From Holophagae bacterium (GTDB lineage Bacteria > Acidobacteriota > Holophagae > Acanthopleuribacterales > Acanthopleuribacteraceae): a stretch of 64,000 nucleotides of DNA. The stretch covers positions 62,001-126,000 of the forward strand of contig JAJCXM010000005.1 of the NCBI GenBank assembly GCA_029263455.1. The letters run 5' to 3'. Below are positions 1 through 64,000 of this stretch, piece by piece. The first letter of the stretch is position 1. Every line of letters begins with the position of its first letter. The notes beneath the pieces are model-generated. The model was not told the origin of the DNA. It did not search any database and saw only the letters and a program-made list of their open reading frames with translations. The position numbers and the translations under genes were made by a program.

Positions 1-1603
1 ATGGTTCGATTGAGGCCTCATCAAAAGTGCTAACGATCAGCGCGAGACTTTTGCCCAGTACAAGAACACTCTCTTTAATTGTTCGCGCATCTAAAACGAG
101 CCTTTCAAAGTCATTCTGTGCATATGGAATTAAAGCTTCTGAGGCGGAGAACAAATCCTCTGAATTGTGTGCATTCTGTCGTGCCTCGGATTCTTTACGT
201 CTTGCCTCTTGGTACCGCACTTCCAGAGTAGATACTTTCGTTTCTTCTTCTTTCATCGTCGTCAGGAACTGTTTTGCACTATTAACTTGACCACTTTGCA
301 ACACATCCACGTTCGAGAGTCGCACGTATTCAATGGCAGACATTGCCTTCTGGAGATCTCTTCTCAAAGTGTCCATTTGGAATTTGTCTTTAGGCATCTT
401 TATCCAATGCTGGTGTTCTAGTGCTGTTACCAATTGCAAGAAAAGGCTGTCAGAGAGTTTCGAAGCCGCCTTAATCGCATCAATGTGGTCTTGAGATTCC
501 TGTCTCTGCGTTTTGTGAGTCTCGTAATCGCGACGCAAGTGTTTTATCTCATCTTGGGTTTTGTCTAAAACACGTCGCAATCTATCTACAAATCCCTCCG
601 CAGCTGGGCCAAGCATAAGTCTGGCTACCTCTTGTCCAATTTGCTCCGTGCCTGTCGATACGCTGAGGCGTACGGCAGCGTCCGTATCCAAGAAGTTAAA
701 TTTGCTAAAGCTATTTTGAATATTAACTCTTTTGGGCTCCGTTACAGCGTACCAATTTGCATGCCTAGCTCGAAGCCTTCTCGTATCTGTAGTTGACAAT
801 AGTTTTTGGTCGGCTCCAAGAAGATCAAATGTAATCAATGTAGGATCGATCACCGAGGTCTGTCTGCGGGTTTTTCCGCAGTATCCGTATTCAATAGCTT
901 CTAATAGTGAGGTCTTGCCGACTCCATTGCTTCCGGCAATAAGATTGACCCGGCCCAGAGTGTATTCTTTTTGCTCAGGATAGAGACGAAAGCCCTTAAT
1001 TTTAAGACGATGGATGAAGTGTTGAGTCGCGGCCAACTCAGCAGCATTCAAAGTTTTCGGAGTGACGTGGGTCGCATTGTCCTTGAAGCCTTGAGAAACA
1101 CGTTTTACTACCTTAGGTACTGAATTGGTATCATCCAGTATGAAACCCAAAGAGTGCATTTCTAGTTCCCTTTTCCAGGTCGAAACCAAATCCACGGGAA
1201 TACTGGAATGGATATTATGTCCATCATCATCAAATAATCTTGCAACGTCTTCTTCAGAAATAACATGTTTTCGGGCATATTCTCGGTCCGACTCTATTCT
1301 TGCCTTGAGGTGGTAAAAGTCGTTGCCGCTTTCCACTTCTTTGCTTGTAATAAAGTACAAATAATGATTCCAGCGAAGATCAGTCGAGCCTTCCTTTGAG
1401 AAGTACGTCTGCGATAGAATATTTTCCTGGTAGTTTCTAAGCTTTAGTGCTGTTTCTGCCAGATCGTCATTAAGATCGAAGTAACGAATAGCATAATCAC
1501 GTCCGCCCAATCGGTCTATTCCACGAAAGATGCCGTTTTCTACTTTCTCCAGGTCATCATAACGCTGAATCAGCGACGCCTTAACCCGAGCCACGTCAAT
1601 CAT
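1..1603 (-). CDS. SMC/RecN-like ATPase, C-terminus cut by window edge
   Basis: The minus frame is open from an ATG at 1603 to the window edge, giving 534 codons. The gene continues beyond base 1. A roughly 220-residue N-terminal domain that I do not recognise precedes an ABC/SMC-type head. The head has a beta-strand reading LKIKGFRLY and then a Walker A motif GSNGVGKTSLLEAI at about residues 224-237 (bases 911-934). From about residue 330 the chain becomes charged and helical, like the coiled-coil arm of SMC or Rad50. The Walker B and signature motifs must lie off the edge. The start overlaps the stop of the nitrilase-like gene by 8 nt (ATGATTGA), so the two are translationally coupled. Coupled SMC-like ATPases and enzymatic partners are common in antiphage systems such as Lamassu and ABC-three-component families. 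Assigning this gene to any of them is inference. Confidence 0.85.
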   Translation of the reverse strand, partial: MIDVARVKASLIQRYDDLEKVENGIFRGIDRLGGRDYAIRYFDLNDDLAETALKLRNYQENILSQTYFSKEGSTDLRWNHYLYFITSKEVESGNDFYHLKARIESDREYARKHVISEEDVARLFDDDGHNIHSSIPVDLVSTWKRELEMHSLGFILDDTNSVPKVVKRVSQGFKDNATHVTPKTLNAAELAATQHFIHRLKIKGFRLYPEQKEYTLGRVNLIAGSNGVGKTSLLEAIEYGYCGKTRRQTSVIDPTLITFDLLGADQKLLSTTDTRRLRARHANWYAVTEPKRVNIQNSFSKFNFLDTDAAVRLSVSTGTEQIGQEVARLMLGPAAEGFVDRLRRVLDKTQDEIKHLRRDYETHKTQRQESQDHIDAIKAASKLSDSLFLQLVTALEHQHWIKMPKDKFQMDTLRRDLQKAMSAIEYVRLSNVDVLQSGQVNSAKQFLTTMKEEETKVSTLEVRYQEARRKESEARQNAHNSEDLFSASEALIPYAQNDFERLVLDARTIKESVLVLGKSLALIVSTFDEASIEP

Positions 1604-3407
1604 GACATGCCTCAGCAATGTCTACCGGCGACGGGCCTGAGGGTATGTCTATATTATTTGTACCTTTTGGCTCGTGAACGCAATATTCATCGTCTCTACG
1701 GAATACAATACAGACTCGATCTGACGCTCTAATCTGTTCATTCATCGTTTCTTGCAGATTCTTACTGTTCTTTTCTGCATTTTCACCTACGTGACTACGT
1801 ATTGCTGCCATTATTTTTGTACTCACGGCTAAAATCTCTTTATCATCCGCTTGGTCTGCAAGATAAACCAAGGTCGCCGCATCGATGTTGCTTTTGACGT
1901 TATGGTGTGGCGACTGGAGGCGCCACGAGAATTCGAAACCGTTACCCAAATCCATTACTCGAGCAGGCCAGCTTACAGCGCAACTGGAAAGCCGTTTTGC
2001 ATCACAAGTTCTCTGAAGTCGTTGCCTACGGTAAGCCACTCCTGGGCGGTTAATATCTTTCTCCTGATGAACTGTTACTCGGCAAATCGATTCTTCAGTT
2101 GGATGAAGTCCAAATGCGTTGAGTTCTTTTGCAGTATACCAATTAGTGGGATTTCCACTTGGGCCCATTATTAATTCGATTGCACGTTCCACTGCTAGTG
2201 GGCTTTTTTTAGCTAACTCGCTGAGCGGGCCTGCTATGTTAGTGTAGCTTTCCAACACCTCAGCAAAGCCATCGTTTGGATTATCTTGCTGATTCCACTT
2301 GCTCGTTGCCGTGTCCCATATTAATCGTTTCTCTACTGCAATGAAGCTTATCGGGGCAAGTGCTTGTTGCCCAATGAAAAACAACTTTTGCTTCTTCACC
2401 ACGGCAATATGACCCTCGTAATTAAGGATAAACGCGTGCCATCGCTTGTCTAAAATGTTGTAGTAGATTCCGTTATGATGTAGTTCGTCGACAAGTTCAT
2501 CCGCAGCTCTGAACTTTGACTGAGGTGCATACCACGCAGACCCGGCCACGTTTTTCCAGTTTTCTAATTTCCCCTCGCCTTTGTCCTCTTTTATGTTCTC
2601 CGCCCAGTTCAAGCAGAGTAGCTCGACGTGGCTGTTGCTACCCACCGAGCAGAGGCGCCTTCGGTAGGCCGAAAAGTTGACATGTGCTGGTTTCGGATTT
2701 AACTGTATATGAATCAACAAACAATTAGGATGGAATTTATCTACGTGTTTTTCGAACTCGAATGCGTCGGAGCAGATAATTGACAAAAGACTTATCTGGG
2801 CATTACCGCGATTAAATGCGTACACTTTTCGGCCAACACAGAGGGAGGTCTGCTCGATATCGAGATAATCCCTGCATGGTTCAGTCTTGAACTGGACTAA
2901 AAAACACATCACCGCCCGATCAGTTTGGTCCCGCGTCCAAAAAACGTAAACGAGCGGGTCAACATATGACTTTTGTGCCACCTGCCTAGGGTCGAGTTGC
3001 TCATAACAAAAGACATGTTCGCTATCGTCGCGACAGCTTTCTGCAATTTCCGCCAAATTCTTGGGGCTGATGCTCTCACATCCTAGAACCCAGATGGATC
3101 CCACATTTGGTTTAATTTGTCCTCCGATGATTTCCTTTACAACCGACCATGGCACGCAGTATTCTGGGGCAACTGCTAAATCAGCGTATTCCATTTCAGC
3201 CGATAATAGAAAGTCGCGGCAGATCTGAGAACCTAGATTTTGATTCGAATGTCCTACACGTTCATTGTTGGCGATAATCATCCCTTGAGGCTGCAATAGC
3301 ATAGCTCGATATGTGTCACGATCTGGTTTAAGCGCTCTTAAACAGGTGAGCGTAAGCGGAAGTTGTTGCTCGGCTAGCATCGTTTCGACATCAACGATTT
3401 TCATCAT
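1596..3407 (-). CDS. Nitrilase-superfamily protein with large C-terminal extension (putative conflict-system effector)
   Basis: A 603-residue protein. The N-terminal 280 residues carry what looks like an intact carbon-nitrogen hydrolase triad: Glu82 in VAPEYCVPW, Lys174 in VQFKTEP and Cys212 in IICSDAFEF. Their order and spacing match the superfamily, whose members hydrolyse nitriles or amides through a thioester on the Cys. The C-terminal 300 residues match nothing I know. No signal peptide is visible, so it should be cytoplasmic. The stop overlaps the start of the SMC-like ATPase. Nitrilase domains occur in antiphage proteins, for example fused to reverse transcriptase in DRT type 1. An effector role here is therefore plausible, but the substrate is unknown. 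The annotated start MMKIVDVE is an ATG pair (3407 and 3404); the ORF has no better upstream start. Confidence 0.75.
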   Translation of the reverse strand: MMKIVDVETMLAEQQLPLTLTCLRALKPDRDTYRAMLLQPQGMIIANNERVGHSNQNLGSQICRDFLLSAEMEYADLAVAPEYCVPWSVVKEIIGGQIKPNVGSIWVLGCESISPKNLAEIAESCRDDSEHVFCYEQLDPRQVAQKSYVDPLVYVFWTRDQTDRAVMCFLVQFKTEPCRDYLDIEQTSLCVGRKVYAFNRGNAQISLLSIICSDAFEFEKHVDKFHPNCLLIHIQLNPKPAHVNFSAYRRRLCSVGSNSHVELLCLNWAENIKEDKGEGKLENWKNVAGSAWYAPQSKFRAADELVDELHHNGIYYNILDKRWHAFILNYEGHIAVVKKQKLFFIGQQALAPISFIAVEKRLIWDTATSKWNQQDNPNDGFAEVLESYTNIAGPLSELAKKSPLAVERAIELIMGPSGNPTNWYTAKELNAFGLHPTEESICRVTVHQEKDINRPGVAYRRQRLQRTCDAKRLSSCAVSWPARVMDLGNGFEFSWRLQSPHHNVKSNIDAATLVYLADQADDKEILAVSTKIMAAIRSHVGENAEKNSKNLQETMNEQIRASDRVCIVFRRDDEYCVHEPKGTNNIDIPSGPSPVDIAEACHD

Positions 3408-3718
3408 GAACCATTCTTCTCGCTGTTATATTTTTGTAAATATAGTCCCTTTTGCCAGAATATAAAATCAAATTCAAATGCATTTTGGTCTGCGTGCGAA
3501 AAAATGAGCATCATGAGAATGTATGACAACGAGAAAATTCGAGAATAGGGGGGGGGGGTTGCCCTGCACGTTCTCTTCTTTCCGGGGAAGCGCATATCCA
3601 TTTGTCATTTGTAGGCTGATGATTTCTTCAGATCTTTCCGGGCGATGGTAGCGACGCAATGCTTAGTAGCCGCTCACAACAATTGATTTTTAATCTAGTT
3701 TTTTCCGTCTGCGATCAA
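3408..3718. other. Intergenic region upstream of the nitrilase/SMC pair
   Basis: 311 bases without a convincing gene. On the minus strand the region is AT-rich close to the nitrilase start and should hold its promoter, but no clear -35/-10 pair stands out. It contains a run of 11 G (3548-3558), described separately. Short open frames here lack ribosome binding sites and protein-like composition. Confidence 0.6.
3548..3558. repeat. Homopolymeric G tract (11 bases)
   Basis: Eleven consecutive G on the plus strand (C on the minus strand), about 140 bases upstream of the nitrilase-like start codon. Poly-G/C tracts of this length are prone to slipped-strand length change and in several bacteria switch promoters on and off. 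Here that role is only a possibility; a sequencing length error is the alternative. Confidence 0.9.
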
Positions 3719-4462
3719 TCACCGCTGCAGCAACCCCAGAAAGTGATCTTTGTAACGGCGGCTCAGCTTGACTTCCGTGCCACATTGAAGCTTTAGCATC
3801 ATATCGCCACGGAAATGTGGCTGTATCTCTCGTATTCGGCGTAGGTTTACGATGTGTTGGCGGTGGACGCGCACAAAGTGATGGGGGTCCAATCGCGATT
3901 CGATCTCGGTCATCGTTGAACGCATCACGTGTTGGTTTTTACCAACATGCAATAGTATGTAATTCGAAGCAGACTCTATCCAGTCAATCTCATCGACGGC
4001 CACCACTTGATAACGAGCTCGGTCTTGAACCAGCAGCTGCGACGGATATTCTGGTGGCGTAACCAAACTACTGAGCAATGCGGCCAGGCCCTGGTCGGAC
4101 CCACGCGCCTTGCGTTCACTGACCCGTTTCAGGGCCTCATCAAAGCGAGCACGGTCAAAGGGTTTGAGTAGGTAATCGATGGCGTTATGGTCGAATGCAT
4201 GGACGGCAAATCGATCGTAAGCGGTGGCAAAAATGACGTCTGGCCGATTCTTGGCTGGCAACTTATTCAAGACTTGGAAGCCGTCCAGTCCGGGTAGGTT
4301 AATGTCGAGAAATATCAAGTCTGGATTGTGTTCGACGATCATAGACACAGCCTCAGGACCATGGCTGGCTTCTCCTAACAGTTGGCAATACGGATGGGCG
4401 AGCAAAAAATGTTTGATCTTTCTGCGTGCTGGCAACTCGTCATCGACAATCAGAATTCGCAT
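3719..4462 (-). CDS. LytTR-family response regulator
   Basis: 247 residues. The receiver domain spans 1-120, with the acidic pair Asp7-Asp8 (VDDE) and phospho-acceptor Asp53 in FLDINLPGLDG. A LytTR DNA-binding domain spans about 145-245 and includes DEIDWIESASNYILLHV, FVRVHRQHIVN and LSRRYKDHF, the usual landmarks. It is a phosphorylation-controlled transcription factor binding DNA through beta-strands. It lies 8 nt downstream of the LytS-type sensor kinase and is the last gene of the operon, so the two form a two-component pair. The target genes are not evident; the co-transcribed acyltransferase may be one. Confidence 0.95.
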   Translation of the reverse strand: MRILIVDDELPARRKIKHFLLAHPYCQLLGEASHGPEAVSMIVEHNPDLIFLDINLPGLDGFQVLNKLPAKNRPDVIFATAYDRFAVHAFDHNAIDYLLKPFDRARFDEALKRVSERKARGSDQGLAALLSSLVTPPEYPSQLLVQDRARYQVVAVDEIDWIESASNYILLHVGKNQHVMRSTMTEIESRLDPHHFVRVHRQHIVNLRRIREIQPHFRGDMMLKLQCGTEVKLSRRYKDHFLGLLQR

Positions 4463-4470
4463 GTGCTGTC

Positions 4471-5598
4471 CTACATCAGTTCTTCTTGGGTCAGAAAAGG
4501 GATTTCAATTCTCACGTCTAATCCGCCTTGATGACCAGGAAGCAATTCAAGGACATGATCACCGGCATAAAGCAATTCGAGCGTCTGTTTCACTTGACCT
4601 AAACCAAAGCCCTTGTTGAGGGCGTCGTCTACCGGCACCGTCAATCCACGGCCATTATCCTTGACCGACAGCAACAGCCGGCTCCCTTGCTTATGCGCCT
4701 TAATCAGGATCTCGCCCTGATTTATCTGTTTGTCAAAGCCATGTTTGACGGCGTTCTCAACCAATGGCTGCAGCAGATAGCGCGGAATAACGGCTGATTC
4801 ACAGCCCGGTTCTATGTCGATTCGAGTATGCAGACACCCAGAGAACCGTTCGTTATAGATGTGACTGTACAACTTCAAAAATTCAATTTCATCGCGTAAC
4901 GTGACCGTATGCGAATTGCTTTCATTGAGTGAGTGTCGCAAGAGTTGACCTAAATCAGCCAAAAGTTTGTCCGCCTTTTCCACATCCTCATACATAGTCG
5001 AGGAGATTAAGTTCAGGCTATTGAACAGGAAATGGGGCCGCAATTGTTCACGCAATCGGCTCAAGGACAATTCAGCAACTTTAGCTTCCAATGCGAGGGC
5101 ATTCATTTGCGCGTTGCGGGTCTCTTGTAGGTAATAAAATGCCATGCCCGCGAATGCCAGACTGGCGAACGAGGGGATGTCTTTGCTCAATTCGTATGGA
5201 AATTCACCCATGAGCCCCCAAAACGAGTAACTGTCACCCATCAAATGCGCAATCGATGTGCGTAAGAAACCCATACTCACCACATGCATAAGCGAATAGA
5301 CGACTGACGCGAATAGATACAAAGGCACGAGTTGTTTCCAGCTCGACTTCGTCATTGGGAACGATTTCACAAACATGAAAACCAAAGGAATTAGGGCACC
5401 CATAACATAAATGCTAGTCGCTTCCCAAACAAAGGCTTGCCACAAGCGGTCGTTTGCCATGCCCATTTGGCGGTAATCCGAAAGCGCATTTCCCATTCGC
5501 AACGAAAGCACGAGACTTGCAATCACAAAGATAATCAGGAACGAGTGCGTCCATTTCAACTTAGGTGCTTCGTAGATCGATGGCACTGTTTCAGTCAT
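4471..5598 (-). CDS. LytS/YehU-type sensor histidine kinase
   Basis: 375 residues. About four membrane segments occupy residues 15-165. A His_kinase domain follows, with the phospho-acceptor histidine in LRPHFLFNSLNLI, then a GHKL ATPase domain with the N box VENAVKHGF and the G1 box DNGRGL. No large periplasmic domain is visible, so the signal may be sensed within the membrane. It is placed between the acyltransferase gene (42 nt upstream) and its cognate LytTR regulator (8 nt downstream). Kinases of this family phosphorylate LytTR regulators that often control cell-envelope genes, which fits the acyltransferase neighbour. Confidence 0.94.
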   Translation of the reverse strand: MTETVPSIYEAPKLKWTHSFLIIFVIASLVLSLRMGNALSDYRQMGMANDRLWQAFVWEATSIYVMGALIPLVFMFVKSFPMTKSSWKQLVPLYLFASVVYSLMHVVSMGFLRTSIAHLMGDSYSFWGLMGEFPYELSKDIPSFASLAFAGMAFYYLQETRNAQMNALALEAKVAELSLSRLREQLRPHFLFNSLNLISSTMYEDVEKADKLLADLGQLLRHSLNESNSHTVTLRDEIEFLKLYSHIYNERFSGCLHTRIDIEPGCESAVIPRYLLQPLVENAVKHGFDKQINQGEILIKAHKQGSRLLLSVKDNGRGLTVPVDDALNKGFGLGQVKQTLELLYAGDHVLELLPGHQGGLDVRIEIPFLTQEELM

Positions 5599-5640
5599 TG
5601 CGCTTCCTTGTTGGATAGGGAGCCCTAATTCTACATAGGT

Positions 5641-6813
5641 CTATTGTGCAGGAGCCAGCCCTGACTGGGCCACCGGCGCCTTTACTTTTTGGCATGTCTT
5701 CAATCCAAAGAAAGGTCGCAAGAACCGAATCCGTCGAATGATCAGCTCATATAAGCCAGCCGAGATCGCGAACATCCCAATCAACACAACCATAAACTTA
5801 ACCCATGGGTTCCAGGAATGCGGCACCACAAAATAGACCAGTACCATCATGACGGACTGGTGCAGGATGTAAAAGGGATAGACGGCTTCGTTTGCATAGG
5901 CAATAAAACGGTTTTGACGTTCTAGGTAACGACAGGCTAGACCCGTAATCGCCAGAATGGCGCTCCAACAATAGACGACGCGTGAGGCGGCCACCACTTC
6001 CGCGTAATAGGCGTAGTGATTGCCGATATCGTCGCAAATGTAATACAGAACATAAGTCAGCAGGGCCCAAACGGCTAAAGCGGGTGCCATCTGTGTCAGC
6101 CGGTTCCTAATTTCTATCGAACCGAGAAATAGGAGGCCTAACCAAAACACGATCAGGTAGTTAGCGTGATTTGCCCAATCGCCCACCAAATCGTGGGTGG
6201 AGGGGAATAATGGATAAAGGAAGGCGTGTACCGGCCACAAAGCGAGGACAGGAAGCCACAACCTTAAGCCACCCTTAGCCAACCAAACTCTTAATTGAGT
6301 AATCCGCATGTTTCCAGGTGCTGTTCTCAGGTAAGCAAAAAGGGGAATAGAAATTAGAGAATACACAAGTAGATAGAGAACGAACCACAAATGGTGCCAC
6401 GAGAGCGCACCTCCTTCTGGATACGGGACAAACGCAAAGACTTGGCCCTGGAAGGTCAAGTAATCGACGCTTGTCATTCCTTTTATCAAGTACTCCACGT
6501 AAATCTGTGGAGGAACAATGAACAACATGCCAAACACAAGCGGCAAAAAGAGTCTTTTGCAGCGTTCACCAGAGAACGTCATAAGATTGCGGTTCTTGAG
6601 CGCATACCAAGTACCGGCTCCGGAAATGGCAAACAAAAGAGCTAAGCGCCAACGGTTCACAAAAACCATGACTTCCCCAATAGGTAAGGTTTCGTCGTTC
6701 ATGACGTGAAAGTGCCAGCCGACAAAAACCATGCCCGTGTGGTACAGCATCAATAGGGCAAACGCGATAACGCGCATCCAGTCCAATGCATAAACTCGAT
6801 TTGATTGAGTCAT
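5641..6813 (-). CDS. Acyltransferase-3 family membrane protein
   Basis: 390 residues with about ten hydrophobic segments. The N-terminus reads ALDWMRVIAFALLMLYHTGMV, the arrangement of Arg and His typical of the acyltransferase-3 fold (OpgC/MdoC, OafA relatives). Such enzymes transfer acyl groups from the cytoplasm to envelope glycans or other exported substrates. The specific substrate cannot be read from the sequence. It is the first gene of an operon with a LytS/LytTR two-component pair, so its expression may be sensed or controlled by that pair. The start is an ATG preceded by AGGAGG on the minus strand. Confidence 0.9.
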   Translation of the reverse strand: MTQSNRVYALDWMRVIAFALLMLYHTGMVFVGWHFHVMNDETLPIGEVMVFVNRWRLALLFAISGAGTWYALKNRNLMTFSGERCKRLFLPLVFGMLFIVPPQIYVEYLIKGMTSVDYLTFQGQVFAFVPYPEGGALSWHHLWFVLYLLVYSLISIPLFAYLRTAPGNMRITQLRVWLAKGGLRLWLPVLALWPVHAFLYPLFPSTHDLVGDWANHANYLIVFWLGLLFLGSIEIRNRLTQMAPALAVWALLTYVLYYICDDIGNHYAYYAEVVAASRVVYCWSAILAITGLACRYLERQNRFIAYANEAVYPFYILHQSVMMVLVYFVVPHSWNPWVKFMVVLIGMFAISAGLYELIIRRIRFLRPFFGLKTCQKVKAPVAQSGLAPAQ

Positions 6814-7009
6814 CGAATCCTCCTGTTACAGGACCCAACTTAACCGAGCCTAACCTCACCGCCATCGTCAATGGGATGAAAGCTCCGTCCACCGTGACAA
6901 GCGGGACTAACTTGGTCACCTGCCCCTGGCTGCACCATTGCCGACAACGATTCTCCGGTCACAAGTGTTACGTGCGGACGCAAGCTATCCAGATTCGCTA
7001 AACCTGTTC

Positions 7010-7045
7010 AATAGCCAAATATCTCACGGAATAGTTTTGGCTATT
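7010..7045. repeat. 10-bp inverted repeat at the 3' end of the DUF3160 gene
   Basis: AATAGCCAAA at 7010-7019 is the perfect reverse complement of TTTGGCTATT at 7036-7045, with a 16-nt loop, and it overlaps the DUF3160 stop codon. There is no T-run after the stem on the minus strand, so it is a weak terminator candidate, or a site that stabilises the mRNA 3' end. Confidence 0.5.
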
Positions 7046-9821
7046 TGACTATTTGCTTGAGCCAATCGGGCGTCCAATCTTCATTCTCCGTTTGGGCCTC
7101 AAGGTGATCGGCAAACCATTCGTCGGTTTGCCGTTCTGGCAACGTCAATTGGTGATAACCAAAAACCGGACCTACGTAAGCGCGGCTACCGCAACCCTGA
7201 TCGATGGTGATGATCATGAGGCGCGGCTGGCCTGCCCCCACATGCAGATACTGAGGCTGAGTCCATTCATCGCCCGGATCTGTATGCACGTCAGCGAGTG
7301 TGGGCTCAAAATTTTCGGCTTCTGCTAGTTGAAAACCGTAGAGCATGTTAGTAAGCCACCCTCGATAATCGTCAGATACGCAGCCTTCGAGCGTTAGCAT
7401 GCCGTTAAAAAAGGCTAGCGCCTCTTCGCTAAGGGGTTCTGCATTTTGCATCGATTCAGCGATCAACGCTAGTTGCTCCATTGACGTCGAGAAAGACTCA
7501 AGGAAACGCTTCACGCGAGAGCCGTCAAAAGCTGGCAGCCCTCCCTGTTCGGGCAATTTAATGTTAAAGACCGCGGGCCCCAATCGATCATGCGCAAGAT
7601 CGACAAGCGTCTGAAGTTGGCGGTAAAAATCAGGGTACGGATCAACCCACGCGTCCGGATACTCGCATCCATAAGAGCTGTATGATTGTTTAACGTACAA
7701 AAGTGAATCGTGACGCAACTGAGCCCAGCTCCCACATTGACTATTCATAGTCTTTTGTTCCCAAGCTTGTGTTCGCATGGTATCCGGGTATCCAGATGAC
7801 GTTGTGTCTCTATTTAAGGTACGTAACGCGTTAAGCCATCCGTGGTACCAATTGGCATCCCAAAACGAATCAGAAATGCCCGCAATGATCCAATCCATAG
7901 CAGCCAGGTTCTTTTGATATTCATAAAGAACGACGTCCTGACTCAATGAGTTCAAAGTGAATCGGTTTCCCAATGCAAACCAGGCATCCAAGGGGTCTGG
8001 CATGGTGCGTTTGGTGCCGTCATCAAGTGCCGGAACACGATCCCAAACCACATTGGACAGTACGTGGCTATCTACTGCGTAACGCTGCCCGAGTACGCTG
8101 AATAATTTGGGTAGAGGCGTAAAATCAGTACTATTGGGATTATGATCAAGGATATGGCTGAGAATCTGTTGGCGACCCAGGTCGCGTTTTTCAAGATCTA
8201 AGCGGAAAGCCAGGTAGTTAGTTTCATCTACGAACCAATCGGCTTTTTGTATATTTAGCGAGCCCGCTAACATATTCATCTGGGCAGCGTCCATTGAATC
8301 TGGGTCACCAAAAAAGAGTGACAACCATTGATCTAGGCTCGTTAATCCGTCAGCAGTCAAGTTAGAGATGGCCCAAGCAACAGCTGCATGACGGGGCGAC
8401 TCGTCGACATAGAATGGCAAGCGTTGGATGAAGGTCATGCATTGGAAATAACGTATCAAATCAGGTGACCTTGTGTAGTGGCCGCGCGCTTTGTATTGAC
8501 TAAAATCCAACTTATAATTTGAGCCAAAATAATCGAATTCTTGTAATGACCCCGACTCAACTGCTTGCAAGAATAGTGTGACGCGACTGAGCTGTGACGG
8601 TGGAACCTGTGTTGTGGATCCAGAAAGCAAGGACTGAGCGGTATATAGCCACCACACCACATCGTCAACAAGCCAATCGCTCTGCGGTCCACTCAAGGCT
8701 CTTAGATCACTTCCCTGCCACAAGACCGTTTGCAACATGTTCTGTAACTGCAACACAAATACACGGCGTTCAAGCTCGATTAGGATACGATCAAACGAAA
8801 CATGAAGCGTATCCATGATTGAGTCGGCGGACACATAAACCGGCAAGTGACGCATAAAGATTTCGCGATACAAAGTGTACATATTGGGAAAACGGGGTTC
8901 TTTTAAGATCACAAATCCGCTTTCCTCTAGCTGTTGCCACGCTGGATCATTAAGTGGAAAGTGTTCGAGAATCTGTTCCATGCCAGCCGAACCGTGCGGG
9001 TCATGTTCTACATAATTCAAATACGGCCGATCAGAAGCATAACTATCAAGAAATGTAGCTGGAACAAGCGTATCGAAGCGTTGAAGGACCTCTCGAAAAT
9101 CACGTAACGCCGATCGAGCTTCAACGTTAAGATCTGACGGTCCTGAAACGTGAGTTACGACGTCGCTTGCCTGAATATCCACGGCGAACAACGGTCGAGT
9201 TTCTGTTTGTAATGGCCCACTCAAGGCATAGACCAAGATCGGTTGATTAGAAGCTAGCCGTAAGCGCTTCGCGCCCTCAACCTTGGAACGATCGACTATC
9301 CACAATCGCTTTTCGAACGGCGCCATTTCGATTAACGCGCCCGGGTAAAAGACAGTAATTTGTGAGTCGGTTTCGTCAAAAACAGTCAGGCGAATATCGG
9401 CGTCGTTATCGCCCACCTGAACGATGGCTAAACCCGTATAGAACTGATCCGTGTCGGGCAAATCGAGCACCCAGTCGTGTGCCGGGATTAGCGCGGGCAA
9501 GTTGGCAGCCGCTTCAAGTTGATGAGACTGGTAGCTCGCCTGTAAACCAACAACCCCTTGGCTTAAGCGGACATGGCTCGCACCAACCGGAAAATCATCA
9601 ACGACAAGAACCGTCTCGCCTGCTACTTGATGTGATGTCTGCTCAATCAGTTGACCCGCACGGTCATACCAATCGAGAACCACCGATTCAGAGCCGCTGT
9701 TTTGGTTATGAAGGGTTATTTGGGTCGTGTAATGGCCATTTGGCGCGGTGATGTGGGGAACCCAATGGCTGCCCTCCTCAGAAAGCAGAAAACAACTGAG
9801 CCCAAGCAACACAACAAGCAC
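7041..9821 (-). CDS. Secreted DUF3160-domain protein
   Basis: 926 residues. The N-terminus (MLVVLLGLSCFLLSEEGSHW) is a signal peptide. Residues 20-230 look like a beta-rich adhesion or presentation domain, with phrases such as YTTQITLHNQNSGSESVVLDW. From about residue 290 comes the DUF3160 signature, including SGFVILKEPR, YREIFMRHLPVYVSADS and the following helices. DUF3160 proteins are large exported proteins of unknown biochemical role, found in Acidobacteriota, Myxococcota and archaea. It stands alone: the acyltransferase operon lies downstream in the same direction and the radical SAM gene upstream. I cannot assign a function. Confidence 0.85.
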   Translation of the reverse strand: MLVVLLGLSCFLLSEEGSHWVPHITAPNGHYTTQITLHNQNSGSESVVLDWYDRAGQLIEQTSHQVAGETVLVVDDFPVGASHVRLSQGVVGLQASYQSHQLEAAANLPALIPAHDWVLDLPDTDQFYTGLAIVQVGDNDADIRLTVFDETDSQITVFYPGALIEMAPFEKRLWIVDRSKVEGAKRLRLASNQPILVYALSGPLQTETRPLFAVDIQASDVVTHVSGPSDLNVEARSALRDFREVLQRFDTLVPATFLDSYASDRPYLNYVEHDPHGSAGMEQILEHFPLNDPAWQQLEESGFVILKEPRFPNMYTLYREIFMRHLPVYVSADSIMDTLHVSFDRILIELERRVFVLQLQNMLQTVLWQGSDLRALSGPQSDWLVDDVVWWLYTAQSLLSGSTTQVPPSQLSRVTLFLQAVESGSLQEFDYFGSNYKLDFSQYKARGHYTRSPDLIRYFQCMTFIQRLPFYVDESPRHAAVAWAISNLTADGLTSLDQWLSLFFGDPDSMDAAQMNMLAGSLNIQKADWFVDETNYLAFRLDLEKRDLGRQQILSHILDHNPNSTDFTPLPKLFSVLGQRYAVDSHVLSNVVWDRVPALDDGTKRTMPDPLDAWFALGNRFTLNSLSQDVVLYEYQKNLAAMDWIIAGISDSFWDANWYHGWLNALRTLNRDTTSSGYPDTMRTQAWEQKTMNSQCGSWAQLRHDSLLYVKQSYSSYGCEYPDAWVDPYPDFYRQLQTLVDLAHDRLGPAVFNIKLPEQGGLPAFDGSRVKRFLESFSTSMEQLALIAESMQNAEPLSEEALAFFNGMLTLEGCVSDDYRGWLTNMLYGFQLAEAENFEPTLADVHTDPGDEWTQPQYLHVGAGQPRLMIITIDQGCGSRAYVGPVFGYHQLTLPERQTDEWFADHLEAQTENEDWTPDWLKQIVK

Positions 9822-9975
9822 AATACCCCCAGCAAACCGACGTTTTGCTCTTGATATCGCAAGATCGAAACCAGTTGCTTAAGCTTCTGGTTATCAAACA
9901 GTTAGATTCCGCTCCTGTCTTTGAGCGGCCCTTTTTTGCTGATCGGTCACAGCGAACTGAGACTAGCTCCCCAAG

Positions 9976-10917
9976 TCAGCTTGAACAGGAAGCGCCACCC
10001 AATACACAGAATTTCGCACAGTGCGGATGGTTCAATTTGACCTCGCTCTTCATGCTCTTAAGGTCATTGCCCATTTCGAATTGATCGTCGTAGGCCAATA
10101 GAGTACAGGCCAGTACCACTGGTTTAAGGGCACCTTTACGCTTGACCACCATCCGCGAACTTGCGCACATCACATCACTTGGACGTTTATTGAGAATTCC
10201 CCAACATGCCGTCGTAATCTCAGGCACATCCAACCCGCCATCCATTTCCGGGAATAGGACAAAGTGTCTGGTCGATGACGTATCTATTTCAATGCCCAGT
10301 TCTCGAAAGAGTTGTTCATATCCTACTTGCTCATCCTGCAGCGATTCACCCCAACGCGAGCGCCCCGCCACAGCCACATGGAAACCCTCATCTGCAAGCC
10401 ACTTAAGCGACCGGGTGGTGACCTCAAAGGCACGAGGACCGCGTTCCATATCGTGGTATTCGGCGCTGTAATGGTCCAGCGACACTCGCAGCAACAATTG
10501 ATCACCATAGCGATCCCTTAGGCGCGTTAACTTCGTTTTGTGTCGGCCGATCACGTGAAAGGCGTTGGTCAAAACAATGACGTCGAAACCGCGCGCCAAC
10601 GTGACCTCCAAAATCGCCATCATGTGCGGATTGATTAGCGGCTCACCGCCCGTAAAGCCGATCTCCTTGGTCGTCAGACCAAGCTCTCGAATTTCGTCTA
10701 GGTACTGCACCACATCGGGCACGGTCAGAAAACTTAAGCGGTCATTTTTCGGGGATGATTCGATGTAGCAGTGTTCGCAGGTTAAATTACATACAGTACC
10801 TATGTTGAACCACAGCGTTTGCAATTCATCGAGTTTGACCCAAGCGCGTTGTTCGCCCTTTGCTGTGATGTCAGGGTCTGAAAATTTGATTGAATTGCCA
10901 TGTAAGACTTGATCCAT
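9976..10917 (-). CDS. Radical SAM protein with C-terminal cysteine cluster
   Basis: 313 residues. The radical SAM cluster motif CNLTCEHCY (CxxxCxxC) is at about residues 42-50, followed by the GGEP motif in IGFTGGEPLINP. The C-terminal third holds further cysteines (ITTACWGIL, VMCASSR, VVLACTLL, HPHCAKFCVLGGASC), which could bind an auxiliary iron-sulfur cluster of SPASM or twitch type. Enzymes of this layout modify peptides, sugars or cofactors. No short precursor peptide gene is evident nearby, so the substrate is open. The gene is monocistronic. The start ATG at 10917 follows GGGAGT. Confidence 0.88.
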   Translation of the reverse strand: MDQVLHGNSIKFSDPDITAKGEQRAWVKLDELQTLWFNIGTVCNLTCEHCYIESSPKNDRLSFLTVPDVVQYLDEIRELGLTTKEIGFTGGEPLINPHMMAILEVTLARGFDVIVLTNAFHVIGRHKTKLTRLRDRYGDQLLLRVSLDHYSAEYHDMERGPRAFEVTTRSLKWLADEGFHVAVAGRSRWGESLQDEQVGYEQLFRELGIEIDTSSTRHFVLFPEMDGGLDVPEITTACWGILNKRPSDVMCASSRMVVKRKGALKPVVLACTLLAYDDQFEMGNDLKSMKSEVKLNHPHCAKFCVLGGASCSS

Positions 10918-11141
10918 GCATACTCCCTTTCAGACGAGCCGAATTCTATCACGTCGGTAAAACGTTAAGGATGCGGCCAACATTCCAATCGTTAGAGGGT
11001 GTTTACATGTTCAACATAATATTCTCGCCGTTGACGAGCCCAGCTTCTCGAGTTACCAAATCAAGCGCAGATTAGGACTCAGTCAACGATGACATTTCGT
11101 CAGTGATCAGGAATCTAAGCCGTCTTAATTGGGTGATCTCC

Positions 11142-11170
11142 TTCACGGACGCCTTCGCATCAGGGATAAT
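11142..11170 (+). promoter_or_regulatory. Putative sigma-70 promoter of the 2-oxoglutarate dehydrogenase E1 gene
   Basis: TTCACG at 11142-11147 and GATAAT at 11165-11170 are separated by 17 nt and lie 32 nt upstream of the start codon. The -10 matches five of six consensus bases and the -35 four of six. Prediction by eye only. Confidence 0.45.
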
Positions 11171-11201
11171 AAAGCGAAACACTATTTAATCGGAGTCCTT
11201 C

Positions 11202-14200
11202 ATGACCTCAGAATCGATACAAGACGCGGTTTATAGCCAAAACGTTACTTTTATCGAAGGCATGTATGCCCAGTTCTTAGCCGACCCCTCTTCCGTGGAC
11301 ATCAGCTTACGCACACTTTTTGCCCAATGGTCGCAGGAGAGCGACATGCCCATTCAGCTGGCCACAGACGCGACCAGCGTGGCTGCATTCTTGAGGCGGC
11401 TGCCCCTTTTTGAAGGGATGAGCCACGATGACCTTGACGGTTTAGCTCAAATAACCGAGCGCAAGACATACGTAGCCGATCGTCCTCTTGCTCGAGCTGG
11501 CCAGGTCGGAAGTGATCTTTTTGTAATTCTAAGCGGCTCTGTATCGATCATGCGACATGGCGACTTGATTTCACAATTAGGCCAAGGCGAGGTTGTCGGC
11601 GAACTGGCCGTGCTCGATTCTCGTCCACGATCTGCAGACATCATCGCAGCGACAGACCTTGAAGTCATTCGCATCCGCAAAATAGATTTTGAGCGCTTGA
11701 TAGATCAACGGCAAGGACTTGCCAAAGCCATGTTAATGACGCTGGCACAACGATTACGCGTCGCCGGTTCCCGCCAAGAACGGGTCGATAACCTAATGAG
11801 GGCGTACCGTGAACGCGGGCACGTGATTGCTAAACTGGACCCGCTAAAACGCAACCGTCGCCATCATCCTGAACTGACACTTGAGTTTTACGGATTCTCC
11901 GAGGACGATTTAGATCAACGTTTCACGGCTTCGTTAGGGAGCGAGAATACAGGACGATCCTTGCGCCAGATTGTCGATCATATGCAAAAGACCTACGGTC
12001 GCGCCATCGGTGTTCAGTACATGCATATCGATAACCTGGAAATCCAAGAATGGCTACGCTGCCGCATGGAAGATTCTCAGAACGAAAGACCAATGAGCCG
12101 TGACGAACAGCTCCACATCCTGCGTAAGCTGACCGATGCTGAAGTATTCGAGAACTTCTTGCACCGTAAATTTGTGGGCTCAAAACGTTTTTCGCTGGAA
12201 GGCGGCGAGAGCCTCATACCCTTATTGGATTGGGCCATCGAGGAGGCGGGAAAAAACGGAATCGAGGAGATCGTTGTCGGCATGGCCCACCGTGGTCGTC
12301 TGAACGTGCTCGCCAATATTATGGGCAAACCGCCCCATCAAATTTTTCGCGAATTCCAAGACTTGGACCCTGAGCTCCACACAGGTCGCGGCGACGTAAA
12401 ATACCACTTGGGCTACAGCAGCAACCGCACCACAGCCAGCGGACAGAACATTCATTTGTCCCTGTGCTTTAACCCCAGTCATTTGGAGTTTGTGACACCC
12501 GTTGCCTTGGGTCGGGTTCGCGCCAAACAGGATCGATTTGGCGATAAGCGCCATGAACGTGCCTTAACTTTGGTCATCCACGGCGATGCGGCTTTCGCAG
12601 GTCAGGGCGTCACCCAAGAAAGTCTGAATATGAGCGGACTAGAGGGTTACGAAACCGGCGGTGCCATCCACGTGATTCTCAATAACCAAATCGGATTTAC
12701 GACCTTGCCCGAAGAAGGGCGGTCGTCGCAGTATTGTACGGATGTAGCCCGCATGCTCCAGATCCCTATTTTCCACGTCAATGGCGAGAATCCTGAAGCT
12801 GTTGCCCAGGTCATCATGTTGGCCATGGACTTCAGACAGAAGTTCAAAATGGACGTTGTTATTGACATGTATTGTTACCGTAAATACGGTCATAACGAAG
12901 GCGATGACCCCAGTTTCACACAGCCTGAAATGTATAAAGTCGTGCATCAAATGCCGACAGTACGAGAAGCCTACGTCAAGAACGTTCTCAAAATGGGTGA
13001 GATAACGCCTCAAGAAGCGGATCAAATCGCCTTGAAGTCTCGAGACAGACTGGAAGCTGACCTAACGGAGTCACGGGAACAAGATTACACGTACACACCC
13101 TTTCGCGAGGGGATGGATATCTGGGGTAAATACGCGGGTGGACCGGACAAGGACCATGCTGATGTAGCGACCAACGTCCCAAGAGAACGGTTGGAACAGT
13201 TATTTGCACGGATGACGCATGTCCCCGATCACATCACCCCCAACCCTAAAGTCGCTAAATTTGTCGATCAACAGCGAAGAATGGGCGAGGGCGAGTTACC
13301 ACTCAACTGGGGTGCGGCTGAACTGATAACCTACGCAACTTTGGTCTCTGAAGGAAGCCGAGTCAGACTGAGCGGCCAAGACTGCGGACGCGGCACCTTT
13401 AGCCACCGCCACGCTGTCTTACACGACAGTGAAAGCGGCGCAACCTACACACCCTTACAACATGTGCAGGTCGGGCAAGCCCCATTCCGCGTATTCAATA
13501 GTCCGTTGAGCGAGATCGGCGTATTGGGCTTTGAGTACGGATACAGCCTGGACTACCCTGACGGCTTGGTCGTGTGGGAAGCTCAATTCGGCGATTTCTG
13601 TAATGTGGCTCAAGTCATCATTGACCAATTCATCTCAAGTTCTGAGGACAAATGGAACCGCCTTAGTGGTCTTGTCATGTTGTTACCTCACGGCTTTGAG
13701 GGTCAAGGTCCTGAACATTCCAGCGCACGTTTGGAACGTTTCCTGGCTCTGTCTGCAGATGACAACATGCAGGTTGTGAATCTCACGACACCGGCCCAAC
13801 TCTTTCACTGTCTAAGACGACAAGTGCTGCGTCCCGTTCGCAAACCGCTCATCGTCATGTCACCCAAGAGCTTATTACGTCATGCCAAAGTCGTTTCCGA
13901 GCTGGATGAATTTGCAACTGGCCGCTTTCAGCGGGTCATCGGCGACGCGGATGTTCAAGCAGACAAAGTCACGCGAATCATGCTGTGTAGCGGCAAGATC
14001 TATTACGAGTTACTCGAAGAACGAGAATCGCGTGGTGCAATGGATGTGGCGATTCTGCGAATGGAACAATATTATCCAATCCCTTACCAGGAGCTTAATG
14101 ATGCTCTAGAACCCTTCGCCAAAACGGCGCCAATCATTTGGGTCCAGGAAGAGCCCGTCAACATGGGTGCATGGCCCTTTATCCACTTCCATTTTGGCAC

Positions 14201-14345
14201 CCATATGCAAGACAAACACGCTCTACATTTTGTCGGACGACCCGAGTCTTCTAGTCCAGCCACAGGTTCATCGGCCAGTCACAAGCGTGAACAGGCCAAT
14301 GTTCTGGAACGCGCCTTCAAATTAGACGTCCATACAGCTGTCTAA
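11202..14345 (+). CDS. sucA: 2-oxoglutarate dehydrogenase E1 component with inserted cyclic-nucleotide-binding domain
   Basis: 1047 residues. E1o oxidatively decarboxylates 2-oxoglutarate using thiamine diphosphate, in the TCA cycle. Residues 1-50 are the normal E1 N-terminal segment (FIEGMYAQFLADPSSVD). Residues 62-188 are a complete cNMP-binding fold (LPLFEGMSHDDLDGLA, then GELAVLDSRPRSAD). The phosphate-binding cassette keeps Glu134 and Arg143 at the spacing seen in protein kinase A. The E1 body then resumes (DNLMRAYRERGHVIAKLDPL) and continues normally, including GMAHRGRLNVLANIMGKP, HGDAAFAGQGV and YRKYGHNEGDDP. E. coli SucA is 933 residues, so the extra length equals the insert. The start follows CGGAGT. 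No sucB or lpd lies beside it. The insert implies direct allosteric control by a cyclic nucleotide or similar ligand, which is inference. Confidence 0.95.
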   Translation: MTSESIQDAVYSQNVTFIEGMYAQFLADPSSVDISLRTLFAQWSQESDMPIQLATDATSVAAFLRRLPLFEGMSHDDLDGLAQITERKTYVADRPLARAGQVGSDLFVILSGSVSIMRHGDLISQLGQGEVVGELAVLDSRPRSADIIAATDLEVIRIRKIDFERLIDQRQGLAKAMLMTLAQRLRVAGSRQERVDNLMRAYRERGHVIAKLDPLKRNRRHHPELTLEFYGFSEDDLDQRFTASLGSENTGRSLRQIVDHMQKTYGRAIGVQYMHIDNLEIQEWLRCRMEDSQNERPMSRDEQLHILRKLTDAEVFENFLHRKFVGSKRFSLEGGESLIPLLDWAIEEAGKNGIEEIVVGMAHRGRLNVLANIMGKPPHQIFREFQDLDPELHTGRGDVKYHLGYSSNRTTASGQNIHLSLCFNPSHLEFVTPVALGRVRAKQDRFGDKRHERALTLVIHGDAAFAGQGVTQESLNMSGLEGYETGGAIHVILNNQIGFTTLPEEGRSSQYCTDVARMLQIPIFHVNGENPEAVAQVIMLAMDFRQKFKMDVVIDMYCYRKYGHNEGDDPSFTQPEMYKVVHQMPTVREAYVKNVLKMGEITPQEADQIALKSRDRLEADLTESREQDYTYTPFREGMDIWGKYAGGPDKDHADVATNVPRERLEQLFARMTHVPDHITPNPKVAKFVDQQRRMGEGELPLNWGAAELITYATLVSEGSRVRLSGQDCGRGTFSHRHAVLHDSESGATYTPLQHVQVGQAPFRVFNSPLSEIGVLGFEYGYSLDYPDGLVVWEAQFGDFCNVAQVIIDQFISSSEDKWNRLSGLVMLLPHGFEGQGPEHSSARLERFLALSADDNMQVVNLTTPAQLFHCLRRQVLRPVRKPLIVMSPKSLLRHAKVVSELDEFATGRFQRVIGDADVQADKVTRIMLCSGKIYYELLEERESRGAMDVAILRMEQYYPIPYQELNDALEPFAKTAPIIWVQEEPVNMGAWPFIHFHFGTHMQDKHALHFVGRPESSSPATGSSASHKREQANVLERAFKLDVHTAV

Positions 14346-14416
14346 ATCGCTACTTACATTTATTTGACTCTAAAGAAATTCCAAATCTCTTTTCTTTCAT
14401 CCGAGTCGGCACCGTA

Positions 14417-15457
14417 TCAGTTGTTCTCTGCCAAAGCGCCGCCAGCTTCCGCAAGTGCACGCACCAATTGACTTAATGACTCGACCCATTCGGGTTCGGC
14501 ATTCAAGGCCGGCACAAGCGTCAACGATGTTCCGCCAGCTTCGACAAAAGAGTCCCTTCCTCGAATCTGAATTTCTTCAAGTGTCTCCAAGCAGTCGGCC
14601 GTAAATGAAAGGCTAAAAACTACAACGTTCTTAACACCCGCTTCAGCCAGTCTCGGTAATTCTTTATCCGTAAAGGGCTGGATCCATTTGCTACCCACCC
14701 GCGACTGAAATGAACTTGAGTGGTCGGCGATCGATAATCGTTTAACAATTGCTCGTGTGGTTGCCATACATTGGGCGCGATAACAGAACGAATTGACTTG
14801 CGTGAGTTGGTCACAGCAATCTTCCGACTGCAAACAGTGAACCTTCGTTTTTTCACGGGTTACGTGATCTTCGGGTAAACCATGATAACTAAACAAGACA
14901 TGGTCAATTGAACCTGCGGAATTCAAGATTGGCTCGGCTATTTTGGCGACGGCGTCAAGATAGGCCGTCTGTCCATGAAATGCAGGAAGGACTTGAATGG
15001 AGGGCACATTCCACCATCGACTGGTCAGCCGATAAACCTGTTCGAGGCTGCTCCCAAAAGAAGAGGATGCATAATGTGGGTACATAGGAACCACGATTAA
15101 GCGATCAATATGATCCTCTTTAAACGCATGCAAGACACGCTTAATTGAGGGCTCACCATAACGCATTCCAAAACGGACGATAAAGTTGTCGCCGAGCACA
15201 GAGGCCATTCCCTCAGCAAGGTCTTGGGTGTGGTAAAAAAGCGGTGAACCCCGATCTGACCAGATTAACTTGTATGCGTGAGAGACGCGCCTCGGCCGAA
15301 ATGGCAAAATGCCTAAGAATAAAATCACGGCACGCAATGGAGCCCAAACACTCAGAACCCGCCGATCCCACAGAAACTGGCGCAGGTAGCTGCGAATGGG
15401 ACCCGGCTCTGGAGCACTCGGTGTTCCAAGTTGAATAAGAAAAACGCCTGTCTTCAC
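14417..15457 (-). CDS. hemH: Ferrochelatase
   Basis: Inserts ferrous iron into protoporphyrin IX (or coproporphyrin III) in the last steps of haem synthesis. I chose the GTG at 15457, preceded by GGGAGG with a 5-nt spacer, giving 346 residues (VKTGVFLIQLGTPSAPEP). The longer open frame would run into the divergent SDR gene. Family marks are QLGTP near the N-terminus, MRYGEPSI, VPMYPHYASSSFGS, and the catalytic histidine in LFSYHGLPEDHV, with SLSFTADCLETLEEI near the C-terminus. The family usually runs 320-390 residues. The cysteines around CCDQL and CYRAQC may ligate a [2Fe-2S] cluster, as in some bacterial enzymes. It is divergent from the SDR gene across 65 nt, which must hold both promoters. 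Confidence 0.94.
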   Translation of the reverse strand: MKTGVFLIQLGTPSAPEPGPIRSYLRQFLWDRRVLSVWAPLRAVILFLGILPFRPRRVSHAYKLIWSDRGSPLFYHTQDLAEGMASVLGDNFIVRFGMRYGEPSIKRVLHAFKEDHIDRLIVVPMYPHYASSSFGSSLEQVYRLTSRWWNVPSIQVLPAFHGQTAYLDAVAKIAEPILNSAGSIDHVLFSYHGLPEDHVTREKTKVHCLQSEDCCDQLTQVNSFCYRAQCMATTRAIVKRLSIADHSSSFQSRVGSKWIQPFTDKELPRLAEAGVKNVVVFSLSFTADCLETLEEIQIRGRDSFVEAGGTSLTLVPALNAEPEWVESLSQLVRALAEAGGALAENN

Positions 15458-15522
15458 TCCAACCTCCCTTAGACTCCCTGTAAGATATAGACTTCGACGT
15501 CTTAGATCAATACGGAGGTTAT

Positions 15523-16266
15523 GTGCGCGATTGGCATGTGGCAATAAGTGGTGGTAGTCAAGGGATAGGGTTTGCGACAGCACAAGCCCTTGCAACCGAC
15601 GGAATGAACGTTCATCTAATGGCAAGACGCGAGTTGCCATTACGCTCAGCAGCTGAAGCGGTAGGCGGCAATGCTTATGCTTGTGACATCAGTAAAATCG
15701 ACCAAATCCAAACCGTCTTCGAGGACATATCGCTAAACACCTCAGGTCGTTTAGACGGCTTGGTTGTGAACGCGGCGAAATACGGAATGGGCGCAGCGCT
15801 TGACACATCGCCTGCAACCTTTCGCGCCTATTTAGAACTAAACCTTGTGGCCAGCTTAGAACTCGTCAAACATGCGCTTCCCTTGCTCAGAAACGGGCAA
15901 GGCAAGAGTATTGTGATGGTCTCATCGACGTTGGCCCTGAAACCGGTTCCAGGTACCGCGATTTATGCCGCCAGTAAAGCCGCACTGGATAGTCTAACCA
16001 TGAGCCTCGCCCTAGAGCTTGCAAGCGAAGGTATTCGCGTCAATGCGGTGCTTCCTGGCGTCGTCAACACCCCGATCCATGAACCTCAGAATGAAAACGA
16101 GCCTAGTCGTGCAGAAAAAATGAAGATCCTTTCGCCATTGCACCCATTAGGTCGAGTGGGTTCACCGGACGACATTGCTGCGGCCATCAAATTCCTAATT
16201 TCGCCAGCCTCCTCTTGGATGACTGGTGTTCGGGTACCGGTTGATGGAGGTATCTCGATTGCCTAA
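15523..16266 (+). CDS. Short-chain dehydrogenase/reductase
   Basis: 247 residues starting at a GTG preceded by GGAGG. A Rossmann fold is shown by SGGSQGIGFATAQAL at the N-terminus and LVVNAAKYG. The catalytic Ser and YxxxK are in VSSTLALKP and YAASKAAL, and the C-terminus ends in VDGGISIA. This is a classical NAD(P)(H)-dependent oxidoreductase of the FabG-like group. Its 3' end overlaps the PTPS-like gene, with Maf after that, so the three are one operon. With a pterin-synthase homologue as its direct partner, a pterin reductase role (like FolM or sepiapterin reductase) is possible, but the sequence alone fits many SDR substrates. Confidence 0.88.
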   Translation: MRDWHVAISGGSQGIGFATAQALATDGMNVHLMARRELPLRSAAEAVGGNAYACDISKIDQIQTVFEDISLNTSGRLDGLVVNAAKYGMGAALDTSPATFRAYLELNLVASLELVKHALPLLRNGQGKSIVMVSSTLALKPVPGTAIYAASKAALDSLTMSLALELASEGIRVNAVLPGVVNTPIHEPQNENEPSRAEKMKILSPLHPLGRVGSPDDIAAAIKFLISPASSWMTGVRVPVDGGISIA

Positions 16267-16672
16267 ACGTGGTGGGAGAACCTGTCTCATTAGATCGATC
16301 AGTTTTCGTGCCTCGCATCGATATCAGTTAGCTGGATTAAGCCCAATCGAGAACCGCGCCATGTTTGGTGAGGTCGCGGAAAGCCATTGGCACGATTGGA
16401 AAGTCACCGTTTGGGTGACCGCACAAGTGGATCCCGAAACAGGTATGTTATGTGATTTGCCGTCGCTTGACAGGATACTTCAGGAACATATCTTGATACC
16501 CTTCGCCGATAAGGACTTTAGCCAAGGTGACCCCTTTTTTTTTGATCATCCAGCCACAACGGAACGCTTAGCAGGTTACTTTTTTGAACGGCTGACTTCT
16601 CACATTGAAGGTGAATTGATTCGCGTACGAGTTAGTGAAGATGATTCGTTAGCTGCCGAGTATGAAAAATGA
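16259..16672 (+). CDS. 6-pyruvoyl-tetrahydropterin synthase family protein, Cys-less (PTPS-III-like)
   Basis: About 137 residues when started at the TTG at 16259, which follows GGAGG by 7 nt and overlaps the SDR stop; an earlier ATG at 16226 is less likely. Family marks are FRASHRY, ENRAMFGEVAESHWHDW, a central LDHR-like stretch (IPFADKDFS), PATTERLAGYFFERL, and a C-terminal Glu in AAEYEK. The zinc histidines seem kept (SHRY, HWH). The nucleophilic Cys of QueD and PTPS is absent. Instead a Glu sits in an ExxxxHxH arrangement, as described for PTPS-III enzymes that replace dihydroneopterin aldolase in folate synthesis. The usual Gly of HGH is Trp here, so the function needs care. Confidence 0.72.
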   Translation: MPKRGGRTCLIRSISFRASHRYQLAGLSPIENRAMFGEVAESHWHDWKVTVWVTAQVDPETGMLCDLPSLDRILQEHILIPFADKDFSQGDPFFFDHPATTERLAGYFFERLTSHIEGELIRVRVSEDDSLAAEYEK

Positions 16673-17277
16673 AGCCACTCGTTCTAGCCAGTACATCGCG
16701 CTATAAGTCGCGAATCCTCGAACAGCTTGGTGTGACTTTCCAGTGCTGCGCGCCAAAATTCGACGAGCTGGCATGTGATGGCGTGTCGCCCGCCCAATGC
16801 GCATTAGACTTTGCGTGCGCAAAAGCTCGCAGTGTACGGAAGAGTTGGCCAGGTCACGTAATTATTGGAGCGGATCAGACTTTGGAATTCGAAGGTGAGA
16901 TTCTTGGTAAGCCCGGTTCTATTAAAAATGCTGTTGCTCAGCTGCAAAGGTTAAGTGGCCGGACCCATCAACTACATACAGCGTTTGCATTACTGGATAC
17001 GGATAGTGGCCGAGAAATGGAAAGGCTTGTGACCTCAAATCTACGCATGCGGTCTGATCTCGATCACCATTATCTAGAAGACATGGTCCGATCCGATCAA
17101 TCCCATGACTGTTGTGGTGGGTACAAGTGGGAATCGAAAGGCGTTTTTTTATTTGAGCAAATCGAGACATCAGACCCGAACGCTATTGTCGGTTTACCAT
17201 TGATAGCCTTGGCCACAGGCCTCCGTGATTGGGGCTATTTTGGGGATCGATTTACGCAAATATCGAATGAACATTAA
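16669..17277 (+). CDS. Maf-family nucleotide pyrophosphatase (YceF type)
   Basis: 202 residues. The N-terminus LVLASTSRYKSRILEQLGV, the central IIGADQTLEFEGEILGKPG and the C-terminal DPNAIVGLPLIALATGL match the YceF branch of the Maf family. That branch hydrolyses modified nucleotides such as m7GTP to the monophosphate as a house-cleaning activity. The ADQ signature (rather than ADT) distinguishes this branch from YhdE. The start ATG overlaps the stop of the PTPS-like gene in ATGA, so translation is coupled. It is the last gene of the SDR operon. No clear terminator follows. Confidence 0.88.
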   Translation: MKPLVLASTSRYKSRILEQLGVTFQCCAPKFDELACDGVSPAQCALDFACAKARSVRKSWPGHVIIGADQTLEFEGEILGKPGSIKNAVAQLQRLSGRTHQLHTAFALLDTDSGREMERLVTSNLRMRSDLDHHYLEDMVRSDQSHDCCGGYKWESKGVFLFEQIETSDPNAIVGLPLIALATGLRDWGYFGDRFTQISNEH

Positions 17278-17514
17278 TTCATTTTTGCATTTTGGCGTGC
17301 TCGACCATATATTCATGTGGATGAGTGTGCGGCGCGGATAAGCTTTCACTGTTAAAAAGACCTAAAAATGACGTGAGTGTGAATATCGAATGAGGTTGAT
17401 TAACCTTCATTGCATGCATCAATTACGTAAAACGTTGGTTGCAATTTTAACTGTGGCGACTCCTAACCCGTATACAAATTTATCGAGGATTAAGCCCGAT
17501 CAGATGACATTGTC
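17278..17514. other. Intergenic region between maf and the rpoD promoter
   Basis: Part of a 302-base gap without a gene. No open frame with a ribosome binding site, tRNA-like fold or strong hairpin was found. The sequence immediately after it is the rpoD promoter. Confidence 0.5.
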
Positions 17515-17543
17515 TTGATTGGAAGCCCGATTTTCGATAGAAT
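17515..17543 (+). promoter_or_regulatory. Putative sigma-70 promoter of rpoD
   Basis: TTGATT at 17515-17520 and TAGAAT at 17538-17543 are separated by exactly 17 nt. They lie 36 nt upstream of the rpoD start codon, which leaves a short untranslated leader. Confidence 0.65.
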
Positions 17544-17579
17544 CCAAGATTCTGCACGTTTTTGCGTTGAGGTGACCAT

Positions 17580-19331
17580 TTGAAGTCCGAGGAAACCCCT
17601 AAAGAAATCCACGAATTACTCGAGCTCGGTAAAGAGCGCGGGTACCTCACCTATGAAGAGATCAACGAAGGTCTCCCAGAAGACATGGTAACTCCAGAAG
17701 AGTTAGAAGAACTTTATCAGTCGATGGCGAATTTCGGCATCGAATTGATTGACGAAGAAGGCAAACCTCGCATGGTCGAGGATGAAGGCGATCAGTCAAG
17801 CGAGGCAAAATCCTCGCCGAAAGCACTGCCAGCGGATTCCGTCTTCAACATCCCGTCAGTCAACAAACGCGAAGAGAGCGGTTACGAGATAGATCTCACC
17901 CCAAGCTTGTTAGATCGCACCAACGATCCGGTACGTATGTACCTTAAAGAAATGGGTAATGTCCCGCTGTTAACGCGCGAAAAGGAAGTTTTTCTTTCCA
18001 AGAAAATTGAACGTGGCAAAAAGATCACATTTAAAGCTGTTTCTCGATTCCGATTCCTGGTGCCTGAGATCATGGAAATGGGTCGCTTACTCAGAATGTC
18101 TCCTGACGAAGTTAAGGGTAACCTTGATCTTCGAGGCGAAGACGACGAGGACACGGCAAAAACTCGTAAAATTATGATTAAGTGCTTTGAAGCGCTCGAC
18201 GCCAACGAGGAAGCCGTATTGGTCGTAGAGCGTAAGCGCTCTGCCACACGCTCCAAAGGTAAGAAGCTGCATCAAATTCAACGAGAACTCGTTCGTGCTC
18301 GCGTTCAGACATCACGTCTCATCCGCGAGATCCCTTTCAGCCAAAAGGAACTCACTCATCTGGTCGAAATGGCCAGCCAGTACTACAACAAAATCATGAC
18401 CTATGAGCATAAGATCAAGCGAATAGGACAAAAGATCGATAAGCCAGCATTCAAGAGTCAGCGCACGCAACTTGAAAAAGAACGTCACGACTCAAAAATG
18501 GCACTTAACCTTTTAGAAGGCGAAATTGGCGCATCGATCGAACGTTTCAAATTGAACTTCGCCAAGTTAAGACGAGGTGAATTTGAAACGGAAGATGCCA
18601 AACGACAATTGATCGAAGCTAACTTGCGATTGGTGGTCTCAATTGCCAAGAAGTACACGAACCGTGGACTTCAATTCCTGGACCTGATCCAAGAAGGCAA
18701 TATTGGTCTAATGAAAGCCGTTGATAAATTCGAGTATCGCCGTGGCTATAAGTTCTCTACTTATGCCACTTGGTGGATCCGACAAGCCATCACACGTGCG
18801 ATCGCCGACCAAGCGCGCACCATTCGCATCCCTGTCCACATGATCGAAACCATCAATAAGTTGATCCGCACATCTCGCGCGTTAGTGCAGGAAATGGGTC
18901 ACGAACCGACATGTGAGGAGATCGCCGAGAAAATGGAGATCCCGGTGTCTAAGGTTCGTAAAATCATGAAGATCGCTCAGGAGCCTATATCTTTGGAAAC
19001 GCCCATCGGCGAAGAAGAGGATTCACATCTGGGAGACTTCATCGAAGACAGCAAGATCATTTCACCCGTTGACGCTGTCATCTCCATCAACCTAAAAGAA
19101 CAAACTGAAGACGTCCTTGAATCCTTGACTCCACGAGAGGAAAAGGTTCTTCGGTTACGATTTGGGGTAGGTGAAGAAAGCGAACATACGCTGGAAGAAG
19201 TGGGTCAGAAGTTTGCGGTAACTCGCGAACGGATCCGACAAATTGAATCCAAAGCATTACGCAAATTGCGTCACCCGTCCAGAAGCCGAAAACTGAAGGC
19301 GTTCTTGGAAGGCAGCCGCTACCACAACTAA
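17580..19331 (+). CDS. rpoD: RNA polymerase primary sigma factor (RpoD/SigA)
   Basis: 583 residues beginning at TTG, preceded by GAGGTGA with a 5-nt spacer. Region 1.1 is at about residues 8-60. Region 1.2 starts at [21 protein letters not shown], followed by a roughly 150-residue non-conserved region. Regions 2.1-2.4 include [36 protein letters not shown] and [14 protein letters not shown]. Region 3 and region 4 follow, with [14 protein letters not shown] and the helix-turn-helix [18 protein letters not shown]. The presence of regions 1.1 and 4 and the length mark it as the housekeeping sigma. It directs polymerase to the TTGACA/TATAAT-type promoters noted in this window. A strong terminator follows directly. 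Confidence 0.98.
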
Positions 19332-19341
19332 CCAACTATTT

Positions 19342-19370
19342 GGGCCCCAGTCTCACTGGGGCCTTTTTTT
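19342..19370 (+). terminator. Intrinsic terminator of rpoD
   Basis: GGCCCCAGT, a CTC loop and ACTGGGGCC form a perfect 9-bp GC-rich stem followed by seven T. It starts 10 nt after the rpoD stop codon. Confidence 0.95.
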
Positions 19371-19373
19371 ATT

Positions 19374-20213
19374 ATGATCTATCTCATTGCTGCGTCTCTC
19401 TTGTGGGCAACCGTCTTTGGACTCATTAAGGCAATCCTTGTCGATGTGGATGCCACGACCGTTGCTCTTCTACGGATCGGCATGTCGTTCCTGGCCTTTT
19501 CCGTATTCTTGCGGCCTGCTTCGTTCAGACAAGCCTCTACATGGATGAGCCTGGGCGCTATTCAAGTAGGCCTAATGTATGTGTTATACATTCGCGCTTA
19601 TGGGTATTTGCAAGGACACGAAGTAGCGCTGCTCACCATCACAACACCGTTGTTCGTAACGATGTTGGCGTCTTGGCGTCGAGGACTGAGCTTGAACGCC
19701 TTGGCCGCAGCCGTTCTAGCCGTTTCAGCAGCCGCGGTTTTGGTGAGGAGTGGCGACCTATTCGCAGCTCGGTTCATGGGCGTATGGCTTATGCAAGCTT
19801 CAAACTTCTGTTTCGCTCTTGGTCAAGTCGCCTATACGCGTTTATTTAAGTTAGATGATAGCGACCCTCAGGTGACGGCTTGGCTTTATCTGGGCGCACT
19901 AATCGTCCCGGCCATATGCCTCTCTGTGGGTATAGGTGAGTTTTCATTACCCAGCCAGCGAGAACAGTGGATCTCGATTGTATATCTAGGACTGGTGCCA
20001 ACCGCGCTTGGCTTCTTTTTGTGGAATCGTGGCGCAAGGGCCGTCTCAAAAACTTCGCTTGCTGTTACCAATAACCTAAAGATTCCACTAGGCACAGCCA
20101 TCGCTTGGCTGTTGTTTGGCGAGCAGATCGCCTTGTTACCTTTCCTATTGAGCGCTGTTCTGTTTGCGGCAGCCTATCGATTGGCATTGAAACCGCTAAA
20201 AGCCTTATCTTGA
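19374..20213 (+). CDS. EamA/DMT-superfamily transporter
   Basis: 279 residues, about ten membrane segments in two EamA repeats: residues 1-130 (LLWATVFGLIKAIL, YVLYIRAYGYL) and 140-275 (YLGLVPTALGFFLWNRG, NNLKIPLGTAIAWLLFGE). It is a putative inner-membrane metabolite exporter or permease of unknown substrate. The ATG lies only 3 nt after the T-run of the rpoD terminator, with no ribosome binding site in between. The message is therefore either leaderless, started within rpoD or the terminator region, or made by read-through. Its 3' end overlaps the convergent kinase gene by 9 nt. Confidence 0.88.
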   Translation: MIYLIAASLLWATVFGLIKAILVDVDATTVALLRIGMSFLAFSVFLRPASFRQASTWMSLGAIQVGLMYVLYIRAYGYLQGHEVALLTITTPLFVTMLASWRRGLSLNALAAAVLAVSAAAVLVRSGDLFAARFMGVWLMQASNFCFALGQVAYTRLFKLDDSDPQVTAWLYLGALIVPAICLSVGIGEFSLPSQREQWISIVYLGLVPTALGFFLWNRGARAVSKTSLAVTNNLKIPLGTAIAWLLFGEQIALLPFLLSAVLFAAAYRLALKPLKALS

Positions 20214-22997
20214 GCTTTGCCAATAGTCGCTGAATTCTACTTCCCATGTACGTGGCGCGGCGGCCCTAGCCAAGTTACGTTGAGCTAGCGACTTTTGATC
20301 GTCACCCAGGGCATCGGCGATTCGAGCAGAAATTTCAAAGGTCAAAATATGATCGCGTTGCCACATTTCCATCCAACTTAGCACTTCAAGTGCTTGGCCC
20401 GTACGGCCTTGTTCTTGGTGAATATTAGCCATCCTAAACGCGGCGTGCATCGTTCCCTCAAGTTCATCGGTTTCACAGAATATATTCAGCGCCTGCTCAT
20501 ACAAGGCCAGGACCTGTTGACCCTGTTGTTCACCCAGTTCGGCTCGCAGGAACACGGACCGTCCCAAACCAGATTGGTCTAGCAGTGTCTCGAACGTCCA
20601 TTCAGCATGTCGCAACATCCATTCGGCCTCCTGCCATCGTGCTAGTTTCATATTCAACTGGCAGCAACTTATGAGAACCGATGCAATTCGACCCTGATCA
20701 CCTAGATCAGAATAGATAGCCAACGACTCACCGAGTGCAGGTTCTGCTTCATCCGTACGATTCAACTGTAGAGCAGCCCAGCCTATATTGTGTAATGTCA
20801 TGGCACGGTCGGCCGGCTCATTTGTGGCCTTGTAAATAGCATTGGCCTGCTCAAAAAGTGCAAGCGCCTTTTCGTAATCGTAACGGCGTACCGCAATACC
20901 GCCTAAATAATTGATGGCGGTTGCCTGGCCCTCCATGTCTTGAGATTCTATGTGAAGTGCCATCGCTCGATCGTAACAAGCTTCCGCAGCGTCCAGGTCA
21001 CCCGTCAATCGGTTCACCGAGCCCAGACTCATTAACGTCCGAGCCAAACCCTTCAGGTGGCCACCGGCACGGTACAAATGCAACGCTTCTTCATAGGATT
21101 TCAGCGACAATGGATAGTGTCCTTGAGTGCGCTCCAAATAGCCCAGACGGTAAGCGGCACGAGCACGTCCAATTGCATCATCCAAGGTATCAAACAAGCT
21201 ATAAGCTTTGTTTAAGAGCTGGCGAGCTGTGGCAACATCACCGCTCCGCCTAATCAAACTTGATTGGCTCAACCAGGTAGAAGCCAGTTGACGCTGATCA
21301 CTTGCCGTAGTGGCATGTTTCTCAGCTTGCTGAAAGGCGTCAAGCGCCTCGCGTGTATGACCCTTCTTTTGCAACACCTTACCCAAGGCTAAATAGGATT
21401 TTGCCAAACGCACGGAATCACTATCTTCTTCCTGTAGCAATTGACGTACTAAACGTTCCGCTTGGTCCGGCTGAGAAAGGGCCAAGTGGCACTCGGCCAA
21501 CTGTAAACGAGCGCGATAAAAGTTGGGATCAAGTTGCGTGCAGATCTCGAAATACGGAACCGCAACCGAATGGCCCTTTGAGATAACCATCTGCGAACCC
21601 AACGCATAAATCTCGTTCAACAAAGGGTCTGTACTATGGGATTCGCCCTGGTAAGAGCCACCCGCCCCGATTTGAAAGGCAATGCGCCGAACAGCTTCGA
21701 AGATGGCTGGCAATGGTTCTGGTGCACTGATTTGTTCCGTGACCCGTTTACCGCCTGCAAATATAGTCAACTGCAGACGAATCCCCTTTTCTGTCGGCGT
21801 CAGTTGGGTTTCGACGACAAAATCTGCAGGCGAAGTTTCTTCATCAGCCACGGCATCGATCATGCGGTAATTCGACAGTGACTCCAACATGAGTTGGTTC
21901 CAGCCATTTGAGGCTCGGTCTGGCGTCTGAATCGGCTTCACTTGCACTCTTCGTGTTTGATCAGGAGGCAATACCCAGGTTGGGTTTTTAGCGCGTAACG
22001 ACGTCGCGACCAATAAAGTCAGTAACAAGATAAACGTTGCCAGCAAGGAAGCAACAACGCGCTTGCGCTTACGTCGATCTGCTCGTGAGCGTAACAGCTG
22101 AAGCCGCTGCACCACATCGTCGGCGGATGGTCGGTCGTCAGGATGAGGTGCCACCAACTCATCGACCAGAGCCCTGATTTCAGGGTCGATAATTTCGCGC
22201 TCGTAGGGCAGCAGCTTGCCAAACGCCACGCGACCCAACAATGCGGCAGTAGGTATGTCATCCGGATAGGCACGCCGACCGGTCAACATCTCGATCATGA
22301 TGACACCCAACGCATAGATATCGGTTGCCGGCTCGATGGCGTCACCACGAGCTTGTTCTGGTGACATGTATGCCAAGGTCCCGACCAAAGAACCTACTGT
22401 TGTCTTGGTATTCGACATGCCAGACTCTGAGCTTGCGTCCTCTACCAGACCCTTATCCAACATTTGATCATCAATCCAAGTCTGCAATTCACGATCATCA
22501 GAGCGTGCTAAGCCAAAATCCAGAACTTTCACTGTTTTGTCGCGCAGAATCATGACGTTGTCAGGTTTCAGGTCGCGGTGAACAATCTGTGATTGGTGCG
22601 CAGCAGCGAGTGCCGATGCCACCTGAAACGCAATGCTCAGCGTATCCTCGACCGTTATTGGGCAAAGTCGAATGGCCGCTTTAAGAGTCGCTCCTTCAAG
22701 GTACTCCAACACCAGGACATCGCGTTCGTCACTCTCAATAAAATCATGGATACGACATATGTTGGGGTGCTCTAGCTTGGAAAGAAGACGTGCCTCGCGC
22801 ATGAAGCGCACCTTTGCCAATGTGCTCAAGCGTCTTTGGTCCTGCATGACCTTTAAGGCTACCGTTCGATCTAATAGCGGATCATGACCACGATACACGT
22901 CGCCCATGCCGCCAGAAACCGCTTCAGCTTGTACCACGAAGCGCCCAAACCGCTTCGCTTCTTGCAACGTCAATTTGCCCACCTTCAGGTTCATCAT
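20205..22997 (-). CDS. Transmembrane Ser/Thr protein kinase with TPR repeats
   Basis: About 930 residues from the ATG at 22997; the longer frame to 23069 would overlap the divergent kinase start. The kinase domain covers residues 15-280: a glycine loop in AEAVSGGMGDVYRG (first Gly replaced by Ala), the lysine in VALKVM, the catalytic loop HRDLKPDNVM, DFGLAR, and GTLAYMSPEQARGD. One membrane span follows (VVASLLATFILLLTLLVATSL). The extracytoplasmic part has a 100-residue domain and then about ten TPR units (for example YDRAMALHIESQDMEGQATA). It phosphorylates Ser/Thr on unknown targets; the TPR array is likely a protein-binding sensor. It is paralogous to the adjacent divergent kinase. Confidence 0.93.
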   Translation of the reverse strand: MMNLKVGKLTLQEAKRFGRFVVQAEAVSGGMGDVYRGHDPLLDRTVALKVMQDQRRLSTLAKVRFMREARLLSKLEHPNICRIHDFIESDERDVLVLEYLEGATLKAAIRLCPITVEDTLSIAFQVASALAAAHQSQIVHRDLKPDNVMILRDKTVKVLDFGLARSDDRELQTWIDDQMLDKGLVEDASSESGMSNTKTTVGSLVGTLAYMSPEQARGDAIEPATDIYALGVIMIEMLTGRRAYPDDIPTAALLGRVAFGKLLPYEREIIDPEIRALVDELVAPHPDDRPSADDVVQRLQLLRSRADRRKRKRVVASLLATFILLLTLLVATSLRAKNPTWVLPPDQTRRVQVKPIQTPDRASNGWNQLMLESLSNYRMIDAVADEETSPADFVVETQLTPTEKGIRLQLTIFAGGKRVTEQISAPEPLPAIFEAVRRIAFQIGAGGSYQGESHSTDPLLNEIYALGSQMVISKGHSVAVPYFEICTQLDPNFYRARLQLAECHLALSQPDQAERLVRQLLQEEDSDSVRLAKSYLALGKVLQKKGHTREALDAFQQAEKHATTASDQRQLASTWLSQSSLIRRSGDVATARQLLNKAYSLFDTLDDAIGRARAAYRLGYLERTQGHYPLSLKSYEEALHLYRAGGHLKGLARTLMSLGSVNRLTGDLDAAEACYDRAMALHIESQDMEGQATAINYLGGIAVRRYDYEKALALFEQANAIYKATNEPADRAMTLHNIGWAALQLNRTDEAEPALGESLAIYSDLGDQGRIASVLISCCQLNMKLARWQEAEWMLRHAEWTFETLLDQSGLGRSVFLRAELGEQQGQQVLALYEQALNIFCETDELEGTMHAAFRMANIHQEQGRTGQALEVLSWMEMWQRDHILTFEISARIADALGDDQKSLAQRNLARAAAPRTWEVEFSDYWQSSR

Positions 22998-23051
22998 AAC
23001 GTGGACGCTGCAAATGCAGTAACATGGATGCGTTCGCAGGGGTGAAGCTAG

Positions 23052-25946
23052 GTGCAGATTATTGATCAAGACGTCAATCGAATAGGCCGTTTCCGAATAG
23101 ACGGTCTAATCGGTCGTGGCGGCATGGGTCATGTTTACAAGGGTTTCGACGAAATGCTCGAACGGCCCGTTGCTCTTAAAGCGTTGTCACCCGAACGCCG
23201 CCTGTCCGCCTTAGATATGACGCGTTTTCTGCGCGAAGCTCGCATATTATCGCAACTAGATCACCCACATATTTGTCGAATCCATGATTTTATTGAGTGG
23301 CGCGACCACGAGTTCCTGGTACTTGAGTTCATCGAAGGAAGTACCCTCAAAGAGGCCTTGATTGAAGGCTTAAGTGACGAACTGAAGATCCGTATCGCCC
23401 AAACTGTCGCTGACGTATTGGAAGTCGCCCACAAAGCCGAAATCATTCATCGCGACATCAAGCCGGACAATGTGATGATCGACGCCCGTGGGCTCATCAA
23501 AGTGCTTGATTTTGGACTGGGCCGCAAAGCACAGGAAGACGATCTGAGCGAACTTGAGCGCCTACAGGCAGAAGACTCGCTCGGTTCGTTGGATGACGAT
23601 GAAGACACCGGCTCCAGCCGCACCACAGTGGGCTCGATTGTAGGAACGCTGCGCTACATGAGCCCGGAGGCCGCCCAAGGTGAAGAAGTCTCCATCGCAA
23701 GTGATGTCTTTTCGTACGGCATGTTGCTCTATGAAATGTTTAGCGGGCATTCTGCTTATCCCGATGATTTTCCTCAGCCAGCCTTGCTATTGAGGGTGAT
23801 GCAAGCGCAATTCAGGCCTCTGGACGAAGACACCGTGCCCCAACCCATCGCGGCACTCATCAAGGATTGTCTTCAACTCGATCCATCTAAACGACCAGAC
23901 GCTTGGGAAATCGGCCGACGATTAAGGACAATTCAACAACGGCCGGTCGAAAAAGCTAAAACGAAACGTACCTTAATTGCCTCTCTAATTTCTGTTTTTG
24001 TGCTTGCAAGTACCATTGCTCTTACCTGGGGTCTGGTAAAACCAAAGTCTCTGTTGACTAGCGACCATGAGACCCGTGTTGTTCTTTTGCCCTTGGTCAA
24101 CCTCACATCTAATGATCAAAATCAGTGGTTCTCGCTAGGTTTACGCGATTTGGCGGCCCTCCATTTGCACGATATTGGTGGACTCGCATTAGTACCTGAC
24201 GATCAGTTCATGCCCATGCTGCAAGCCGAAGAGGTTGCCACGGACCGACTGATGGAGCCAGATCAAATCGAGTCGTTCCGAAAAACATTAGAAGCGGACA
24301 TGGTGGTTATGGCTTGGATTGACCGAAGTAGCGGCGGCTATAATATTAATTATCAGCTCATTGCCGACCGTGGTGAGATCGCTTCAGGTGGCGTGGTTGC
24401 TCAAGATGCCGGGGAAGCCGGCTCCATGCTAGGCATGGAGTTGTTCGAGCAGTTCACTGGGATCCAGGCTCAACACAAGGCGGCCTCAGAGAACCAATTT
24501 GTGAATCAAATCTACGCGGTCGGCATGCACCGATTAAGCGTGATGGGTGCTGCCCAGGCCCACGAGTTCTTCCGCATTTGTCTGCAGTTGGACCCCACTT
24601 TTCATGAAGCGCAGCTGCAGCTGGCTATTTGTTTAGAGAAACTCGGCGAGTGGGACCAGTCGGTTACTTTGTTCCACGAACTCTTAACGCTCTTGGCAGA
24701 TAAGAGCCCAGCAATTAGAGCAGAATGTCACCGCATGTTGGCGTCCATTGCGCAAAGGCGCGGATACAGCGAAGAGGCCTTGCAAGAACTTACCCTCGCT
24801 ATGGACCTATTTGTAAAGAGCGGTCATCAAATAGGCATTGCTCAAGTCAATCGACAGATCGGCGTCATGGCCTATTATGCTGGCGATTTCGATGAAGCAA
24901 ATCTTCGCTGGCAAGAAGCACTCCAAGCCTACCGAGCGGCCCGCGACGCACTTGGTGAAGCGAAAGTGCTTAATAATTTGGGTGCCATGGCCTCTAATTT
25001 TGGGCAAATGAGCGAATCGGATGCATTCCATCAGCGAGCATTGGTCATCCGCAACAAATTACGTGATCGTGAAGGCCTCGCTGACACGTACAACAACTTA
25101 GGAAGTAATGCATGGCATCAATCTAATTATGAAGCCGGCGAACGCTACTTTCGAGCTGCGCTCAAGCTATATTCAGACCAGGGCAACCAAACACGAAAAG
25201 CACAAGTCATGTCCAATCTAGCAGAGTGTCTTAAGGGTTCTGGGGACGTTGCCGGCGCAATCCAATTCACACGAACCGCCATTGATCTGTATCAGCAAGT
25301 TGGGAATCGCACACAGATGGCACTATCGCTGAATAACCTCGGCGACAGCTATCGCATGTTGGGCAACTTCCCGTTAGCCGAACAGTATTCTTTTGATTCT
25401 TTCAGCATGCATCTAGATATTAACGATGTACCAGGTTCCCTGTGGGGTTTACATTCGCTAGCCTTGGTGGCCTATGAACGCGGCGAGACCAAGCAAGCCA
25501 TTGAAATTGCCGAATATGCATTCGCCAGCCTAAGCGAATACAAACACCTGGATAAAGAAGCAGCACTGCTCAACGATCTGGGTGAATTTCACATTCAGGC
25601 CGGTCAATACACACAGGCGGAGGACTATTTGAAACAGGCGAGAGATCGTTTTGAGCGCCTTGAGTCATCCCATCACATCGCCTTAGTCAATTACAATTTG
25701 GCCAACCTAGCATTACAATCTGGCGATCCAAGCAAGGCCTGGCAGCTATGGTACAAAGCCGAGGCTTGGTATGGAGAGAACAGGCTCATGTACAAATTGG
25801 CAGGTCAGATCTATTTGGCGGAACACAAATTTCGCGAATCTGTGGATGCATTTCAGTGCGCTCAATTTGAGGATCCTCAACAATGGACTTGGGATCAGCA
25901 GCGTGACCTGGACCTTAGCTTGGCTAAAGCAAATGCCTCGCTTTAA
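23052..25946 (+). CDS. Transmembrane Ser/Thr protein kinase with TPR repeats (paralogue of neighbour)
   Basis: 964 residues, GTG start preceded by GGGGTG. The kinase domain covers residues 12-280, with IGRGGMGHVYKG, VALKAL, HRDIKPDNVM, DFGLGR and GTLRYMSPEAAQGE, so all catalytic elements are present. One membrane span follows at about 310-330 (IASLISVFVLASTIALTWGL). Next comes a domain of about 150 residues resembling those that bind or sense in TPR kinases (VVLLPLVNLTSNDQNQWFSLG), then about ten TPR repeats (AKVLNNLGAMASNFGQMSES, LADTYNNLGSNAWHQSNYEA). It is arranged head-to-head with a kinase of the same architecture across roughly 54 nt. The 3' end overlaps the DUF58 gene by 23 nt. Confidence 0.94.
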   Translation: MQIIDQDVNRIGRFRIDGLIGRGGMGHVYKGFDEMLERPVALKALSPERRLSALDMTRFLREARILSQLDHPHICRIHDFIEWRDHEFLVLEFIEGSTLKEALIEGLSDELKIRIAQTVADVLEVAHKAEIIHRDIKPDNVMIDARGLIKVLDFGLGRKAQEDDLSELERLQAEDSLGSLDDDEDTGSSRTTVGSIVGTLRYMSPEAAQGEEVSIASDVFSYGMLLYEMFSGHSAYPDDFPQPALLLRVMQAQFRPLDEDTVPQPIAALIKDCLQLDPSKRPDAWEIGRRLRTIQQRPVEKAKTKRTLIASLISVFVLASTIALTWGLVKPKSLLTSDHETRVVLLPLVNLTSNDQNQWFSLGLRDLAALHLHDIGGLALVPDDQFMPMLQAEEVATDRLMEPDQIESFRKTLEADMVVMAWIDRSSGGYNINYQLIADRGEIASGGVVAQDAGEAGSMLGMELFEQFTGIQAQHKAASENQFVNQIYAVGMHRLSVMGAAQAHEFFRICLQLDPTFHEAQLQLAICLEKLGEWDQSVTLFHELLTLLADKSPAIRAECHRMLASIAQRRGYSEEALQELTLAMDLFVKSGHQIGIAQVNRQIGVMAYYAGDFDEANLRWQEALQAYRAARDALGEAKVLNNLGAMASNFGQMSESDAFHQRALVIRNKLRDREGLADTYNNLGSNAWHQSNYEAGERYFRAALKLYSDQGNQTRKAQVMSNLAECLKGSGDVAGAIQFTRTAIDLYQQVGNRTQMALSLNNLGDSYRMLGNFPLAEQYSFDSFSMHLDINDVPGSLWGLHSLALVAYERGETKQAIEIAEYAFASLSEYKHLDKEAALLNDLGEFHIQAGQYTQAEDYLKQARDRFERLESSHHIALVNYNLANLALQSGDPSKAWQLWYKAEAWYGENRLMYKLAGQIYLAEHKFRESVDAFQCAQFEDPQQWTWDQQRDLDLSLAKANASL

Positions 25947-27237
25947 CTTCCAAGTAGGAGTTGATAAGTGCAGCAGAGAGACCTTGCGGAGGCGTTTCTA
26001 GCACCAAAACACCCTTCGACTTAAGGTCCGCAAGCACCTTACGTTTCCATTCTCCGATCTGAGCAGCTGCCGCCAACTCGTAAAAGGATTTCTCTGTGTC
26101 CACCGGCTGTGAAATGACTTGCTGTAAAGCCGGATCTTCGTAACTCACACATAGAGGCAAATGCTTTCCGGTGAGTTGCGTCAAGTGGGTACTGACGCGA
26201 TCGGCATTCACTTCATCAAGAATATGGGTAATAAGAATCAGCAAGGCTCTTTTCTTAAATGTACCGGCAACTTTTAGAAAGGCTTGGTCAAAATGAGTCT
26301 CTTCATGGCGAGGGAAAAGGTCATAGCTCGCATGAATCAAATGTTTAAGGTGGTTCATGCCACCCTTGACTGGCACCTGCGCCATTAAGTTACTGGCAAA
26401 AGCCAACATACCCACACGGTCACCTTGCTTTAAAGCGATGTGACTCATCAATAAACTCGCATTAATACTGTGATCCAAGAGCGATAGGTCATCTTCTACA
26501 GAAGTCATCATGCGCCCACAATCCAGCATGATAATGATGTTCTGGTTTTCTTCTTGTCGATATGACCTGACGGTTAAGGATCTTCGTTTGGCGGTTGCTT
26601 TCCAGTCGATGTCTCGATACTCATCGCCCTTGATGTAATCACGCAAGCGGTCAAATTCTTGGTCGCCTCCCAGTCGCTTCACTTTCTTGACGCCCATCAT
26701 GCCTTCACGATTTGCTCGTGCCAATAGGCGGAACGATTCGAGGCGGCGCAGATTAGGATAGACTTTTACGTGCGTCTCGTTAGCGAGCCAAATCGAGCGG
26801 CGCCAGAAACCACGAGCTGTTCCCGCCAGTAAACATGTACCTGTCACTTCATGGCTACCTCGACGCAATGGTTTCACTTGGTAGGGCAACACCACGCGTT
26901 CACGACCGATGACATCAAATTCATGGGGTAGATCTTTGACCTCAAAACTAACCGGCAACTTCTCCCAAATCGACAGAACCATAGGTTTTGGTGAACTGAT
27001 ATCCAATCTCAGTTCCGCATCATGCCAATGGTCATGTGACATGACTTTGGGCATGGTGCGCTGACTGCTAAACCAGTGGACTCTTGGCATAGAGGCGAGG
27101 TCCCATATCCAGATCAAAAGGATCAGGCCATCAATAGCCAGAATGGCCGGTAGCAAAGATGGCCATCCAACCAACAGTAAGCTCAGTACTGCGGGAAAGG
27201 CGGCACTCAACACCAGTCGCCTGGTGGGATAAATCAT
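25924..27237 (-). CDS. DUF58 domain protein (MoxR partner)
   Basis: 437 residues. Two membrane segments lie at the N-terminus (residues 8-45). The DUF58 signature is at about 205-240: GDQEFDRLRDYIKGDEYRDI, continuing to DWKATAKR. A von Willebrand A-like fold follows, with a modified MIDAS start (IIIMLDCGRMM). DUF58 proteins are encoded beside MoxR ATPases and are thought to act in MoxR-assisted maturation or envelope processes. The start ATG overlaps the MoxR stop by 4 nt. It is the last gene of the eight-gene operon and ends against the convergent kinase. Confidence 0.93.
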   Translation of the reverse strand: MIYPTRRLVLSAAFPAVLSLLLVGWPSLLPAILAIDGLILLIWIWDLASMPRVHWFSSQRTMPKVMSHDHWHDAELRLDISSPKPMVLSIWEKLPVSFEVKDLPHEFDVIGRERVVLPYQVKPLRRGSHEVTGTCLLAGTARGFWRRSIWLANETHVKVYPNLRRLESFRLLARANREGMMGVKKVKRLGGDQEFDRLRDYIKGDEYRDIDWKATAKRRSLTVRSYRQEENQNIIIMLDCGRMMTSVEDDLSLLDHSINASLLMSHIALKQGDRVGMLAFASNLMAQVPVKGGMNHLKHLIHASYDLFPRHEETHFDQAFLKVAGTFKKRALLILITHILDEVNADRVSTHLTQLTGKHLPLCVSYEDPALQQVISQPVDTEKSFYELAAAAQIGEWKRKVLADLKSKGVLVLETPPQGLSAALINSYLEVKARHLL

Positions 27238-28220
27238 CGTGGAATATCGACTTCGTTCATGACTTTACGCAGGACCTGATCAACCGTTTGACCTTCGATT
27301 TCTGCTTCGGGTGACAAAACCACGCGATGTCTAAAAGTTGGCAACGCCAAGTCAACGACGTCGTCAGGCACTACATAACTGCGATTGCGGATGGCGGCTA
27401 AGGTTCTGGACCCTTGGATCAACGTAATGCCAGCTCGAGGTGATGCACCTTGATATATGTCGTCCCATTCACGCGTCTTCCTAACCAGGCGCGCAATGTA
27501 ATCAATCATGGTTTGATCGATTCTGACCTTGCTCGTCATTTGACGTATGGAGGCCAGTTTTTCTTTGCTGACAACCGGCTTTAAGTCCGTTTCAAGCCGC
27601 TCTATTGGGCCCTTCGACGTTAGAAAATGACGCAGGATGTCTATTTCATCGGTTAAGTCAGGGTACGGTATCAGGAATTTGAACATGAAACGGTCTAACT
27701 GCGCCTCAGGCAATGCATAGGTGCCTTCCGTTTCCAAGGGGTTCTGAGTTGCGATAACCAAGAAGGGTTCCGGCAATTTGTAACGCTTGCCATCTACGGT
27801 CACCTGGCGTTCCTGCATGACCTCCAATAACGACGCATGTGTCTTGGCAGGTGATCGATTAATCTCATCCGCCAAAACGATATGGCTGAATACAGGGCCC
27901 GGATGAAACTTGAATTCACTGGACCGCTCATCAAATACATGGGTTCCCGTAATATCGGACGGCATCAAATCAGGCGTGAACTGAATACGTTTGAACGTAC
28001 ACCCCAACACCTTCCCCAGAGCCCTTGCAAGTAACGTTTTACCTAAGCCTGGAACCCCTTCCACAAGTACATGACCACCTGAAAGCAGGGCAACCAACAC
28101 CCCTTCGAAAATTTCTTCCTGCCCAACAAACACTTTACGTACTTCACCTGATACGGCATCGAATAGTTGCTTAATGGGATTGCCAGGCTGCGGGGCCGCC
28201 GGTATTTGGATGTCGTTCAT
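27234..28220 (-). CDS. MoxR-family AAA+ ATPase
   Basis: 328 residues. Walker A is GVPGLGKTLLARAL at about residues 55-68. Walker B is VLADEINRSPAKTHASLLEVM, here given as DEIN within that stretch. Sensor 1 is in VIATQNPLETEGTY and the C-terminal lid contains SPRAGITLIQGSRTLAAI. MoxR proteins are chaperone-like ATPases that work with vWA-type partners, here the downstream DUF58 protein, with 4-nt overlaps on both sides. The regulated target is unknown; the membrane partners in the operon suggest an envelope or stress function. Confidence 0.96.
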   Translation of the reverse strand: MNDIQIPAAPQPGNPIKQLFDAVSGEVRKVFVGQEEIFEGVLVALLSGGHVLVEGVPGLGKTLLARALGKVLGCTFKRIQFTPDLMPSDITGTHVFDERSSEFKFHPGPVFSHIVLADEINRSPAKTHASLLEVMQERQVTVDGKRYKLPEPFLVIATQNPLETEGTYALPEAQLDRFMFKFLIPYPDLTDEIDILRHFLTSKGPIERLETDLKPVVSKEKLASIRQMTSKVRIDQTMIDYIARLVRKTREWDDIYQGASPRAGITLIQGSRTLAAIRNRSYVVPDDVVDLALPTFRHRVVLSPEAEIEGQTVDQVLRKVMNEVDIPR

Positions 28221-29305
28221 GTATGGTCCTCTCTTTTGCGAATTTCATTTAGAGCTTCATTAAGGCCATGTGGATGGGATGGGTTTTCACGCCACAGGAA
28301 TCGAGAAATGACAGCAAAGGCCACGTCTGCCCGTCCCGTGTCTTTCAACAGACGCGCGAAGGCATCAACATGTCTTCGAAACGAGATACTCTCTTGCACA
28401 CGTTCACGTTTGCCGTAACCGATGACGGGCGACATACGCCAAAAGAATAGCGCCAAAAGTATTAACCCTTGCAATGCGATCACACTAATCGGGAACACGG
28501 CTAGAAAATGGCTAATGCCCAAATCGTCGGCGCTCTGAGATCCATGGGTGAATGGGAAGTCAATGATCGTGGCCTCATCACCAAATGGAAAGGAACTCAA
28601 TAGCTCATTCAAGGAATCGCGCCCGTCCTCACGTACCAGAGCATAGTTCATGAACAAGTATGGATTGGCCACCAATACGACGCCTTCCGGTTGATCCGTT
28701 TCCTTGCTTGAATATTGGACCAGAGCGTAGTCGCTCGAATCCGTGTACAAGACACTTTCGAAGTCGGCTTCGGTACGCCAGAAAGCGTCAATAGGCACGG
28801 CCGCGAGCGAGTAGTCACCGTAGGCAACATTCAATATCTCGAAACGGCGCTCGGTGATCGGTTCCCGTTCAAAAGGGTAAACCTCAATATTTTGATTAGT
28901 GCGCGAAAACTGACGAGCCAAGAAGGCTTTCTGTTGATCGGGGTCCATATTTCGATCGCTGAAAAGTTCAAATTGACGTTGCCAAAACTCGGCATTATTC
29001 AGGTAGGTTGGGCAGATATAGAAAACCGCCGTTGGTTTCGTACTTTCGTCGACGTAAGTCATGAACTCATCAAAAACCGATTCACTCAAGCCCTGGCCAT
29101 ACTTATCAAAACAAAAGATTAGGTTAGCGTCTTCGTCACTTCTGAGAATGCTGGCATGTTTGACATCATAACCACTGGATTCCAGCACTGACTTGAACAG
29201 ACCTATACCGTTAATACTCTTGCCGTCAATCTCCGCATATGGGTGATCCGTCGGGTCGCTACATGCCACTACCATCACCAGCACCACCAACGCGAACCTA
29301 TACAT
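28217..29305 (-). CDS. DUF4350-type membrane-anchored protein
   Basis: 362 residues. The N-terminus MYRFALVVLVMVVACSD is a signal peptide with a possible lipobox (VVAC). Residues 30-230 resemble the DUF4350 (GATase-like) domain found in MoxR/DUF58 operons, including the GLFKSVLESSGYDVKHAS stretch. A membrane segment near residues 275-295 (FLAVFPISVIALQGLILLALFF) is followed by a cytoplasmic tail with FRRHVDAFARLLKDTGRADVA. It sits between the DUF4129-like gene and moxR with overlapping ends. Its role is probably as a scaffold or ligand-binding partner of the MoxR system. Confidence 0.8.
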   Translation of the reverse strand: MYRFALVVLVMVVACSDPTDHPYAEIDGKSINGIGLFKSVLESSGYDVKHASILRSDEDANLIFCFDKYGQGLSESVFDEFMTYVDESTKPTAVFYICPTYLNNAEFWQRQFELFSDRNMDPDQQKAFLARQFSRTNQNIEVYPFEREPITERRFEILNVAYGDYSLAAVPIDAFWRTEADFESVLYTDSSDYALVQYSSKETDQPEGVVLVANPYLFMNYALVREDGRDSLNELLSSFPFGDEATIIDFPFTHGSQSADDLGISHFLAVFPISVIALQGLILLALFFWRMSPVIGYGKRERVQESISFRRHVDAFARLLKDTGRADVAFAVISRFLWRENPSHPHGLNEALNEIRKREDHT

Positions 29306-29981
29306 GGCTTTGCTCGCGGTGGATCAGGTTATATTCACCTAGCAACGTGTCCCACGCCTCTCCATCTTGTGGGTTTGGTCCAAAAAAGTGATCCTCAAAT
29401 CCGTGAACCAGCTTCTTGAAAAACGATTGGTTGGCATGATTGCCCAACTCTCGAATATAGGTGTAATTGGTCTTACTACGATCAAGCACCAATAGGTGAC
29501 TGGCGTCAAAGGTCAAGAGAACATGCCCAAACAAAAAAGCAAAGGCCTCGCGAATATGACCCCCTTTGCGTGCTTGTTTCGCCAACATCAGTAAATCACC
29601 TTGTGTATCGCGCAATTCATCGGGTAATAGATGGCGTCGCAATTTCACAAACTCTTGCTGCGTTTGTTCTTCAACATCGAATTCTACTAAGCGGCGTGCT
29701 CTGATAATGGTTAGCACGATCACAGCAAACAGACCAATGATCACAAGGACAGCAACCACCTTGGCCAGAAATATGGCCGTCTCCGCTATCAGGGGAAAAG
29801 ATGTGAATCCATCTTGTCTGTCCCGCTTCTTTTTGGGCAGGTCAACGCGCTTGATGTCGTTATTCTTGTTGTCCCACCAAGTATCACTGTGGCGTTTAAG
29901 TGCTGACTCGACTTGGGCCTGATCGGGTATTTCGGGCTGAGGATCTTGCCAAAAGACCAGGCATAACAAAGGCCAAATCAT
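29298..29981 (-). CDS. DUF4129-type membrane protein
   Basis: 227 residues when started at the ATG at 29981, which overlaps the upstream stop in ATGA. A hydrophobic N-terminus (MIWPLLCLVFW) is followed by a charged linker, and one membrane span lies at about 75-100 (VVAVLVIIGLFAVIVLTII). The C-terminal helical domain reads LAKQARKGGHIREAFAFLF and then KTNYTYIREL, the usual DUF4129 pattern. DUF4129 proteins belong to the same conserved operon type as MoxR, DUF58 and DUF4350. The biochemical function is unknown. Confidence 0.82.
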   Translation of the reverse strand: MIWPLLCLVFWQDPQPEIPDQAQVESALKRHSDTWWDNKNNDIKRVDLPKKKRDRQDGFTSFPLIAETAIFLAKVVAVLVIIGLFAVIVLTIIRARRLVEFDVEEQTQQEFVKLRRHLLPDELRDTQGDLLMLAKQARKGGHIREAFAFLFGHVLLTFDASHLLVLDRSKTNYTYIRELGNHANQSFFKKLVHGFEDHFFGPNPQDGEAWDTLLGEYNLIHREQSHV

Positions 29982-30733
29982 GACTGACCCGCCATACGTA
30001 GCTCGAGACTTAAGTCCCAACCCTCACGTGTAGTCCGAACGTCGATGTAATCGAAAAAGAACACCACATACCAGTAGGAAATCAACATCGTGGCGACTAA
30101 GTGAATCAGTACAAGGTTGGGCATGGGTAAATCTAGTTGGCCAAAGGCAAAATCACCTAATATCGTACCTAGCATCCAGGCATAGGTGTACATGGCACCG
30201 AGCGCGGAGACAAACGCGACAAAGTAGAGCGTCACCGTGAGACCCGTACCGTGCAAATCATGCGCTTGCAAGAAGCGCATGCGCTCGCGCTTCTTTCGAC
30301 TCTTGAGTTGTTCTAATAAACCCGTTTCAATTGAGAAGCGATAGCGGAATTGATAAATCAAGAAACCCAAGGGAATTACATATAGGATGGGCCGTATGAT
30401 GAAGAACTCGAGAAAGAGTTGCGGGTAGGCACGCCATGCCCGTTTCAGGGCTGAAACCGCTTGCGGGTCTACTTCAAAAACCAGGTCAGCGGTATATATA
30501 ACCAACGGTACACTCAGGATCGGCGCTTCTAAGATTAATAGTAGAACTGATACGACGACGTCCCATTCGAGCAGCGTCACCAAGGCCCAATTGATAATCA
30601 TCAATGGAACGCCCAAAGAGACACAAATTAACCCATAGCTCATGAGTTGCTGTCTGATGGCGAGCAACGCCAAATCCATGACTTCAAACATAGATCGTGG
30701 TCTTAAGCGAAAGCGGATCTCCTCAATCTGCAT
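29978..30733 (-). CDS. Multi-pass membrane protein of the MoxR operon
   Basis: 251 residues with about five hydrophobic stretches (for example LVTLLEWDVVVSVLLLILEA and LGFLIYQFRYRF). No catalytic motif is visible. The start ATG overlaps the end of the SpoIIM-like gene by 11 nt and the stop overlaps the DUF4129-like gene by 4 nt, so it is firmly part of the operon. Proteins in this position in Acidobacteriota and Myxococcota MoxR operons are usually annotated hypothetical. I do not recognise a family. Confidence 0.78.
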   Translation of the reverse strand: MQIEEIRFRLRPRSMFEVMDLALLAIRQQLMSYGLICVSLGVPLMIINWALVTLLEWDVVVSVLLLILEAPILSVPLVIYTADLVFEVDPQAVSALKRAWRAYPQLFLEFFIIRPILYVIPLGFLIYQFRYRFSIETGLLEQLKSRKKRERMRFLQAHDLHGTGLTVTLYFVAFVSALGAMYTYAWMLGTILGDFAFGQLDLPMPNLVLIHLVATMLISYWYVVFFFDYIDVRTTREGWDLSLELRMAGQS

Positions 30734-31676
30734 GCGGCTTAATCCTTAACCGCGGTAACTGAAAGTAAATCACAATTAGAATCGTGAAAAAGATCATCAC
30801 CAGTGCTTTGACACCTAGAGGCAGACTAGAGGGAGAAACAAAGCCCTCAATAAAGGCTGCTCCAGAGATCATGACGGCGGCCAATAACACCATCGCTAAA
30901 ACCTCAGGCATCGAGTTTTGCAGCGAACGAATACGACTTTCTCCGTTCGTCTCGATAAGTCCATAGCCCATTCGCAAACCTGCTGCGCCAGAAACACATA
31001 TGCCCGTCAGTTCCAATGGCCCATGCGCCAAGACAAATTCGCCAAAGTTACCCGCGTAGGGGCCACTCAACATGTAGCCAAACACACTACCCAATAGGAC
31101 GCCATTATAGAGAAGCGTATACACGCTACCTATGCCCAATAACAAACCTGACGCGAAACATTGCAGCGCGATAGAGACATTGTGGTAGACGTAAAAACTG
31201 GTGCCTGCACCACCCTCGAAAATCGAGCGTTGTTCAAAACCAGTAGCATACATTTCGTCCATATGGGCCATCATCATGGGTCCGAGAACCGATTCAGCAA
31301 ATTCACGATTTACAAAAGCCAAAAGGCCACACAGCAGAAAAGGCAACCAGAAAAGGGCAGCGGCAATGCGAAAGAAACGGTTGCGAAACATGAGTTGGGG
31401 CAGGTGCTGAAAAAAGTAATATCGCCAGTTGATCCATGACCATTTGAGCTTGCCATAAAATTTGGCGTGAGCCCGACCGACAAGTTCGTGAAGGTACTGA
31501 AGCGTCGCTTCCGGCACATGATAGGCGCTAGCCAGCGACAGATCCGTGCAAACTGAACGGTAGAGTTGCGCAAAGGCAATGGCGTCACTGGCACTGAATT
31601 GCGACCTTTTCTTTGCCAACAAATTTTCCAGTCGCTGCCACTCTTTTTTTCGTTCAGCCAGCTTGTATAAACTCAT
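30723..31676 (-). CDS. Stage II sporulation protein M-like (SpoIIM/DUF95) membrane protein
   Basis: About 317 residues from the ATG at 31676, overlapping the RDD stop in ATGA; a longer frame exists upstream. A helical soluble N-terminal region (residues 1-90) precedes five or six membrane segments. The SpoIIM signature region contains VSIALQCFASGLLLGIGSVY, GVLLGSVFGYML and EFVLAHGPLELTGICVSGAA. The homologue is needed for engulfment in endospore formers, but the wider family is found in non-sporulating bacteria next to RDD and MoxR genes, as here. No spore function is implied. Confidence 0.9.
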   Translation of the reverse strand: MSLYKLAERKKEWQRLENLLAKKRSQFSASDAIAFAQLYRSVCTDLSLASAYHVPEATLQYLHELVGRAHAKFYGKLKWSWINWRYYFFQHLPQLMFRNRFFRIAAALFWLPFLLCGLLAFVNREFAESVLGPMMMAHMDEMYATGFEQRSIFEGGAGTSFYVYHNVSIALQCFASGLLLGIGSVYTLLYNGVLLGSVFGYMLSGPYAGNFGEFVLAHGPLELTGICVSGAAGLRMGYGLIETNGESRIRSLQNSMPEVLAMVLLAAVMISGAAFIEGFVSPSSLPLGVKALVMIFFTILIVIYFQLPRLRIKPHAD

Positions 31677-32461
31677 CGTTGTTTCCCAAAGAGCCGCGCG
31701 TGAACCAGACATAAGAGTTCATCGTGGGACGCTATTCCCTCAATCGCAAACCGTTTGCGTATAGCGCTGGCTAACGGTTTGGCCAGCTCCTCCTGACGCA
31801 TATCACCGAAAGTGGTACGGCGCTGAACATAAGCGACCAAAGCGGCTGCTTGCTGACGAGATAAAGCCAAGCCCTTGGGAAGAGAACTTACTTTTGCGGC
31901 ATCCAAGTCAGCAGCGGCGGCAATGTCATGTTGTCGCGCGAAACGTTCTTTAACAACCAGCGTATTGGCCGCCAAATCACCCAAGCGCTGGTTACGGCGG
32001 GACAGAAATACGCTGGCGAAACCCAAGGCGTAGAACGGAAATATCGAGAAACTACCGATTCCGCCAACACTAGGCATCATATCTACGACTCGCAATAAGT
32101 TACGTACTACCGCTTGCTTCATATGGACAGGCGTACCTTCGGCTGAAACCACGCGCAACTTCAAAAAAGCCTTACCCGGTGTCCGTCCATGCCACAGACC
32201 TTCAAATAACATGAAATAGGTCCAAGCCATGAAGACGCCAATCAGTATTGAGCTAGAAATGAGAAACGAGAAAAAACCTTCACCGCCAATTGCGCCGACG
32301 AAACCTGAGCCTAGTACGATCACAAACATGGTCAAAACAATGATGACATGGTCAATGGCACAGGCAATCATGCGCTCAAACGAGCCCGCCAAATAGAAGC
32401 GAAATTCGGTGTGTTCTGGTGTATGGACCATGAACACGGTGTCCAAGGTTTCGGATCTCAT
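31673..32461 (-). CDS. RDD-family membrane protein
   Basis: About 262 residues from the ATG at 32461, 8 nt after the preceding stop. RDD domain: FYLAGSFERMIACAIDHVII carries the Arg and Asp of the family name, followed by further membrane segments and the Gly-rich loop WHGRTPGKAFLKLRVV. The C-terminal 100 residues are soluble and helical (RQQAAALVAYVQRR). RDD proteins are thought to be small transporters or membrane partners. It is paired with the SpoIIM-like gene by a 4-nt overlap, a common arrangement. Confidence 0.9.
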   Translation of the reverse strand: MRSETLDTVFMVHTPEHTEFRFYLAGSFERMIACAIDHVIIVLTMFVIVLGSGFVGAIGGEGFFSFLISSSILIGVFMAWTYFMLFEGLWHGRTPGKAFLKLRVVSAEGTPVHMKQAVVRNLLRVVDMMPSVGGIGSFSIFPFYALGFASVFLSRRNQRLGDLAANTLVVKERFARQHDIAAAADLDAAKVSSLPKGLALSRQQAAALVAYVQRRTTFGDMRQEELAKPLASAIRKRFAIEGIASHDELLCLVHARLFGKQR

Positions 32462-32469
32462 AATCGACG

Positions 32470-33300
32470 TCAATAAAACGCAATGATACGCGGGCAATAA
32501 TTCAATTTGAGCTCATCGGAAAGCGTCATGACATCCAACAAGACTTCATTCAATGTGTTGGCGTCCACCACTTCAAAGCGAGACCAACGACCATCCAATC
32601 TATCCATCAGATCCATGGCGGGTCCATAGGGGCTTTGGCCCGGGTCAGGGATTCGGAAAACAAATTCTAACTTGGCAGAGTGACCACGATCCTGCGCTGA
32701 TCCTACGATCTCAACTGACTTGAGTCGCTTAGCTCGTCGGCTATCGCCTACTTTCCAGGCATTGAGCATGGGTATCTCGTTTCGTTTTTTGAACACCTGA
32801 CCATTACCGCGGTCGGCATCCCACCAGCCATTGTGCGTTACCGATGCACCATCATGGAAATGTAATGTTACAGAACGTAAACGTATGGTTCGACTAGCTT
32901 TAAACTGCAAACCGAAAATGAACATATTGGGACTGGCCACATCAAAACGGACCGTTTTAAAGTTCCAGCGTCCTTGTGTCTTGTTCTCCTTAGGCAAATG
33001 AGGATCCATGCCAAAAATAGAGCGATTGTCCACATCAAGATCAAATGTGTGGCGCGTCGTCGGGTCGACTCGTGCACCGGCATTGTTTTCCACGGTTGCC
33101 CTAAGATGTCGCAGATCATCAATCAATTCGTTCAAGTGAGACAAACGAAGACCCCGGTTGTGATCGCTTATGCCGCGTTCGAGCCGACTACACAGTTGTT
33201 CAAAATCGCGATCAACATCGCGGTTGGTACGCACGACGTTTCTTTGCCCAATCCCGTACTGGCTGACGATACCGATCAGACATAATATCCAGGCTCTCAT
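32470..33300 (-). CDS. Exported protein of unknown function, first gene of the MoxR operon
   Basis: About 276 residues from the ATG at 33300 (MRAWILCLIGIVSQYGIGQ), a clear signal peptide. A helical stretch (residues 25-75) is followed by a beta-rich domain with repeated motifs such as FKTVRFDVASPNMFIFGLQF and RSVTLHFHDGASVTHNGWWD, suggesting a galactose-binding-like or jelly-roll fold. No catalytic residues are recognised. It lies 8 nt upstream of the RDD gene. GGAGG-like sequence precedes the start. It may be an extracellular ligand-binding component of the operon. Confidence 0.75.
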   Translation of the reverse strand: MRAWILCLIGIVSQYGIGQRNVVRTNRDVDRDFEQLCSRLERGISDHNRGLRLSHLNELIDDLRHLRATVENNAGARVDPTTRHTFDLDVDNRSIFGMDPHLPKENKTQGRWNFKTVRFDVASPNMFIFGLQFKASRTIRLRSVTLHFHDGASVTHNGWWDADRGNGQVFKKRNEIPMLNAWKVGDSRRAKRLKSVEIVGSAQDRGHSAKLEFVFRIPDPGQSPYGPAMDLMDRLDGRWSRFEVVDANTLNEVLLDVMTLSDELKLNYCPRIIAFY

Positions 33301-33443
33301 GGTCCCCTCCTTAGTAAATAGCAAGTCCCTTTTTGACCATACATAGCCCGTAAAGTCAACCTTCCCCTATCTTCGGCCATGTTTGGTCACACCTTCAGGA
33401 AAAACCGATTCTCAGGATTAAACGGGTTACTAGGTCTGCTCAA

Positions 33444-34961
33444 TCACGGTGGGCATGTAGACACGCGCCATAGACAAATCTTCAAGCCGTCTCGATTAAG
33501 GTCAATCGTGTCTATCAATTCGAAACAAGCAGTCGACCCCATGTTAAGGCGCTGATTGAGTGTCAAGGTACTTGAGATATCGGCGATCCATGTGATCTTC
33601 TCTTCAAGTAAATAGCGATCCAAGTTTTTGCCTTGCTGAGCCCTAATCGCAGAATGATTCACGAGACCATCTATATTCACCACACGATTACGTGGCCAGC
33701 ACGCAGCGCCTAAGTATCCCGAATTGAAGGCCGCAACCACGTCTCCTTCAGGAACCAAACGCTGAACCAGTCTGGTGCTACCCGTAATCCAGGCTAAGTC
33801 TCGAAGTTTAGGTTTAGCATATTCGAGCTGGGCCAAGGACAAGCAAACAACCAGCCACGCGCCAGCGACGATACGGGACTTGGACTCAAATGTATTGCTG
33901 GCATCGACGATAAGGCCTGCAGCAAATAAGGTCTGCGCCAGTACGATAGGCATCAAATACCATGGCTGCACAAAAATAATCGTCATCAAATAGACGGGAA
34001 GCAATAGCAGCCCAGAAACCCACAACGGCCACATCGCCTTTAAGACAAGAACCGTCGACAAACTAGCTATGCGCACACGACGTGTCAAGATCAATCCGGC
34101 AGCCAGTGCGGCCAAAATGAGCGACACGGGAAAGACCTTGGCGCGCGAACCAATGAGAAACCAGGTCGCTGATCTCAGCGACCGACCACGCGCCAGCCAT
34201 ATGCCTAATTCACCTTCCCCCATGTCTTCGACAATGCGCCTTGCCTGCGTGTGTTTCGCTTTGCCGGAATCGGGCACGATTGATCCCGTGGCGTGCTGAC
34301 AGGCAAGAAACCAAGGGGCCGTCACCATGATGACCACCAGGCTCATGGCAGCCAGTCCTTTAACGGCAGCCAGTCGATATCGTAGTAGAAGCGAGATGCC
34401 GAACATCGCGCCCAGACTGAAATGATCGATTCGAGCTAGCACGCCAATGCCAATAAAGAGACCTAACCACACGTAGCCCTTATTGGCCGCATACACTCGT
34501 CGCCAAGCTATTAGTGACCAGATCCAGCACAATGCCGCCAACGATGCCTCAGTGCCCAGCCACTCTAGAATGAGGATTTTCGGGTGCAATACCCATATAA
34601 CAGCTGAACACATGGCCAAACGTCTAGCGTTCTTGTGGGGGACTAAGCTGTGAACAAAGGGAATGAGACTAGCGCCAACAACCATGGACATCAGGGACGA
34701 AATACCGAAAACGATACGTACGGTCACGTCCGGAGCACCAGCCATTAAGCCGCCAAAAGGGGCCAGTATCAACATCCACAAAGGCTGGAATCCCGTGGTC
34801 GGGTGGACCCCGTCAAAACTCATCAGTTGATCGTTAAAAAAATGGACAGCTATTTGGGTGTAATAGAACATGTCGTCCGACCCAAATCGCTGCAACAACC
34901 AATCGGTCGAGTGAGAAATCAAGAAGATACGCATCAACAGCGCTAGCAAGAATGCCAGCAA
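33444..34961 (-). CDS. Polytopic membrane protein, GT39/GT-C-like glycosyltransferase
   Basis: 505 residues from a TTG; ATG at 34934 is an alternative. About ten to eleven membrane segments, with an early acidic loop QRFGSDDMFYYTQIAVHFF and HPTTGFQPLWMLILAPF, the layout of dolichyl-phosphate-mannose-type (GT-C) transferases where an Asp pair in the first loop is catalytic. A C-terminal soluble domain follows (VPEGDVVAAFNSGYLGAAC). Such enzymes move sugars from lipid carriers onto proteins or glycolipids outside the membrane. The substrate is unknown. It is separate from the MoxR operon by about 140 nt, with no partner gene. Confidence 0.78.
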   Translation of the reverse strand: MLAFLLALLMRIFLISHSTDWLLQRFGSDDMFYYTQIAVHFFNDQLMSFDGVHPTTGFQPLWMLILAPFGGLMAGAPDVTVRIVFGISSLMSMVVGASLIPFVHSLVPHKNARRLAMCSAVIWVLHPKILILEWLGTEASLAALCWIWSLIAWRRVYAANKGYVWLGLFIGIGVLARIDHFSLGAMFGISLLLRYRLAAVKGLAAMSLVVIMVTAPWFLACQHATGSIVPDSGKAKHTQARRIVEDMGEGELGIWLARGRSLRSATWFLIGSRAKVFPVSLILAALAAGLILTRRVRIASLSTVLVLKAMWPLWVSGLLLLPVYLMTIIFVQPWYLMPIVLAQTLFAAGLIVDASNTFESKSRIVAGAWLVVCLSLAQLEYAKPKLRDLAWITGSTRLVQRLVPEGDVVAAFNSGYLGAACWPRNRVVNIDGLVNHSAIRAQQGKNLDRYLLEEKITWIADISSTLTLNQRLNMGSTACFELIDTIDLNRDGLKICLWRVSTCPP

Positions 34962-35186
34962 ACAAATTGTGCTTTCGCCATCGATGCCTTTACGGTTTAG
35001 GTTCTGAAAAATCTACCTACTCCCTGTCCCTATGATGGCGATCCTACCGTAAGCACATGAGCTTGTGATAGCAAACGTGTGTTGTAAGATGAAGAACATG
35101 AACAAGGGGGTCTTAAACCGACCATTCACATCAAGGCTTTCCTGTTCAACTTGCGCTTAATGTTCGCAGGGCTTAAGGGGTACATC

Positions 35187-36584
35187 ATGATTATGATTCT
35201 TTTTTTGATGCTGGGTTCAACAGAAGTCGAGAGTCCCCGCACTTGGCGATTGGATTATTTTGTTACTTATGGGCCAAACACAGCCATCTATGCACTGGAT
35301 CGTGTGTTGGAAGAACCCCTTTCGTGGCCTAGTGCTGAAAAAAGTTATCTCGATGGCCTTGCCTACGGTTCAGATGGCTATATCGTCAAGACGGAAACAG
35401 GCGAACCCTGGTTCTCGCGAGGCTGCTCTCGTGTTTCTACCGAATGGACGATAACTGGCGACGCGCGCCTCAAACACCGTACATTTCACGAATCGATACG
35501 GTTCCCTGAACCCTCTTCCAAAGTCACCATTGATGTCCTGCGCCGTAACGAAGAGAACCAATTTGTGACCGCACACACTTTTCATGTCGATCCAAGCGAC
35601 CCACTCATTGATCGAAGTCAATCGCAGACCCATGAAGCCATCGCTTTTCAAGTTAATGGTCCGCCTCGCGAAAAAGTCGATTTGCTGTTGATGGCAGACG
35701 GGTACTCCAAAAACGAAGAAGCAAAGTTTAGGGCCGACGCTAAACGAATCATCAAAGGTTTTTTTTCTTATGAACCCTTTAAATCGCAACAAACGCGCTT
35801 CAACGTTTGGGGCATTTTTGAGCCGTCCCAACATTCCGGGATTTCTCGTCCCTCGACGGGTATACATCACGACACGGCACTCGGATGTAGTTATGACGCC
35901 TTTGGCTCGGAACGATACGTATTAACTTTTGAGAATCGGGCCTGGCGAAATTTGGCGGCCCAAGCGCCCTATGAATTTGTGGTCATGTTGGTCAATAACG
36001 AAACCTACGGAGGCGGAGGCATGTTCTCCGTTTACGCAACCCTATCCGTTGACAACAGTGAAGCCGACTATTTGATGATCCACGAGTTCGGACACCATTT
36101 CGCAGGCTTGGCCGACGAATACTACACATCGCCCGTGTCTTATGAAGCTCCGGCAGTCATCATCGAACCCTGGGAAGCCAATGCCACCGCTTTATTGGAC
36201 AGCAAGAACGTCAAATGGCGCGACAAGGTCGATACGTCAACACCCATCCCCACGCCCTGGCCCAAATCGGAATTCGAAACGCATGCTCGAGAAATACAGG
36301 GAGAACGTCAGGCAATCAGGTCCGCCAACGGAGCCGAGCACTTAATGAGTTCGCTTTTTCAAAAACAGCGACTGTTCGAAATGGATCTATTGAGCAATTC
36401 TCCTTTCTCGAGCAAAGTAGGCGCTTTTCAGGGCGCCAACTATGATTCACAGTCGTTTTACAGACCACAAGTGGATTGCATTATGTTCACCCGTGACCCC
36501 GTCCCATTTTGCCGTGTCTGTGCGCACACACTGCAAGGCGTGATTGATTGGCTTTCTACCCCAGCACAACAACCGCCCCAATGA
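35187..36584 (+). CDS. Secreted M64-family metallopeptidase (IgA peptidase-like)
   Basis: About 465 residues from the ATG at 35187, which follows AAGGGG by 6 nt; earlier in-frame starts lack a good site. The N-terminus MIMILFLMLGSTEVES is a signal peptide. A beta-sandwich region (residues 20-165) comes first. The M64 catalytic domain has LLLMADGYSKNEEAKF, FNVWGIFEPSQHSGIS and the zinc site MIHEFGHHFAGLADEYY (HExxH with a downstream Glu). M64 enzymes include the Clostridium IgA1 protease, but most in environmental bacteria have unknown targets. The downstream gene begins 18 nt later. Confidence 0.92.
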   Translation: MIMILFLMLGSTEVESPRTWRLDYFVTYGPNTAIYALDRVLEEPLSWPSAEKSYLDGLAYGSDGYIVKTETGEPWFSRGCSRVSTEWTITGDARLKHRTFHESIRFPEPSSKVTIDVLRRNEENQFVTAHTFHVDPSDPLIDRSQSQTHEAIAFQVNGPPREKVDLLLMADGYSKNEEAKFRADAKRIIKGFFSYEPFKSQQTRFNVWGIFEPSQHSGISRPSTGIHHDTALGCSYDAFGSERYVLTFENRAWRNLAAQAPYEFVVMLVNNETYGGGGMFSVYATLSVDNSEADYLMIHEFGHHFAGLADEYYTSPVSYEAPAVIIEPWEANATALLDSKNVKWRDKVDTSTPIPTPWPKSEFETHAREIQGERQAIRSANGAEHLMSSLFQKQRLFEMDLLSNSPFSSKVGAFQGANYDSQSFYRPQVDCIMFTRDPVPFCRVCAHTLQGVIDWLSTPAQQPPQ

Positions 36585-36602
36585 CCACTAAGTAGCAGCC
36601 TA

Positions 36603-37205
36603 ATGCTTTTCTTGGGTTTAATTAAATTCCAAAATAACGTTCCCACCTTGCAGGATATTGTGACTGACGTAGAGCGGCTAAGCTCGTTGAAAGTAATCGT
36701 TCTGAATGATGAAGACGAACGGTTGGGCATATCGGGAGCACGGATAGCTTTTGCTTGCGCTAAAGAAGAAACCGTCGTCGAATTAGATATCCAATGTGAC
36801 AGGCATAACATTTATCCAGGAACAGAGTCGGCTATCAGCGACTTACCCACATCGCCAGGCTCCGACCGCAGTGAGCCAAGAGTCAAAACCCTGATCATAA
36901 GATCTACAATGAGCCAAGATTACACACTTTCGGACTATATCTGCGCTGCATGCCGTAATTTTGGAGGCTCCTGCCGTGAAGAGATTGACGAAATGCTCCC
37001 TATTAACGCGCAGACTTTGCACAAACGACTAGCCAAGAACCGACCTAACAGCTGGTTGATATTTTTACAGAGCTCGATTGCGATACTTGGCATCTTAATT
37101 TTTGTATTCTCCCTGCTTTTGGTTGCCGTGCCATTACTTATGCTAGGTCTATGTCTACGATTCGGGCAAGCGCTTCACGGGATTTTTCGCAAGACAAAAG
37201 CCTAA
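36603..37205 (+). CDS. Hypothetical protein with C-terminal membrane hairpin
   Basis: 200 residues, not recognised. The soluble N-terminal part has several Cys (IAFACAKEE, LDIQCDRHN, YICAACRNFGGSCREE). The last includes a CxxC-type arrangement that could bind metal. Residues 145-185 form one long or two short membrane segments (IFLQSSIAILGILIFVFSLL, then LLMLGLCLRF). It starts 18 nt after the M64 gene in the same direction, so it may be co-transcribed, but the ribosome binding site is weak and function is unknown. Confidence 0.55.
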   Translation: MLFLGLIKFQNNVPTLQDIVTDVERLSSLKVIVLNDEDERLGISGARIAFACAKEETVVELDIQCDRHNIYPGTESAISDLPTSPGSDRSEPRVKTLIIRSTMSQDYTLSDYICAACRNFGGSCREEIDEMLPINAQTLHKRLAKNRPNSWLIFLQSSIAILGILIFVFSLLLVAVPLLMLGLCLRFGQALHGIFRKTKA

Positions 37206-37377
37206 GTAAAGACGCGGCTTAGACAGCCAATAATTTCAGGTGAACGTCGGCTATTTCGCGACTCTCATGAGGTGCAACTGAATCGCCGAACGTAACGTCA
37301 TGCTTCAGAATTGTAAAAACTTTTGAAATGCCACATGGTTTTCACTTGTTACACCTACAAATCGATGAGGCTGAATC

Positions 37378-38211
37378 ATGAGAGTCGAGACGTTATTGTG
37401 CCTGTTAGTTTGCCCTGTGATGGCGTCCGGTTTTGTGATTAGCAAAGGTCAGTGGCGTATTTACTTAGAATCACGCTGGGACCAAGCTGATGAGGTCTTT
37501 GATCATCAAGGTCAGCGCAATGATCATCCTGAACAATCTGGTATCGAGAACGGGCTTGATAGTTGGTCATCGCTCATATTCATTCGTTATGGTTTGACAT
37601 CACGATGGACCGTGGAAGCATCTACTCAATACAAACAGACAACCTTTGCGCCCTTATTCGGGCCAGACCAATCGCGCTCGGGTATTTCTGATATCTGGCT
37701 AAATGCGGTATATGACCTGTGGCCAGCTGCGACTTGGTCATGGGTTCTAAACGCGGGAAGCAAAACCCCCATGGAAAAGAACCGCCCGCGATTTCCGCAG
37801 ATAACGTCAGGTGAACCGGAGTACAACTTATCGCTTGGATTAGGTAGAGGCTGGGATTCCGCATTTCTGGAAACCGAATTGGGTTATCGGTTTCGAAGCG
37901 GCACCGTTAATAACGTCGGCGATGGCGGCATCCCCTACGAAAACGAATGGTACGGTTCTGCGAAGGCGGGATACCGGTGGCAACGACTGCTTTTGGAGGC
38001 GTCCCTGGATCATCGGGATAGTATTTCTAACCTGCAAGCCCAGTACATCCCCGGCGTATACATGAATGGGGATGAAAGCAAATTGCGTGTCGGCGTAGAT
38101 GTGAAGATCAACGCATCCACTGCTGTAGGTTGTGCTTATCAACAAACACTTGAGGGTAAGAATACAACGCTTAATCAATCTTATGCGATCCGCTTATCTT
38201 TCACCTTATGA
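37378..38211 (+). CDS. Predicted outer-membrane beta-barrel protein
   Basis: 277 residues with signal peptide MRVETLLCLLVCPVMASG. The mature part is made of alternating amphipathic strands (WTVEASTQYKQTTFAPLF, YNLSLGLGRGWDSAFLETEL, KAGYRWQRLLLEASLDH) and ends in SYAIRLSFTL. The near-terminal aromatic residue is typical of barrel insertion signals. It may be a small porin or transporter. It lies 7 nt upstream of the DUF3179 gene start, so the two are likely co-transcribed. Confidence 0.72.
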   Translation: MRVETLLCLLVCPVMASGFVISKGQWRIYLESRWDQADEVFDHQGQRNDHPEQSGIENGLDSWSSLIFIRYGLTSRWTVEASTQYKQTTFAPLFGPDQSRSGISDIWLNAVYDLWPAATWSWVLNAGSKTPMEKNRPRFPQITSGEPEYNLSLGLGRGWDSAFLETELGYRFRSGTVNNVGDGGIPYENEWYGSAKAGYRWQRLLLEASLDHRDSISNLQAQYIPGVYMNGDESKLRVGVDVKINASTAVGCAYQQTLEGKNTTLNQSYAIRLSFTL

Positions 38212-38218
38212 GGTTCTT

Positions 38219-39331
38219 ATGAAATTTCTCCACCTATTTTTGGCTGCCTTGCTGGTCCTACTCACATGGCAATGTTCTGGCGGAAAAGACGATAGCGGCA
38301 CGATCAATATTCATACGGATCCGTACAAGGGGTTCGATGTTTCGGATTGCGGCATCGATATAGACAACTTATTCAACGGCGGACCCAACCGAGATGGCAT
38401 TCCCGCCGTGATTAACCCTGTCATCATGGATCTGTCCAATATTCGGGGTTCAGACTTCCCGATCGTCGAAGTCGACAAAGTCATCATTCTTGAGATCAAT
38501 GGAGAGACGCGCGCTTACCCCGAACGCCTCTTGTGGCGCCATGAAATCGTGAATGATGTGGTCGGAAACGTCCCCGTCGTGGTGAGCTATTGTCCGTTAA
38601 CGGGATCAACCGTCGCTTTCAAACGCCACGCAGACGAAACCTTTCGCGTTTCGGGTCTGCTGTACGAGACCAACTTGGTCATGTATGACTCGACAACATT
38701 ATCTCTTTGGCCACAAATGGATTTTCAATGTCAGTGTGGCCCACGTCGCGACGAACAACTTGACGTCTTCAGCGTTAAGGAAATGACATGGCGTTACATG
38801 ACGCAACTCTATCCAGACACAACCGTAGTTGTGAACTCGAACCGCTCGTCATTTGATTATTTGACTTACCCTTACGGCACATACGATCAGCTTGACAACA
38901 GCTCATTACTCTTCAGTGTTTCCAATTTGGATCGCAGTTTTCCAATCAAATCGCTAACCCTGATGGTCTTTGTCGAACAAGAAGTCAAAGCTTACCCACA
39001 CCTCGTTTTAGTCGGCAATAACAGAGTCATCAACGACCAGGTAGGGACAACACCCATCATCGTTTTTAATGATCAAGCTGGTCAATTCGCTAATGCCTTT
39101 ATTCGTGTCGTGGATGAGCAAACGCTATATTTTGAAGCCGCAGAAGAAGGCCACGGCCAGCCAACCTCATTCGCGTTACGTGACATTGAAAGCGGAAGCC
39201 TTTGGAATCTGAAGGGTCGTGCGATAGAAGGGCCCTTGGCCGGGCGCCAACTAACCCAGGCATTGAACATGAACGCCATGTGGTTTAGCTTCAAAGTCTC
39301 ATTCCCATCCGCCGCCGTTTTTCAGCCCTAA
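38219..39331 (+). CDS. DUF3179-domain exported protein
   Basis: 370 residues from the ATG at 38219, the start that gives a signal peptide (MKFLHLFLAALLVLLTWQC); the Cys could be a lipoprotein site, though the box is not ideal. The DUF3179 signature includes NGETRAYPERLLWRHEIVND, VVVSYCPLTGSTVAFKR and later DQVGTTPIIVFND. DUF3179 proteins are exported and of unknown biochemical role; the conserved Cys in SYCPLTGS is a family hallmark. The preceding barrel gene overlaps the longer open frame, supporting the shorter start. Confidence 0.87.
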   Translation: MKFLHLFLAALLVLLTWQCSGGKDDSGTINIHTDPYKGFDVSDCGIDIDNLFNGGPNRDGIPAVINPVIMDLSNIRGSDFPIVEVDKVIILEINGETRAYPERLLWRHEIVNDVVGNVPVVVSYCPLTGSTVAFKRHADETFRVSGLLYETNLVMYDSTTLSLWPQMDFQCQCGPRRDEQLDVFSVKEMTWRYMTQLYPDTTVVVNSNRSSFDYLTYPYGTYDQLDNSSLLFSVSNLDRSFPIKSLTLMVFVEQEVKAYPHLVLVGNNRVINDQVGTTPIIVFNDQAGQFANAFIRVVDEQTLYFEAAEEGHGQPTSFALRDIESGSLWNLKGRAIEGPLAGRQLTQALNMNAMWFSFKVSFPSAAVFQP

Positions 39332-39503
39332 CTCGTTTGCAGCGTCACTCATTTAGATCGACCCAAGAAACTTGAACAGAAAGCAATCGCGGAGAAACCT
39401 TGACGGTGACGGATATTCACGAGAAGAGCCATGAGCATCCAACTTAATTAATCAATATAGCTCTTGTGCCGTATAGAGTTATATTGAGCGGCGGAGAATC
39501 AAA

Positions 39504-40271
39504 ATGTGCGCCTTATTAATGTGCCTTTTTATGTTTCAAGACGCCAGTCAGGACAACGGCGATTTTGTCGTCTATCGGGCACAACATTGGCAATACACTG
39601 GTTTGGCCAATCACCTCCACGATATCCAATACCTAGAGTCATTCGTGGCTGAATGGAATAGCGTTTTGAATTTGCCGATGGACATCGCAGTGCGATTCGC
39701 TGAATGTGGACAAGCAAACGCGTTTTATAATCCCGAAGAAGTATCTATCGTTATGTGTTTGGAACTACTTGACTATTTTATCGGTGTCTTTACGGAACAT
39801 TCCTCAACGGCAGAAGAGGCCTTTGCCAAGGCACTAGGCGCATACACTTTTACCTTACACCACGAGTTGGGTCATGCACTGGTGGACGTACTTGACCTAC
39901 CTGTTACCGGGAAAGAGGAAGATGCCGTCGACCAATTATCGGCCACCATTTTCTTGGACGATGCTGACCCAGCCTCGGCGCTACCCGTGCTTGATGCGGC
40001 CTTTTGGTTCTTAAGCGAAGCAGAGAAACAAGAAGAGGCTGGCGTGCCCTTGTCCGACCTACCTTTTTATGGTGAACATTCGCTCAGTCCTGCCCGCTTC
40101 TATAACCTGCTTTGTTGGGTTTACGGAAGCAACCCTGAGGAATATCAGTTTTTCGTGACCGATGGACTGTTGCCCGAATCACGTGCTGTAAGGTGCCCTA
40201 ACGAGTACGATAAGTTCAGTGACGCTTGGTATCGCTTACTCGATTACCATTGGAAAAGCGAATACGAGTAA
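39504..40271 (+). CDS. Putative metallopeptidase, DUF4344-like
   Basis: 255 residues. A short hydrophobic N-terminus (MCALLMCLFMFQDAS) may be a weak signal peptide. A zinc-binding HExxH lies in YTFTLHHELGHALVDVLDLP, followed by EEDAVDQLSATIFLDD, where the Glu/Asp could supply the third ligand. This arrangement matches DUF4344 putative metallopeptidases. C-terminal cysteines (NLLCWVYG, VRCPNEYD) may form a disulfide. The start is preceded by GGAGA. The gene stands alone and its substrate is unknown. Confidence 0.8.
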   Translation: MCALLMCLFMFQDASQDNGDFVVYRAQHWQYTGLANHLHDIQYLESFVAEWNSVLNLPMDIAVRFAECGQANAFYNPEEVSIVMCLELLDYFIGVFTEHSSTAEEAFAKALGAYTFTLHHELGHALVDVLDLPVTGKEEDAVDQLSATIFLDDADPASALPVLDAAFWFLSEAEKQEEAGVPLSDLPFYGEHSLSPARFYNLLCWVYGSNPEEYQFFVTDGLLPESRAVRCPNEYDKFSDAWYRLLDYHWKSEYE

Positions 40272-40285
40272 GCCAATTCAATCTC

Positions 40286-40708
40286 TCAGGAACGAGCCGC
40301 TTTCGACAGTAACCGTTTAATTGCCTGCGCCTTTTCCGTCTTGTAACTGATACACACAGACCCAGAACAGCCAGGCATGAAATCCGCTGCTTCAAAGGCG
40401 ATTTCAAGGCGGGCACCAAGATGCTGGGTTACTTTGAGCTTAGTGATATGTTCAGGTTCGAGGGTAATATTGACGATAGGACGCCACAGAGAGAAAGCCA
40501 CAAATCTCTTTTTCGTAACCACCACGGCCCCGATTATGATGCTCTTTCGATACCTCGACCTGCGTCCATGCCCTTTGAATTTGCGCAATGTCACACTTCC
40601 GCGAAGACCCTCTTCCAAGAGCACGATTTGCTCCGATTCAAGCTGTTCACGCTCCCGTTTTGGAATACCGCCTAACTTGAACCATCTATGCCAAAAATGA
40701 CTTGTCAT
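40286..40708 (-). CDS. Hypothetical protein, PH/GRAM-like fold
   Basis: 140 residues from the ATG at 40708, preceded by AGAGGGGGAA. The central part (VTLRKFKGHGRRSRYRKSII, then VVVTKKRFVAFSLWRPIVNI) has the strand pattern of a bacterial PH-like or GRAM-like domain, with IVLLEEGLRGSV at the front. No enzyme motif is visible. It is isolated, convergent to the DUF4344 gene and divergent from the ankyrin gene. The fold assignment is inference from strand spacing only. Confidence 0.6.
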   Translation of the reverse strand: MTSHFWHRWFKLGGIPKREREQLESEQIVLLEEGLRGSVTLRKFKGHGRRSRYRKSIIIGAVVVTKKRFVAFSLWRPIVNITLEPEHITKLKVTQHLGARLEIAFEAADFMPGCSGSVCISYKTEKAQAIKRLLSKAARS

Positions 40709-40917
40709 GATTTCCCCCTCTAAAACAACATACAACCTAGCGCTCATCACCGTCAATTTCGCGAAAAGGGCTCAAGTCGATCAAATATTGGATACCAACC
40801 CACTTTGCAATGATTTGGTGTCGCCAATGTAAAGGTCGCACTTGCCAAAGATTGCGTTGTTTCTCAATAAGATCCGCATTTGAATAGAGTCACAGCACAA
40901 CCGAAATGAGGTGACCC

Positions 40918-42360
40918 ATGATGAGTCAACGCTTCGCGCTCAGTCGCCGATGCAATCAGTCCTGGGAACAAATGAAGGGCAACGATGTCGCTCGTTTCTG
41001 TTCCCATTGCCAAAAGAATGTTCACCAAGCTGACCATTTAAACGGTCAACAAGTCCAAGAACTTGTACGCGAAAACGGTCGTTTCTGCGTCCGCTACAGC
41101 CTTAACCTTGAACCACCGTGGGCCTTTCCTAAAGCAAAAACAGAAAAGGGGAAAATGGTCTGGTGGAAACGTTCGGGTCTTTTGTTAGGCTTAAGTTTAT
41201 CGGCCTTGACGCTTTCGGCCCAAACCCCAAGCGCCAGTATACACGGCCTGGTTCGTTCGCTTTCCGATCGCAAGTCAAATCAAAAGGCACACATATCATT
41301 GGTCATGACGAACGGACTCCGTTTGGAAACCAACAGTGACCCCGATGGGCGATTCTCGTTAAATGTCAAGGACCCGGGCCCTTTCCGACTTGACGTCGAA
41401 ATGAAGAACCATGAGCCGTTTTCCATGAGCGGTGTCTTACGGGAGGGCCAGGACCTGACAGTCGAATGGATAGTCCAAAGAGAAATGGAAATTGTCCGCA
41501 TGGGCGTTGCCGCCATCGCTCACCCGGCCACGGATTACGTTTATCACTATGCTGAACGTCGCGGTTGTCCCAGTATTACCAACGACATTCAGCGCGCCGC
41601 TTTAATTGGAGACTTGGATCTTCTGCATGACCTCCAGGAACGCGGTCATGACATTCACGAGACCAACAACTTCCGAGAAAACGCGCTTTTTTTTGCCTTG
41701 CGAGAGCCAGAAATCGCTCGCTACTTGATGGATGAAGGTGTGGATATTCAGTCCCAGTCCTCATTCGGAGTGCCACTGCTGAGTTATGCCCTGTTGACCG
41801 GACAGCCAATTTACCTTGATCTCTTGCATCGGGGCGCCGATCCCAACAAGGCCGATAACGATGGTCGAACACCCATGCACATCGCCGCCATGGGAGGACT
41901 GAAAAGTTTAATTGACCTTGTTGACCATGGCGGTGACGTTTTGGTGAATGACAACCAGGGCATGGGACTGCTTCACTATGCAGCGATCGCGCCGTTTCCG
42001 ATCCGCTCTGACGTGATGACTTATCTGATCAATCGCTACAGTTTCGATATTAACGCCACAGATCAATGGGGCGAGACACCACTAATGAAGGCCGCTCTTC
42101 ACGGTTCCAAAACCTCTGTCCAAATTCTGTTAGAGGCCGGAGCTGATATATACCCGCGTAATAAGTGGAACCAGAATGCCCTGCTCTTGGCCGGATTCAG
42201 CGGAGAACCTGATGTCATTCGACTCCTTGTGCAACATCACGCGGATATCTTAGCCGTGGATTCAGAAGGGCACGCCATTTGGGACCATATGAGTCCCGAT
42301 CTCGCGCGCCGCGTCAAACATGCTCTGCAGGACGTAACCGACATCGCAGCACAACCTTAA
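40918..42360 (+). CDS. Membrane-anchored ankyrin-repeat protein with N-terminal Cys-rich domain
   Basis: 480 residues, ATG preceded by GAGGTGACCC. Residues 1-65 hold a small cysteine-rich domain (RRCNQSWEQM, RFCSHCQKNVHQ, GRFCVRY), probably zinc-binding, as seen in many Bacteroidota and Acidobacteriota membrane proteins. A membrane span follows at about 85-105 (LLLGLSLSALTLSAQTPS). Next is a carboxypeptidase-regulatory-like beta-sandwich (SIHGLVRSLSDRKSNQ, GRFSLNVKD), then about six ankyrin repeats from residue 220 (DGRTPMHIAAMGGLKSLIDL, WGETPLMKAALHGSKTSVQI). The combination implies a cytoplasmic sensor linked to a periplasmic binding array. Partners are unknown. Confidence 0.9.
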   Translation: MMSQRFALSRRCNQSWEQMKGNDVARFCSHCQKNVHQADHLNGQQVQELVRENGRFCVRYSLNLEPPWAFPKAKTEKGKMVWWKRSGLLLGLSLSALTLSAQTPSASIHGLVRSLSDRKSNQKAHISLVMTNGLRLETNSDPDGRFSLNVKDPGPFRLDVEMKNHEPFSMSGVLREGQDLTVEWIVQREMEIVRMGVAAIAHPATDYVYHYAERRGCPSITNDIQRAALIGDLDLLHDLQERGHDIHETNNFRENALFFALREPEIARYLMDEGVDIQSQSSFGVPLLSYALLTGQPIYLDLLHRGADPNKADNDGRTPMHIAAMGGLKSLIDLVDHGGDVLVNDNQGMGLLHYAAIAPFPIRSDVMTYLINRYSFDINATDQWGETPLMKAALHGSKTSVQILLEAGADIYPRNKWNQNALLLAGFSGEPDVIRLLVQHHADILAVDSEGHAIWDHMSPDLARRVKHALQDVTDIAAQP

Positions 42361-42488
42361 ACAAAACACGCTACACGCATGCTGATAGCCAATTCGCATT
42401 GGAACAAGCTCTCTAGCGTCCGGCGAATATGATCGGCCGTAACCATGCCACCCCAGCGCCTGGTTAGACGCCAGGGTGACAGTCACTT

Positions 42489-43448
42489 TCAGATATCCAC
42501 CAAAACGGGTTCCGCTAAATCTTCGAACAACACGGTGCTTAAATAGCGTTCGCCATTACTAGGCACGATTGCAACCACACGGAGACCTACGCCTGTTTGG
42601 TTTTTCTTGGCCAACCGGCGTGCAACCTCGCGCGCAGCATGCACAATCGCTCCCGAACTAATGCCAACCAAGAGACCCTTATCCGTCGCCAAAGATCGAG
42701 CCGTACTTAGAGCATCCTGCAACGCGACCTTTTCCACCGAATCGATAAGACCCACATCCAAAATGGAAGGCACAAATCCGGCGCCAATACCTTGGATCTT
42801 GTGCGGGCCAGGTCCACCGCCACTCAAAACAGGTGAATCGACCGGTTCGACGGCCACTAGTTCAATGTCACTGGACCTCTCTCGCAGGTACTTGCCAGCA
42901 CCGGCAAATGTACCGCCCGTACCGACACCGGCCACAAACCCATTGAGCTGGCCGTCAACGTCACGCCAGATTTCAGGCCCAGTCGTGCGGTAGTGGACCT
43001 CCACATTGGCGGGATTATCGAATTGAAGGCTGCGAAAGCCATTTTCTTCAGCCGCGATTCGGTTTGCTTCAGCAATAGCTCCATTCATGCCTTTAGCACC
43101 GGGGGTCAGAATAAGTTCAGCGCCATACGCGATCAGGATCTTGCGGCGTTCAAGACTCATCGTATCCGGCATGGTCAGCTTTAGACGATAACCCTTCGCT
43201 GCAGCTATCATGGCTAACCCAATCCCCGTATTTCCGCTGGTTGCTTCGACGATCAAGTCGCCTGGCTTGATCTTCCCACGACGCTCAGCATCTTCGATGA
43301 CACCTAAGGCGAGCCTATCCTTTACACTGCCGCCGGGGTTCTGGTACTCCAGTTTCACTACCACTTCAGCTGTGTCCGTGGTTGCACCATCTACTCTAAT
43401 CAATGGCGTATTGCCAATTACCTGATCGATGCGTTCATAAATTTTCAT
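42489..43448 (-). CDS. cysK: Cysteine synthase (O-acetylserine sulfhydrylase A type)
   Basis: 319 residues. Converts O-acetylserine and sulfide into cysteine. The PLP lysine is in NPGGSVKDRLAL (residue about 41), the phosphate-binding loop is EATSGNTGIGLAM, and the glycine loop is VAGVGTGGTFAGAG. The length is typical of CysK. It is the last gene of the minus-strand cys operon, 11 nt after cobA, so sulfide made by the upstream sulfite reductase is used directly. The start is preceded by AAGGAGC. No strong terminator follows; the ankyrin gene ends convergently 128 nt away. Confidence 0.96.
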   Translation of the reverse strand: MKIYERIDQVIGNTPLIRVDGATTDTAEVVVKLEYQNPGGSVKDRLALGVIEDAERRGKIKPGDLIVEATSGNTGIGLAMIAAAKGYRLKLTMPDTMSLERRKILIAYGAELILTPGAKGMNGAIAEANRIAAEENGFRSLQFDNPANVEVHYRTTGPEIWRDVDGQLNGFVAGVGTGGTFAGAGKYLRERSSDIELVAVEPVDSPVLSGGGPGPHKIQGIGAGFVPSILDVGLIDSVEKVALQDALSTARSLATDKGLLVGISSGAIVHAAREVARRLAKKNQTGVGLRVVAIVPSNGERYLSTVLFEDLAEPVLVDI

Positions 43449-43459
43449 TCTTTTGCTCC

Positions 43460-44197
43460 TTACGAAATGTTTAATTGTTGAACTGCTTCTCGCAGTACGG
43501 TCACAGTTGGGCCAACGACCATGGTGGAAGGGGCCTCAAACCTATGGTCTTGTTCAAGGTCACCAAGGGTGCCAATCCACGTCTTGGCGTCGGGTAAGGT
43601 GGCACGGCTAATGACAGCAACGGGCGTATGGCGCGCTCTGCCGTGTGTTCGTAAGTCACGTGCAATTTGACTAAGACGACTAGCACCCATGAGTATAACC
43701 GCCGTATCCACCTGCGCTGCAGCTCTTAGGTCCGCGCTCGGCATGCCTTCTCCAGTTCTCGCTGTAAAAACGCCAAAGGACATGGCTAATCCGCGATAGG
43801 TCAATGGGATGTCCGCAGAAGCGGGCGCCGCTAACACAGAGCTCACGCCGGGGACCACCGAGTAAGCAATGCCGGCAGCTTTTAGGACAGCGATTTCTTC
43901 TCCACCACGACCAAAAACGAAGGGGTCTCCGCCTTTGAGCCGAACCACATGTTGTCCTTTTCGCGCGCACCGAATGAGCAAATCCATGATCGAACCTTGA
44001 GCGATGCTCTGATTTCGCCCAACCCGTTTACCGACGTCAATGCGTTTGCAGTTGATACGGCAAATGTCCAGTATGGCGGGATCAATCAGACGATCATGCA
44101 AAACCACGTCTGCATCTTCCAAGGCATTAACCGCTCTCAAAGTAAGCAGGTCAGGAGCACCTGGACCCGCACCTACCAAGGTCACTTTTCCGCTCAT
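43460..44197 (-). CDS. cobA: Uroporphyrinogen-III C-methyltransferase (SUMT)
   Basis: 245 residues. Transfers two methyl groups from SAM to uroporphyrinogen III, giving precorrin-2 for siroheme. Motifs are VGAGPGAPDLLTLRA at the N-terminus, DVVLHDRLID, VRLKGGDPFVFGRGGEE and VVPGVSSVLAAPASADIPL, all diagnostic of SUMT. The overlap with the siroheme dehydrogenase stop (ATGA) indicates coupled translation. It completes, with the Met8p-like gene, the two-protein equivalent of CysG, and supplies the siroheme of the sulfite reductase encoded just upstream. Confidence 0.96.
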   Translation of the reverse strand: MSGKVTLVGAGPGAPDLLTLRAVNALEDADVVLHDRLIDPAILDICRINCKRIDVGKRVGRNQSIAQGSIMDLLIRCARKGQHVVRLKGGDPFVFGRGGEEIAVLKAAGIAYSVVPGVSSVLAAPASADIPLTYRGLAMSFGVFTARTGEGMPSADLRAAAQVDTAVILMGASRLSQIARDLRTHGRARHTPVAVISRATLPDAKTWIGTLGDLEQDHRFEAPSTMVVGPTVTVLREAVQQLNIS

Positions 44198-44790
44198 GAG
44201 TGCACCTCCAACCCGCGAACTCGCAGTTGTAAATCCGTTAATATGGTTTCAAGGTCAACGCCCGACTCAAGTCGATCTAGGCTATTGCCCACGACAGACC
44301 GCCAAAACACACGACGCTGGTCAAAACTAGACAAGCGTTGCGCTACTGTTGGTCTGGCTGCACCCAGAGCTTCGGCCAATCTCGCCATCGGTTCAGAGAT
44401 CATTTGACCCGCTTTGTCCCTAAGCCATTGAGCCATTCCTGGACTCTTGCCGTTAGACGACACAGCCACAGACAATGCGCCCCGTCGAGCCACAGCTGGG
44501 AAATAGAAATCGCACCGCTGAGGAACATCTGCGACGTTGACCAGCACACCAGCTTCCCGACTAATCCGCTCTGCATGTTCATTTTCGCTAGCCAACTCCG
44601 AAGCTGCGATGACGAAACAAACAAGCTTAAGGTCGTCGATTTGAAGACGGCGCGAATCAGGACCATAACTAAAACGAAAGACATCAAAGCCGGAGCCCTT
44701 TAATAAAGCCGTTTTCTCGCGTGCCATGGCTCCGCCACCGACGACGGCCGCAAGCTTACCGCGCGCCTGCAAGACGATGTGCAAACTCAT
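44194..44790 (-). CDS. Precorrin-2 dehydrogenase / sirohydrochlorin ferrochelatase (Met8p/CysG-N type)
   Basis: 198 residues. An N-terminal NAD-binding fold (KLAAVVGGGAMAREKTALLK) is followed by the family landmarks NVADVPQRCDFYFPAVARRG and LSVAVSSNGKSPGMAQWLRDK. Oxidises precorrin-2 to sirohydrochlorin and inserts iron to make siroheme. The ATG at 44790 has an ideal AAGGAG site although it lies 35 nt inside the sulfite reductase gene, so it is clearly the start. Position between sulfite reductase and cobA fits its job. Confidence 0.92.
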   Translation of the reverse strand: MSLHIVLQARGKLAAVVGGGAMAREKTALLKGSGFDVFRFSYGPDSRRLQIDDLKLVCFVIAASELASENEHAERISREAGVLVNVADVPQRCDFYFPAVARRGALSVAVSSNGKSPGMAQWLRDKAGQMISEPMARLAEALGAARPTVAQRLSSFDQRRVFWRSVVGNSLDRLESGVDLETILTDLQLRVRGLEVHS

Positions 44791-46540
44791 CGTGATACTC
44801 CTTAAAGGGAACGGATTTCGCCATCAAATCGGCTGTTTCTTGATGGCTGCTAAATAATTCGACAAGGCCTTCAGTTCCCAGTCGACGATTGAAGCCGCCT
44901 AGCGTCTCTTGCTCTAAAGCATGTTGTTGGTACGTGCGAAACAACACGTCAAGCAAGGGTGCGACGCGTTCTCTAGGAACAGAACGTAAATACTCTCTGC
45001 CCTCAAGTCGCAGAGGTACACCTTGGTGACGGGCGTCTTCGGTTCCACCAAACTTGAATTGATAACGATTGAGACCTGAGCCCACCAAGCCGATGACTTT
45101 GGTAGCTGGTCTGAAACACTGGCGTTCACATCCAGTGATGCCAATACTTGTGGACAAGTCAGCCCAACCTAAGGCTTCGAGTTGGTCTATTAGTTCAGGC
45201 TCAAATTTTTCGCTATCGGTATAAGCCAATCGGCATGTATCGCGACCAACACAGGATCCTGATTGCAATCGAATAGCCGAATAGGGGCGACCACGGCGTA
45301 ACCCGTAACCAAACGAAGCCAAACTTTGTTCCCAATTATTCTTGTCAGCAGGAGAAAGACCGTGAAATATCAGGTCCTGATTAGCAGTCACCGACAATCT
45401 CACAGGAAACGTCTCCAGCAGGTGACGAACCAAGCTCAGCAGCCTGCCATTAGGGCCGTTATCTACCAGTCGTCCATTTTCAACGAATAACCCATAACTT
45501 AGGGATGACCCCTCCAGCCATCCATGATGTAAGTGGCGCGGACCCGAGTCGAGCTCAATTTTGATCGGCTCCAACGTCACACCTGTTCGCGCCGAAACAT
45601 GTTGCCTGAGCCAGTCAAGACCTTTGTCGCGAACCAGGTACTTCAATCGTGCGTGATGCCGGTTTTCGCGGTCACCCCAATCACGATGCACAGAAACTAT
45701 GCCATCTGCAACAGCTTGTAGTTGATCGATAGGCACGATGCTTAAGGGTTGAGCCAACAACGAAGCCGTAGCTTTACCGAACTTTTCGCCCTGTCCTCCG
45801 CCAACCCAAACCGCCACCCGTTCAACTTTACCTGCCTCCAGCAAAGGCGTGAAGCCCAAGTCATGAGTACGCACCTCCACACAGTTATCTAGTTGCCAGC
45901 GGCCTTCATGTTCAATTAATGAACCCACCGAAATTTTGAATTTTCTGTTCAAGAGCCGTGGTCCATATTCGAATTTGGCGTCCTGCGTTTCCAACGCATT
46001 TGGGTCAATGGCAAAGACTTGAATGAAGGGATCTGTGGGCAACTGAAACCAACCCGCTAGCTGTTGCGCAAACTTCTGCGCATCAAAAAGTGGATGGCGT
46101 CCTAGGGGACAGGCCATCACGTTTCGGACATTATCGCCACAAGCATTGAGGCTCAGCAGCCCGATCTCTGCCGCTGTCCTCACTATTTCAAGTACAGCCG
46201 GTTTCTTTACCCAGTGAAACTGCACGGCCTGTCGCGTGGTTAACCGCAACGAGGCAATACCCTCGGGGTTGACGCTATGTTGTCGGGCTAAATCATCCAG
46301 TACTTTCCAATGCGAAAAATCTAGCGGGCCGCCTCCTGGGATCGCCAATCGGATCATGTACATCCAATCCTTTTCACGACCACTTTGGGCACGATTGAAT
46401 TGCACATAAATGCCATGTGACTTGGATATCTGCTCCAACTGCTCGTCTATTCCAGTTTGGCTGTAATCTCTTAAGGCATCGTCAAGACCGCCGTTTAATC
46501 CCAAATTCTCTTTGACTTGTTCTACATCGATACGGCTCAT
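44756..46540 (-). CDS. Assimilatory sulfite reductase, siroheme/[4Fe-4S] subunit
   Basis: 594 residues; six-electron reduction of sulfite to sulfide. The two ferredoxin-like half-domains are visible, with siroheme-contacting residues in the first (SLRLTTRQAVQFHW, NACGDNVRNVMACPLGRHP). The cluster ligands follow the family pattern: SGSCVGRDTCRLAY and TGCERQCFRP (Cys-x5-Cys and Cys-x3-Cys). CysI and ferredoxin-dependent Sir share this core; no CysJ flavoprotein gene is in the window, so the electron donor is undecided. The 4-nt overlap with cysN and overlap with the siroheme gene place it firmly in the operon. Confidence 0.93.
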   Translation of the reverse strand: MSRIDVEQVKENLGLNGGLDDALRDYSQTGIDEQLEQISKSHGIYVQFNRAQSGREKDWMYMIRLAIPGGGPLDFSHWKVLDDLARQHSVNPEGIASLRLTTRQAVQFHWVKKPAVLEIVRTAAEIGLLSLNACGDNVRNVMACPLGRHPLFDAQKFAQQLAGWFQLPTDPFIQVFAIDPNALETQDAKFEYGPRLLNRKFKISVGSLIEHEGRWQLDNCVEVRTHDLGFTPLLEAGKVERVAVWVGGGQGEKFGKATASLLAQPLSIVPIDQLQAVADGIVSVHRDWGDRENRHHARLKYLVRDKGLDWLRQHVSARTGVTLEPIKIELDSGPRHLHHGWLEGSSLSYGLFVENGRLVDNGPNGRLLSLVRHLLETFPVRLSVTANQDLIFHGLSPADKNNWEQSLASFGYGLRRGRPYSAIRLQSGSCVGRDTCRLAYTDSEKFEPELIDQLEALGWADLSTSIGITGCERQCFRPATKVIGLVGSGLNRYQFKFGGTEDARHQGVPLRLEGREYLRSVPRERVAPLLDVLFRTYQQHALEQETLGGFNRRLGTEGLVELFSSHQETADLMAKSVPFKEYHDEFAHRLAGAR

Positions 46541-48129
46541 CGCTCACCTCCAATTTGCCAATGACGGGCAACCAAGAGCGCCGCCTCTTCGGGACCCACT
46601 AGAGTCTGGTTAATGATAATTTTTCGTTGAATTACTTGGATTTTCTCGGCTCCCTCTTGGGCTTCAAAGCGGATTTCCCAATTTGAATCACGGCTAATTG
46701 ACGGCGGCGCTTTTACCCAAAGTGGCGTGACACTCACTTGTCGAACAGCAGCGTCTAGGCTTTCCGGGTGTTCATCCGCATTGAGGATCAAACTCGCTCG
46801 GCCAGCACGGTTCAAATAGTTGCTGAGCGTGGTGGCAAACGCCAATCGGTTGAATTCCCCCACAATCACTACCGAGTTTGTTTCAATATCTACCAACCCG
46901 TCCTCGGCTGTGACCTGAAGGATCATGCCGGCAGCCAAGGTGTGATTGTCCAATGGGTCGATAAGAATAAAGCTTCCCGTCGTTCGATTATTGGCATAGA
47001 GATCAAGCGCAAGTCGTCGATTGAGATCCAAGCTAACTTTGCCCAGTTCATTGAGGGCCAGGGTTTGGGATTGCTTGCTTTGCAGAGTCTCGACATCTAG
47101 CACGTGATCGATGGCTTGGATTCTGGCTGGAATTAACGAGGTTGCCTGTTTGAGCAATACTTCGCGCCCTTGGCGTAAGGGCTCGGTGTGGAACCAAACG
47201 ATACTGGCACTGATTTGTCGTCCCATTTGCGGACGAGCTGACGGATGCACTAGCAGATCGCCTCGACCTACATCAAGCTCGCGATCCAGGGTGACCGTAA
47301 CCGCTGTATCTGCCTGCACACTCGACCTGTTGCCACGTGCCGTATGAATGCTTGCGACTCGCGCCGATACGTCAGCTGGCAAAACAACCACATCATCGCC
47401 TACAGCCAATTGGCCAGAAGCTACGGTTCCACTAATGCCACGGAATTTTTGGGTTCTGGCGACCAACTGAATAGGCAGTCTCATGGCCTGAGTCTTTTCT
47501 TTCACCCTCACCGGCGTGCTCTGCAAAGCTTCCAGCAGGGTCGGTCCGCGATACCAAGTCATATGCTTTGACGGCGTCACCACACTGTCGCCTCGTAAGG
47601 CCGAGACCGGAATGAAGCGGGCATGCGGCGTACCTAACTCCGACAAGTATCGTTGGAATTGAGCTTCAATACCTGCGAATACAGATTGGCTGAAGTCAAC
47701 TAGATCCATCTTATTTATGACCACGATCAGATGAGGTGTAGCCATGGTTATCGCGATTAAGGCGTGCCGTTTAGACTGTTCTCGAATACCACGGACAGCA
47801 TCAATAAGAATGACCGCACAATCCGACCCAGACGCTGCCGTGGCCATGTTTCGGGTGTATTCAGCATGGCCTGGCGAGTCCGCTAAAACGATACGGCGTT
47901 CAGGCGTATTCAAATACCTAAACGCCACATCAATGGTGATGCCCTGTTCGCGCTCCGCTTTTAGTCCGTCGGTCACACGCGCATAGTCACGTTCGCCGCC
48001 AGGTCCTGTTTCCAACTGCTGCAGTTGGTCAGTGGGGATATTGTGGGTTTCAAATAAGAGACGTCCAATGAGCGTGCTCTTGCCGTCGTCAACACTTCCA
48101 GCTGTTGATACATTTAATACATCTCGCAT
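46537..48129 (-). CDS. cysN: Sulfate adenylyltransferase GTPase subunit with degenerate C-terminal domain
   Basis: 530 residues. GTP hydrolysis by CysN drives APS synthesis by CysD. The GTPase motifs are STAGSVDDGKSTLIGRLLF, DSPGHAEYTRNMATAAS and VVINKMDLVDF. Beta-barrel domains 2 and 3 follow to about residue 415. The last 112 residues (SVVIVGEFNRLAFATTLSNY, LNRAGRASLILNADE) look like the opening strand, P-loop position and first helix of an APS kinase, but the P-loop GxxxxGK is lost. It may therefore be a relic of a CysNC fusion, which is inference. The APS reductase type of cysH in the same operon needs no APS kinase. It begins 9 nt after cysD. Confidence 0.93.
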   Translation of the reverse strand: MRDVLNVSTAGSVDDGKSTLIGRLLFETHNIPTDQLQQLETGPGGERDYARVTDGLKAEREQGITIDVAFRYLNTPERRIVLADSPGHAEYTRNMATAASGSDCAVILIDAVRGIREQSKRHALIAITMATPHLIVVINKMDLVDFSQSVFAGIEAQFQRYLSELGTPHARFIPVSALRGDSVVTPSKHMTWYRGPTLLEALQSTPVRVKEKTQAMRLPIQLVARTQKFRGISGTVASGQLAVGDDVVVLPADVSARVASIHTARGNRSSVQADTAVTVTLDRELDVGRGDLLVHPSARPQMGRQISASIVWFHTEPLRQGREVLLKQATSLIPARIQAIDHVLDVETLQSKQSQTLALNELGKVSLDLNRRLALDLYANNRTTGSFILIDPLDNHTLAAGMILQVTAEDGLVDIETNSVVIVGEFNRLAFATTLSNYLNRAGRASLILNADEHPESLDAAVRQVSVTPLWVKAPPSISRDSNWEIRFEAQEGAEKIQVIQRKIIINQTLVGPEEAALLVARHWQIGGER

Positions 48130-48137
48130 ACGTTCTC

Positions 48138-49052
48138 CTAAAAATAACCTTCTCGTTTTTTGCGCTCCATAGCGTCATCAGAGCCTTGGTCGATGAGCCT
48201 CTGTCCGCGCTCTGAGGTTTTGGCTTGCACGACCTCTTCAACAACTTCACTAAGCGTTTTTGCATTCGAAAGACTGGCTCCAGTGCAGGGCACACAGCCC
48301 AACGTGCGGAAACGGCAAGTCGCCGTCTTTTTGGCCCCGGTCAAACGCTGGCCAATCGCATGTTCGTCAACGGGTAGCCATTGGCCATTCTTTTCCACCA
48401 CCTGACGCTGTTTGGCGTAGTACAGCGGAACGAGTGGGATGTCTTCACGTTGGATGTAGCTCCAAACATCGCGTTCCGTCCAATTCGATAACGGGAAAAC
48501 ACGCACCGATTCGCCTTCTTTGAGACGGCCATTCCACAATTTCCAAAGCTCTGGTCTTTGATTGCGGGGGTCCCATTGACCATGGACGTCACGAAACGAA
48601 AACAACCGTTCCTTGGCACGAGACTTCTCTTCGTCTCGACGGGCGCCACCGATTGCCGCATCAAATTTATGGCTCTTCAGGGTGTCCAGCAGCGGACGTG
48701 TTTTCAAAGCGCCGCAACAGGCATCGGTTCCCCAGTCCAAGGGATTCATGCCCTCCGCAATGGCTTTTTCATTGCGAGCAACAATTAACTCCATCTTGTA
48801 GTGTTGCGCCATCTGATCGCGGAACTTGATCATTAAAGGGAACTTATAGCCGGTGTCCACGTGTAACATCGGAAACGGGATCGGCGCTGGTGCAAAGGCT
48901 TTGCTTGCCAAATGCAGCAGCACTGACGAGTCCTTACCTATCGAGTAGAGCAATACCGGTTTCTGATACTCCGCAGCCACTTCTCTGAAAATGTGAATGC
49001 TCTCATCCTCAAGTACATCAAGGTGAGATTGTGTCTGTGGAAACATGTCCAT
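48138..49052 (-). CDS. cysD: Sulfate adenylyltransferase subunit 2
   Basis: 304 residues. Forms APS from ATP and sulfate together with CysN. The PP-loop is VLLYSIGKDSSVLLHLASKAF at about residues 33-52. Further family motifs are HVDTGYKFPLMIKFRDQM, GGARRDEEKSRAKERLFSFR and the C-terminal LGCVPCTGA. The length is typical (about 300). The start overlaps the DUF2061 gene by 35 nt; GAGGT lies a few bases before ATG 49052, and ATG 49046 is the alternative. Translation is probably coupled to DUF2061. Confidence 0.96.
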   Translation of the reverse strand: MDMFPQTQSHLDVLEDESIHIFREVAAEYQKPVLLYSIGKDSSVLLHLASKAFAPAPIPFPMLHVDTGYKFPLMIKFRDQMAQHYKMELIVARNEKAIAEGMNPLDWGTDACCGALKTRPLLDTLKSHKFDAAIGGARRDEEKSRAKERLFSFRDVHGQWDPRNQRPELWKLWNGRLKEGESVRVFPLSNWTERDVWSYIQREDIPLVPLYYAKQRQVVEKNGQWLPVDEHAIGQRLTGAKKTATCRFRTLGCVPCTGASLSNAKTLSEVVEEVVQAKTSERGQRLIDQGSDDAMERKKREGYF

Positions 49053-49251
49053 TTACCTCATAACCATTTTTTGTTTTTAGTCGTAGCCAGGCTTGTTCGT
49101 GCAACATGAACAAGCCGATTTTGACAAGAGCCTCGGCGCCACCGATCGAGATAGAAACACCTAGGTCTCCCGTCACAAGATAGGCAATAAGCGCTGTGGT
49201 TAGGGTGGCGACGATGCGCCAGCTAATAGCCTTTATGGCAAGATGAAACAC
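49018..49251 (-). CDS. DUF2061 small membrane protein
   Basis: 77 residues: AIKAISWRIVATLTTALIAY and GVSISIGGAEALVKIGLFML form two membrane helices, separated by LVTGDLG. WR near the start and HEQAW after the second helix are DUF2061 hallmarks. This family often sits inside sulfate-activation operons; its role there is unproven and could involve anion transport or anchoring of the sulfurylase. Here it begins 3 nt after cysH and overlaps cysD by 35 nt. Confidence 0.85.
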   Translation of the reverse strand: MFHLAIKAISWRIVATLTTALIAYLVTGDLGVSISIGGAEALVKIGLFMLHEQAWLRLKTKNGYEVNGHVSTDTISP

Positions 49252-49254
49252 GGC

Positions 49255-49992
49255 TTAGACCACCAACGGATTGGCAGCAGGACGTCCGTTATGCCAATGC
49301 AATCCACATTCACTGACCGACGTCTGTTCCCACCACCAACGGCCAGCCCGCTCCGATTCACCAGGTTGAATAGCGCGTGTGCAGGGTTCACAGCCAATCG
49401 AGGGGTAGCCTTGATCGTGTAAGCGGTTAATGGGCGTCCCACGATCGTCCAGAAAAGCGCGAACCATGCGAGACTCCCAATCCCACAATGGGCTGATCTT
49501 GACGAGACCCAACGAGTCGTCCCAGCTGATCGGCTCTATTCCTCCGCGGGCTTCACTTTGTGATTGGCGAAGCCCCACAACCCATGCTTTGGCACCATGC
49601 AATGCACGTCGCAAGGGCAACACCTTACGAATGAAGCAGCACTCGCGGCGGGCGGCGACGCTCTCTCTAAAAGCGAACGGGCCCGATGCATGTAAATAGG
49701 GCTCAAGGTGATCGGGATCCGGAGAAAGGGTTCTGACCGACAGTCCCAGTTCCTTGCGGGTTCGATCAAGCACCTCAAGCGTTTGCTCATGAAGCCGTCC
49801 CGTATCCAATGTAATCACATCAATAGGCAGGCCTAAATCGCTAATAACTTGGGCAATGACTTGGTCTTCTAAGCCTAACGAACTAGCGAAGGTGAGCTGG
49901 TTAGCAAAACGCTCGGACGCCCAACCCAGCAACGTACCTATGTCAGAGTGGCGGTGTTCATGGTTCCATTTTGAAATCTCATTTTGAGACAT
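49255..49992 (-). CDS. cysH: APS-type adenylylsulfate reductase (CysH family)
   Basis: 245 residues from the ATG at 49992, which follows AAGGAGG with correct spacing; an upstream frame extension lacks a site. Reduces APS (or PAPS) to sulfite with thioredoxin. The nucleotide-binding PP-loop is FASSLGLEDQVIAQ. The cluster pattern CysCys (RRECCFIRK) and CxxC (IGCEPCTRA) shows a [4Fe-4S] enzyme, which indicates APS rather than PAPS as substrate. The catalytic Cys is in SECGLHW near the C-terminus. It is the first structural gene after the cysteine-leader attenuator. Confidence 0.96.
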   Translation of the reverse strand: MSQNEISKWNHEHRHSDIGTLLGWASERFANQLTFASSLGLEDQVIAQVISDLGLPIDVITLDTGRLHEQTLEVLDRTRKELGLSVRTLSPDPDHLEPYLHASGPFAFRESVAARRECCFIRKVLPLRRALHGAKAWVVGLRQSQSEARGGIEPISWDDSLGLVKISPLWDWESRMVRAFLDDRGTPINRLHDQGYPSIGCEPCTRAIQPGESERAGRWWWEQTSVSECGLHWHNGRPAANPLVV

Positions 49993-50030
49993 TGTGTCCT
50001 CCTTGCCGCAAAGCAAATCGATTAGTTCCA

Positions 50031-50102
50031 CGTCGTACGACGCGGTAGACCACGGGCAAACACCCCATGATTGGGGTGAATCGATAGAGGACGATTGGTC
50101 TA
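50031..50102 (-). promoter_or_regulatory. Structured 5' untranslated region of cysH
   Basis: Between the attenuator and cysH lie several dyads: a perfect 12-bp palindrome CGTCGTACGACG (50031-50042); TAGACCA at 50046-50052 pairing with TGGTCTA at 50096-50102; and, inside that, CACCCC/GGGGTG (50061-50078). The RNA could fold into a long stem with an inner hairpin. It does not match SAM riboswitch consensus that I can recognise. Role unknown: ribosome-site control or mRNA stability are options. Confidence 0.4.
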
Positions 50103-50140
50103 GCGGGAGTGGTTAACTCTTTACAAGGAAGGCCAAATAC

Positions 50141-50176
50141 AAAAAACGCCTTCCTCGGCTAGGACCGTGGAAGGCG
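50141..50176 (-). terminator. Attenuator terminator upstream of cysH
   Basis: On the minus strand CGCCTTCC (50176-50169) pairs with GGAAGGCG (50154-50147). An inner CGG/CCG extends the stem around a 6-nt loop, and six T follow (50146-50141). It lies 23 nt after the stop of the Cys-rich leader peptide. Its 5' arm overlaps a segment (50173-50178, CGCGCC) that can instead pair with GGCGCG inside the leader coding region (50206-50211). The two structures are mutually exclusive. Confidence 0.88.
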
Positions 50177-50199
50177 CGTATTCTTTGCAGAAAGGCGGT

Positions 50200-50307
50200 C
50201 TAAGCCGCGCCAACCTCGTCCATAGTACAAGGACAACAACAGCAACAACACATCTGCAACGCGTTCGCGCTCGTCAAAGGAAAAGGGATGTGTTTGTTCA
50301 TGTTCAT
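50200..50307 (-). CDS. Cysteine-rich leader peptide of the cysH operon attenuator
   Basis: A 35-codon gene too short for ordinary gene calling. The ATG at 50307 is preceded by GGAG with a 7-nt spacer. Residues 20-25 are six consecutive Cys (TGT/TGC), then Pro and a seventh Cys, within LQMCCCCCCPCTMDEVGAA. The stop TAG is at 50200-50202. The peptide has no signal sequence or known fold; its purpose seems to be measuring charged tRNA-Cys. When Cys is scarce the ribosome should stall, freeing bases 50211-50206 to pair with 50178-50173 and block the terminator. When Cys is ample the ribosome reaches the stop, covers that segment and the terminator forms. A metal-binding micropeptide is a less likely alternative. 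Confidence 0.85.
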   Translation of the reverse strand: MNMNKHIPFPLTSANALQMCCCCCCPCTMDEVGAA

Positions 50308-50330
50308 CAGGTCACTCCGTAATGGATCAA

Positions 50331-50359
50331 AAGATACGTTTATGAATTCAAGTTGTCAA
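50331..50359 (-). promoter_or_regulatory. Sigma-70 promoter of the cysH attenuator transcript
   Basis: TTGACA (minus strand, 50359-50354) and TATCTT (50336-50331) are spaced by exactly 17 nt. The -35 is full consensus and overlaps the stop codon of the upstream aspartokinase gene. Transcription should begin near 50324, about 17 nt before the leader ATG, so the cys genes form their own unit behind the methionine genes. Confidence 0.75.
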
Positions 50360-52734
50360 GTAGAGGCGGCCAAGGCCTCGTGAAAAGACTCTGTATATCG
50401 GGAGCGGCTCTCCATAATGCCCCGCCTGGCCGCTATTTTTATCAGGTCAGACAGCACACCGGAGGCCGCAGCATCGGGACCTATCCCAGGTCCCGCCAAT
50501 ACTAACGGTCTGGTCAATTTGTGGGTACCCACTTCCAAGTACATGTCACCAGGTTCCACTCCGGTCAATGGGTCTCCCGGCTTTAGCGATTCCAGCCGCA
50601 AGAGGATCGAACCATTTGCGCTCATCGTTCCAACATAGGCCAATGAACGGCCACGTTCCACCGCGTGCGTCACACGGCGTTCAATAAAGTCGTCTAACGT
50701 ATGTATCACATCCAGAAATTCATCAAAATCAAGGTCAAGCATCCATGCAGGAATAATCGATTCCGAACTGCAACGTTCCATTTCTGCTTGAAACCCACAC
50801 TCACGAGCTAGCAAGATCCAGCGTTGAACAGCGTGCGTTCCCGCCAGATCAATTCTCGGGTCAGGCTGCGCAATCCCGGTATCAATGGCTTCAGCAATCA
50901 AATCAGAAAAACGCTGACCCTTCGCGAGTCGTGCCCAAAGCCACGATTGAAAACCGCACAAGATACCCCGGATAGAAACCACCGAATCGCCCGTTTCCAT
51001 CACGTGACGGATGCGATCGATGGCCCAAACCGCACCATTAACGGCGCCCTCACACATTAAGTAGGTGCCGTGACGTTCTTGGGCCTGTTGGATGGCCTCG
51101 TAAATAGACCAATCACCGCTAAGCAGGGCACGATTTGCCGTAATGACATCAAAGCCTTGTTCCAGCCAAATCGGATAGTCCGCATTCTCGTGTCCTTCAC
51201 GAACATCGACAATCACTTTGTGACGTCCGGGTGCCACTTGGCTTTGACGTAACAGAGAACTAATTGAGGTAGATTGTGCATGTGATTGAAACCAAGGCTC
51301 CCAGTCACTGCCAATCCATCCATCTGGGTTCCATATCATCTGGGCTGCACCGACCACCGCTTGTAACGAAAAAAGAGGGCCCGCTTGGCGATCACGTGCT
51401 TCAGCCAGCGACTCAACCAGCGATGCCGCCGTAGGACCATCGCCTAAGAGCAGAATTTGTAATCCATCTTCATTAGACAAGTGATCATGGACGCGACGAA
51501 CCACCTCACTCAAATCTGATGCGCCTATGACGGCTGCAATACAAGAGTCGCTTGCAAGCCAGCGCACAGGCTGAGCATTTAGTCCTTCAATGAACGCCTT
51601 TGTCCTTGCTGAGACTTCTTTTGCTGGTGACACCAGAAACAAGCCCAGCTGTTCCGTATCCACATCAATGAGTTGTGTTGTTTCGCAATCGCGGAGCAGA
51701 CTAAGCGTTTCCGCTAAGTCTTTATCGTGGACCAAGAGTTCGATTTGTGTATTCACAATTGACCAAGCTAGCAGCTGTCTATTGCCAAACAAATTTATCA
51801 ATTTCTCTGGCGCATCATGTTGGACATGTATAAGCGCCAGATGTTTGGATGCCGTTACAACGGCATGGTTTTGGGAAACGTCGTTTCGTACTTCAGTGCC
51901 GGGCACATGTGGACGAAAACTATTGGCTAAATACAAAGGCAGGCCCAAGCGCATCACAGGACCAACCGCATCAGGATGAACGACACCGGTTCCCAATCGA
52001 GCGAGTGTGTCTAAACCCCGATAACTGATTTGCGTTACCGGCCGAGCGCTCGGAATTAGGTCGGGATCTGCCGTCAATACACCATCAGTATCCGACCAAA
52101 TGGTTAGCTGTTTGGCTTCGATCGCTGCCGCAACGATGGAGGCAGTATAGTCACTGCCGTTACGGCCTAACGTGACCGCTTCGCCAGCTTCATTACCAGC
52201 GACGAATCCTTGCACAAGCACCATGGACTCAGCTGCCGCGTAAATATTGCGTTGAATGGCAGCATAGGTCTCAGACTCAATAACATCCGAATACTGATCC
52301 ACAAGAATCATGTGCCTAGCGTCTAGACAAACAGCATCATGACCGTCACGACGAAGGGCAGCATGCAATAGCCAAGACGACCAATATTCTCCCCTGGAGA
52401 TCCAACCACTGCTCGCAGCTCTTTCTTCTAGCGCGGCACCCAACTGGGCGAATTCCAGCTGCCATTCTGCACTTACAGGCACATCAAGGGCCGCCATCAA
52501 ACCCTTTATACGGCTTATCAATCCCTGGTAACGCTTACGCCATGGTTGCTCTGTGCTAGCTAATGCGAAGAGATCAATAAGTGTGTCTGTGACCCCGCCT
52601 GGCGCTGAAACCACGACAATTCTCTGTTCCGATTTGGGGACAGATAGTGCGGCAACAACACGCAGGAAGCCGTCAGCCTCAGCGAGGCTAGATCCACCAT
52701 ACTTGTGCACAATTCGAAGGCGTTGACTGTTCAT
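50356..52734 (-). CDS. Bifunctional aspartokinase / homoserine dehydrogenase
   Basis: 792 residues from the ATG at 52734, 4 nt after the metB stop. Makes aspartyl phosphate and, with a separate semialdehyde dehydrogenase, homoserine. The kinase begins VHKYGGSSLAEADGFLRVV with GRNGSDYTASIVAAAIEA at about 220, and ACT-like regulatory domains span about 300-450. The homoserine dehydrogenase has ILLLGDGPTAASLVESL (NAD fold), VDVREGHEN, TANRALLSGDW and DLAGTHAVQRWILLA. ThrA and MetL share this fusion (about 810 residues). Co-location with metF, metX and metB suggests the methionine-linked isoform. The -35 of the cys promoter lies across its stop. Confidence 0.93.
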   Translation of the reverse strand: MNSQRLRIVHKYGGSSLAEADGFLRVVAALSVPKSEQRIVVVSAPGGVTDTLIDLFALASTEQPWRKRYQGLISRIKGLMAALDVPVSAEWQLEFAQLGAALEERAASSGWISRGEYWSSWLLHAALRRDGHDAVCLDARHMILVDQYSDVIESETYAAIQRNIYAAAESMVLVQGFVAGNEAGEAVTLGRNGSDYTASIVAAAIEAKQLTIWSDTDGVLTADPDLIPSARPVTQISYRGLDTLARLGTGVVHPDAVGPVMRLGLPLYLANSFRPHVPGTEVRNDVSQNHAVVTASKHLALIHVQHDAPEKLINLFGNRQLLAWSIVNTQIELLVHDKDLAETLSLLRDCETTQLIDVDTEQLGLFLVSPAKEVSARTKAFIEGLNAQPVRWLASDSCIAAVIGASDLSEVVRRVHDHLSNEDGLQILLLGDGPTAASLVESLAEARDRQAGPLFSLQAVVGAAQMIWNPDGWIGSDWEPWFQSHAQSTSISSLLRQSQVAPGRHKVIVDVREGHENADYPIWLEQGFDVITANRALLSGDWSIYEAIQQAQERHGTYLMCEGAVNGAVWAIDRIRHVMETGDSVVSIRGILCGFQSWLWARLAKGQRFSDLIAEAIDTGIAQPDPRIDLAGTHAVQRWILLARECGFQAEMERCSSESIIPAWMLDLDFDEFLDVIHTLDDFIERRVTHAVERGRSLAYVGTMSANGSILLRLESLKPGDPLTGVEPGDMYLEVGTHKLTRPLVLAGPGIGPDAAASGVLSDLIKIAARRGIMESRSRYTESFHEALAAST

Positions 52735-52738
52735 TGGT

Positions 52739-53911
52739 CTATCTGCTTCCGACAGCAACGGCATGTGGAACATCTAGCGCGCGAGTTATGTCAGAGAGAA
52801 GATCACGCACATCTTCAATACCCACCGACAATCGAATCAACGAATCGCCAATGCCAGCGCGAATACGACTTTCCGGGTCCATGGCTGCATGGGTCATCGT
52901 GGCGGGATGCGCAACCAAGCTTTCTACTCCACCCAATGATTCAGCTAACGAGAAATGAGACAGGCGTTTAACAAAATGCGCTACGTCACGTACATCGCCG
53001 TCTAGTTCGAAACTGATCATGCCACCGAATCCTGACTGCTGTCGGACGGCAACTTCATGACCGGGATGATCAAAGAAACCAGGGAAGTGGACTTTGCGAA
53101 CTCGTCCATGGCTTCGCAATGCCTGCGAAACCATCAATGCGTTTTCGCAATGGATTCGCATACGCGCTGAAAGCGTGCGTAATCCGCGTAATGTCAGGAA
53201 ACTGTCAAAGGGCGCGCCTGTGATACCCAGGCAGTTAGCCCACCAAATCAGCTCTTCATGTAGTTCGGGCGTCGCAGCAATCACAGCTCCGCCAACAACG
53301 TCACTGTGACCATTGATGTATTTTGTGGTCGAGTGGACCACGATATCAGCACCCAACGGGATCGGCTGCTGAAGTTCAGGCGACAAGAACGTATTGTCGA
53401 CAACCACCAAAGAGCCGTTTTCGTGTGCGATTTCGCTTACGAGGCGGATGTCCGTAACTCGAAGTAGAGGGTTGCTTGGCGTCTCCACCCATACAAGCTT
53501 CACGTCGTCATTGAGTTCTGATCGCAAAATTGCTTCGTTTGTCAAATCAACAAACTTAACCTTGAAATGACTCTTCTTGGCCAAATGAGTAAACAGCCTA
53601 TGGGTTCCACCATAACAATCATGGGAAGCGAGAATATGTTCTCCTGGCTGTAACAGATGGACGCAGAGTGTAATGGCCGCCATCCCCGTTGCCGTTATAA
53701 CCGCGCCATAACCCGCTTCAAGTTCAGCCAGCGTTTCGGCTAACACGTCTCTTGTGGGATTGCCGGATCGGGTGTAGTCATAAGTTCGCTTTTGATCGAA
53801 GCCTGCGAAGGTGTAGTTGCTCGACAGGAATATCGGAGGGATAACGGCGCCATGCTGACTATCCGTTTCAATTCCGTGACGTACAGCAATAGTAGAACGT
53901 CTAGCAGTCAT
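52739..53911 (-). CDS. metB: Cystathionine gamma-synthase/lyase family PLP enzyme
   Basis: 390 residues. Condenses an O-acylhomoserine with cysteine (or sulfide) through a gamma-replacement. Motifs are YDYTRSGNPTRDVLAETLAE, the PLP Lys in VHSTTKYINGHSDVVGG, and SLGGVESLVAHPATMTHAAM. The trans-sulfuration family includes MetB, MetC, MetZ and CGL; position between metX and the aspartokinase favours MetB or MetZ, but the sequence alone does not separate them. It overlaps the metX stop by 11 nt. Confidence 0.9.
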   Translation of the reverse strand: MTARRSTIAVRHGIETDSQHGAVIPPIFLSSNYTFAGFDQKRTYDYTRSGNPTRDVLAETLAELEAGYGAVITATGMAAITLCVHLLQPGEHILASHDCYGGTHRLFTHLAKKSHFKVKFVDLTNEAILRSELNDDVKLVWVETPSNPLLRVTDIRLVSEIAHENGSLVVVDNTFLSPELQQPIPLGADIVVHSTTKYINGHSDVVGGAVIAATPELHEELIWWANCLGITGAPFDSFLTLRGLRTLSARMRIHCENALMVSQALRSHGRVRKVHFPGFFDHPGHEVAVRQQSGFGGMISFELDGDVRDVAHFVKRLSHFSLAESLGGVESLVAHPATMTHAAMDPESRIRAGIGDSLIRLSVGIEDVRDLLSDITRALDVPHAVAVGSR

Positions 53912-54941
53912 GTTGCCTCCAATGACGTATGCCCCGGAAAACCGTATTCGGATTCGGGCATATGATGTGTTTCAAAATGGCGTTTAGGGTCTCAGGTTCT
54001 TTAAGGAAAGCATCATGACCGTACATCGATGAGAATTCGTACATATCAGCTTCTGCATTGATTTCATTGATCAAACTACGCAACTGTTGGATCGGAACTA
54101 ATTGATCTTCTTCCACGCCAATAAAACTGACGGGCACACGAATAGATTGAGGATCCACAAAGTGACGGTCGATGGCATCCGACAATTGCGTAAATTGTTC
54201 GACTGAAAACCTTTTGCTAAATTGCTGCCCACAATAGTTTAAGTAAGAGGTTATGGCTTGGCGATCATGTTCAACCGAATCCGACGAGAATCGACGATTT
54301 AACTCTGATGGGGTTCGATAGGTTGTCATGGCCAATGCGCGAGCCAGTGAGAGAGGTAGAGCTGTTTCATTGGCTGAAGTTTCACGCGCAATCGTTTGCT
54401 GAATCCAACGCAGTGCCATCGCGTGCGGTGTACTACGATGAGCGGCTGATACTGCCACGACCCGCTTCACTGCATGTGGGAACAGGCTGGCAAAAGACAA
54501 TCCAACCATGCCACCAAACGAGCAACCTACCCAAGTGTCAATTTGACTAACACCCAACGCTTTAATGACAGCGTAAACGGCACGAGCTTGGTCTTGTGTG
54601 GTCAAGAAAGGCGAGTCGAAATCTGGGGCCAGGTCGCCGAAAGCTGTAGATCCGCCCAATCCGCCAAGGAAATCGATTCCCAGTAATCGATATCGTTGGG
54701 GATTAAGCGTACCCTCAGTTCCGGCGACCGATGACCACCAGCCCCGTTCGGCATAGGAGGTCGCCGAACGGTGCGAGGAGATACCGCCCATCACTAAAAT
54801 TAATGGTGCCGATTTGGGGCCAACACATTCATAAGCAACTTCGATTTGATGCGCAATCGGACCACATGCGAGCTTGATGGAGGCTGCTACTTTATCTTGC
54901 TCGAAGACAATCGATGGTTGGTTTTGAGGCACTGTAGTCAT
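53901..54941 (-). CDS. metX: Homoserine O-acyltransferase (MetX)
   Basis: 346 residues, alpha/beta-hydrolase fold. Activates homoserine by O-acylation. The nucleophile is in WVGCSFGGMVGLSFASLFPH, the oxyanion region in VMGGISSHRSA, the Asp in GVEEDQLVP and the His in MYGHDAFLKEPE. The nucleophile context GCSFGG differs from the GGSMGG of classical acetyl-CoA MetX and resembles the succinyl-CoA-using branch, so the acyl donor is open. It starts 11 nt after metF and overlaps metB. Confidence 0.9.
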   Translation of the reverse strand: MTTVPQNQPSIVFEQDKVAASIKLACGPIAHQIEVAYECVGPKSAPLILVMGGISSHRSATSYAERGWWSSVAGTEGTLNPQRYRLLGIDFLGGLGGSTAFGDLAPDFDSPFLTTQDQARAVYAVIKALGVSQIDTWVGCSFGGMVGLSFASLFPHAVKRVVAVSAAHRSTPHAMALRWIQQTIARETSANETALPLSLARALAMTTYRTPSELNRRFSSDSVEHDRQAITSYLNYCGQQFSKRFSVEQFTQLSDAIDRHFVDPQSIRVPVSFIGVEEDQLVPIQQLRSLINEINAEADMYEFSSMYGHDAFLKEPETLNAILKHIICPNPNTVFRGIRHWRQHDC

Positions 54942-54952
54942 TGTCGAATCCC

Positions 54953-55810
54953 TTAAGCAGAAACGCGTTGCCGTTTAACGGGTCGAATACCCAAAGCGTG
55001 GCAAATGGCATAGGTCATATCGAAGCGGTTGAGGGTGTAAAAATGAAAGGCCTCAACACCTTCTCGTTTTAGATCTCGCACTTGCTCGATCGCGTAGTTG
55101 GCTGCAAGTAGGCGGAAGGTCTCGGGATCGTCGTTAAGACCCTCAAAGGTTTGTTCCACAATCAAAGGGACACTGGCCCCGCAGCGACTGGCAAAGGCAC
55201 GCAATTTGTCGAGACGCGTAATCGGTAAGATTCCTGGGATGATTTCGGATTGGATCCCGGCGCGAACGCAGCGATCACGGAAACGCAGGAAGGCATCGTT
55301 TTCAAAGAAAAACTGTGTGATCGCACGTTTCGCGCCGGAATTCAGTTTGCGTTTGAGATTGTCTATATCAAACGCAGAGCTAGGAGCTTCAGGATGTGTT
55401 TCAGGATAGGCGGCGACGGTGATATCAAAATCAGCGACATCGCGCGCTAGCCGCACCAAATCCGAAGCATAAGTAAGTTCAGGGTGAATCTTGAGACCGT
55501 CATGCTGATCGCCACGCACCGCAACCAGCTTCCGTATGCCCTGTGCCCAGTAACGGCGCAGCGTATGACGCACCGAATCGGGCGTTTCACCGACACAAGT
55601 CAAATGGGGAGCGGCAGGTAAGGTCGTTAGTTGGTGGACGCGTTCGATAACGGCATGTGTTCGTGCCCGAGTCATAGGATCAGCGCCGTAGGTAACAGAC
55701 ACAAATTGGGGTTGCACTTGGGCGAGCGTAAAGACAGAGCGCCACAGGGTTGCTTCCATACGTGCATTCTTGGGTGGAAAAAACTCAAAAGACACACGGC
55801 ACTGGCTCAC
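54953..55810 (-). CDS. metF: Methylenetetrahydrofolate reductase
   Basis: 285 residues with a GTG start preceded by GGAGGTGAAGC. Reduces 5,10-methylene-THF to 5-methyl-THF, the methyl donor for homocysteine. FAD-barrel motifs are SFEFFPPKNARMEATLW, FVSVTYGADPMTRART, PHLTCVGETPDSVR and KRAITQFFFENDAFLRF, with GVEAFHFYTLNRFDM at the C-terminus. The length is typical. It is the first gene of the methionine operon, directly behind a promoter with dyads that look like an operator. Confidence 0.95.
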   Translation of the reverse strand: MSQCRVSFEFFPPKNARMEATLWRSVFTLAQVQPQFVSVTYGADPMTRARTHAVIERVHQLTTLPAAPHLTCVGETPDSVRHTLRRYWAQGIRKLVAVRGDQHDGLKIHPELTYASDLVRLARDVADFDITVAAYPETHPEAPSSAFDIDNLKRKLNSGAKRAITQFFFENDAFLRFRDRCVRAGIQSEIIPGILPITRLDKLRAFASRCGASVPLIVEQTFEGLNDDPETFRLLAANYAIEQVRDLKREGVEAFHFYTLNRFDMTYAICHALGIRPVKRQRVSA

Positions 55811-55824
55811 GCTTCACCTCCTAC

Positions 55825-55865
55825 AGGATGACCGCATCCTACAGAAAGACATACGCACATGTCAA
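55825..55865 (-). promoter_or_regulatory. metF promoter with two overlapping dyad operators
   Basis: On the minus strand TTGACA (55865-55860) and TAGGAT (55841-55836) are spaced by 18 nt. A palindrome GACAT-N6-ATGTC (55848-55863) covers the spacer and part of the -35. A second, AGGATG-N4-CATCCT (55825-55840), covers the -10 and likely start site and ends a few bases before the ribosome site. Such nesting is typical of repressor operators; the regulator is unknown. Confidence 0.55.
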
Positions 55866-56029
55866 CATAAAGATATCGTTATTTATTAAAACACATCGAG
55901 ATTGCTGTCATCCTTGCTATTCGTGAATCACCCACCGATGACAACACCGAGAAATGGATGGTCTGATCATCAAACCACCGTTCATCTGGTCCGGCATTCT
56001 ATCCTTCGCATTATCGTTGTAGCTTGTTC

Positions 56030-56339
56030 CAATCCCTCATCGGGTCGGGCTGTTTATGAGGCTGTCTGCCAGGCTTCGAAAGCCCATCCCCGGTTTATCT
56101 AGATCATTGGTTAGGTCAATCAAGCCTTCAACGTTTCAGCCAAGTCGATCGAGTTTCTACACAACTAGCGTGTCCCTTTTCTTTAAATGGGATAACGCGG
56201 CATTGAGACATGGGCGATCGCGACGCGCTCCTAATGCTTCATCGTTGAAGACCCCCGTGCATCCCGCCCCATCAAGGGCGTATTTATGGAGTTTTAGATA
56301 TTGATCATCGATTGAAACGCGAACATATCTGATTAGCAT
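56030..56339 (-). pseudogene. Decayed serine recombinase (resolvase)
   Basis: From the ATG at 56339 the frame reads MLIRYVRVSIDDQYLKLHKY and later DEALGARRDRPCLNAALSHL, the catalytic domain of a Tn3-type resolvase (normally Y-RVS-DQ with the active Ser, then SG-DRPGL). After DTLVV the expected Trp and Arg codons of VWKLDRLGR have become stops, followed in frame by LIDLTNDL and GMGFRSLADS. The C-terminal helix-turn-helix is missing. At least two stops make it nonfunctional. It marks the start of the accessory island. Confidence 0.85.
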
Positions 56340-56906
56340 AGACTCTCCATTCTCAAAACTCATGTCCAGGAGCCTTGATGAGAACAACATAACGAGAATG
56401 GTTTTTGAGAAGCGGAAAGTGAGTGTTTGCGTGACGGATTGTCGGTTGGCCGGGTCGTTCTCGAAAACGGCCGTTATTGAGAGGAAACCGATCAAAGCTT
56501 TTGTCCAAGCCTTTCAGCATCTCTTTCAGTTCAATTCACAACCAGATTAAGTCTGGAACGTCCTATCCAATGCCATTTTCGATCCCCTCTGATCTTTTCC
56601 CGGACACCGTTGTTATAGCTTTATGGGGACATGTCGTCGTGAAACCAGTCTTGAATACGGGATGTGACGTGTCAAATCGGCGAAAGAGGCAGTGAAATCG
56701 CGATCTTGGCGAAGCACGACATCTAAATTTTTGGGACATCTTTCAAATGCGAGACTCTAGAATGCTTTGTAGCCTCCGTTTTACACGATACGTCCCCATA
56801 ATTTACAAAGAAGCAAGAGGGTTAACTATACTGTTAACAATTTGGTTATTTATTCGTCAGTAAATCGCACGCCTTGGCGCTCAACCTTTACCAATCCGTA
56901 TCTTTC
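56340..56906. other. Gene-free island DNA with short GGGGAC dyads
   Basis: 567 bases without a supportable gene. It contains ATAGCTTTATGGGGACA at 56614-56630 and a related inverted fragment CGTCCCCATAA near 56787-56797. The stretch after 56800 is AT-rich and precedes the putative immunity gene's 3' end. This looks like mobile-element debris. Confidence 0.5.
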
Positions 56907-57470
56907 CTACTCCCATTTATATGAATCAATCCCGACAAGTGCTCGGTCTCCCAGATTCCAACTGTGCTTTAGACTCGCCAACGAAATCTGTCTAACCCTA
57001 TTCCACCATTGTTGATACAATCCTTGAATATCCTGCATGTGTTTTACCGTAAGTTCAGGCAAGAGCGTATCTCTCTTTGCTGGAATGATCACGTTCATGT
57101 AGTAGGGTGACATGATAACGCCGCACTGCCCGTTTTGCGCCAAGATACATTCGATCACAAAAGCCGCAAATACCCCATCATTGACGCACAAATATGGGTC
57201 GTATGAACTTGTTTGGGCGATCTTTGTTTTGTAATACGGAGCGACAGCCCAAAGATAATGTGTTCTCGCGCTGTTCCTGTTTTCTATATTGGGAATGTGG
57301 ATAATTAACTTATCAATAGCTTGCCGAAAATTATTTTCATTGATCGATTTCACCCAAGATTCCAGTCCAAGTGACATGATCTGCGCAAAAGGGTCGGGTA
57401 CATCCTTAGAAACCTCGACCTGATGCCCGATCACCGAAAGTGTGGCTAAAGAAAGCATGATTTGTAACAT
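56907..57470 (-). CDS. Putative immunity protein for the RHS-tip effector
   Basis: 187 residues, ATG preceded by AGGAG, 16 nt after the RHS-tip gene. The N-terminus MLQIMLSLATLSVIGHQ is a signal peptide or short anchor, so the protein probably acts outside the cytoplasm, as expected if the partner toxin attacks the envelope. The rest is helical with aromatic patches (HYLWAVAPYYKTKIAQ, YQQWWNRVRQIS) and three Cys in VNDGVFAAFVIECILAQNGQ and nearby. I do not recognise the family; the immunity role rests on position alone. Confidence 0.5.
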   Translation of the reverse strand: MLQIMLSLATLSVIGHQVEVSKDVPDPFAQIMSLGLESWVKSINENNFRQAIDKLIIHIPNIENRNSARTHYLWAVAPYYKTKIAQTSSYDPYLCVNDGVFAAFVIECILAQNGQCGVIMSPYYMNVIIPAKRDTLLPELTVKHMQDIQGLYQQWWNRVRQISLASLKHSWNLGDRALVGIDSYKWE

Positions 57471-57486
57471 TCAGTTCTCCTGTCCA

Positions 57487-58485
57487 CTAGTCGTTTGCTC
57501 GTTCTTTCTCTTGTTCAGCTTTCGCTTTTGCGCGTTTTTTTGCTTCTCTTTCCTCTTGTCTTTTTTGGCGCTTCAATGCCTTGGCAGTCTCTTTCTCCCT
57601 CAAATATTGTCGCTTCGTTGGCGACACGAGCCCTTTCACTATTTGGCCATCAGGACTTATCGATGTAACATCAGTCTCGTAATATCCTGGCGCAACCAGA
57701 TGGTTGAATGATATGCTGTAGGCTCCGAGTTTTCCAGCAACTTCTACTGTGTTGCCATCTTCGTCCACCTTTGTGACTATTGCGCTGTGCGAAATAAATT
57801 CTCCTTCATCAAATTCATTATTGCCATTACTATCAATGTAGTAAATAACGCGGTCGCCTGGATAATTTGCTTCACTGAAGTCAAGACTAACATAGTCTCT
57901 TCTTATCTGTTTAAAAGGCTGGACTACAAACCTAGGAGCGCCCAATTTTACCGCAATCCGATTGTTAACGTCTGAGGGGTCGCCCATAGAGTTACAAAAT
58001 GCGTATGAGTGACAGTTATATTGATTCGGGTTGGTCACTAAAACACCAAACCCTTTCGGGAACATTAGCCCATGTCCAAAATCAAGCGGGATCCAAATAT
58101 CTCGTGGCGTTTCTGTTCCGCTAATAGGAGATATTTCTTTATCGATCCCCTCACGAAAGGGTTGGTCGCCAAATCCTGATGGGTCCCAATAGTTTATGGG
58201 GTCATTGCCGACGTATTCATACAGGTTAATCGTATGAGGCAAGAGCCAGTTCCAGTCCCTTTGGGGGTCGGGTCTGTTGAACTTGGCTTGGTCGGGTAGT
58301 TGGAATCGGCCTTCCATACAACTTAACGTTTCCGCCCCACGCGAGAGCCTTAACTCATATAGATCATGCGTGTTAGGAGATGGGCGAATAACGTTGGATT
58401 TTGATACATCCCCCATGTACGTTTCCAGGGATGTGACAGCCAGAGGAGCGAAGCCAATGGTGAGCCAAAGCAAGGTTGAGAGCAT
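57487..58485 (-). CDS. Orphan RHS C-terminal tip with signal peptide and Cys/His amidase-like domain
   Basis: 332 residues. A signal peptide (MLSTLLWLTIGFAPLAVTS) is followed by the last segment of an RHS core: GRFQLPD and NLYEYVGNDPINYWDPSG, the motif that normally precedes a variable toxin domain. None of the RHS repeats are present. The toxin-like part has NPNQYNCHSYAF (Cys-His) and later EFISHSAIVTKVDEDGNTV (His), the two catalytic landmarks of NlpC/P60- or CHAP-like hydrolases. GDRVIYYIDSNGNNEFDEGE resembles a calcium loop. A charged helical tail ends the protein. It could be a displaced toxin cassette or an exported hydrolase; a probable immunity gene follows. Confidence 0.7.
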   Translation of the reverse strand: MLSTLLWLTIGFAPLAVTSLETYMGDVSKSNVIRPSPNTHDLYELRLSRGAETLSCMEGRFQLPDQAKFNRPDPQRDWNWLLPHTINLYEYVGNDPINYWDPSGFGDQPFREGIDKEISPISGTETPRDIWIPLDFGHGLMFPKGFGVLVTNPNQYNCHSYAFCNSMGDPSDVNNRIAVKLGAPRFVVQPFKQIRRDYVSLDFSEANYPGDRVIYYIDSNGNNEFDEGEFISHSAIVTKVDEDGNTVEVAGKLGAYSISFNHLVAPGYYETDVTSISPDGQIVKGLVSPTKRQYLREKETAKALKRQKRQEEREAKKRAKAKAEQEKERAND

Positions 58486-58636
58486 GGCTCATTCTACCTG
58501 CTTTTTCTCTTTAGCTGCCCAGCGTTGCCCTGGTTCTTGACGGGTGATCACCTAAGTACCAGCCCCATTAGCTGCTAAAGGAAGCAGCTAAAGAAGAAGC
58601 ATCTTGGGACCCACGAACGTTCGATAATCGCACGCG

Positions 58637-58777
58637 TTATTTGATTGTGACGCCCGAAGGGACCACGTTCACATAATGTCGGATTATCGCTGACGTTCGC
58701 TCTCCCTGGGTCCGAACACTCACACTCACTTGCCGGGTGACCCATGTCGTTGTCACCGCAAACAGATCGAGATTCAT
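58637..58777 (-). CDS. Small ORF coupled to parE (uncertain)
   Basis: 46 codons starting in an ATGA overlap with the parE stop, so ribosomes could re-initiate. Sequence begins MNLDLFAVTTTWVTRQVSVS. No domain, no further support. It may be a chance frame in island debris. Confidence 0.22.
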   Translation of the reverse strand: MNLDLFAVTTTWVTRQVSVSVRTQGERTSAIIRHYVNVVPSGVTIK

Positions 58778-59055
58778 TCGTTGGGAGGCCAAGATTGCGC
58801 GTGATGGAGCACAGCGACGATTTCGACGTCTCCCTCGCCCACTGAATAAACCAATACGAAAGGCAATCCGGTCAGCACCCATTCGCGGGTGCCGGGATAG
58901 CGCCCTTTGCGTCCCGCCAAGGGATGGTCATCTAAGGTTTGCGCTCGATCAGTAATATCCAGGGCGATCCTTATGGCTGCTGCTTCATTGTCCTGAGCGA
59001 TGTACGTCTGAATATCGAGCAGATCGGCTTCAGCTTCTTGCGACCACCTGATCAA
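58774..59055 (-). CDS. ParE/RelE-family toxin
   Basis: 93 residues. WSQEAEADLLDIQTYIAQDN at the N-terminus and REWVLTGLPFVLVYSVGEGD, VEIVAVLHHAQSWP at the C-terminus are the standard ParE pattern (conserved Arg, the hydrophobic strand, and the final HxxQxWP). ParE poisons gyrase, RelE cleaves mRNA on the ribosome; this sequence sides with ParE. It overlaps the antitoxin gene by 26 nt, antitoxin first. An operon of this type is often carried by islands and helps retain them. Confidence 0.88.
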   Translation of the reverse strand: MIRWSQEAEADLLDIQTYIAQDNEAAAIRIALDITDRAQTLDDHPLAGRKGRYPGTREWVLTGLPFVLVYSVGEGDVEIVAVLHHAQSWPPNE

Positions 59056-59278
59056 GCCGATCCTCCAGTTTACGTTTAAGGTCTTCCTGGGTAATGAAGC
59101 GCCCTTCGCGGAGATCTTTCAGGCCACGCTCGATTTTTTCGACTTCCCTGCTCTTGAGCCCAAAGTGTTCGGCCAAGGCCTCCTGAATAAGTGTCTGAGT
59201 CGGTTTACCCATCTCACCAGCGATCATCTCAATCGTTTCGGCGATTGGGTCTGGGATCGTCACGTTAAAAGTCGCCAT
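59030..59278 (-). CDS. ParD-like ribbon-helix-helix antitoxin
   Basis: 82 residues. ATFNVTIPDPIAETIEMIA gives the N-terminal strand and first helix of a ribbon-helix-helix domain; TQTLIQEALAEHFGLKSRE continues it. The C-terminal half is acidic and helical (LRQGRF-type stretch LKDLREGRFITQEDLKRKLE) and should wrap the toxin. The pair likely represses its own promoter. The start ATG is preceded by GGAG. Confidence 0.85.
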   Translation of the reverse strand: MATFNVTIPDPIAETIEMIAGEMGKPTQTLIQEALAEHFGLKSREVEKIERGLKDLREGRFITQEDLKRKLEDRLDQVVARS

Positions 59279-59493
59279 ACGGATCTCCTAACTCCATTAT
59301 GCGTGTTCTTGCTTCAGAGGTCTACCCTGCAGGGTGTGTTCGCTGATGGACGTCTTTCAGCGCTTTAAAATAGATGACAAATTTAGGAGGACACGTTGTC
59401 ATTAACCCAGTCTGATACTCACCTTGGGTACCTTGACCAATTATTCTCGGTCGGCTTCAGCTTGATCCCTGTGTTCTCAGGACCCAACACCAT

Positions 59494-59625
59494 CTACCAA
59501 ATTTCTCTGAGGGGGAAGTTATGGTAGGCATGCAATTCATCTTCGTACGAAGCCGCTAACCAATCGCACAGTGCTTTGGTGGCGAAAACCACGTGAACGT
59601 AATTCAGAACGAGGCTTTGGCTCAT
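59494..59625 (-). pseudogene. Remnant of Y1 (IS200/REP-type) transposase
   Basis: 43 codons: MSQSLVLNYVHVVFATK is the characteristic start of TnpA/RAYT proteins (normally YVHLVFSTKxR with the metal-binding HUH further on). The later DELHAYHNFPLREIW echoes the ELHAYLGGI segment but the HUH and catalytic Tyr regions are missing. It is a truncated, inactive copy between ParDE and the recombinase fragment. Confidence 0.72.
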
Positions 59626-59810
59626 GCGATATCCAATCGGATTCCGATCGTCCATCTGGGCTTCGGGGTTTGTTCTTTTTGTCCCAGGGATTCTCGCGGA
59701 CTCGGCACCTTGGGCTGGGCCAGATCGTCCTGCCGGGCTTAAAACGGGGCTGCAACTATCTTACTCCGACTGCGACCTATTATAGTTTCTACGCTAAGTG
59801 TCCCCATAAG

Positions 59811-60203
59811 CTATTTCTTGCCGGCCTTCTGGCAGCGGCGCAAAGCGCAGGATCGGGTGTAGGGGAACAGTTTGCCGCCAGCTTTGAGTTCGCGAAGCCG
59901 GATATAGTCCTGGAGCTTGATGCCCAACTCCAGCTGAATGGGCAGAAGATCTTTAAAGGGTATCTTGCGTTTCAGGCGGGTGATTTGAAGGGCGAATGTG
60001 TGCTCCTCGCGGACGAGATCCTTGGCGGTCAGGGCCAGGACTTCCGAGATGCGGGCGCCGGTGGTCCACAGCAGCTGGAAGAGGATGCGCCAATTGAGCT
60101 CATTCTCGTGGGCCACGAGGGCGTGCACTTCTTCGCGCGTGATATGGTCATAAGGACCGCTCGCCAGGAAGTGGCCTGCATCAGATGGAACGTAGGGTGT
60201 CAT
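59811..60203 (-). pseudogene. Truncated tyrosine recombinase (integrase)
   Basis: 130 residues from MTPYVPSDAGHFLASGPYDH. It contains the first half of the catalytic domain: LLWTTGARISEVLALTAKDL carries the first catalytic Arg, and KRKIPFKDLLPIQLELGIKL the beta-hairpin Lys region. The second Arg (HxxR) and the nucleophilic Tyr are absent: the frame stops at QKAGKK within the inverted repeat ATAGCTTATGGGGACA. Either the gene was cut by insertion of an element or it is a deletion relic. Confidence 0.82.
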
Positions 60204-60377
60204 TGAGGGACAATATAGGTCAGCGGTTGCGGGTTTTCCAGGAGGAGGGCAGGGCGAAGAAGCCCATGCCGCTGTCCGGGCCGCCGCCCGCAACTTTACC
60301 GATGATCTGATCTGGATTCACCATTCAATGGGCGAGCAAACATGAAATCCGCCATTTCCTTTTCTTGACCACCCCAA

Positions 60378-60968
60378 TCAAAAGGCGTCTACGACCACCT
60401 TTAGGAAGGATTCTCCGAGTGGAGTAATCGTGTCAGATTCAGCTAATCCTAACAATGTTTCCTGCGTTCCCGTTTTTTGGACTAAACCGAGGTTTCTGGC
60501 AAGATGACTTTGGTGATTGCTCAGAGAAACACCGCCACCATCAGCTGCTCGCATTGCCGCTACAATATCTTTTAGATCCATGAGGATACAGGAATCGACA
60601 ATGTGCGCGAATCGGATGAAATCGCTAGGGTCCATTTCGCCGTCTATCAGGTAGTTCTTGAAGACTATCCCAAAGACCTCCGCTCTTTCTGGTGTCAAAC
60701 GATCCACGATATCGAGAACATACCCACCTACGACTAAGGTTTCCGTCTGATCCTCCTTGAGCTTTCGCACTTGCTCGTCAATAACACTTTGTGGATGCTC
60801 ACTGGTTGGCAACTTCAACGCGAATGCGTACAATTTTTCAACCAATCGGCAATTACGATAACTTGTTAAATCGCTTTGAATCTCTTGGGGGAGTTTGATG
60901 ACAGAGACAAACGTTTCGATAGATAGAAGCGCTGTGATCATCGAGGTGATTTCCATAAGTGACGTCAT
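60378..60968 (-). CDS. Unknown protein, third gene of island operon
   Basis: 196 residues from the ATG at 60968, which overlaps the previous stop in ATGA. Helical: an N-terminal hydrophobic stretch (MTSLMEITSMITALLSIETF) may be a membrane or amphipathic helix. Later parts contain LTPERAEVFGIVFKNYLIDG and DPSDFIRFAHIVDSCILMDL. The C-terminus ends LAESDTITPLGESFLKVVVD, resembling a winged-helix end, so it may be a DNA-binding or signalling component. Family not recognised. Confidence 0.6.
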   Translation of the reverse strand: MTSLMEITSMITALLSIETFVSVIKLPQEIQSDLTSYRNCRLVEKLYAFALKLPTSEHPQSVIDEQVRKLKEDQTETLVVGGYVLDIVDRLTPERAEVFGIVFKNYLIDGEMDPSDFIRFAHIVDSCILMDLKDIVAAMRAADGGGVSLSNHQSHLARNLGLVQKTGTQETLLGLAESDTITPLGESFLKVVVDAF

Positions 60969-61381
60969 TGATCTACTCTGAAACTGCCGGCGACAAGTAG
61001 TTCTCCCGGTTGTGGTTCGCAAACCTGTCTGATTTCGTTGAACTCGTCGAAAAGAATTCTGTTCGCCGCCGCCCATTTTTCGACAAAAGGGGTCATCTGC
61101 TCCTTAAGAATACGTGGATATTCATCTAAGTCAGACTTCATTGCTTCTATAAGACTAGCAAACAGGCGTTGCCTGTCGGCAACTGGATCCTCGAGGAGGT
61201 TTGTGTATAGCTGATCCATTTTTCTGAGGTAGCTACGGTAAGCGTCAAATCTCCACTGGAGTCGGATGTCTGCTTTCTTTTGATTCTTCTCCCAAAAATG
61301 CTTTGCGACGGCCCAACCTATTGTGCAGCCTACTGAAAGTGTCGCAATAATGACTTCGATCACTGGGCTAATTGCCGCCAC
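60965..61381 (-). CDS. Unknown single-span membrane protein with coiled coil, second gene of island operon
   Basis: 138 residues. One N-terminal membrane segment (VIEVIIATLSVGCTIGWAVA) is followed by a long basic/helical part (HFWEKNQKKADIRLQWRFDA, LYTNLLEDPVADRQRLF) facing the cytoplasm or periplasm. No catalytic motif. It overlaps the first gene by 14 nt and the third by 4 nt, so the three are surely co-translated. Function not recognised. Confidence 0.6.
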   Translation of the reverse strand: MAAISPVIEVIIATLSVGCTIGWAVAKHFWEKNQKKADIRLQWRFDAYRSYLRKMDQLYTNLLEDPVADRQRLFASLIEAMKSDLDEYPRILKEQMTPFVEKWAAANRILFDEFNEIRQVCEPQPGELLVAGSFRVDQ

Positions 61382-62129
61382 CCAAGAATCTTAAGGCCTC
61401 CTCAGGGTCTTGGACGGCCTTTTCGGCTAAAGCACGGAATATGAACCTTCCTGTTGGAACAACGAGCTTGCTTTTAATGTTGTCTAATATATTCTCAACA
61501 TCTCCAGCGATCGAAGCACTTTTGAACTCATCACGATGAACAATCAGTTTGGATGCGACAATGTCTTCAGTGTCGAACAGAATTCTTGGGCCAACTACTT
61601 CATAAATCTTGAGATCTTTAATCAAGGTGGATATGGTGTATCGAAAGCGCGCCCAGAATTTGAATTCTTTTTCGTATTTTGGCTCGTTGCTCAGTTGTTC
61701 GATCCGTGTTTGAACTTTTGAAAGCACAGACTTTAGCTGCTCCACAAGGGCCTGTGGCAGTTCAGGATCGTATTCTATTGCGTCAACTTCTTTCTCGATC
61801 GAATCAGCTGCTAGCCGTATGACTGTAATGATACCCTCGTTAAGATACCGCCTCGTTACATCAGTCCAGGTCAAAGCCATCCTGTCTATAGAACCAAACA
61901 CATACCGGAGAGGACTCACCGGCTCTAATAGTGACTCCTTGATCAAGCTCTGCATGACGGAGGTTTCATAATCATCTATCAACCTGTTCAAACCCAATAA
62001 TCCGAGGTACACATCAGGCTTCAGCAATTGTCCGAGGATTAAGCTTAAGGTCGCTCCCTTGTTTTCATAGTCAGCGCATTTCCCAATAAAGTTCTGTAAT
62101 CTCCGAGCCGGGTTTTCCTTGATTAACAC
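61368..62129 (-). CDS. Unknown alpha-helical protein, first gene of island operon
   Basis: 253 residues beginning with GTG. Mostly helical, rich in Leu and charged residues (MLIKENPARRLQNFIGKCAD, LGLNRLIDDYETSVMQSLIK, LAADSIEKEVDAIEYDPELP). The middle contains an FGSIDRMALTWTDVTRRYL segment. No family recognised. Overlap with the second gene and the accessory setting suggest a three-component system, possibly defence or toxin-like, but no enzyme motif supports this. Confidence 0.6.
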   Translation of the reverse strand: MLIKENPARRLQNFIGKCADYENKGATLSLILGQLLKPDVYLGLLGLNRLIDDYETSVMQSLIKESLLEPVSPLRYVFGSIDRMALTWTDVTRRYLNEGIITVIRLAADSIEKEVDAIEYDPELPQALVEQLKSVLSKVQTRIEQLSNEPKYEKEFKFWARFRYTISTLIKDLKIYEVVGPRILFDTEDIVASKLIVHRDEFKSASIAGDVENILDNIKSKLVVPTGRFIFRALAEKAVQDPEEALRFLGGGN

Positions 62130-62785
62130 ATGACCATCCTCGGATCTATTTTACTCTAATTTTCGGGTTTTCGGGAATGCATGAATTATTCTATTGAAAA
62201 GTCAAAGATGAGTGGGAAGCATCGACACGTACTGTCTCGGTTTATAATTTCAGATTGGTCAAGAATGACCTGGCTCCGGCCGAGTTAGTCCTATACAGGG
62301 TCCCACGAAAATCCGTGCATATATCCTGGGGATACGTTTATTCGGTTTGTAGGCCCAATGAAGCACCACGTTGCTAACTACAGCCAGAGACATGAGTGCT
62401 TAACATCAAATCCAGATATTTACGACTATGTTAGCTTGGGTGTTCATTTCTTTTTTACATATCTTAGAAGCTGTTTACCCAAATCAGTTTTGAACTCGGC
62501 CTCATCCAGTATTCTGCCACAATTGCGTTCTGAGAAATCATAGTGATCCACAAATTGCACATGTCGTTTGGAGACAGAAAGATACACTAAATCCGGGGAC
62601 ATTCTCTTGCAAATTCTCGAGCGTCTCGACCGTTAGGTTGGCATGGAAATCATTGTGCTGTGTGTTTGCACGGGCAAGGAAGAAGGATCTATTCGGCAAC
62701 CCCACAGGTAAGCGTAGTACCCCGTTTGTTGAGCCGACGTACGTTAAGAAGAACTCGGACATTTGTCACGCGTTGGGATCTAACT
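62130..62785. other. Region between island operon and HNH-GHKL gene, with a small frameshifted ORF pair
   Basis: About 650 bases. On the minus strand an ORF at 62538-62762 (74 codons, start MSEFFLTYVGSTNGVLRLPV) overlaps another at 62444-62602 (52 codons: MSPDLVYLSVSKRHVQFVDH, later LDEAEFKTDLGKQLLRYVKK). Both read like protein but in different frames, so they may be one gene of about 115 codons with a frameshift near 62590. The remaining bases, 62130-62443, hold nothing I can name. Confidence 0.35.
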
Positions 62786-63859
62786 CTATCCCTGCCAATG
62801 AGCAGGCGGGACACCAACTATTGTGACATTCGGAATGATGGCGGCCAACCTTTCGAGCACAAGCATCGACACACGATCAATAACGAGATAAACTGCATCT
62901 GCGGATTTGAACCTTGCCACTATAGACGCCACAGATCCAACGTCGCTTGGTGAGATGTAGTCTGGAAGCGCTATGACCACACGTCGACACCCCTGGCTAG
63001 GTGGGGACGTTGATAACTCTAGACGCCTAAAGTCAGCAAACCTCGCTTCGACGCCGCAGGGGTACATCGACAATACATCACGCTTGCTTCTAATGAAGCT
63101 AATCTTCAGGATGTTTTGCCCACCCTCAAATAGGTACTCGCACACAATGGAACCGCCGAACTTATTGACCAGACAACCGAGAGCTGCAGCACCACCATTA
63201 GCAACCGGGATGTCGATACATGCGAAGGGATCAAACTCTTGTCCATCATCGATCATACGGATCTGTGAACTCGTGACCTGCAGAGAGAATCTCGTCGCGG
63301 AACCGTGTTCGAAGGCATTACGCGCTACCTCGATAGCCACATCCCTTATCGCATCTTCTACGGCCTCACCCCAAACATCGCTGACACAAGAATCATGTAA
63401 CACGTCCCCGAACTGCTTGTTTTCGCCTACAAGGGCGAAAATCGTACAATCGGTCTTGCAGAGATCGACATCTTTCAGTTTAACCGGGCTCCATTCGGTC
63501 CGGGAAATCCGGCAGCTCGCTTTGCGAACCGCTATTTCACGCCATTGTTTGAGCATTGGACCAGTGAATCGCACCTCATCGTCGTCGATGAGCTTTCCGT
63601 GAATCGCACACATCCAGATACCGTTGCCTGGGGACTTCTTCTCTTCTGCAGTGAGCTGAGCCTGGAATCGTGGAGATTGTGGCCCGCCCGCGCCGTAGAT
63701 GTGGCACGCAATACCGATGTTTGAGGAACTCGTCTCGGACTCTGTACTTGGCCCGACAGTGATCGCCCGACACCCAGGATACGAGCATTGGTACCCAACA
63801 CGTTTGGCAAGGGCATCCTTCGTTGCCTGCTTGAATTCATCTCGACGTCTCATCGTCAT
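62786..63859 (-). CDS. HNH nuclease-GHKL ATPase fusion
   Basis: About 357 residues from the ATG at 63859 (a TTG at 63877 is also possible). Residues counted from the longer form: an HNH-type zinc nuclease at 25-115, with Cys31/Cys36 (YQCSYPGCR), the HNH His59 in ACHIYGAGG, and Cys90/His93 in GIWMCAIHGKLIDDD; the spacing follows the family. Then a GHKL ATPase at about 165-300, with the N box EVARNAFEHG (Glu183, Asn187), the G1 box IDDGQEFD and the G2 region ANGGAAALGC. The fusion suggests ATP- or ligand-triggered DNA cleavage, as in some antiphage proteins. A short upstream gene is partly present 35 nt away. Confidence 0.8.
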   Translation of the reverse strand: MTMRRRDEFKQATKDALAKRVGYQCSYPGCRAITVGPSTESETSSSNIGIACHIYGAGGPQSPRFQAQLTAEEKKSPGNGIWMCAIHGKLIDDDEVRFTGPMLKQWREIAVRKASCRISRTEWSPVKLKDVDLCKTDCTIFALVGENKQFGDVLHDSCVSDVWGEAVEDAIRDVAIEVARNAFEHGSATRFSLQVTSSQIRMIDDGQEFDPFACIDIPVANGGAAALGCLVNKFGGSIVCEYLFEGGQNILKISFIRSKRDVLSMYPCGVEARFADFRRLELSTSPPSQGCRRVVIALPDYISPSDVGSVASIVARFKSADAVYLVIDRVSMLVLERLAAIIPNVTIVGVPPAHWQG

Positions 63860-63894
63860 CGGTCGCCCCCGCTCCAATCATAAAGGGTATCTGC

Positions 63895-64000
63895 TCACGA
63901 ATCGCCTCCCTTCTCAAAAAATAGTGCCTCTGCCTTTTGCTGATCTTCTCCAGTAGAGATTTCCTGAATCCATATTTTCAGCGAAACCAAAGATCATTTC
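63895..64000 (-). CDS. C-terminus of an upstream gene (edge-truncated)
   Basis: The last 32 or so codons of a minus-strand gene running off the right edge: LVSLKIWIQEISTGEDQQKA then EALFFEKGGDS and a TGA at 63895-63897. The composition is protein-like and the gap to the HNH-GHKL gene is 35 nt, so the two are likely in one operon. Function cannot be inferred from this fragment. Confidence 0.45.

What the first reader, a model, noticed from the sequence alone, without database searches (positions are those of the whole stretch)
50141..50359. Poly-cysteine leader peptide and transcription attenuator controlling the cysH sulfate-assimilation operon
Seen directly: TTGACA-17-TATCTT promoter (50359-50331), GGAG site, a 35-codon peptide with six consecutive Cys codons plus Pro-Cys (50307-50200), an intrinsic terminator with six T (50176-50141), and an antiterminator pair GGCGCG (50211-50206) with CGCGCC (50178-50173) that excludes the terminator. 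A ribosome stalled at any Cys codon would leave 50211-50206 free, while one at the stop would cover it. Known: trp/his-type attenuation works this way, and Cys-rich leader peptides have been reported before sulfur genes in mycobacteria, acting mainly on translation. Inference: this operon (cysH, DUF2061, cysD, cysN, sir, siroheme, cobA, cysK) is switched by tRNA-Cys charging through transcription attenuation. I know of no description of such a Cys attenuator in this lineage.
Basis: partly seen in the sequence, partly recalled or inferred. Interest (0 to 1): 0.92.

Follow-up and report, generated by a model that had tools for sequence, protein, structure and literature searches.

The report
Cysteine-sensing switch before sulfur genes
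An acidobacterium appears to switch its sulfate-to-cysteine genes on only when cysteine runs short, by letting a ribosome stall on a run of cysteine codons and so block a transcription stop signal; the same arrangement, with different sequences, recurs in many other families of the phylum, where this kind of control had no described example that I could find.

Summary
The reading as a trp/his-type attenuator sensing Cys-tRNA holds computationally. All five other family members with cysH (including what I infer to be Sulfidibacter corallicola and Acanthopleuribacter pedis) have a poly-Cys uORF and intrinsic terminator before cysH, with diverged sequence. Across the phylum (Acidobacteriota) at least nine more families show Cys-run uORFs before the cysH operon, nearly all followed by a strong terminator 18-73 nt past the stop. 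The Cys signal is absent on the opposite strand (17/81 vs 0/81). Strand 2, inside the uORF, pairs with its own terminator's 5' arm better than with other leaders' arms (permutation p about 1.5e-4). Ribosome-position folding gives the same pattern as E. coli trp, thr and leu controls. No expression data exist, and at equilibrium the terminator wins, so antitermination must be kinetic, as in those controls. Prior art: mycobacterial poly-Cys leaders (no terminator) and Rhodobacterales cysS (CC codons plus terminator). Hence a new member of a known kind, but the first assigned in Acidobacteriota that I could find and widespread there. A second poly-Cys leader, without terminator, precedes chaC in three relatives.

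The parts
50331..50359 (-). sigma-70-type promoter TTGACA-17-TATCTT, overlapping the stop codon of the upstream metL-like gene
   Evidence: TTGAC-type promoters at the same relative place read in most f1 and several f19 leaders
50315..50318 (-). Shine-Dalgarno GGAG of the leader ORF
   Evidence: CCATTACGGAGTGACCTGATGA is identical in the same-genus genome G001
50200..50307 (-). 35-codon leader ORF with six tandem Cys codons plus Pro-Cys (Cys sensor)
   Evidence: poly-Cys uORF at the same place in all five other family members with cysH
50227..50250 (-). regulatory codons TGT TGT TGC TGT TGT TGT CCT TGT
   Evidence: the uORF differs from that of G001 by in-frame indels of 3 and 15 nt
50206..50218 (-). 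antiterminator 5' strand (strand 2), inside the last uORF codons
   Evidence: duplex -17.1 kcal/mol with the terminator 5' arm; pairing 0.55 with ribosome at first Cys codon vs 0.05 at stop
50195..50208 (-). short hairpin GCGG-CTTAGA-CCGC around the uORF stop codon; would compete with strand 2
   Evidence: in the MFE fold; similar stop-codon hairpins readable in G001, G005, G006 (by eye)
50147..50178 (-). terminator hairpin (strands 3 and 4); its 5' arm 50178-50166 is also the antiterminator 3' strand
   Evidence: -21.7 kcal/mol, 0/40 shuffles as good; terminators in all six family leaders
50141..50146 (-). T6 tract of the intrinsic terminator
49255..49992 (-). cysH, phosphoadenylyl/adenylyl-sulfate reductase, first structural gene
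   Evidence: NF002537 8.2e-72, above cut-off
49018..49251 (-). DUF2061 small membrane protein
   Evidence: PF09834 2.3e-18
48138..49052 (-). cysD, sulfate adenylyltransferase subunit
   Evidence: TIGR02039 6.8e-134
46537..48129 (-). cysN, sulfate adenylyltransferase GTPase subunit
   Evidence: TIGR02034 1.8e-144
44756..46540 (-). sulfite reductase hemoprotein
   Evidence: NF010029 9.1e-100 (below curated cut-off), PF01077 8.6e-33
44194..44790 (-). siroheme synthase N-terminal domain protein (precorrin-2 dehydrogenase type)
   Evidence: TIGR01470 2.1e-31
43460..44197 (-). cobA, uroporphyrinogen-III C-methyltransferase
   Evidence: TIGR01469 8.1e-80
42489..43448 (-). cysK, cysteine synthase A
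   Evidence: TIGR01139 5.5e-126

Best explanation
A ribosome-mediated transcription attenuator of the trp/his class that senses charged tRNA-Cys. RNA polymerase starts just downstream of the promoter at 50359-50331 and a ribosome starts the leader ORF. With enough Cys-tRNA the ribosome runs to the stop codon, covers strand 2 (50218-50206), the terminator 50178-50147 forms and transcription stops at the T run before cysH. When Cys-tRNA is scarce the ribosome stalls in the Cys run; strand 2 is free and pairs with the terminator's 5' arm before the 3' arm is made, so polymerase reads into cysH-DUF2061-cysD-cysN-sir-cysG-cobA-cysK. Shown: all sequence elements, their conservation, the kept complementarity, and the position-dependent folding. 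Inferred: translation of the uORF, stalling on Cys starvation, kinetic antitermination, and the effect on the operon.
For: Elements present. Same architecture in 6/6 family members with cysH and in further families of the phylum. Cys-specific: 17/81 phylum loci with >=4 Cys in 8 residues (10 with >=5) on the sense strand against 0/81 on the reverse complement; other residues tested 0-3. Terminator found in 24 of 27 candidate Cys leaders tested (L132 and L077 are the same sequence), 18-73 nt after the uORF stop, almost never matched by shuffles. Strand 2 x terminator 5' arm: combined shuffle p 0.004 (f1) and 8e-5 (ten others, one per family for most); native pairing beats swapped pairing, p 1.5e-4, and beats the 3' arm in 10 of 12 distinct leaders, p 0.005. 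5' arm paired upstream 0.55 with ribosome at first Cys, 0.50 at last, 0.05 at stop; E. coli trp, thr, leu give 0.60-0.75 vs 0.00-0.01. Conserved blocks between G000 and G001 are SD+start, Cys/strand 2/stop, and terminator; uORF indels are 3 and 15 nt. In G004 the nearest large upstream ORF is divergent, so the terminator there is unlikely to be that of an upstream operon.
Against: No transcript, ribosome-profiling or starvation data. Full-length equilibrium folding favours the terminator even with a stalled ribosome (0.97), so control must be kinetic (the same is true of the E. coli controls). Antiterminator pairing in G000 alone is only nominal (77 of 1000 shuffles as good), and weak in some families (f61, L163). 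The same-class family f2 shows no such leader in the cysH loci examined.
Confidence: 0.86

Rival explanations
1. Translational (or Rho-dependent) attenuation as described for mycobacterial poly-Cys uORFs: stalling changes access to the cysH ribosome-binding site or to Rho, and the hairpin is incidental.
For: Poly-Cys leaders before cys operons in Mycobacterium lack terminators (PMC1262725) and act by translation attenuation (PMC13236596 citing Canestrari 2020). In G000 the cysH SD is mostly paired in the full fold.
Against: Strong intrinsic terminators in 24 of 27 candidate leaders. SD partners differ among six relatives and the SD/post-terminator pairing is no better than shuffles.
Confidence: 0.07
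2. The Cys-rich peptide is a small functional protein (metal or thiol binding, or trans-acting like peTrpL) and the terminator is an ordinary one.
For: The peptide end CPCTxDEVGAA is conserved in G001, and CCCCCCCRPTRPTGGSG in f19.
Against: Conserved residues coincide with RNA strand 2 and are absent in other family members; N-termini are not conserved; the recurrence of a Cys run plus terminator at the same gene in unrelated sequences is not explained.
Confidence: 0.04
3. The hairpin simply ends the upstream metF-metX-metB-metL transcript, and the Cys uORF is chance.
For: The promoter overlaps the stop codon of the upstream metL-like gene, so upstream transcripts would also end here.
Against: Six-of-six conservation with differing upstream genes, a divergent large ORF upstream in G004, and phylum-wide recurrence.
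Confidence: 0.01

Closest known systems
E. coli trp/thr/leu-type leader-peptide transcription attenuators
   Same: Promoter, SD, short ORF with codons of the end product, strand 2 at the ORF end, antiterminator versus intrinsic terminator, biosynthetic operon; the same ribosome-position folding pattern
   Different: Senses Cys; controls sulfate assimilation; in Acidobacteriota
uORFC-8-2 motif, Rhodobacterales cysS (PMC8632094)
   Same: Cys-codon uORF followed by an intrinsic terminator; proposed Cys-tRNA sensing by ribosome stalling
   Different: Two Cys codons at about positions 14-15, before cysS, in alpha-proteobacteria; here runs of 3-8 Cys codons before cysH operons in another phylum
Mycobacterial/actinobacterial poly-Cys leader ORFs (PMC1262725; Canestrari 2020, 10.1111/mmi.14498, not readable here)
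   Same: Poly-Cys uORF before cys operons
   Different: Those have no terminator (2005 prediction), and in mycobacteria are reported as leaderless and acting on translation; here an SD, a 5' UTR and an intrinsic terminator

Membership tests
Ribosome-mediated (trp/his-type) transcription attenuator | short ORF with start and SD, rich in codons for the operon's end product | tested here: met
   CCCCCCPC, SD GGAG, cysK-ending operon; translation itself not shown
Ribosome-mediated (trp/his-type) transcription attenuator | intrinsic terminator between leader ORF and first gene | tested here: met
   -21.7 kcal/mol plus T6, 0/40 shuffles
Ribosome-mediated (trp/his-type) transcription attenuator | antiterminator exclusive with the terminator, available only when the ribosome stalls on regulatory codons | tested here: met
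   E. coli controls; computed only
Ribosome-mediated (trp/his-type) transcription attenuator | read-through rises on starvation for the amino acid | not testable with these tools
   needs RNA data
Mycobacterial poly-Cys leaderless uORF attenuators | leaderless start (no SD or 5' UTR) | tested here: not met
   GGAG and a short 5' UTR judged by promoter position
Mycobacterial poly-Cys leaderless uORF attenuators | no intrinsic terminator; translational output | tested here: not met
   terminator present and conserved; output itself not testable here
uORFC-8-2 (Rhodobacterales cysS) | located upstream of cysS, CC at codons 14-15 | tested here: not met
   upstream of cysH, Cys codons 20-25 and 27
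Any Rfam family (leader RNAs, riboswitches, T-box) | match above gathering score | tested here: not met
   0 matches in the window

The most novel reading that the evidence does not exclude
Acidobacteriota use a phylum-wide Cys-tRNA-sensing leader-peptide regulon: a fast-evolving transcription attenuator before the sulfate-assimilation operon, in sequence-unrelated forms across at least ten families, plus in some lineages a second poly-Cys leader without terminator before the glutathione-degrading chaC gene, so that cysteine supply is controlled by ribosome stalling.
Probability: 0.55. Interest if true: 0.68.

Novelty: new member of a known kind. Interest (0 to 1): 0.58.

Why it matters
Leader-peptide attenuation is well known in Proteobacteria and Actinobacteria and has been predicted in Firmicutes; [quoted passage not shown] Here a defined signal (Cys-tRNA), target (sulfate assimilation) and mechanism can be proposed across the phylum. 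The same logic appears with sequence-unrelated stems, which makes a good test case for how attenuators persist or re-arise. It also bears on a regulatory question: Cys leaders in mycobacteria are reported to work on translation, these apparently on transcription. It is testable in two cultured relatives (Sulfidibacter corallicola, Acanthopleuribacter pedis).

Tried and rejected
Translational SD sequestration: no consistent partner for the cysH SD in six relatives, and post-terminator anti-SD pairing no better than shuffles. Rfam families: none. A wider Cys regulon in the window genome: no second poly-Cys leader; the other two Cys5-pattern sites show no short Cys-run uORF. Cys leaders in other phyla near cysH: 2 of 79 mostly non-acidobacterial loci, both weak. 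One alignment used wrong coordinates and was redone. Canestrari 2020 was not held, so its content is cited second-hand. Covariation counting was not pursued: within families the stems vary too little, and between families they are not alignable, so shuffles and arm swaps were used instead.

Full report
OBSERVATION. The minus strand from 50359 to 50141 reads exactly as described. TTGACA-17-TATCTT is followed by GGAG, a 35-codon ORF MNMNKHIPFPLTSANALQMCCCCCCPCTMDEVGAA*, a GC-rich hairpin and six T. The 176-nt leader folds more stably than all 200 shuffles (z -3.35). The six tandem Cys codons are exceptional: the pattern TGYTGYTGYTGYTG has three sites in the 6.2-Mb genome, and the other two show no short Cys-run uORF. 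Downstream genes were checked against NCBIfam and Pfam: cysH, DUF2061, cysD, cysN, sulfite reductase, siroheme dehydrogenase domain, cobA, cysK. cysH begins at 49992.

WHERE IT COMES FROM. The window lies in genome G000. One genome of the same phylum (G237) is identical over 1,111 of 1,111 31-mers to a named Acidobacteria MAG. The family members include genomes of 11,786,365 bp and about 10.8 Mb, which fit Sulfidibacter corallicola M133 (11.79 Mb) and Acanthopleuribacter pedis (10.85 Mb) (PMC8841776). I therefore place the genome in Acanthopleuribacteraceae, Acidobacteriota; this is an inference from sizes and kinship.

CONSERVATION IN THE FAMILY. Of six other genomes in the family sample (G001-G006), five have cysH. 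All five have a poly-Cys uORF in front of it: CCCPC (G001), CCCCFCCCC (G004), CCMGCCCCC (G003), CCCCCCC (G005), CPCCCCCCC (G006). Each is followed by a hairpin with a T run 19-25 nt after the uORF stop and lies roughly 250-455 nt before cysH; most have a readable TTGAC-type promoter. Terminator sequences differ (CGCCTTCC.., AAGCCTTTCTCG.., AAGCCGACCTCA..). Against the same-genus genome the conserved blocks are SD+start, Cys run/strand 2/stop, and terminator, and the uORF indels are 3 and 15 nt. In G004 the nearest large upstream ORF is on the opposite strand, so the hairpin there is unlikely to be the terminator of an upstream operon.

CONSERVATION IN THE PHYLUM. A search of 396 phylum genomes for the cysH family gave loci whose 600 nt upstream were scanned. 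On the sense strand 17 of 81 have a short ORF with at least four Cys in eight residues (10 have five or more). On the reverse complement none do, and ten other residues give 0-3. A few of the 17 (L136, L149, L160) are weak. The family f19 has the leader in 7 of 7 testable genomes (CCCCCCCRPTRPTGGSG), and single or paired cases occur in f11, f13, f17, f28, f34, f39, f44, f58 and f61 (f17, f28, f34 and one f39 case have three Cys in eight or lie beyond the 600-nt scan, and were found by the wider scans). Of 27 candidate Cys leaders tested (L132 and L077 are the same sequence), 24 have an intrinsic terminator 18-73 nt after the uORF stop, at energies almost never reached by shuffles. In L159 and L132 a DUF2061-like gene stands between terminator and cysH (by eye). 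The class-mate family f2 shows no such leader.

ANTITERMINATOR. In every leader with a terminator the best pairing to the terminator's 5' arm comes from inside the uORF, after the Cys run. Single-leader significance is modest (77/1000 shuffles for G000). Combined, p is 0.004 for the six family members (not fully independent) and 8e-5 for ten others, one per family for most. Across 12 distinct leaders native strand-2/arm pairs are stronger than swapped ones (permutation p 1.5e-4) and stronger than pairing with the 3' arm in 10 of 12 (p 0.005). So complementarity is kept while sequence turns over.

RIBOSOME POSITION. With a ribosome at the first Cys codon the 5' arm is paired upstream with probability 0.55 before the 3' arm exists; with the ribosome at the stop it is 0.05. 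E. coli trp, thr and leu, treated identically, give 0.62, 0.75 and 0.60 against 0.00-0.01. In G000 and these controls the complete terminator wins at equilibrium (0.92-0.98), so the switch must be kinetic. A small hairpin around the stop codon (50208-50195) would compete with strand 2, and analogues are readable in G001, G005 and G006.

ALTERNATIVES. Translational control as in mycobacteria was tested: the cysH SD is often paired, but with different partners among the relatives and not above shuffles. A functional Cys-rich peptide or a chance uORF near an unrelated terminator does not explain the recurrence.

LITERATURE. Cys-run leader ORFs before actinobacterial cys operons were predicted in 2005, without terminators (PMC1262725), and later shown to act in mycobacteria (Canestrari 2020, seen only as cited in PMC13236596, which calls it translation attenuation). 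A Rhodobacterales cysS motif with two Cys codons and a terminator was proposed in 2021 (PMC8632094). A 2010 survey says almost no predicted attenuator in Acidobacteria had an assigned function (PMC2965389). Searches of the held library found no Cys attenuator in Acidobacteriota; absence there is not proof.

VERDICT. Observation confirmed; interpretation supported by comparison and folding, but not by experiment. It works like, and computationally qualifies as, a trp/his-type attenuator with Cys as signal: a new member of a known kind, notable for its phylum-wide spread.

Noticed in passing
L234, L235, L236 (G006:C19:104.6k, G005:C29:158.5k, G003:C1:1.276M): A second poly-Cys uORF (..LQAG-CCCRNLCCCCCCSC*; CCCSMCCCCCSC* in G003) lies about 85-110 nt (stop to start) before a ChaC-like gene (PF04752, 7e-48; glutathione breakdown) in three relatives, with no intrinsic terminator; in G005 and G006 the uORF start GTGAAATGAAC can pair 9-11 bp with GTTCATTTC just after the stop. 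G000 and G001 have no match to this gene.
   Followed up: partly
window 50195-50208; L083, L086, L087: A small hairpin encloses the leader ORF's stop codon in G000, G001, G005 and G006 with changed stem sequences; it could sequester strand 2 after ribosome release.
   Followed up: no
window 50113-50146 and the same place in L085-L087, L114, L121, L122, L126, L147, L156: The terminators share a two-part T tract (TTTTTTGTTTTT) followed by GGGC/GGCA and a pyrimidine stretch, even between families; cause unknown, perhaps a general property of terminators in the phylum.
   Followed up: no
window 50356-55810 (-): Directly upstream is a methionine cluster (MTHFR, alpha/beta hydrolase of metX type, cystathionine gamma-synthase, aspartokinase/homoserine dehydrogenase) with a promoter-like TTGACA-18-TAGGAT at 55865; its last stop codon overlaps the leader promoter, so the attenuator's terminator may also end that transcript.
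   Followed up: partly
L159, L132: In some families a DUF2061-like gene (by eye) is the first gene after the attenuator, before cysH; its link with sulfate assimilation is unexplained.
   Followed up: no
window 38132-42360 (+): DUF3179, DUF4344 putative metallopeptidase and an ankyrin-repeat protein are encoded beyond the end of the cys operon on the other strand.
   Followed up: no
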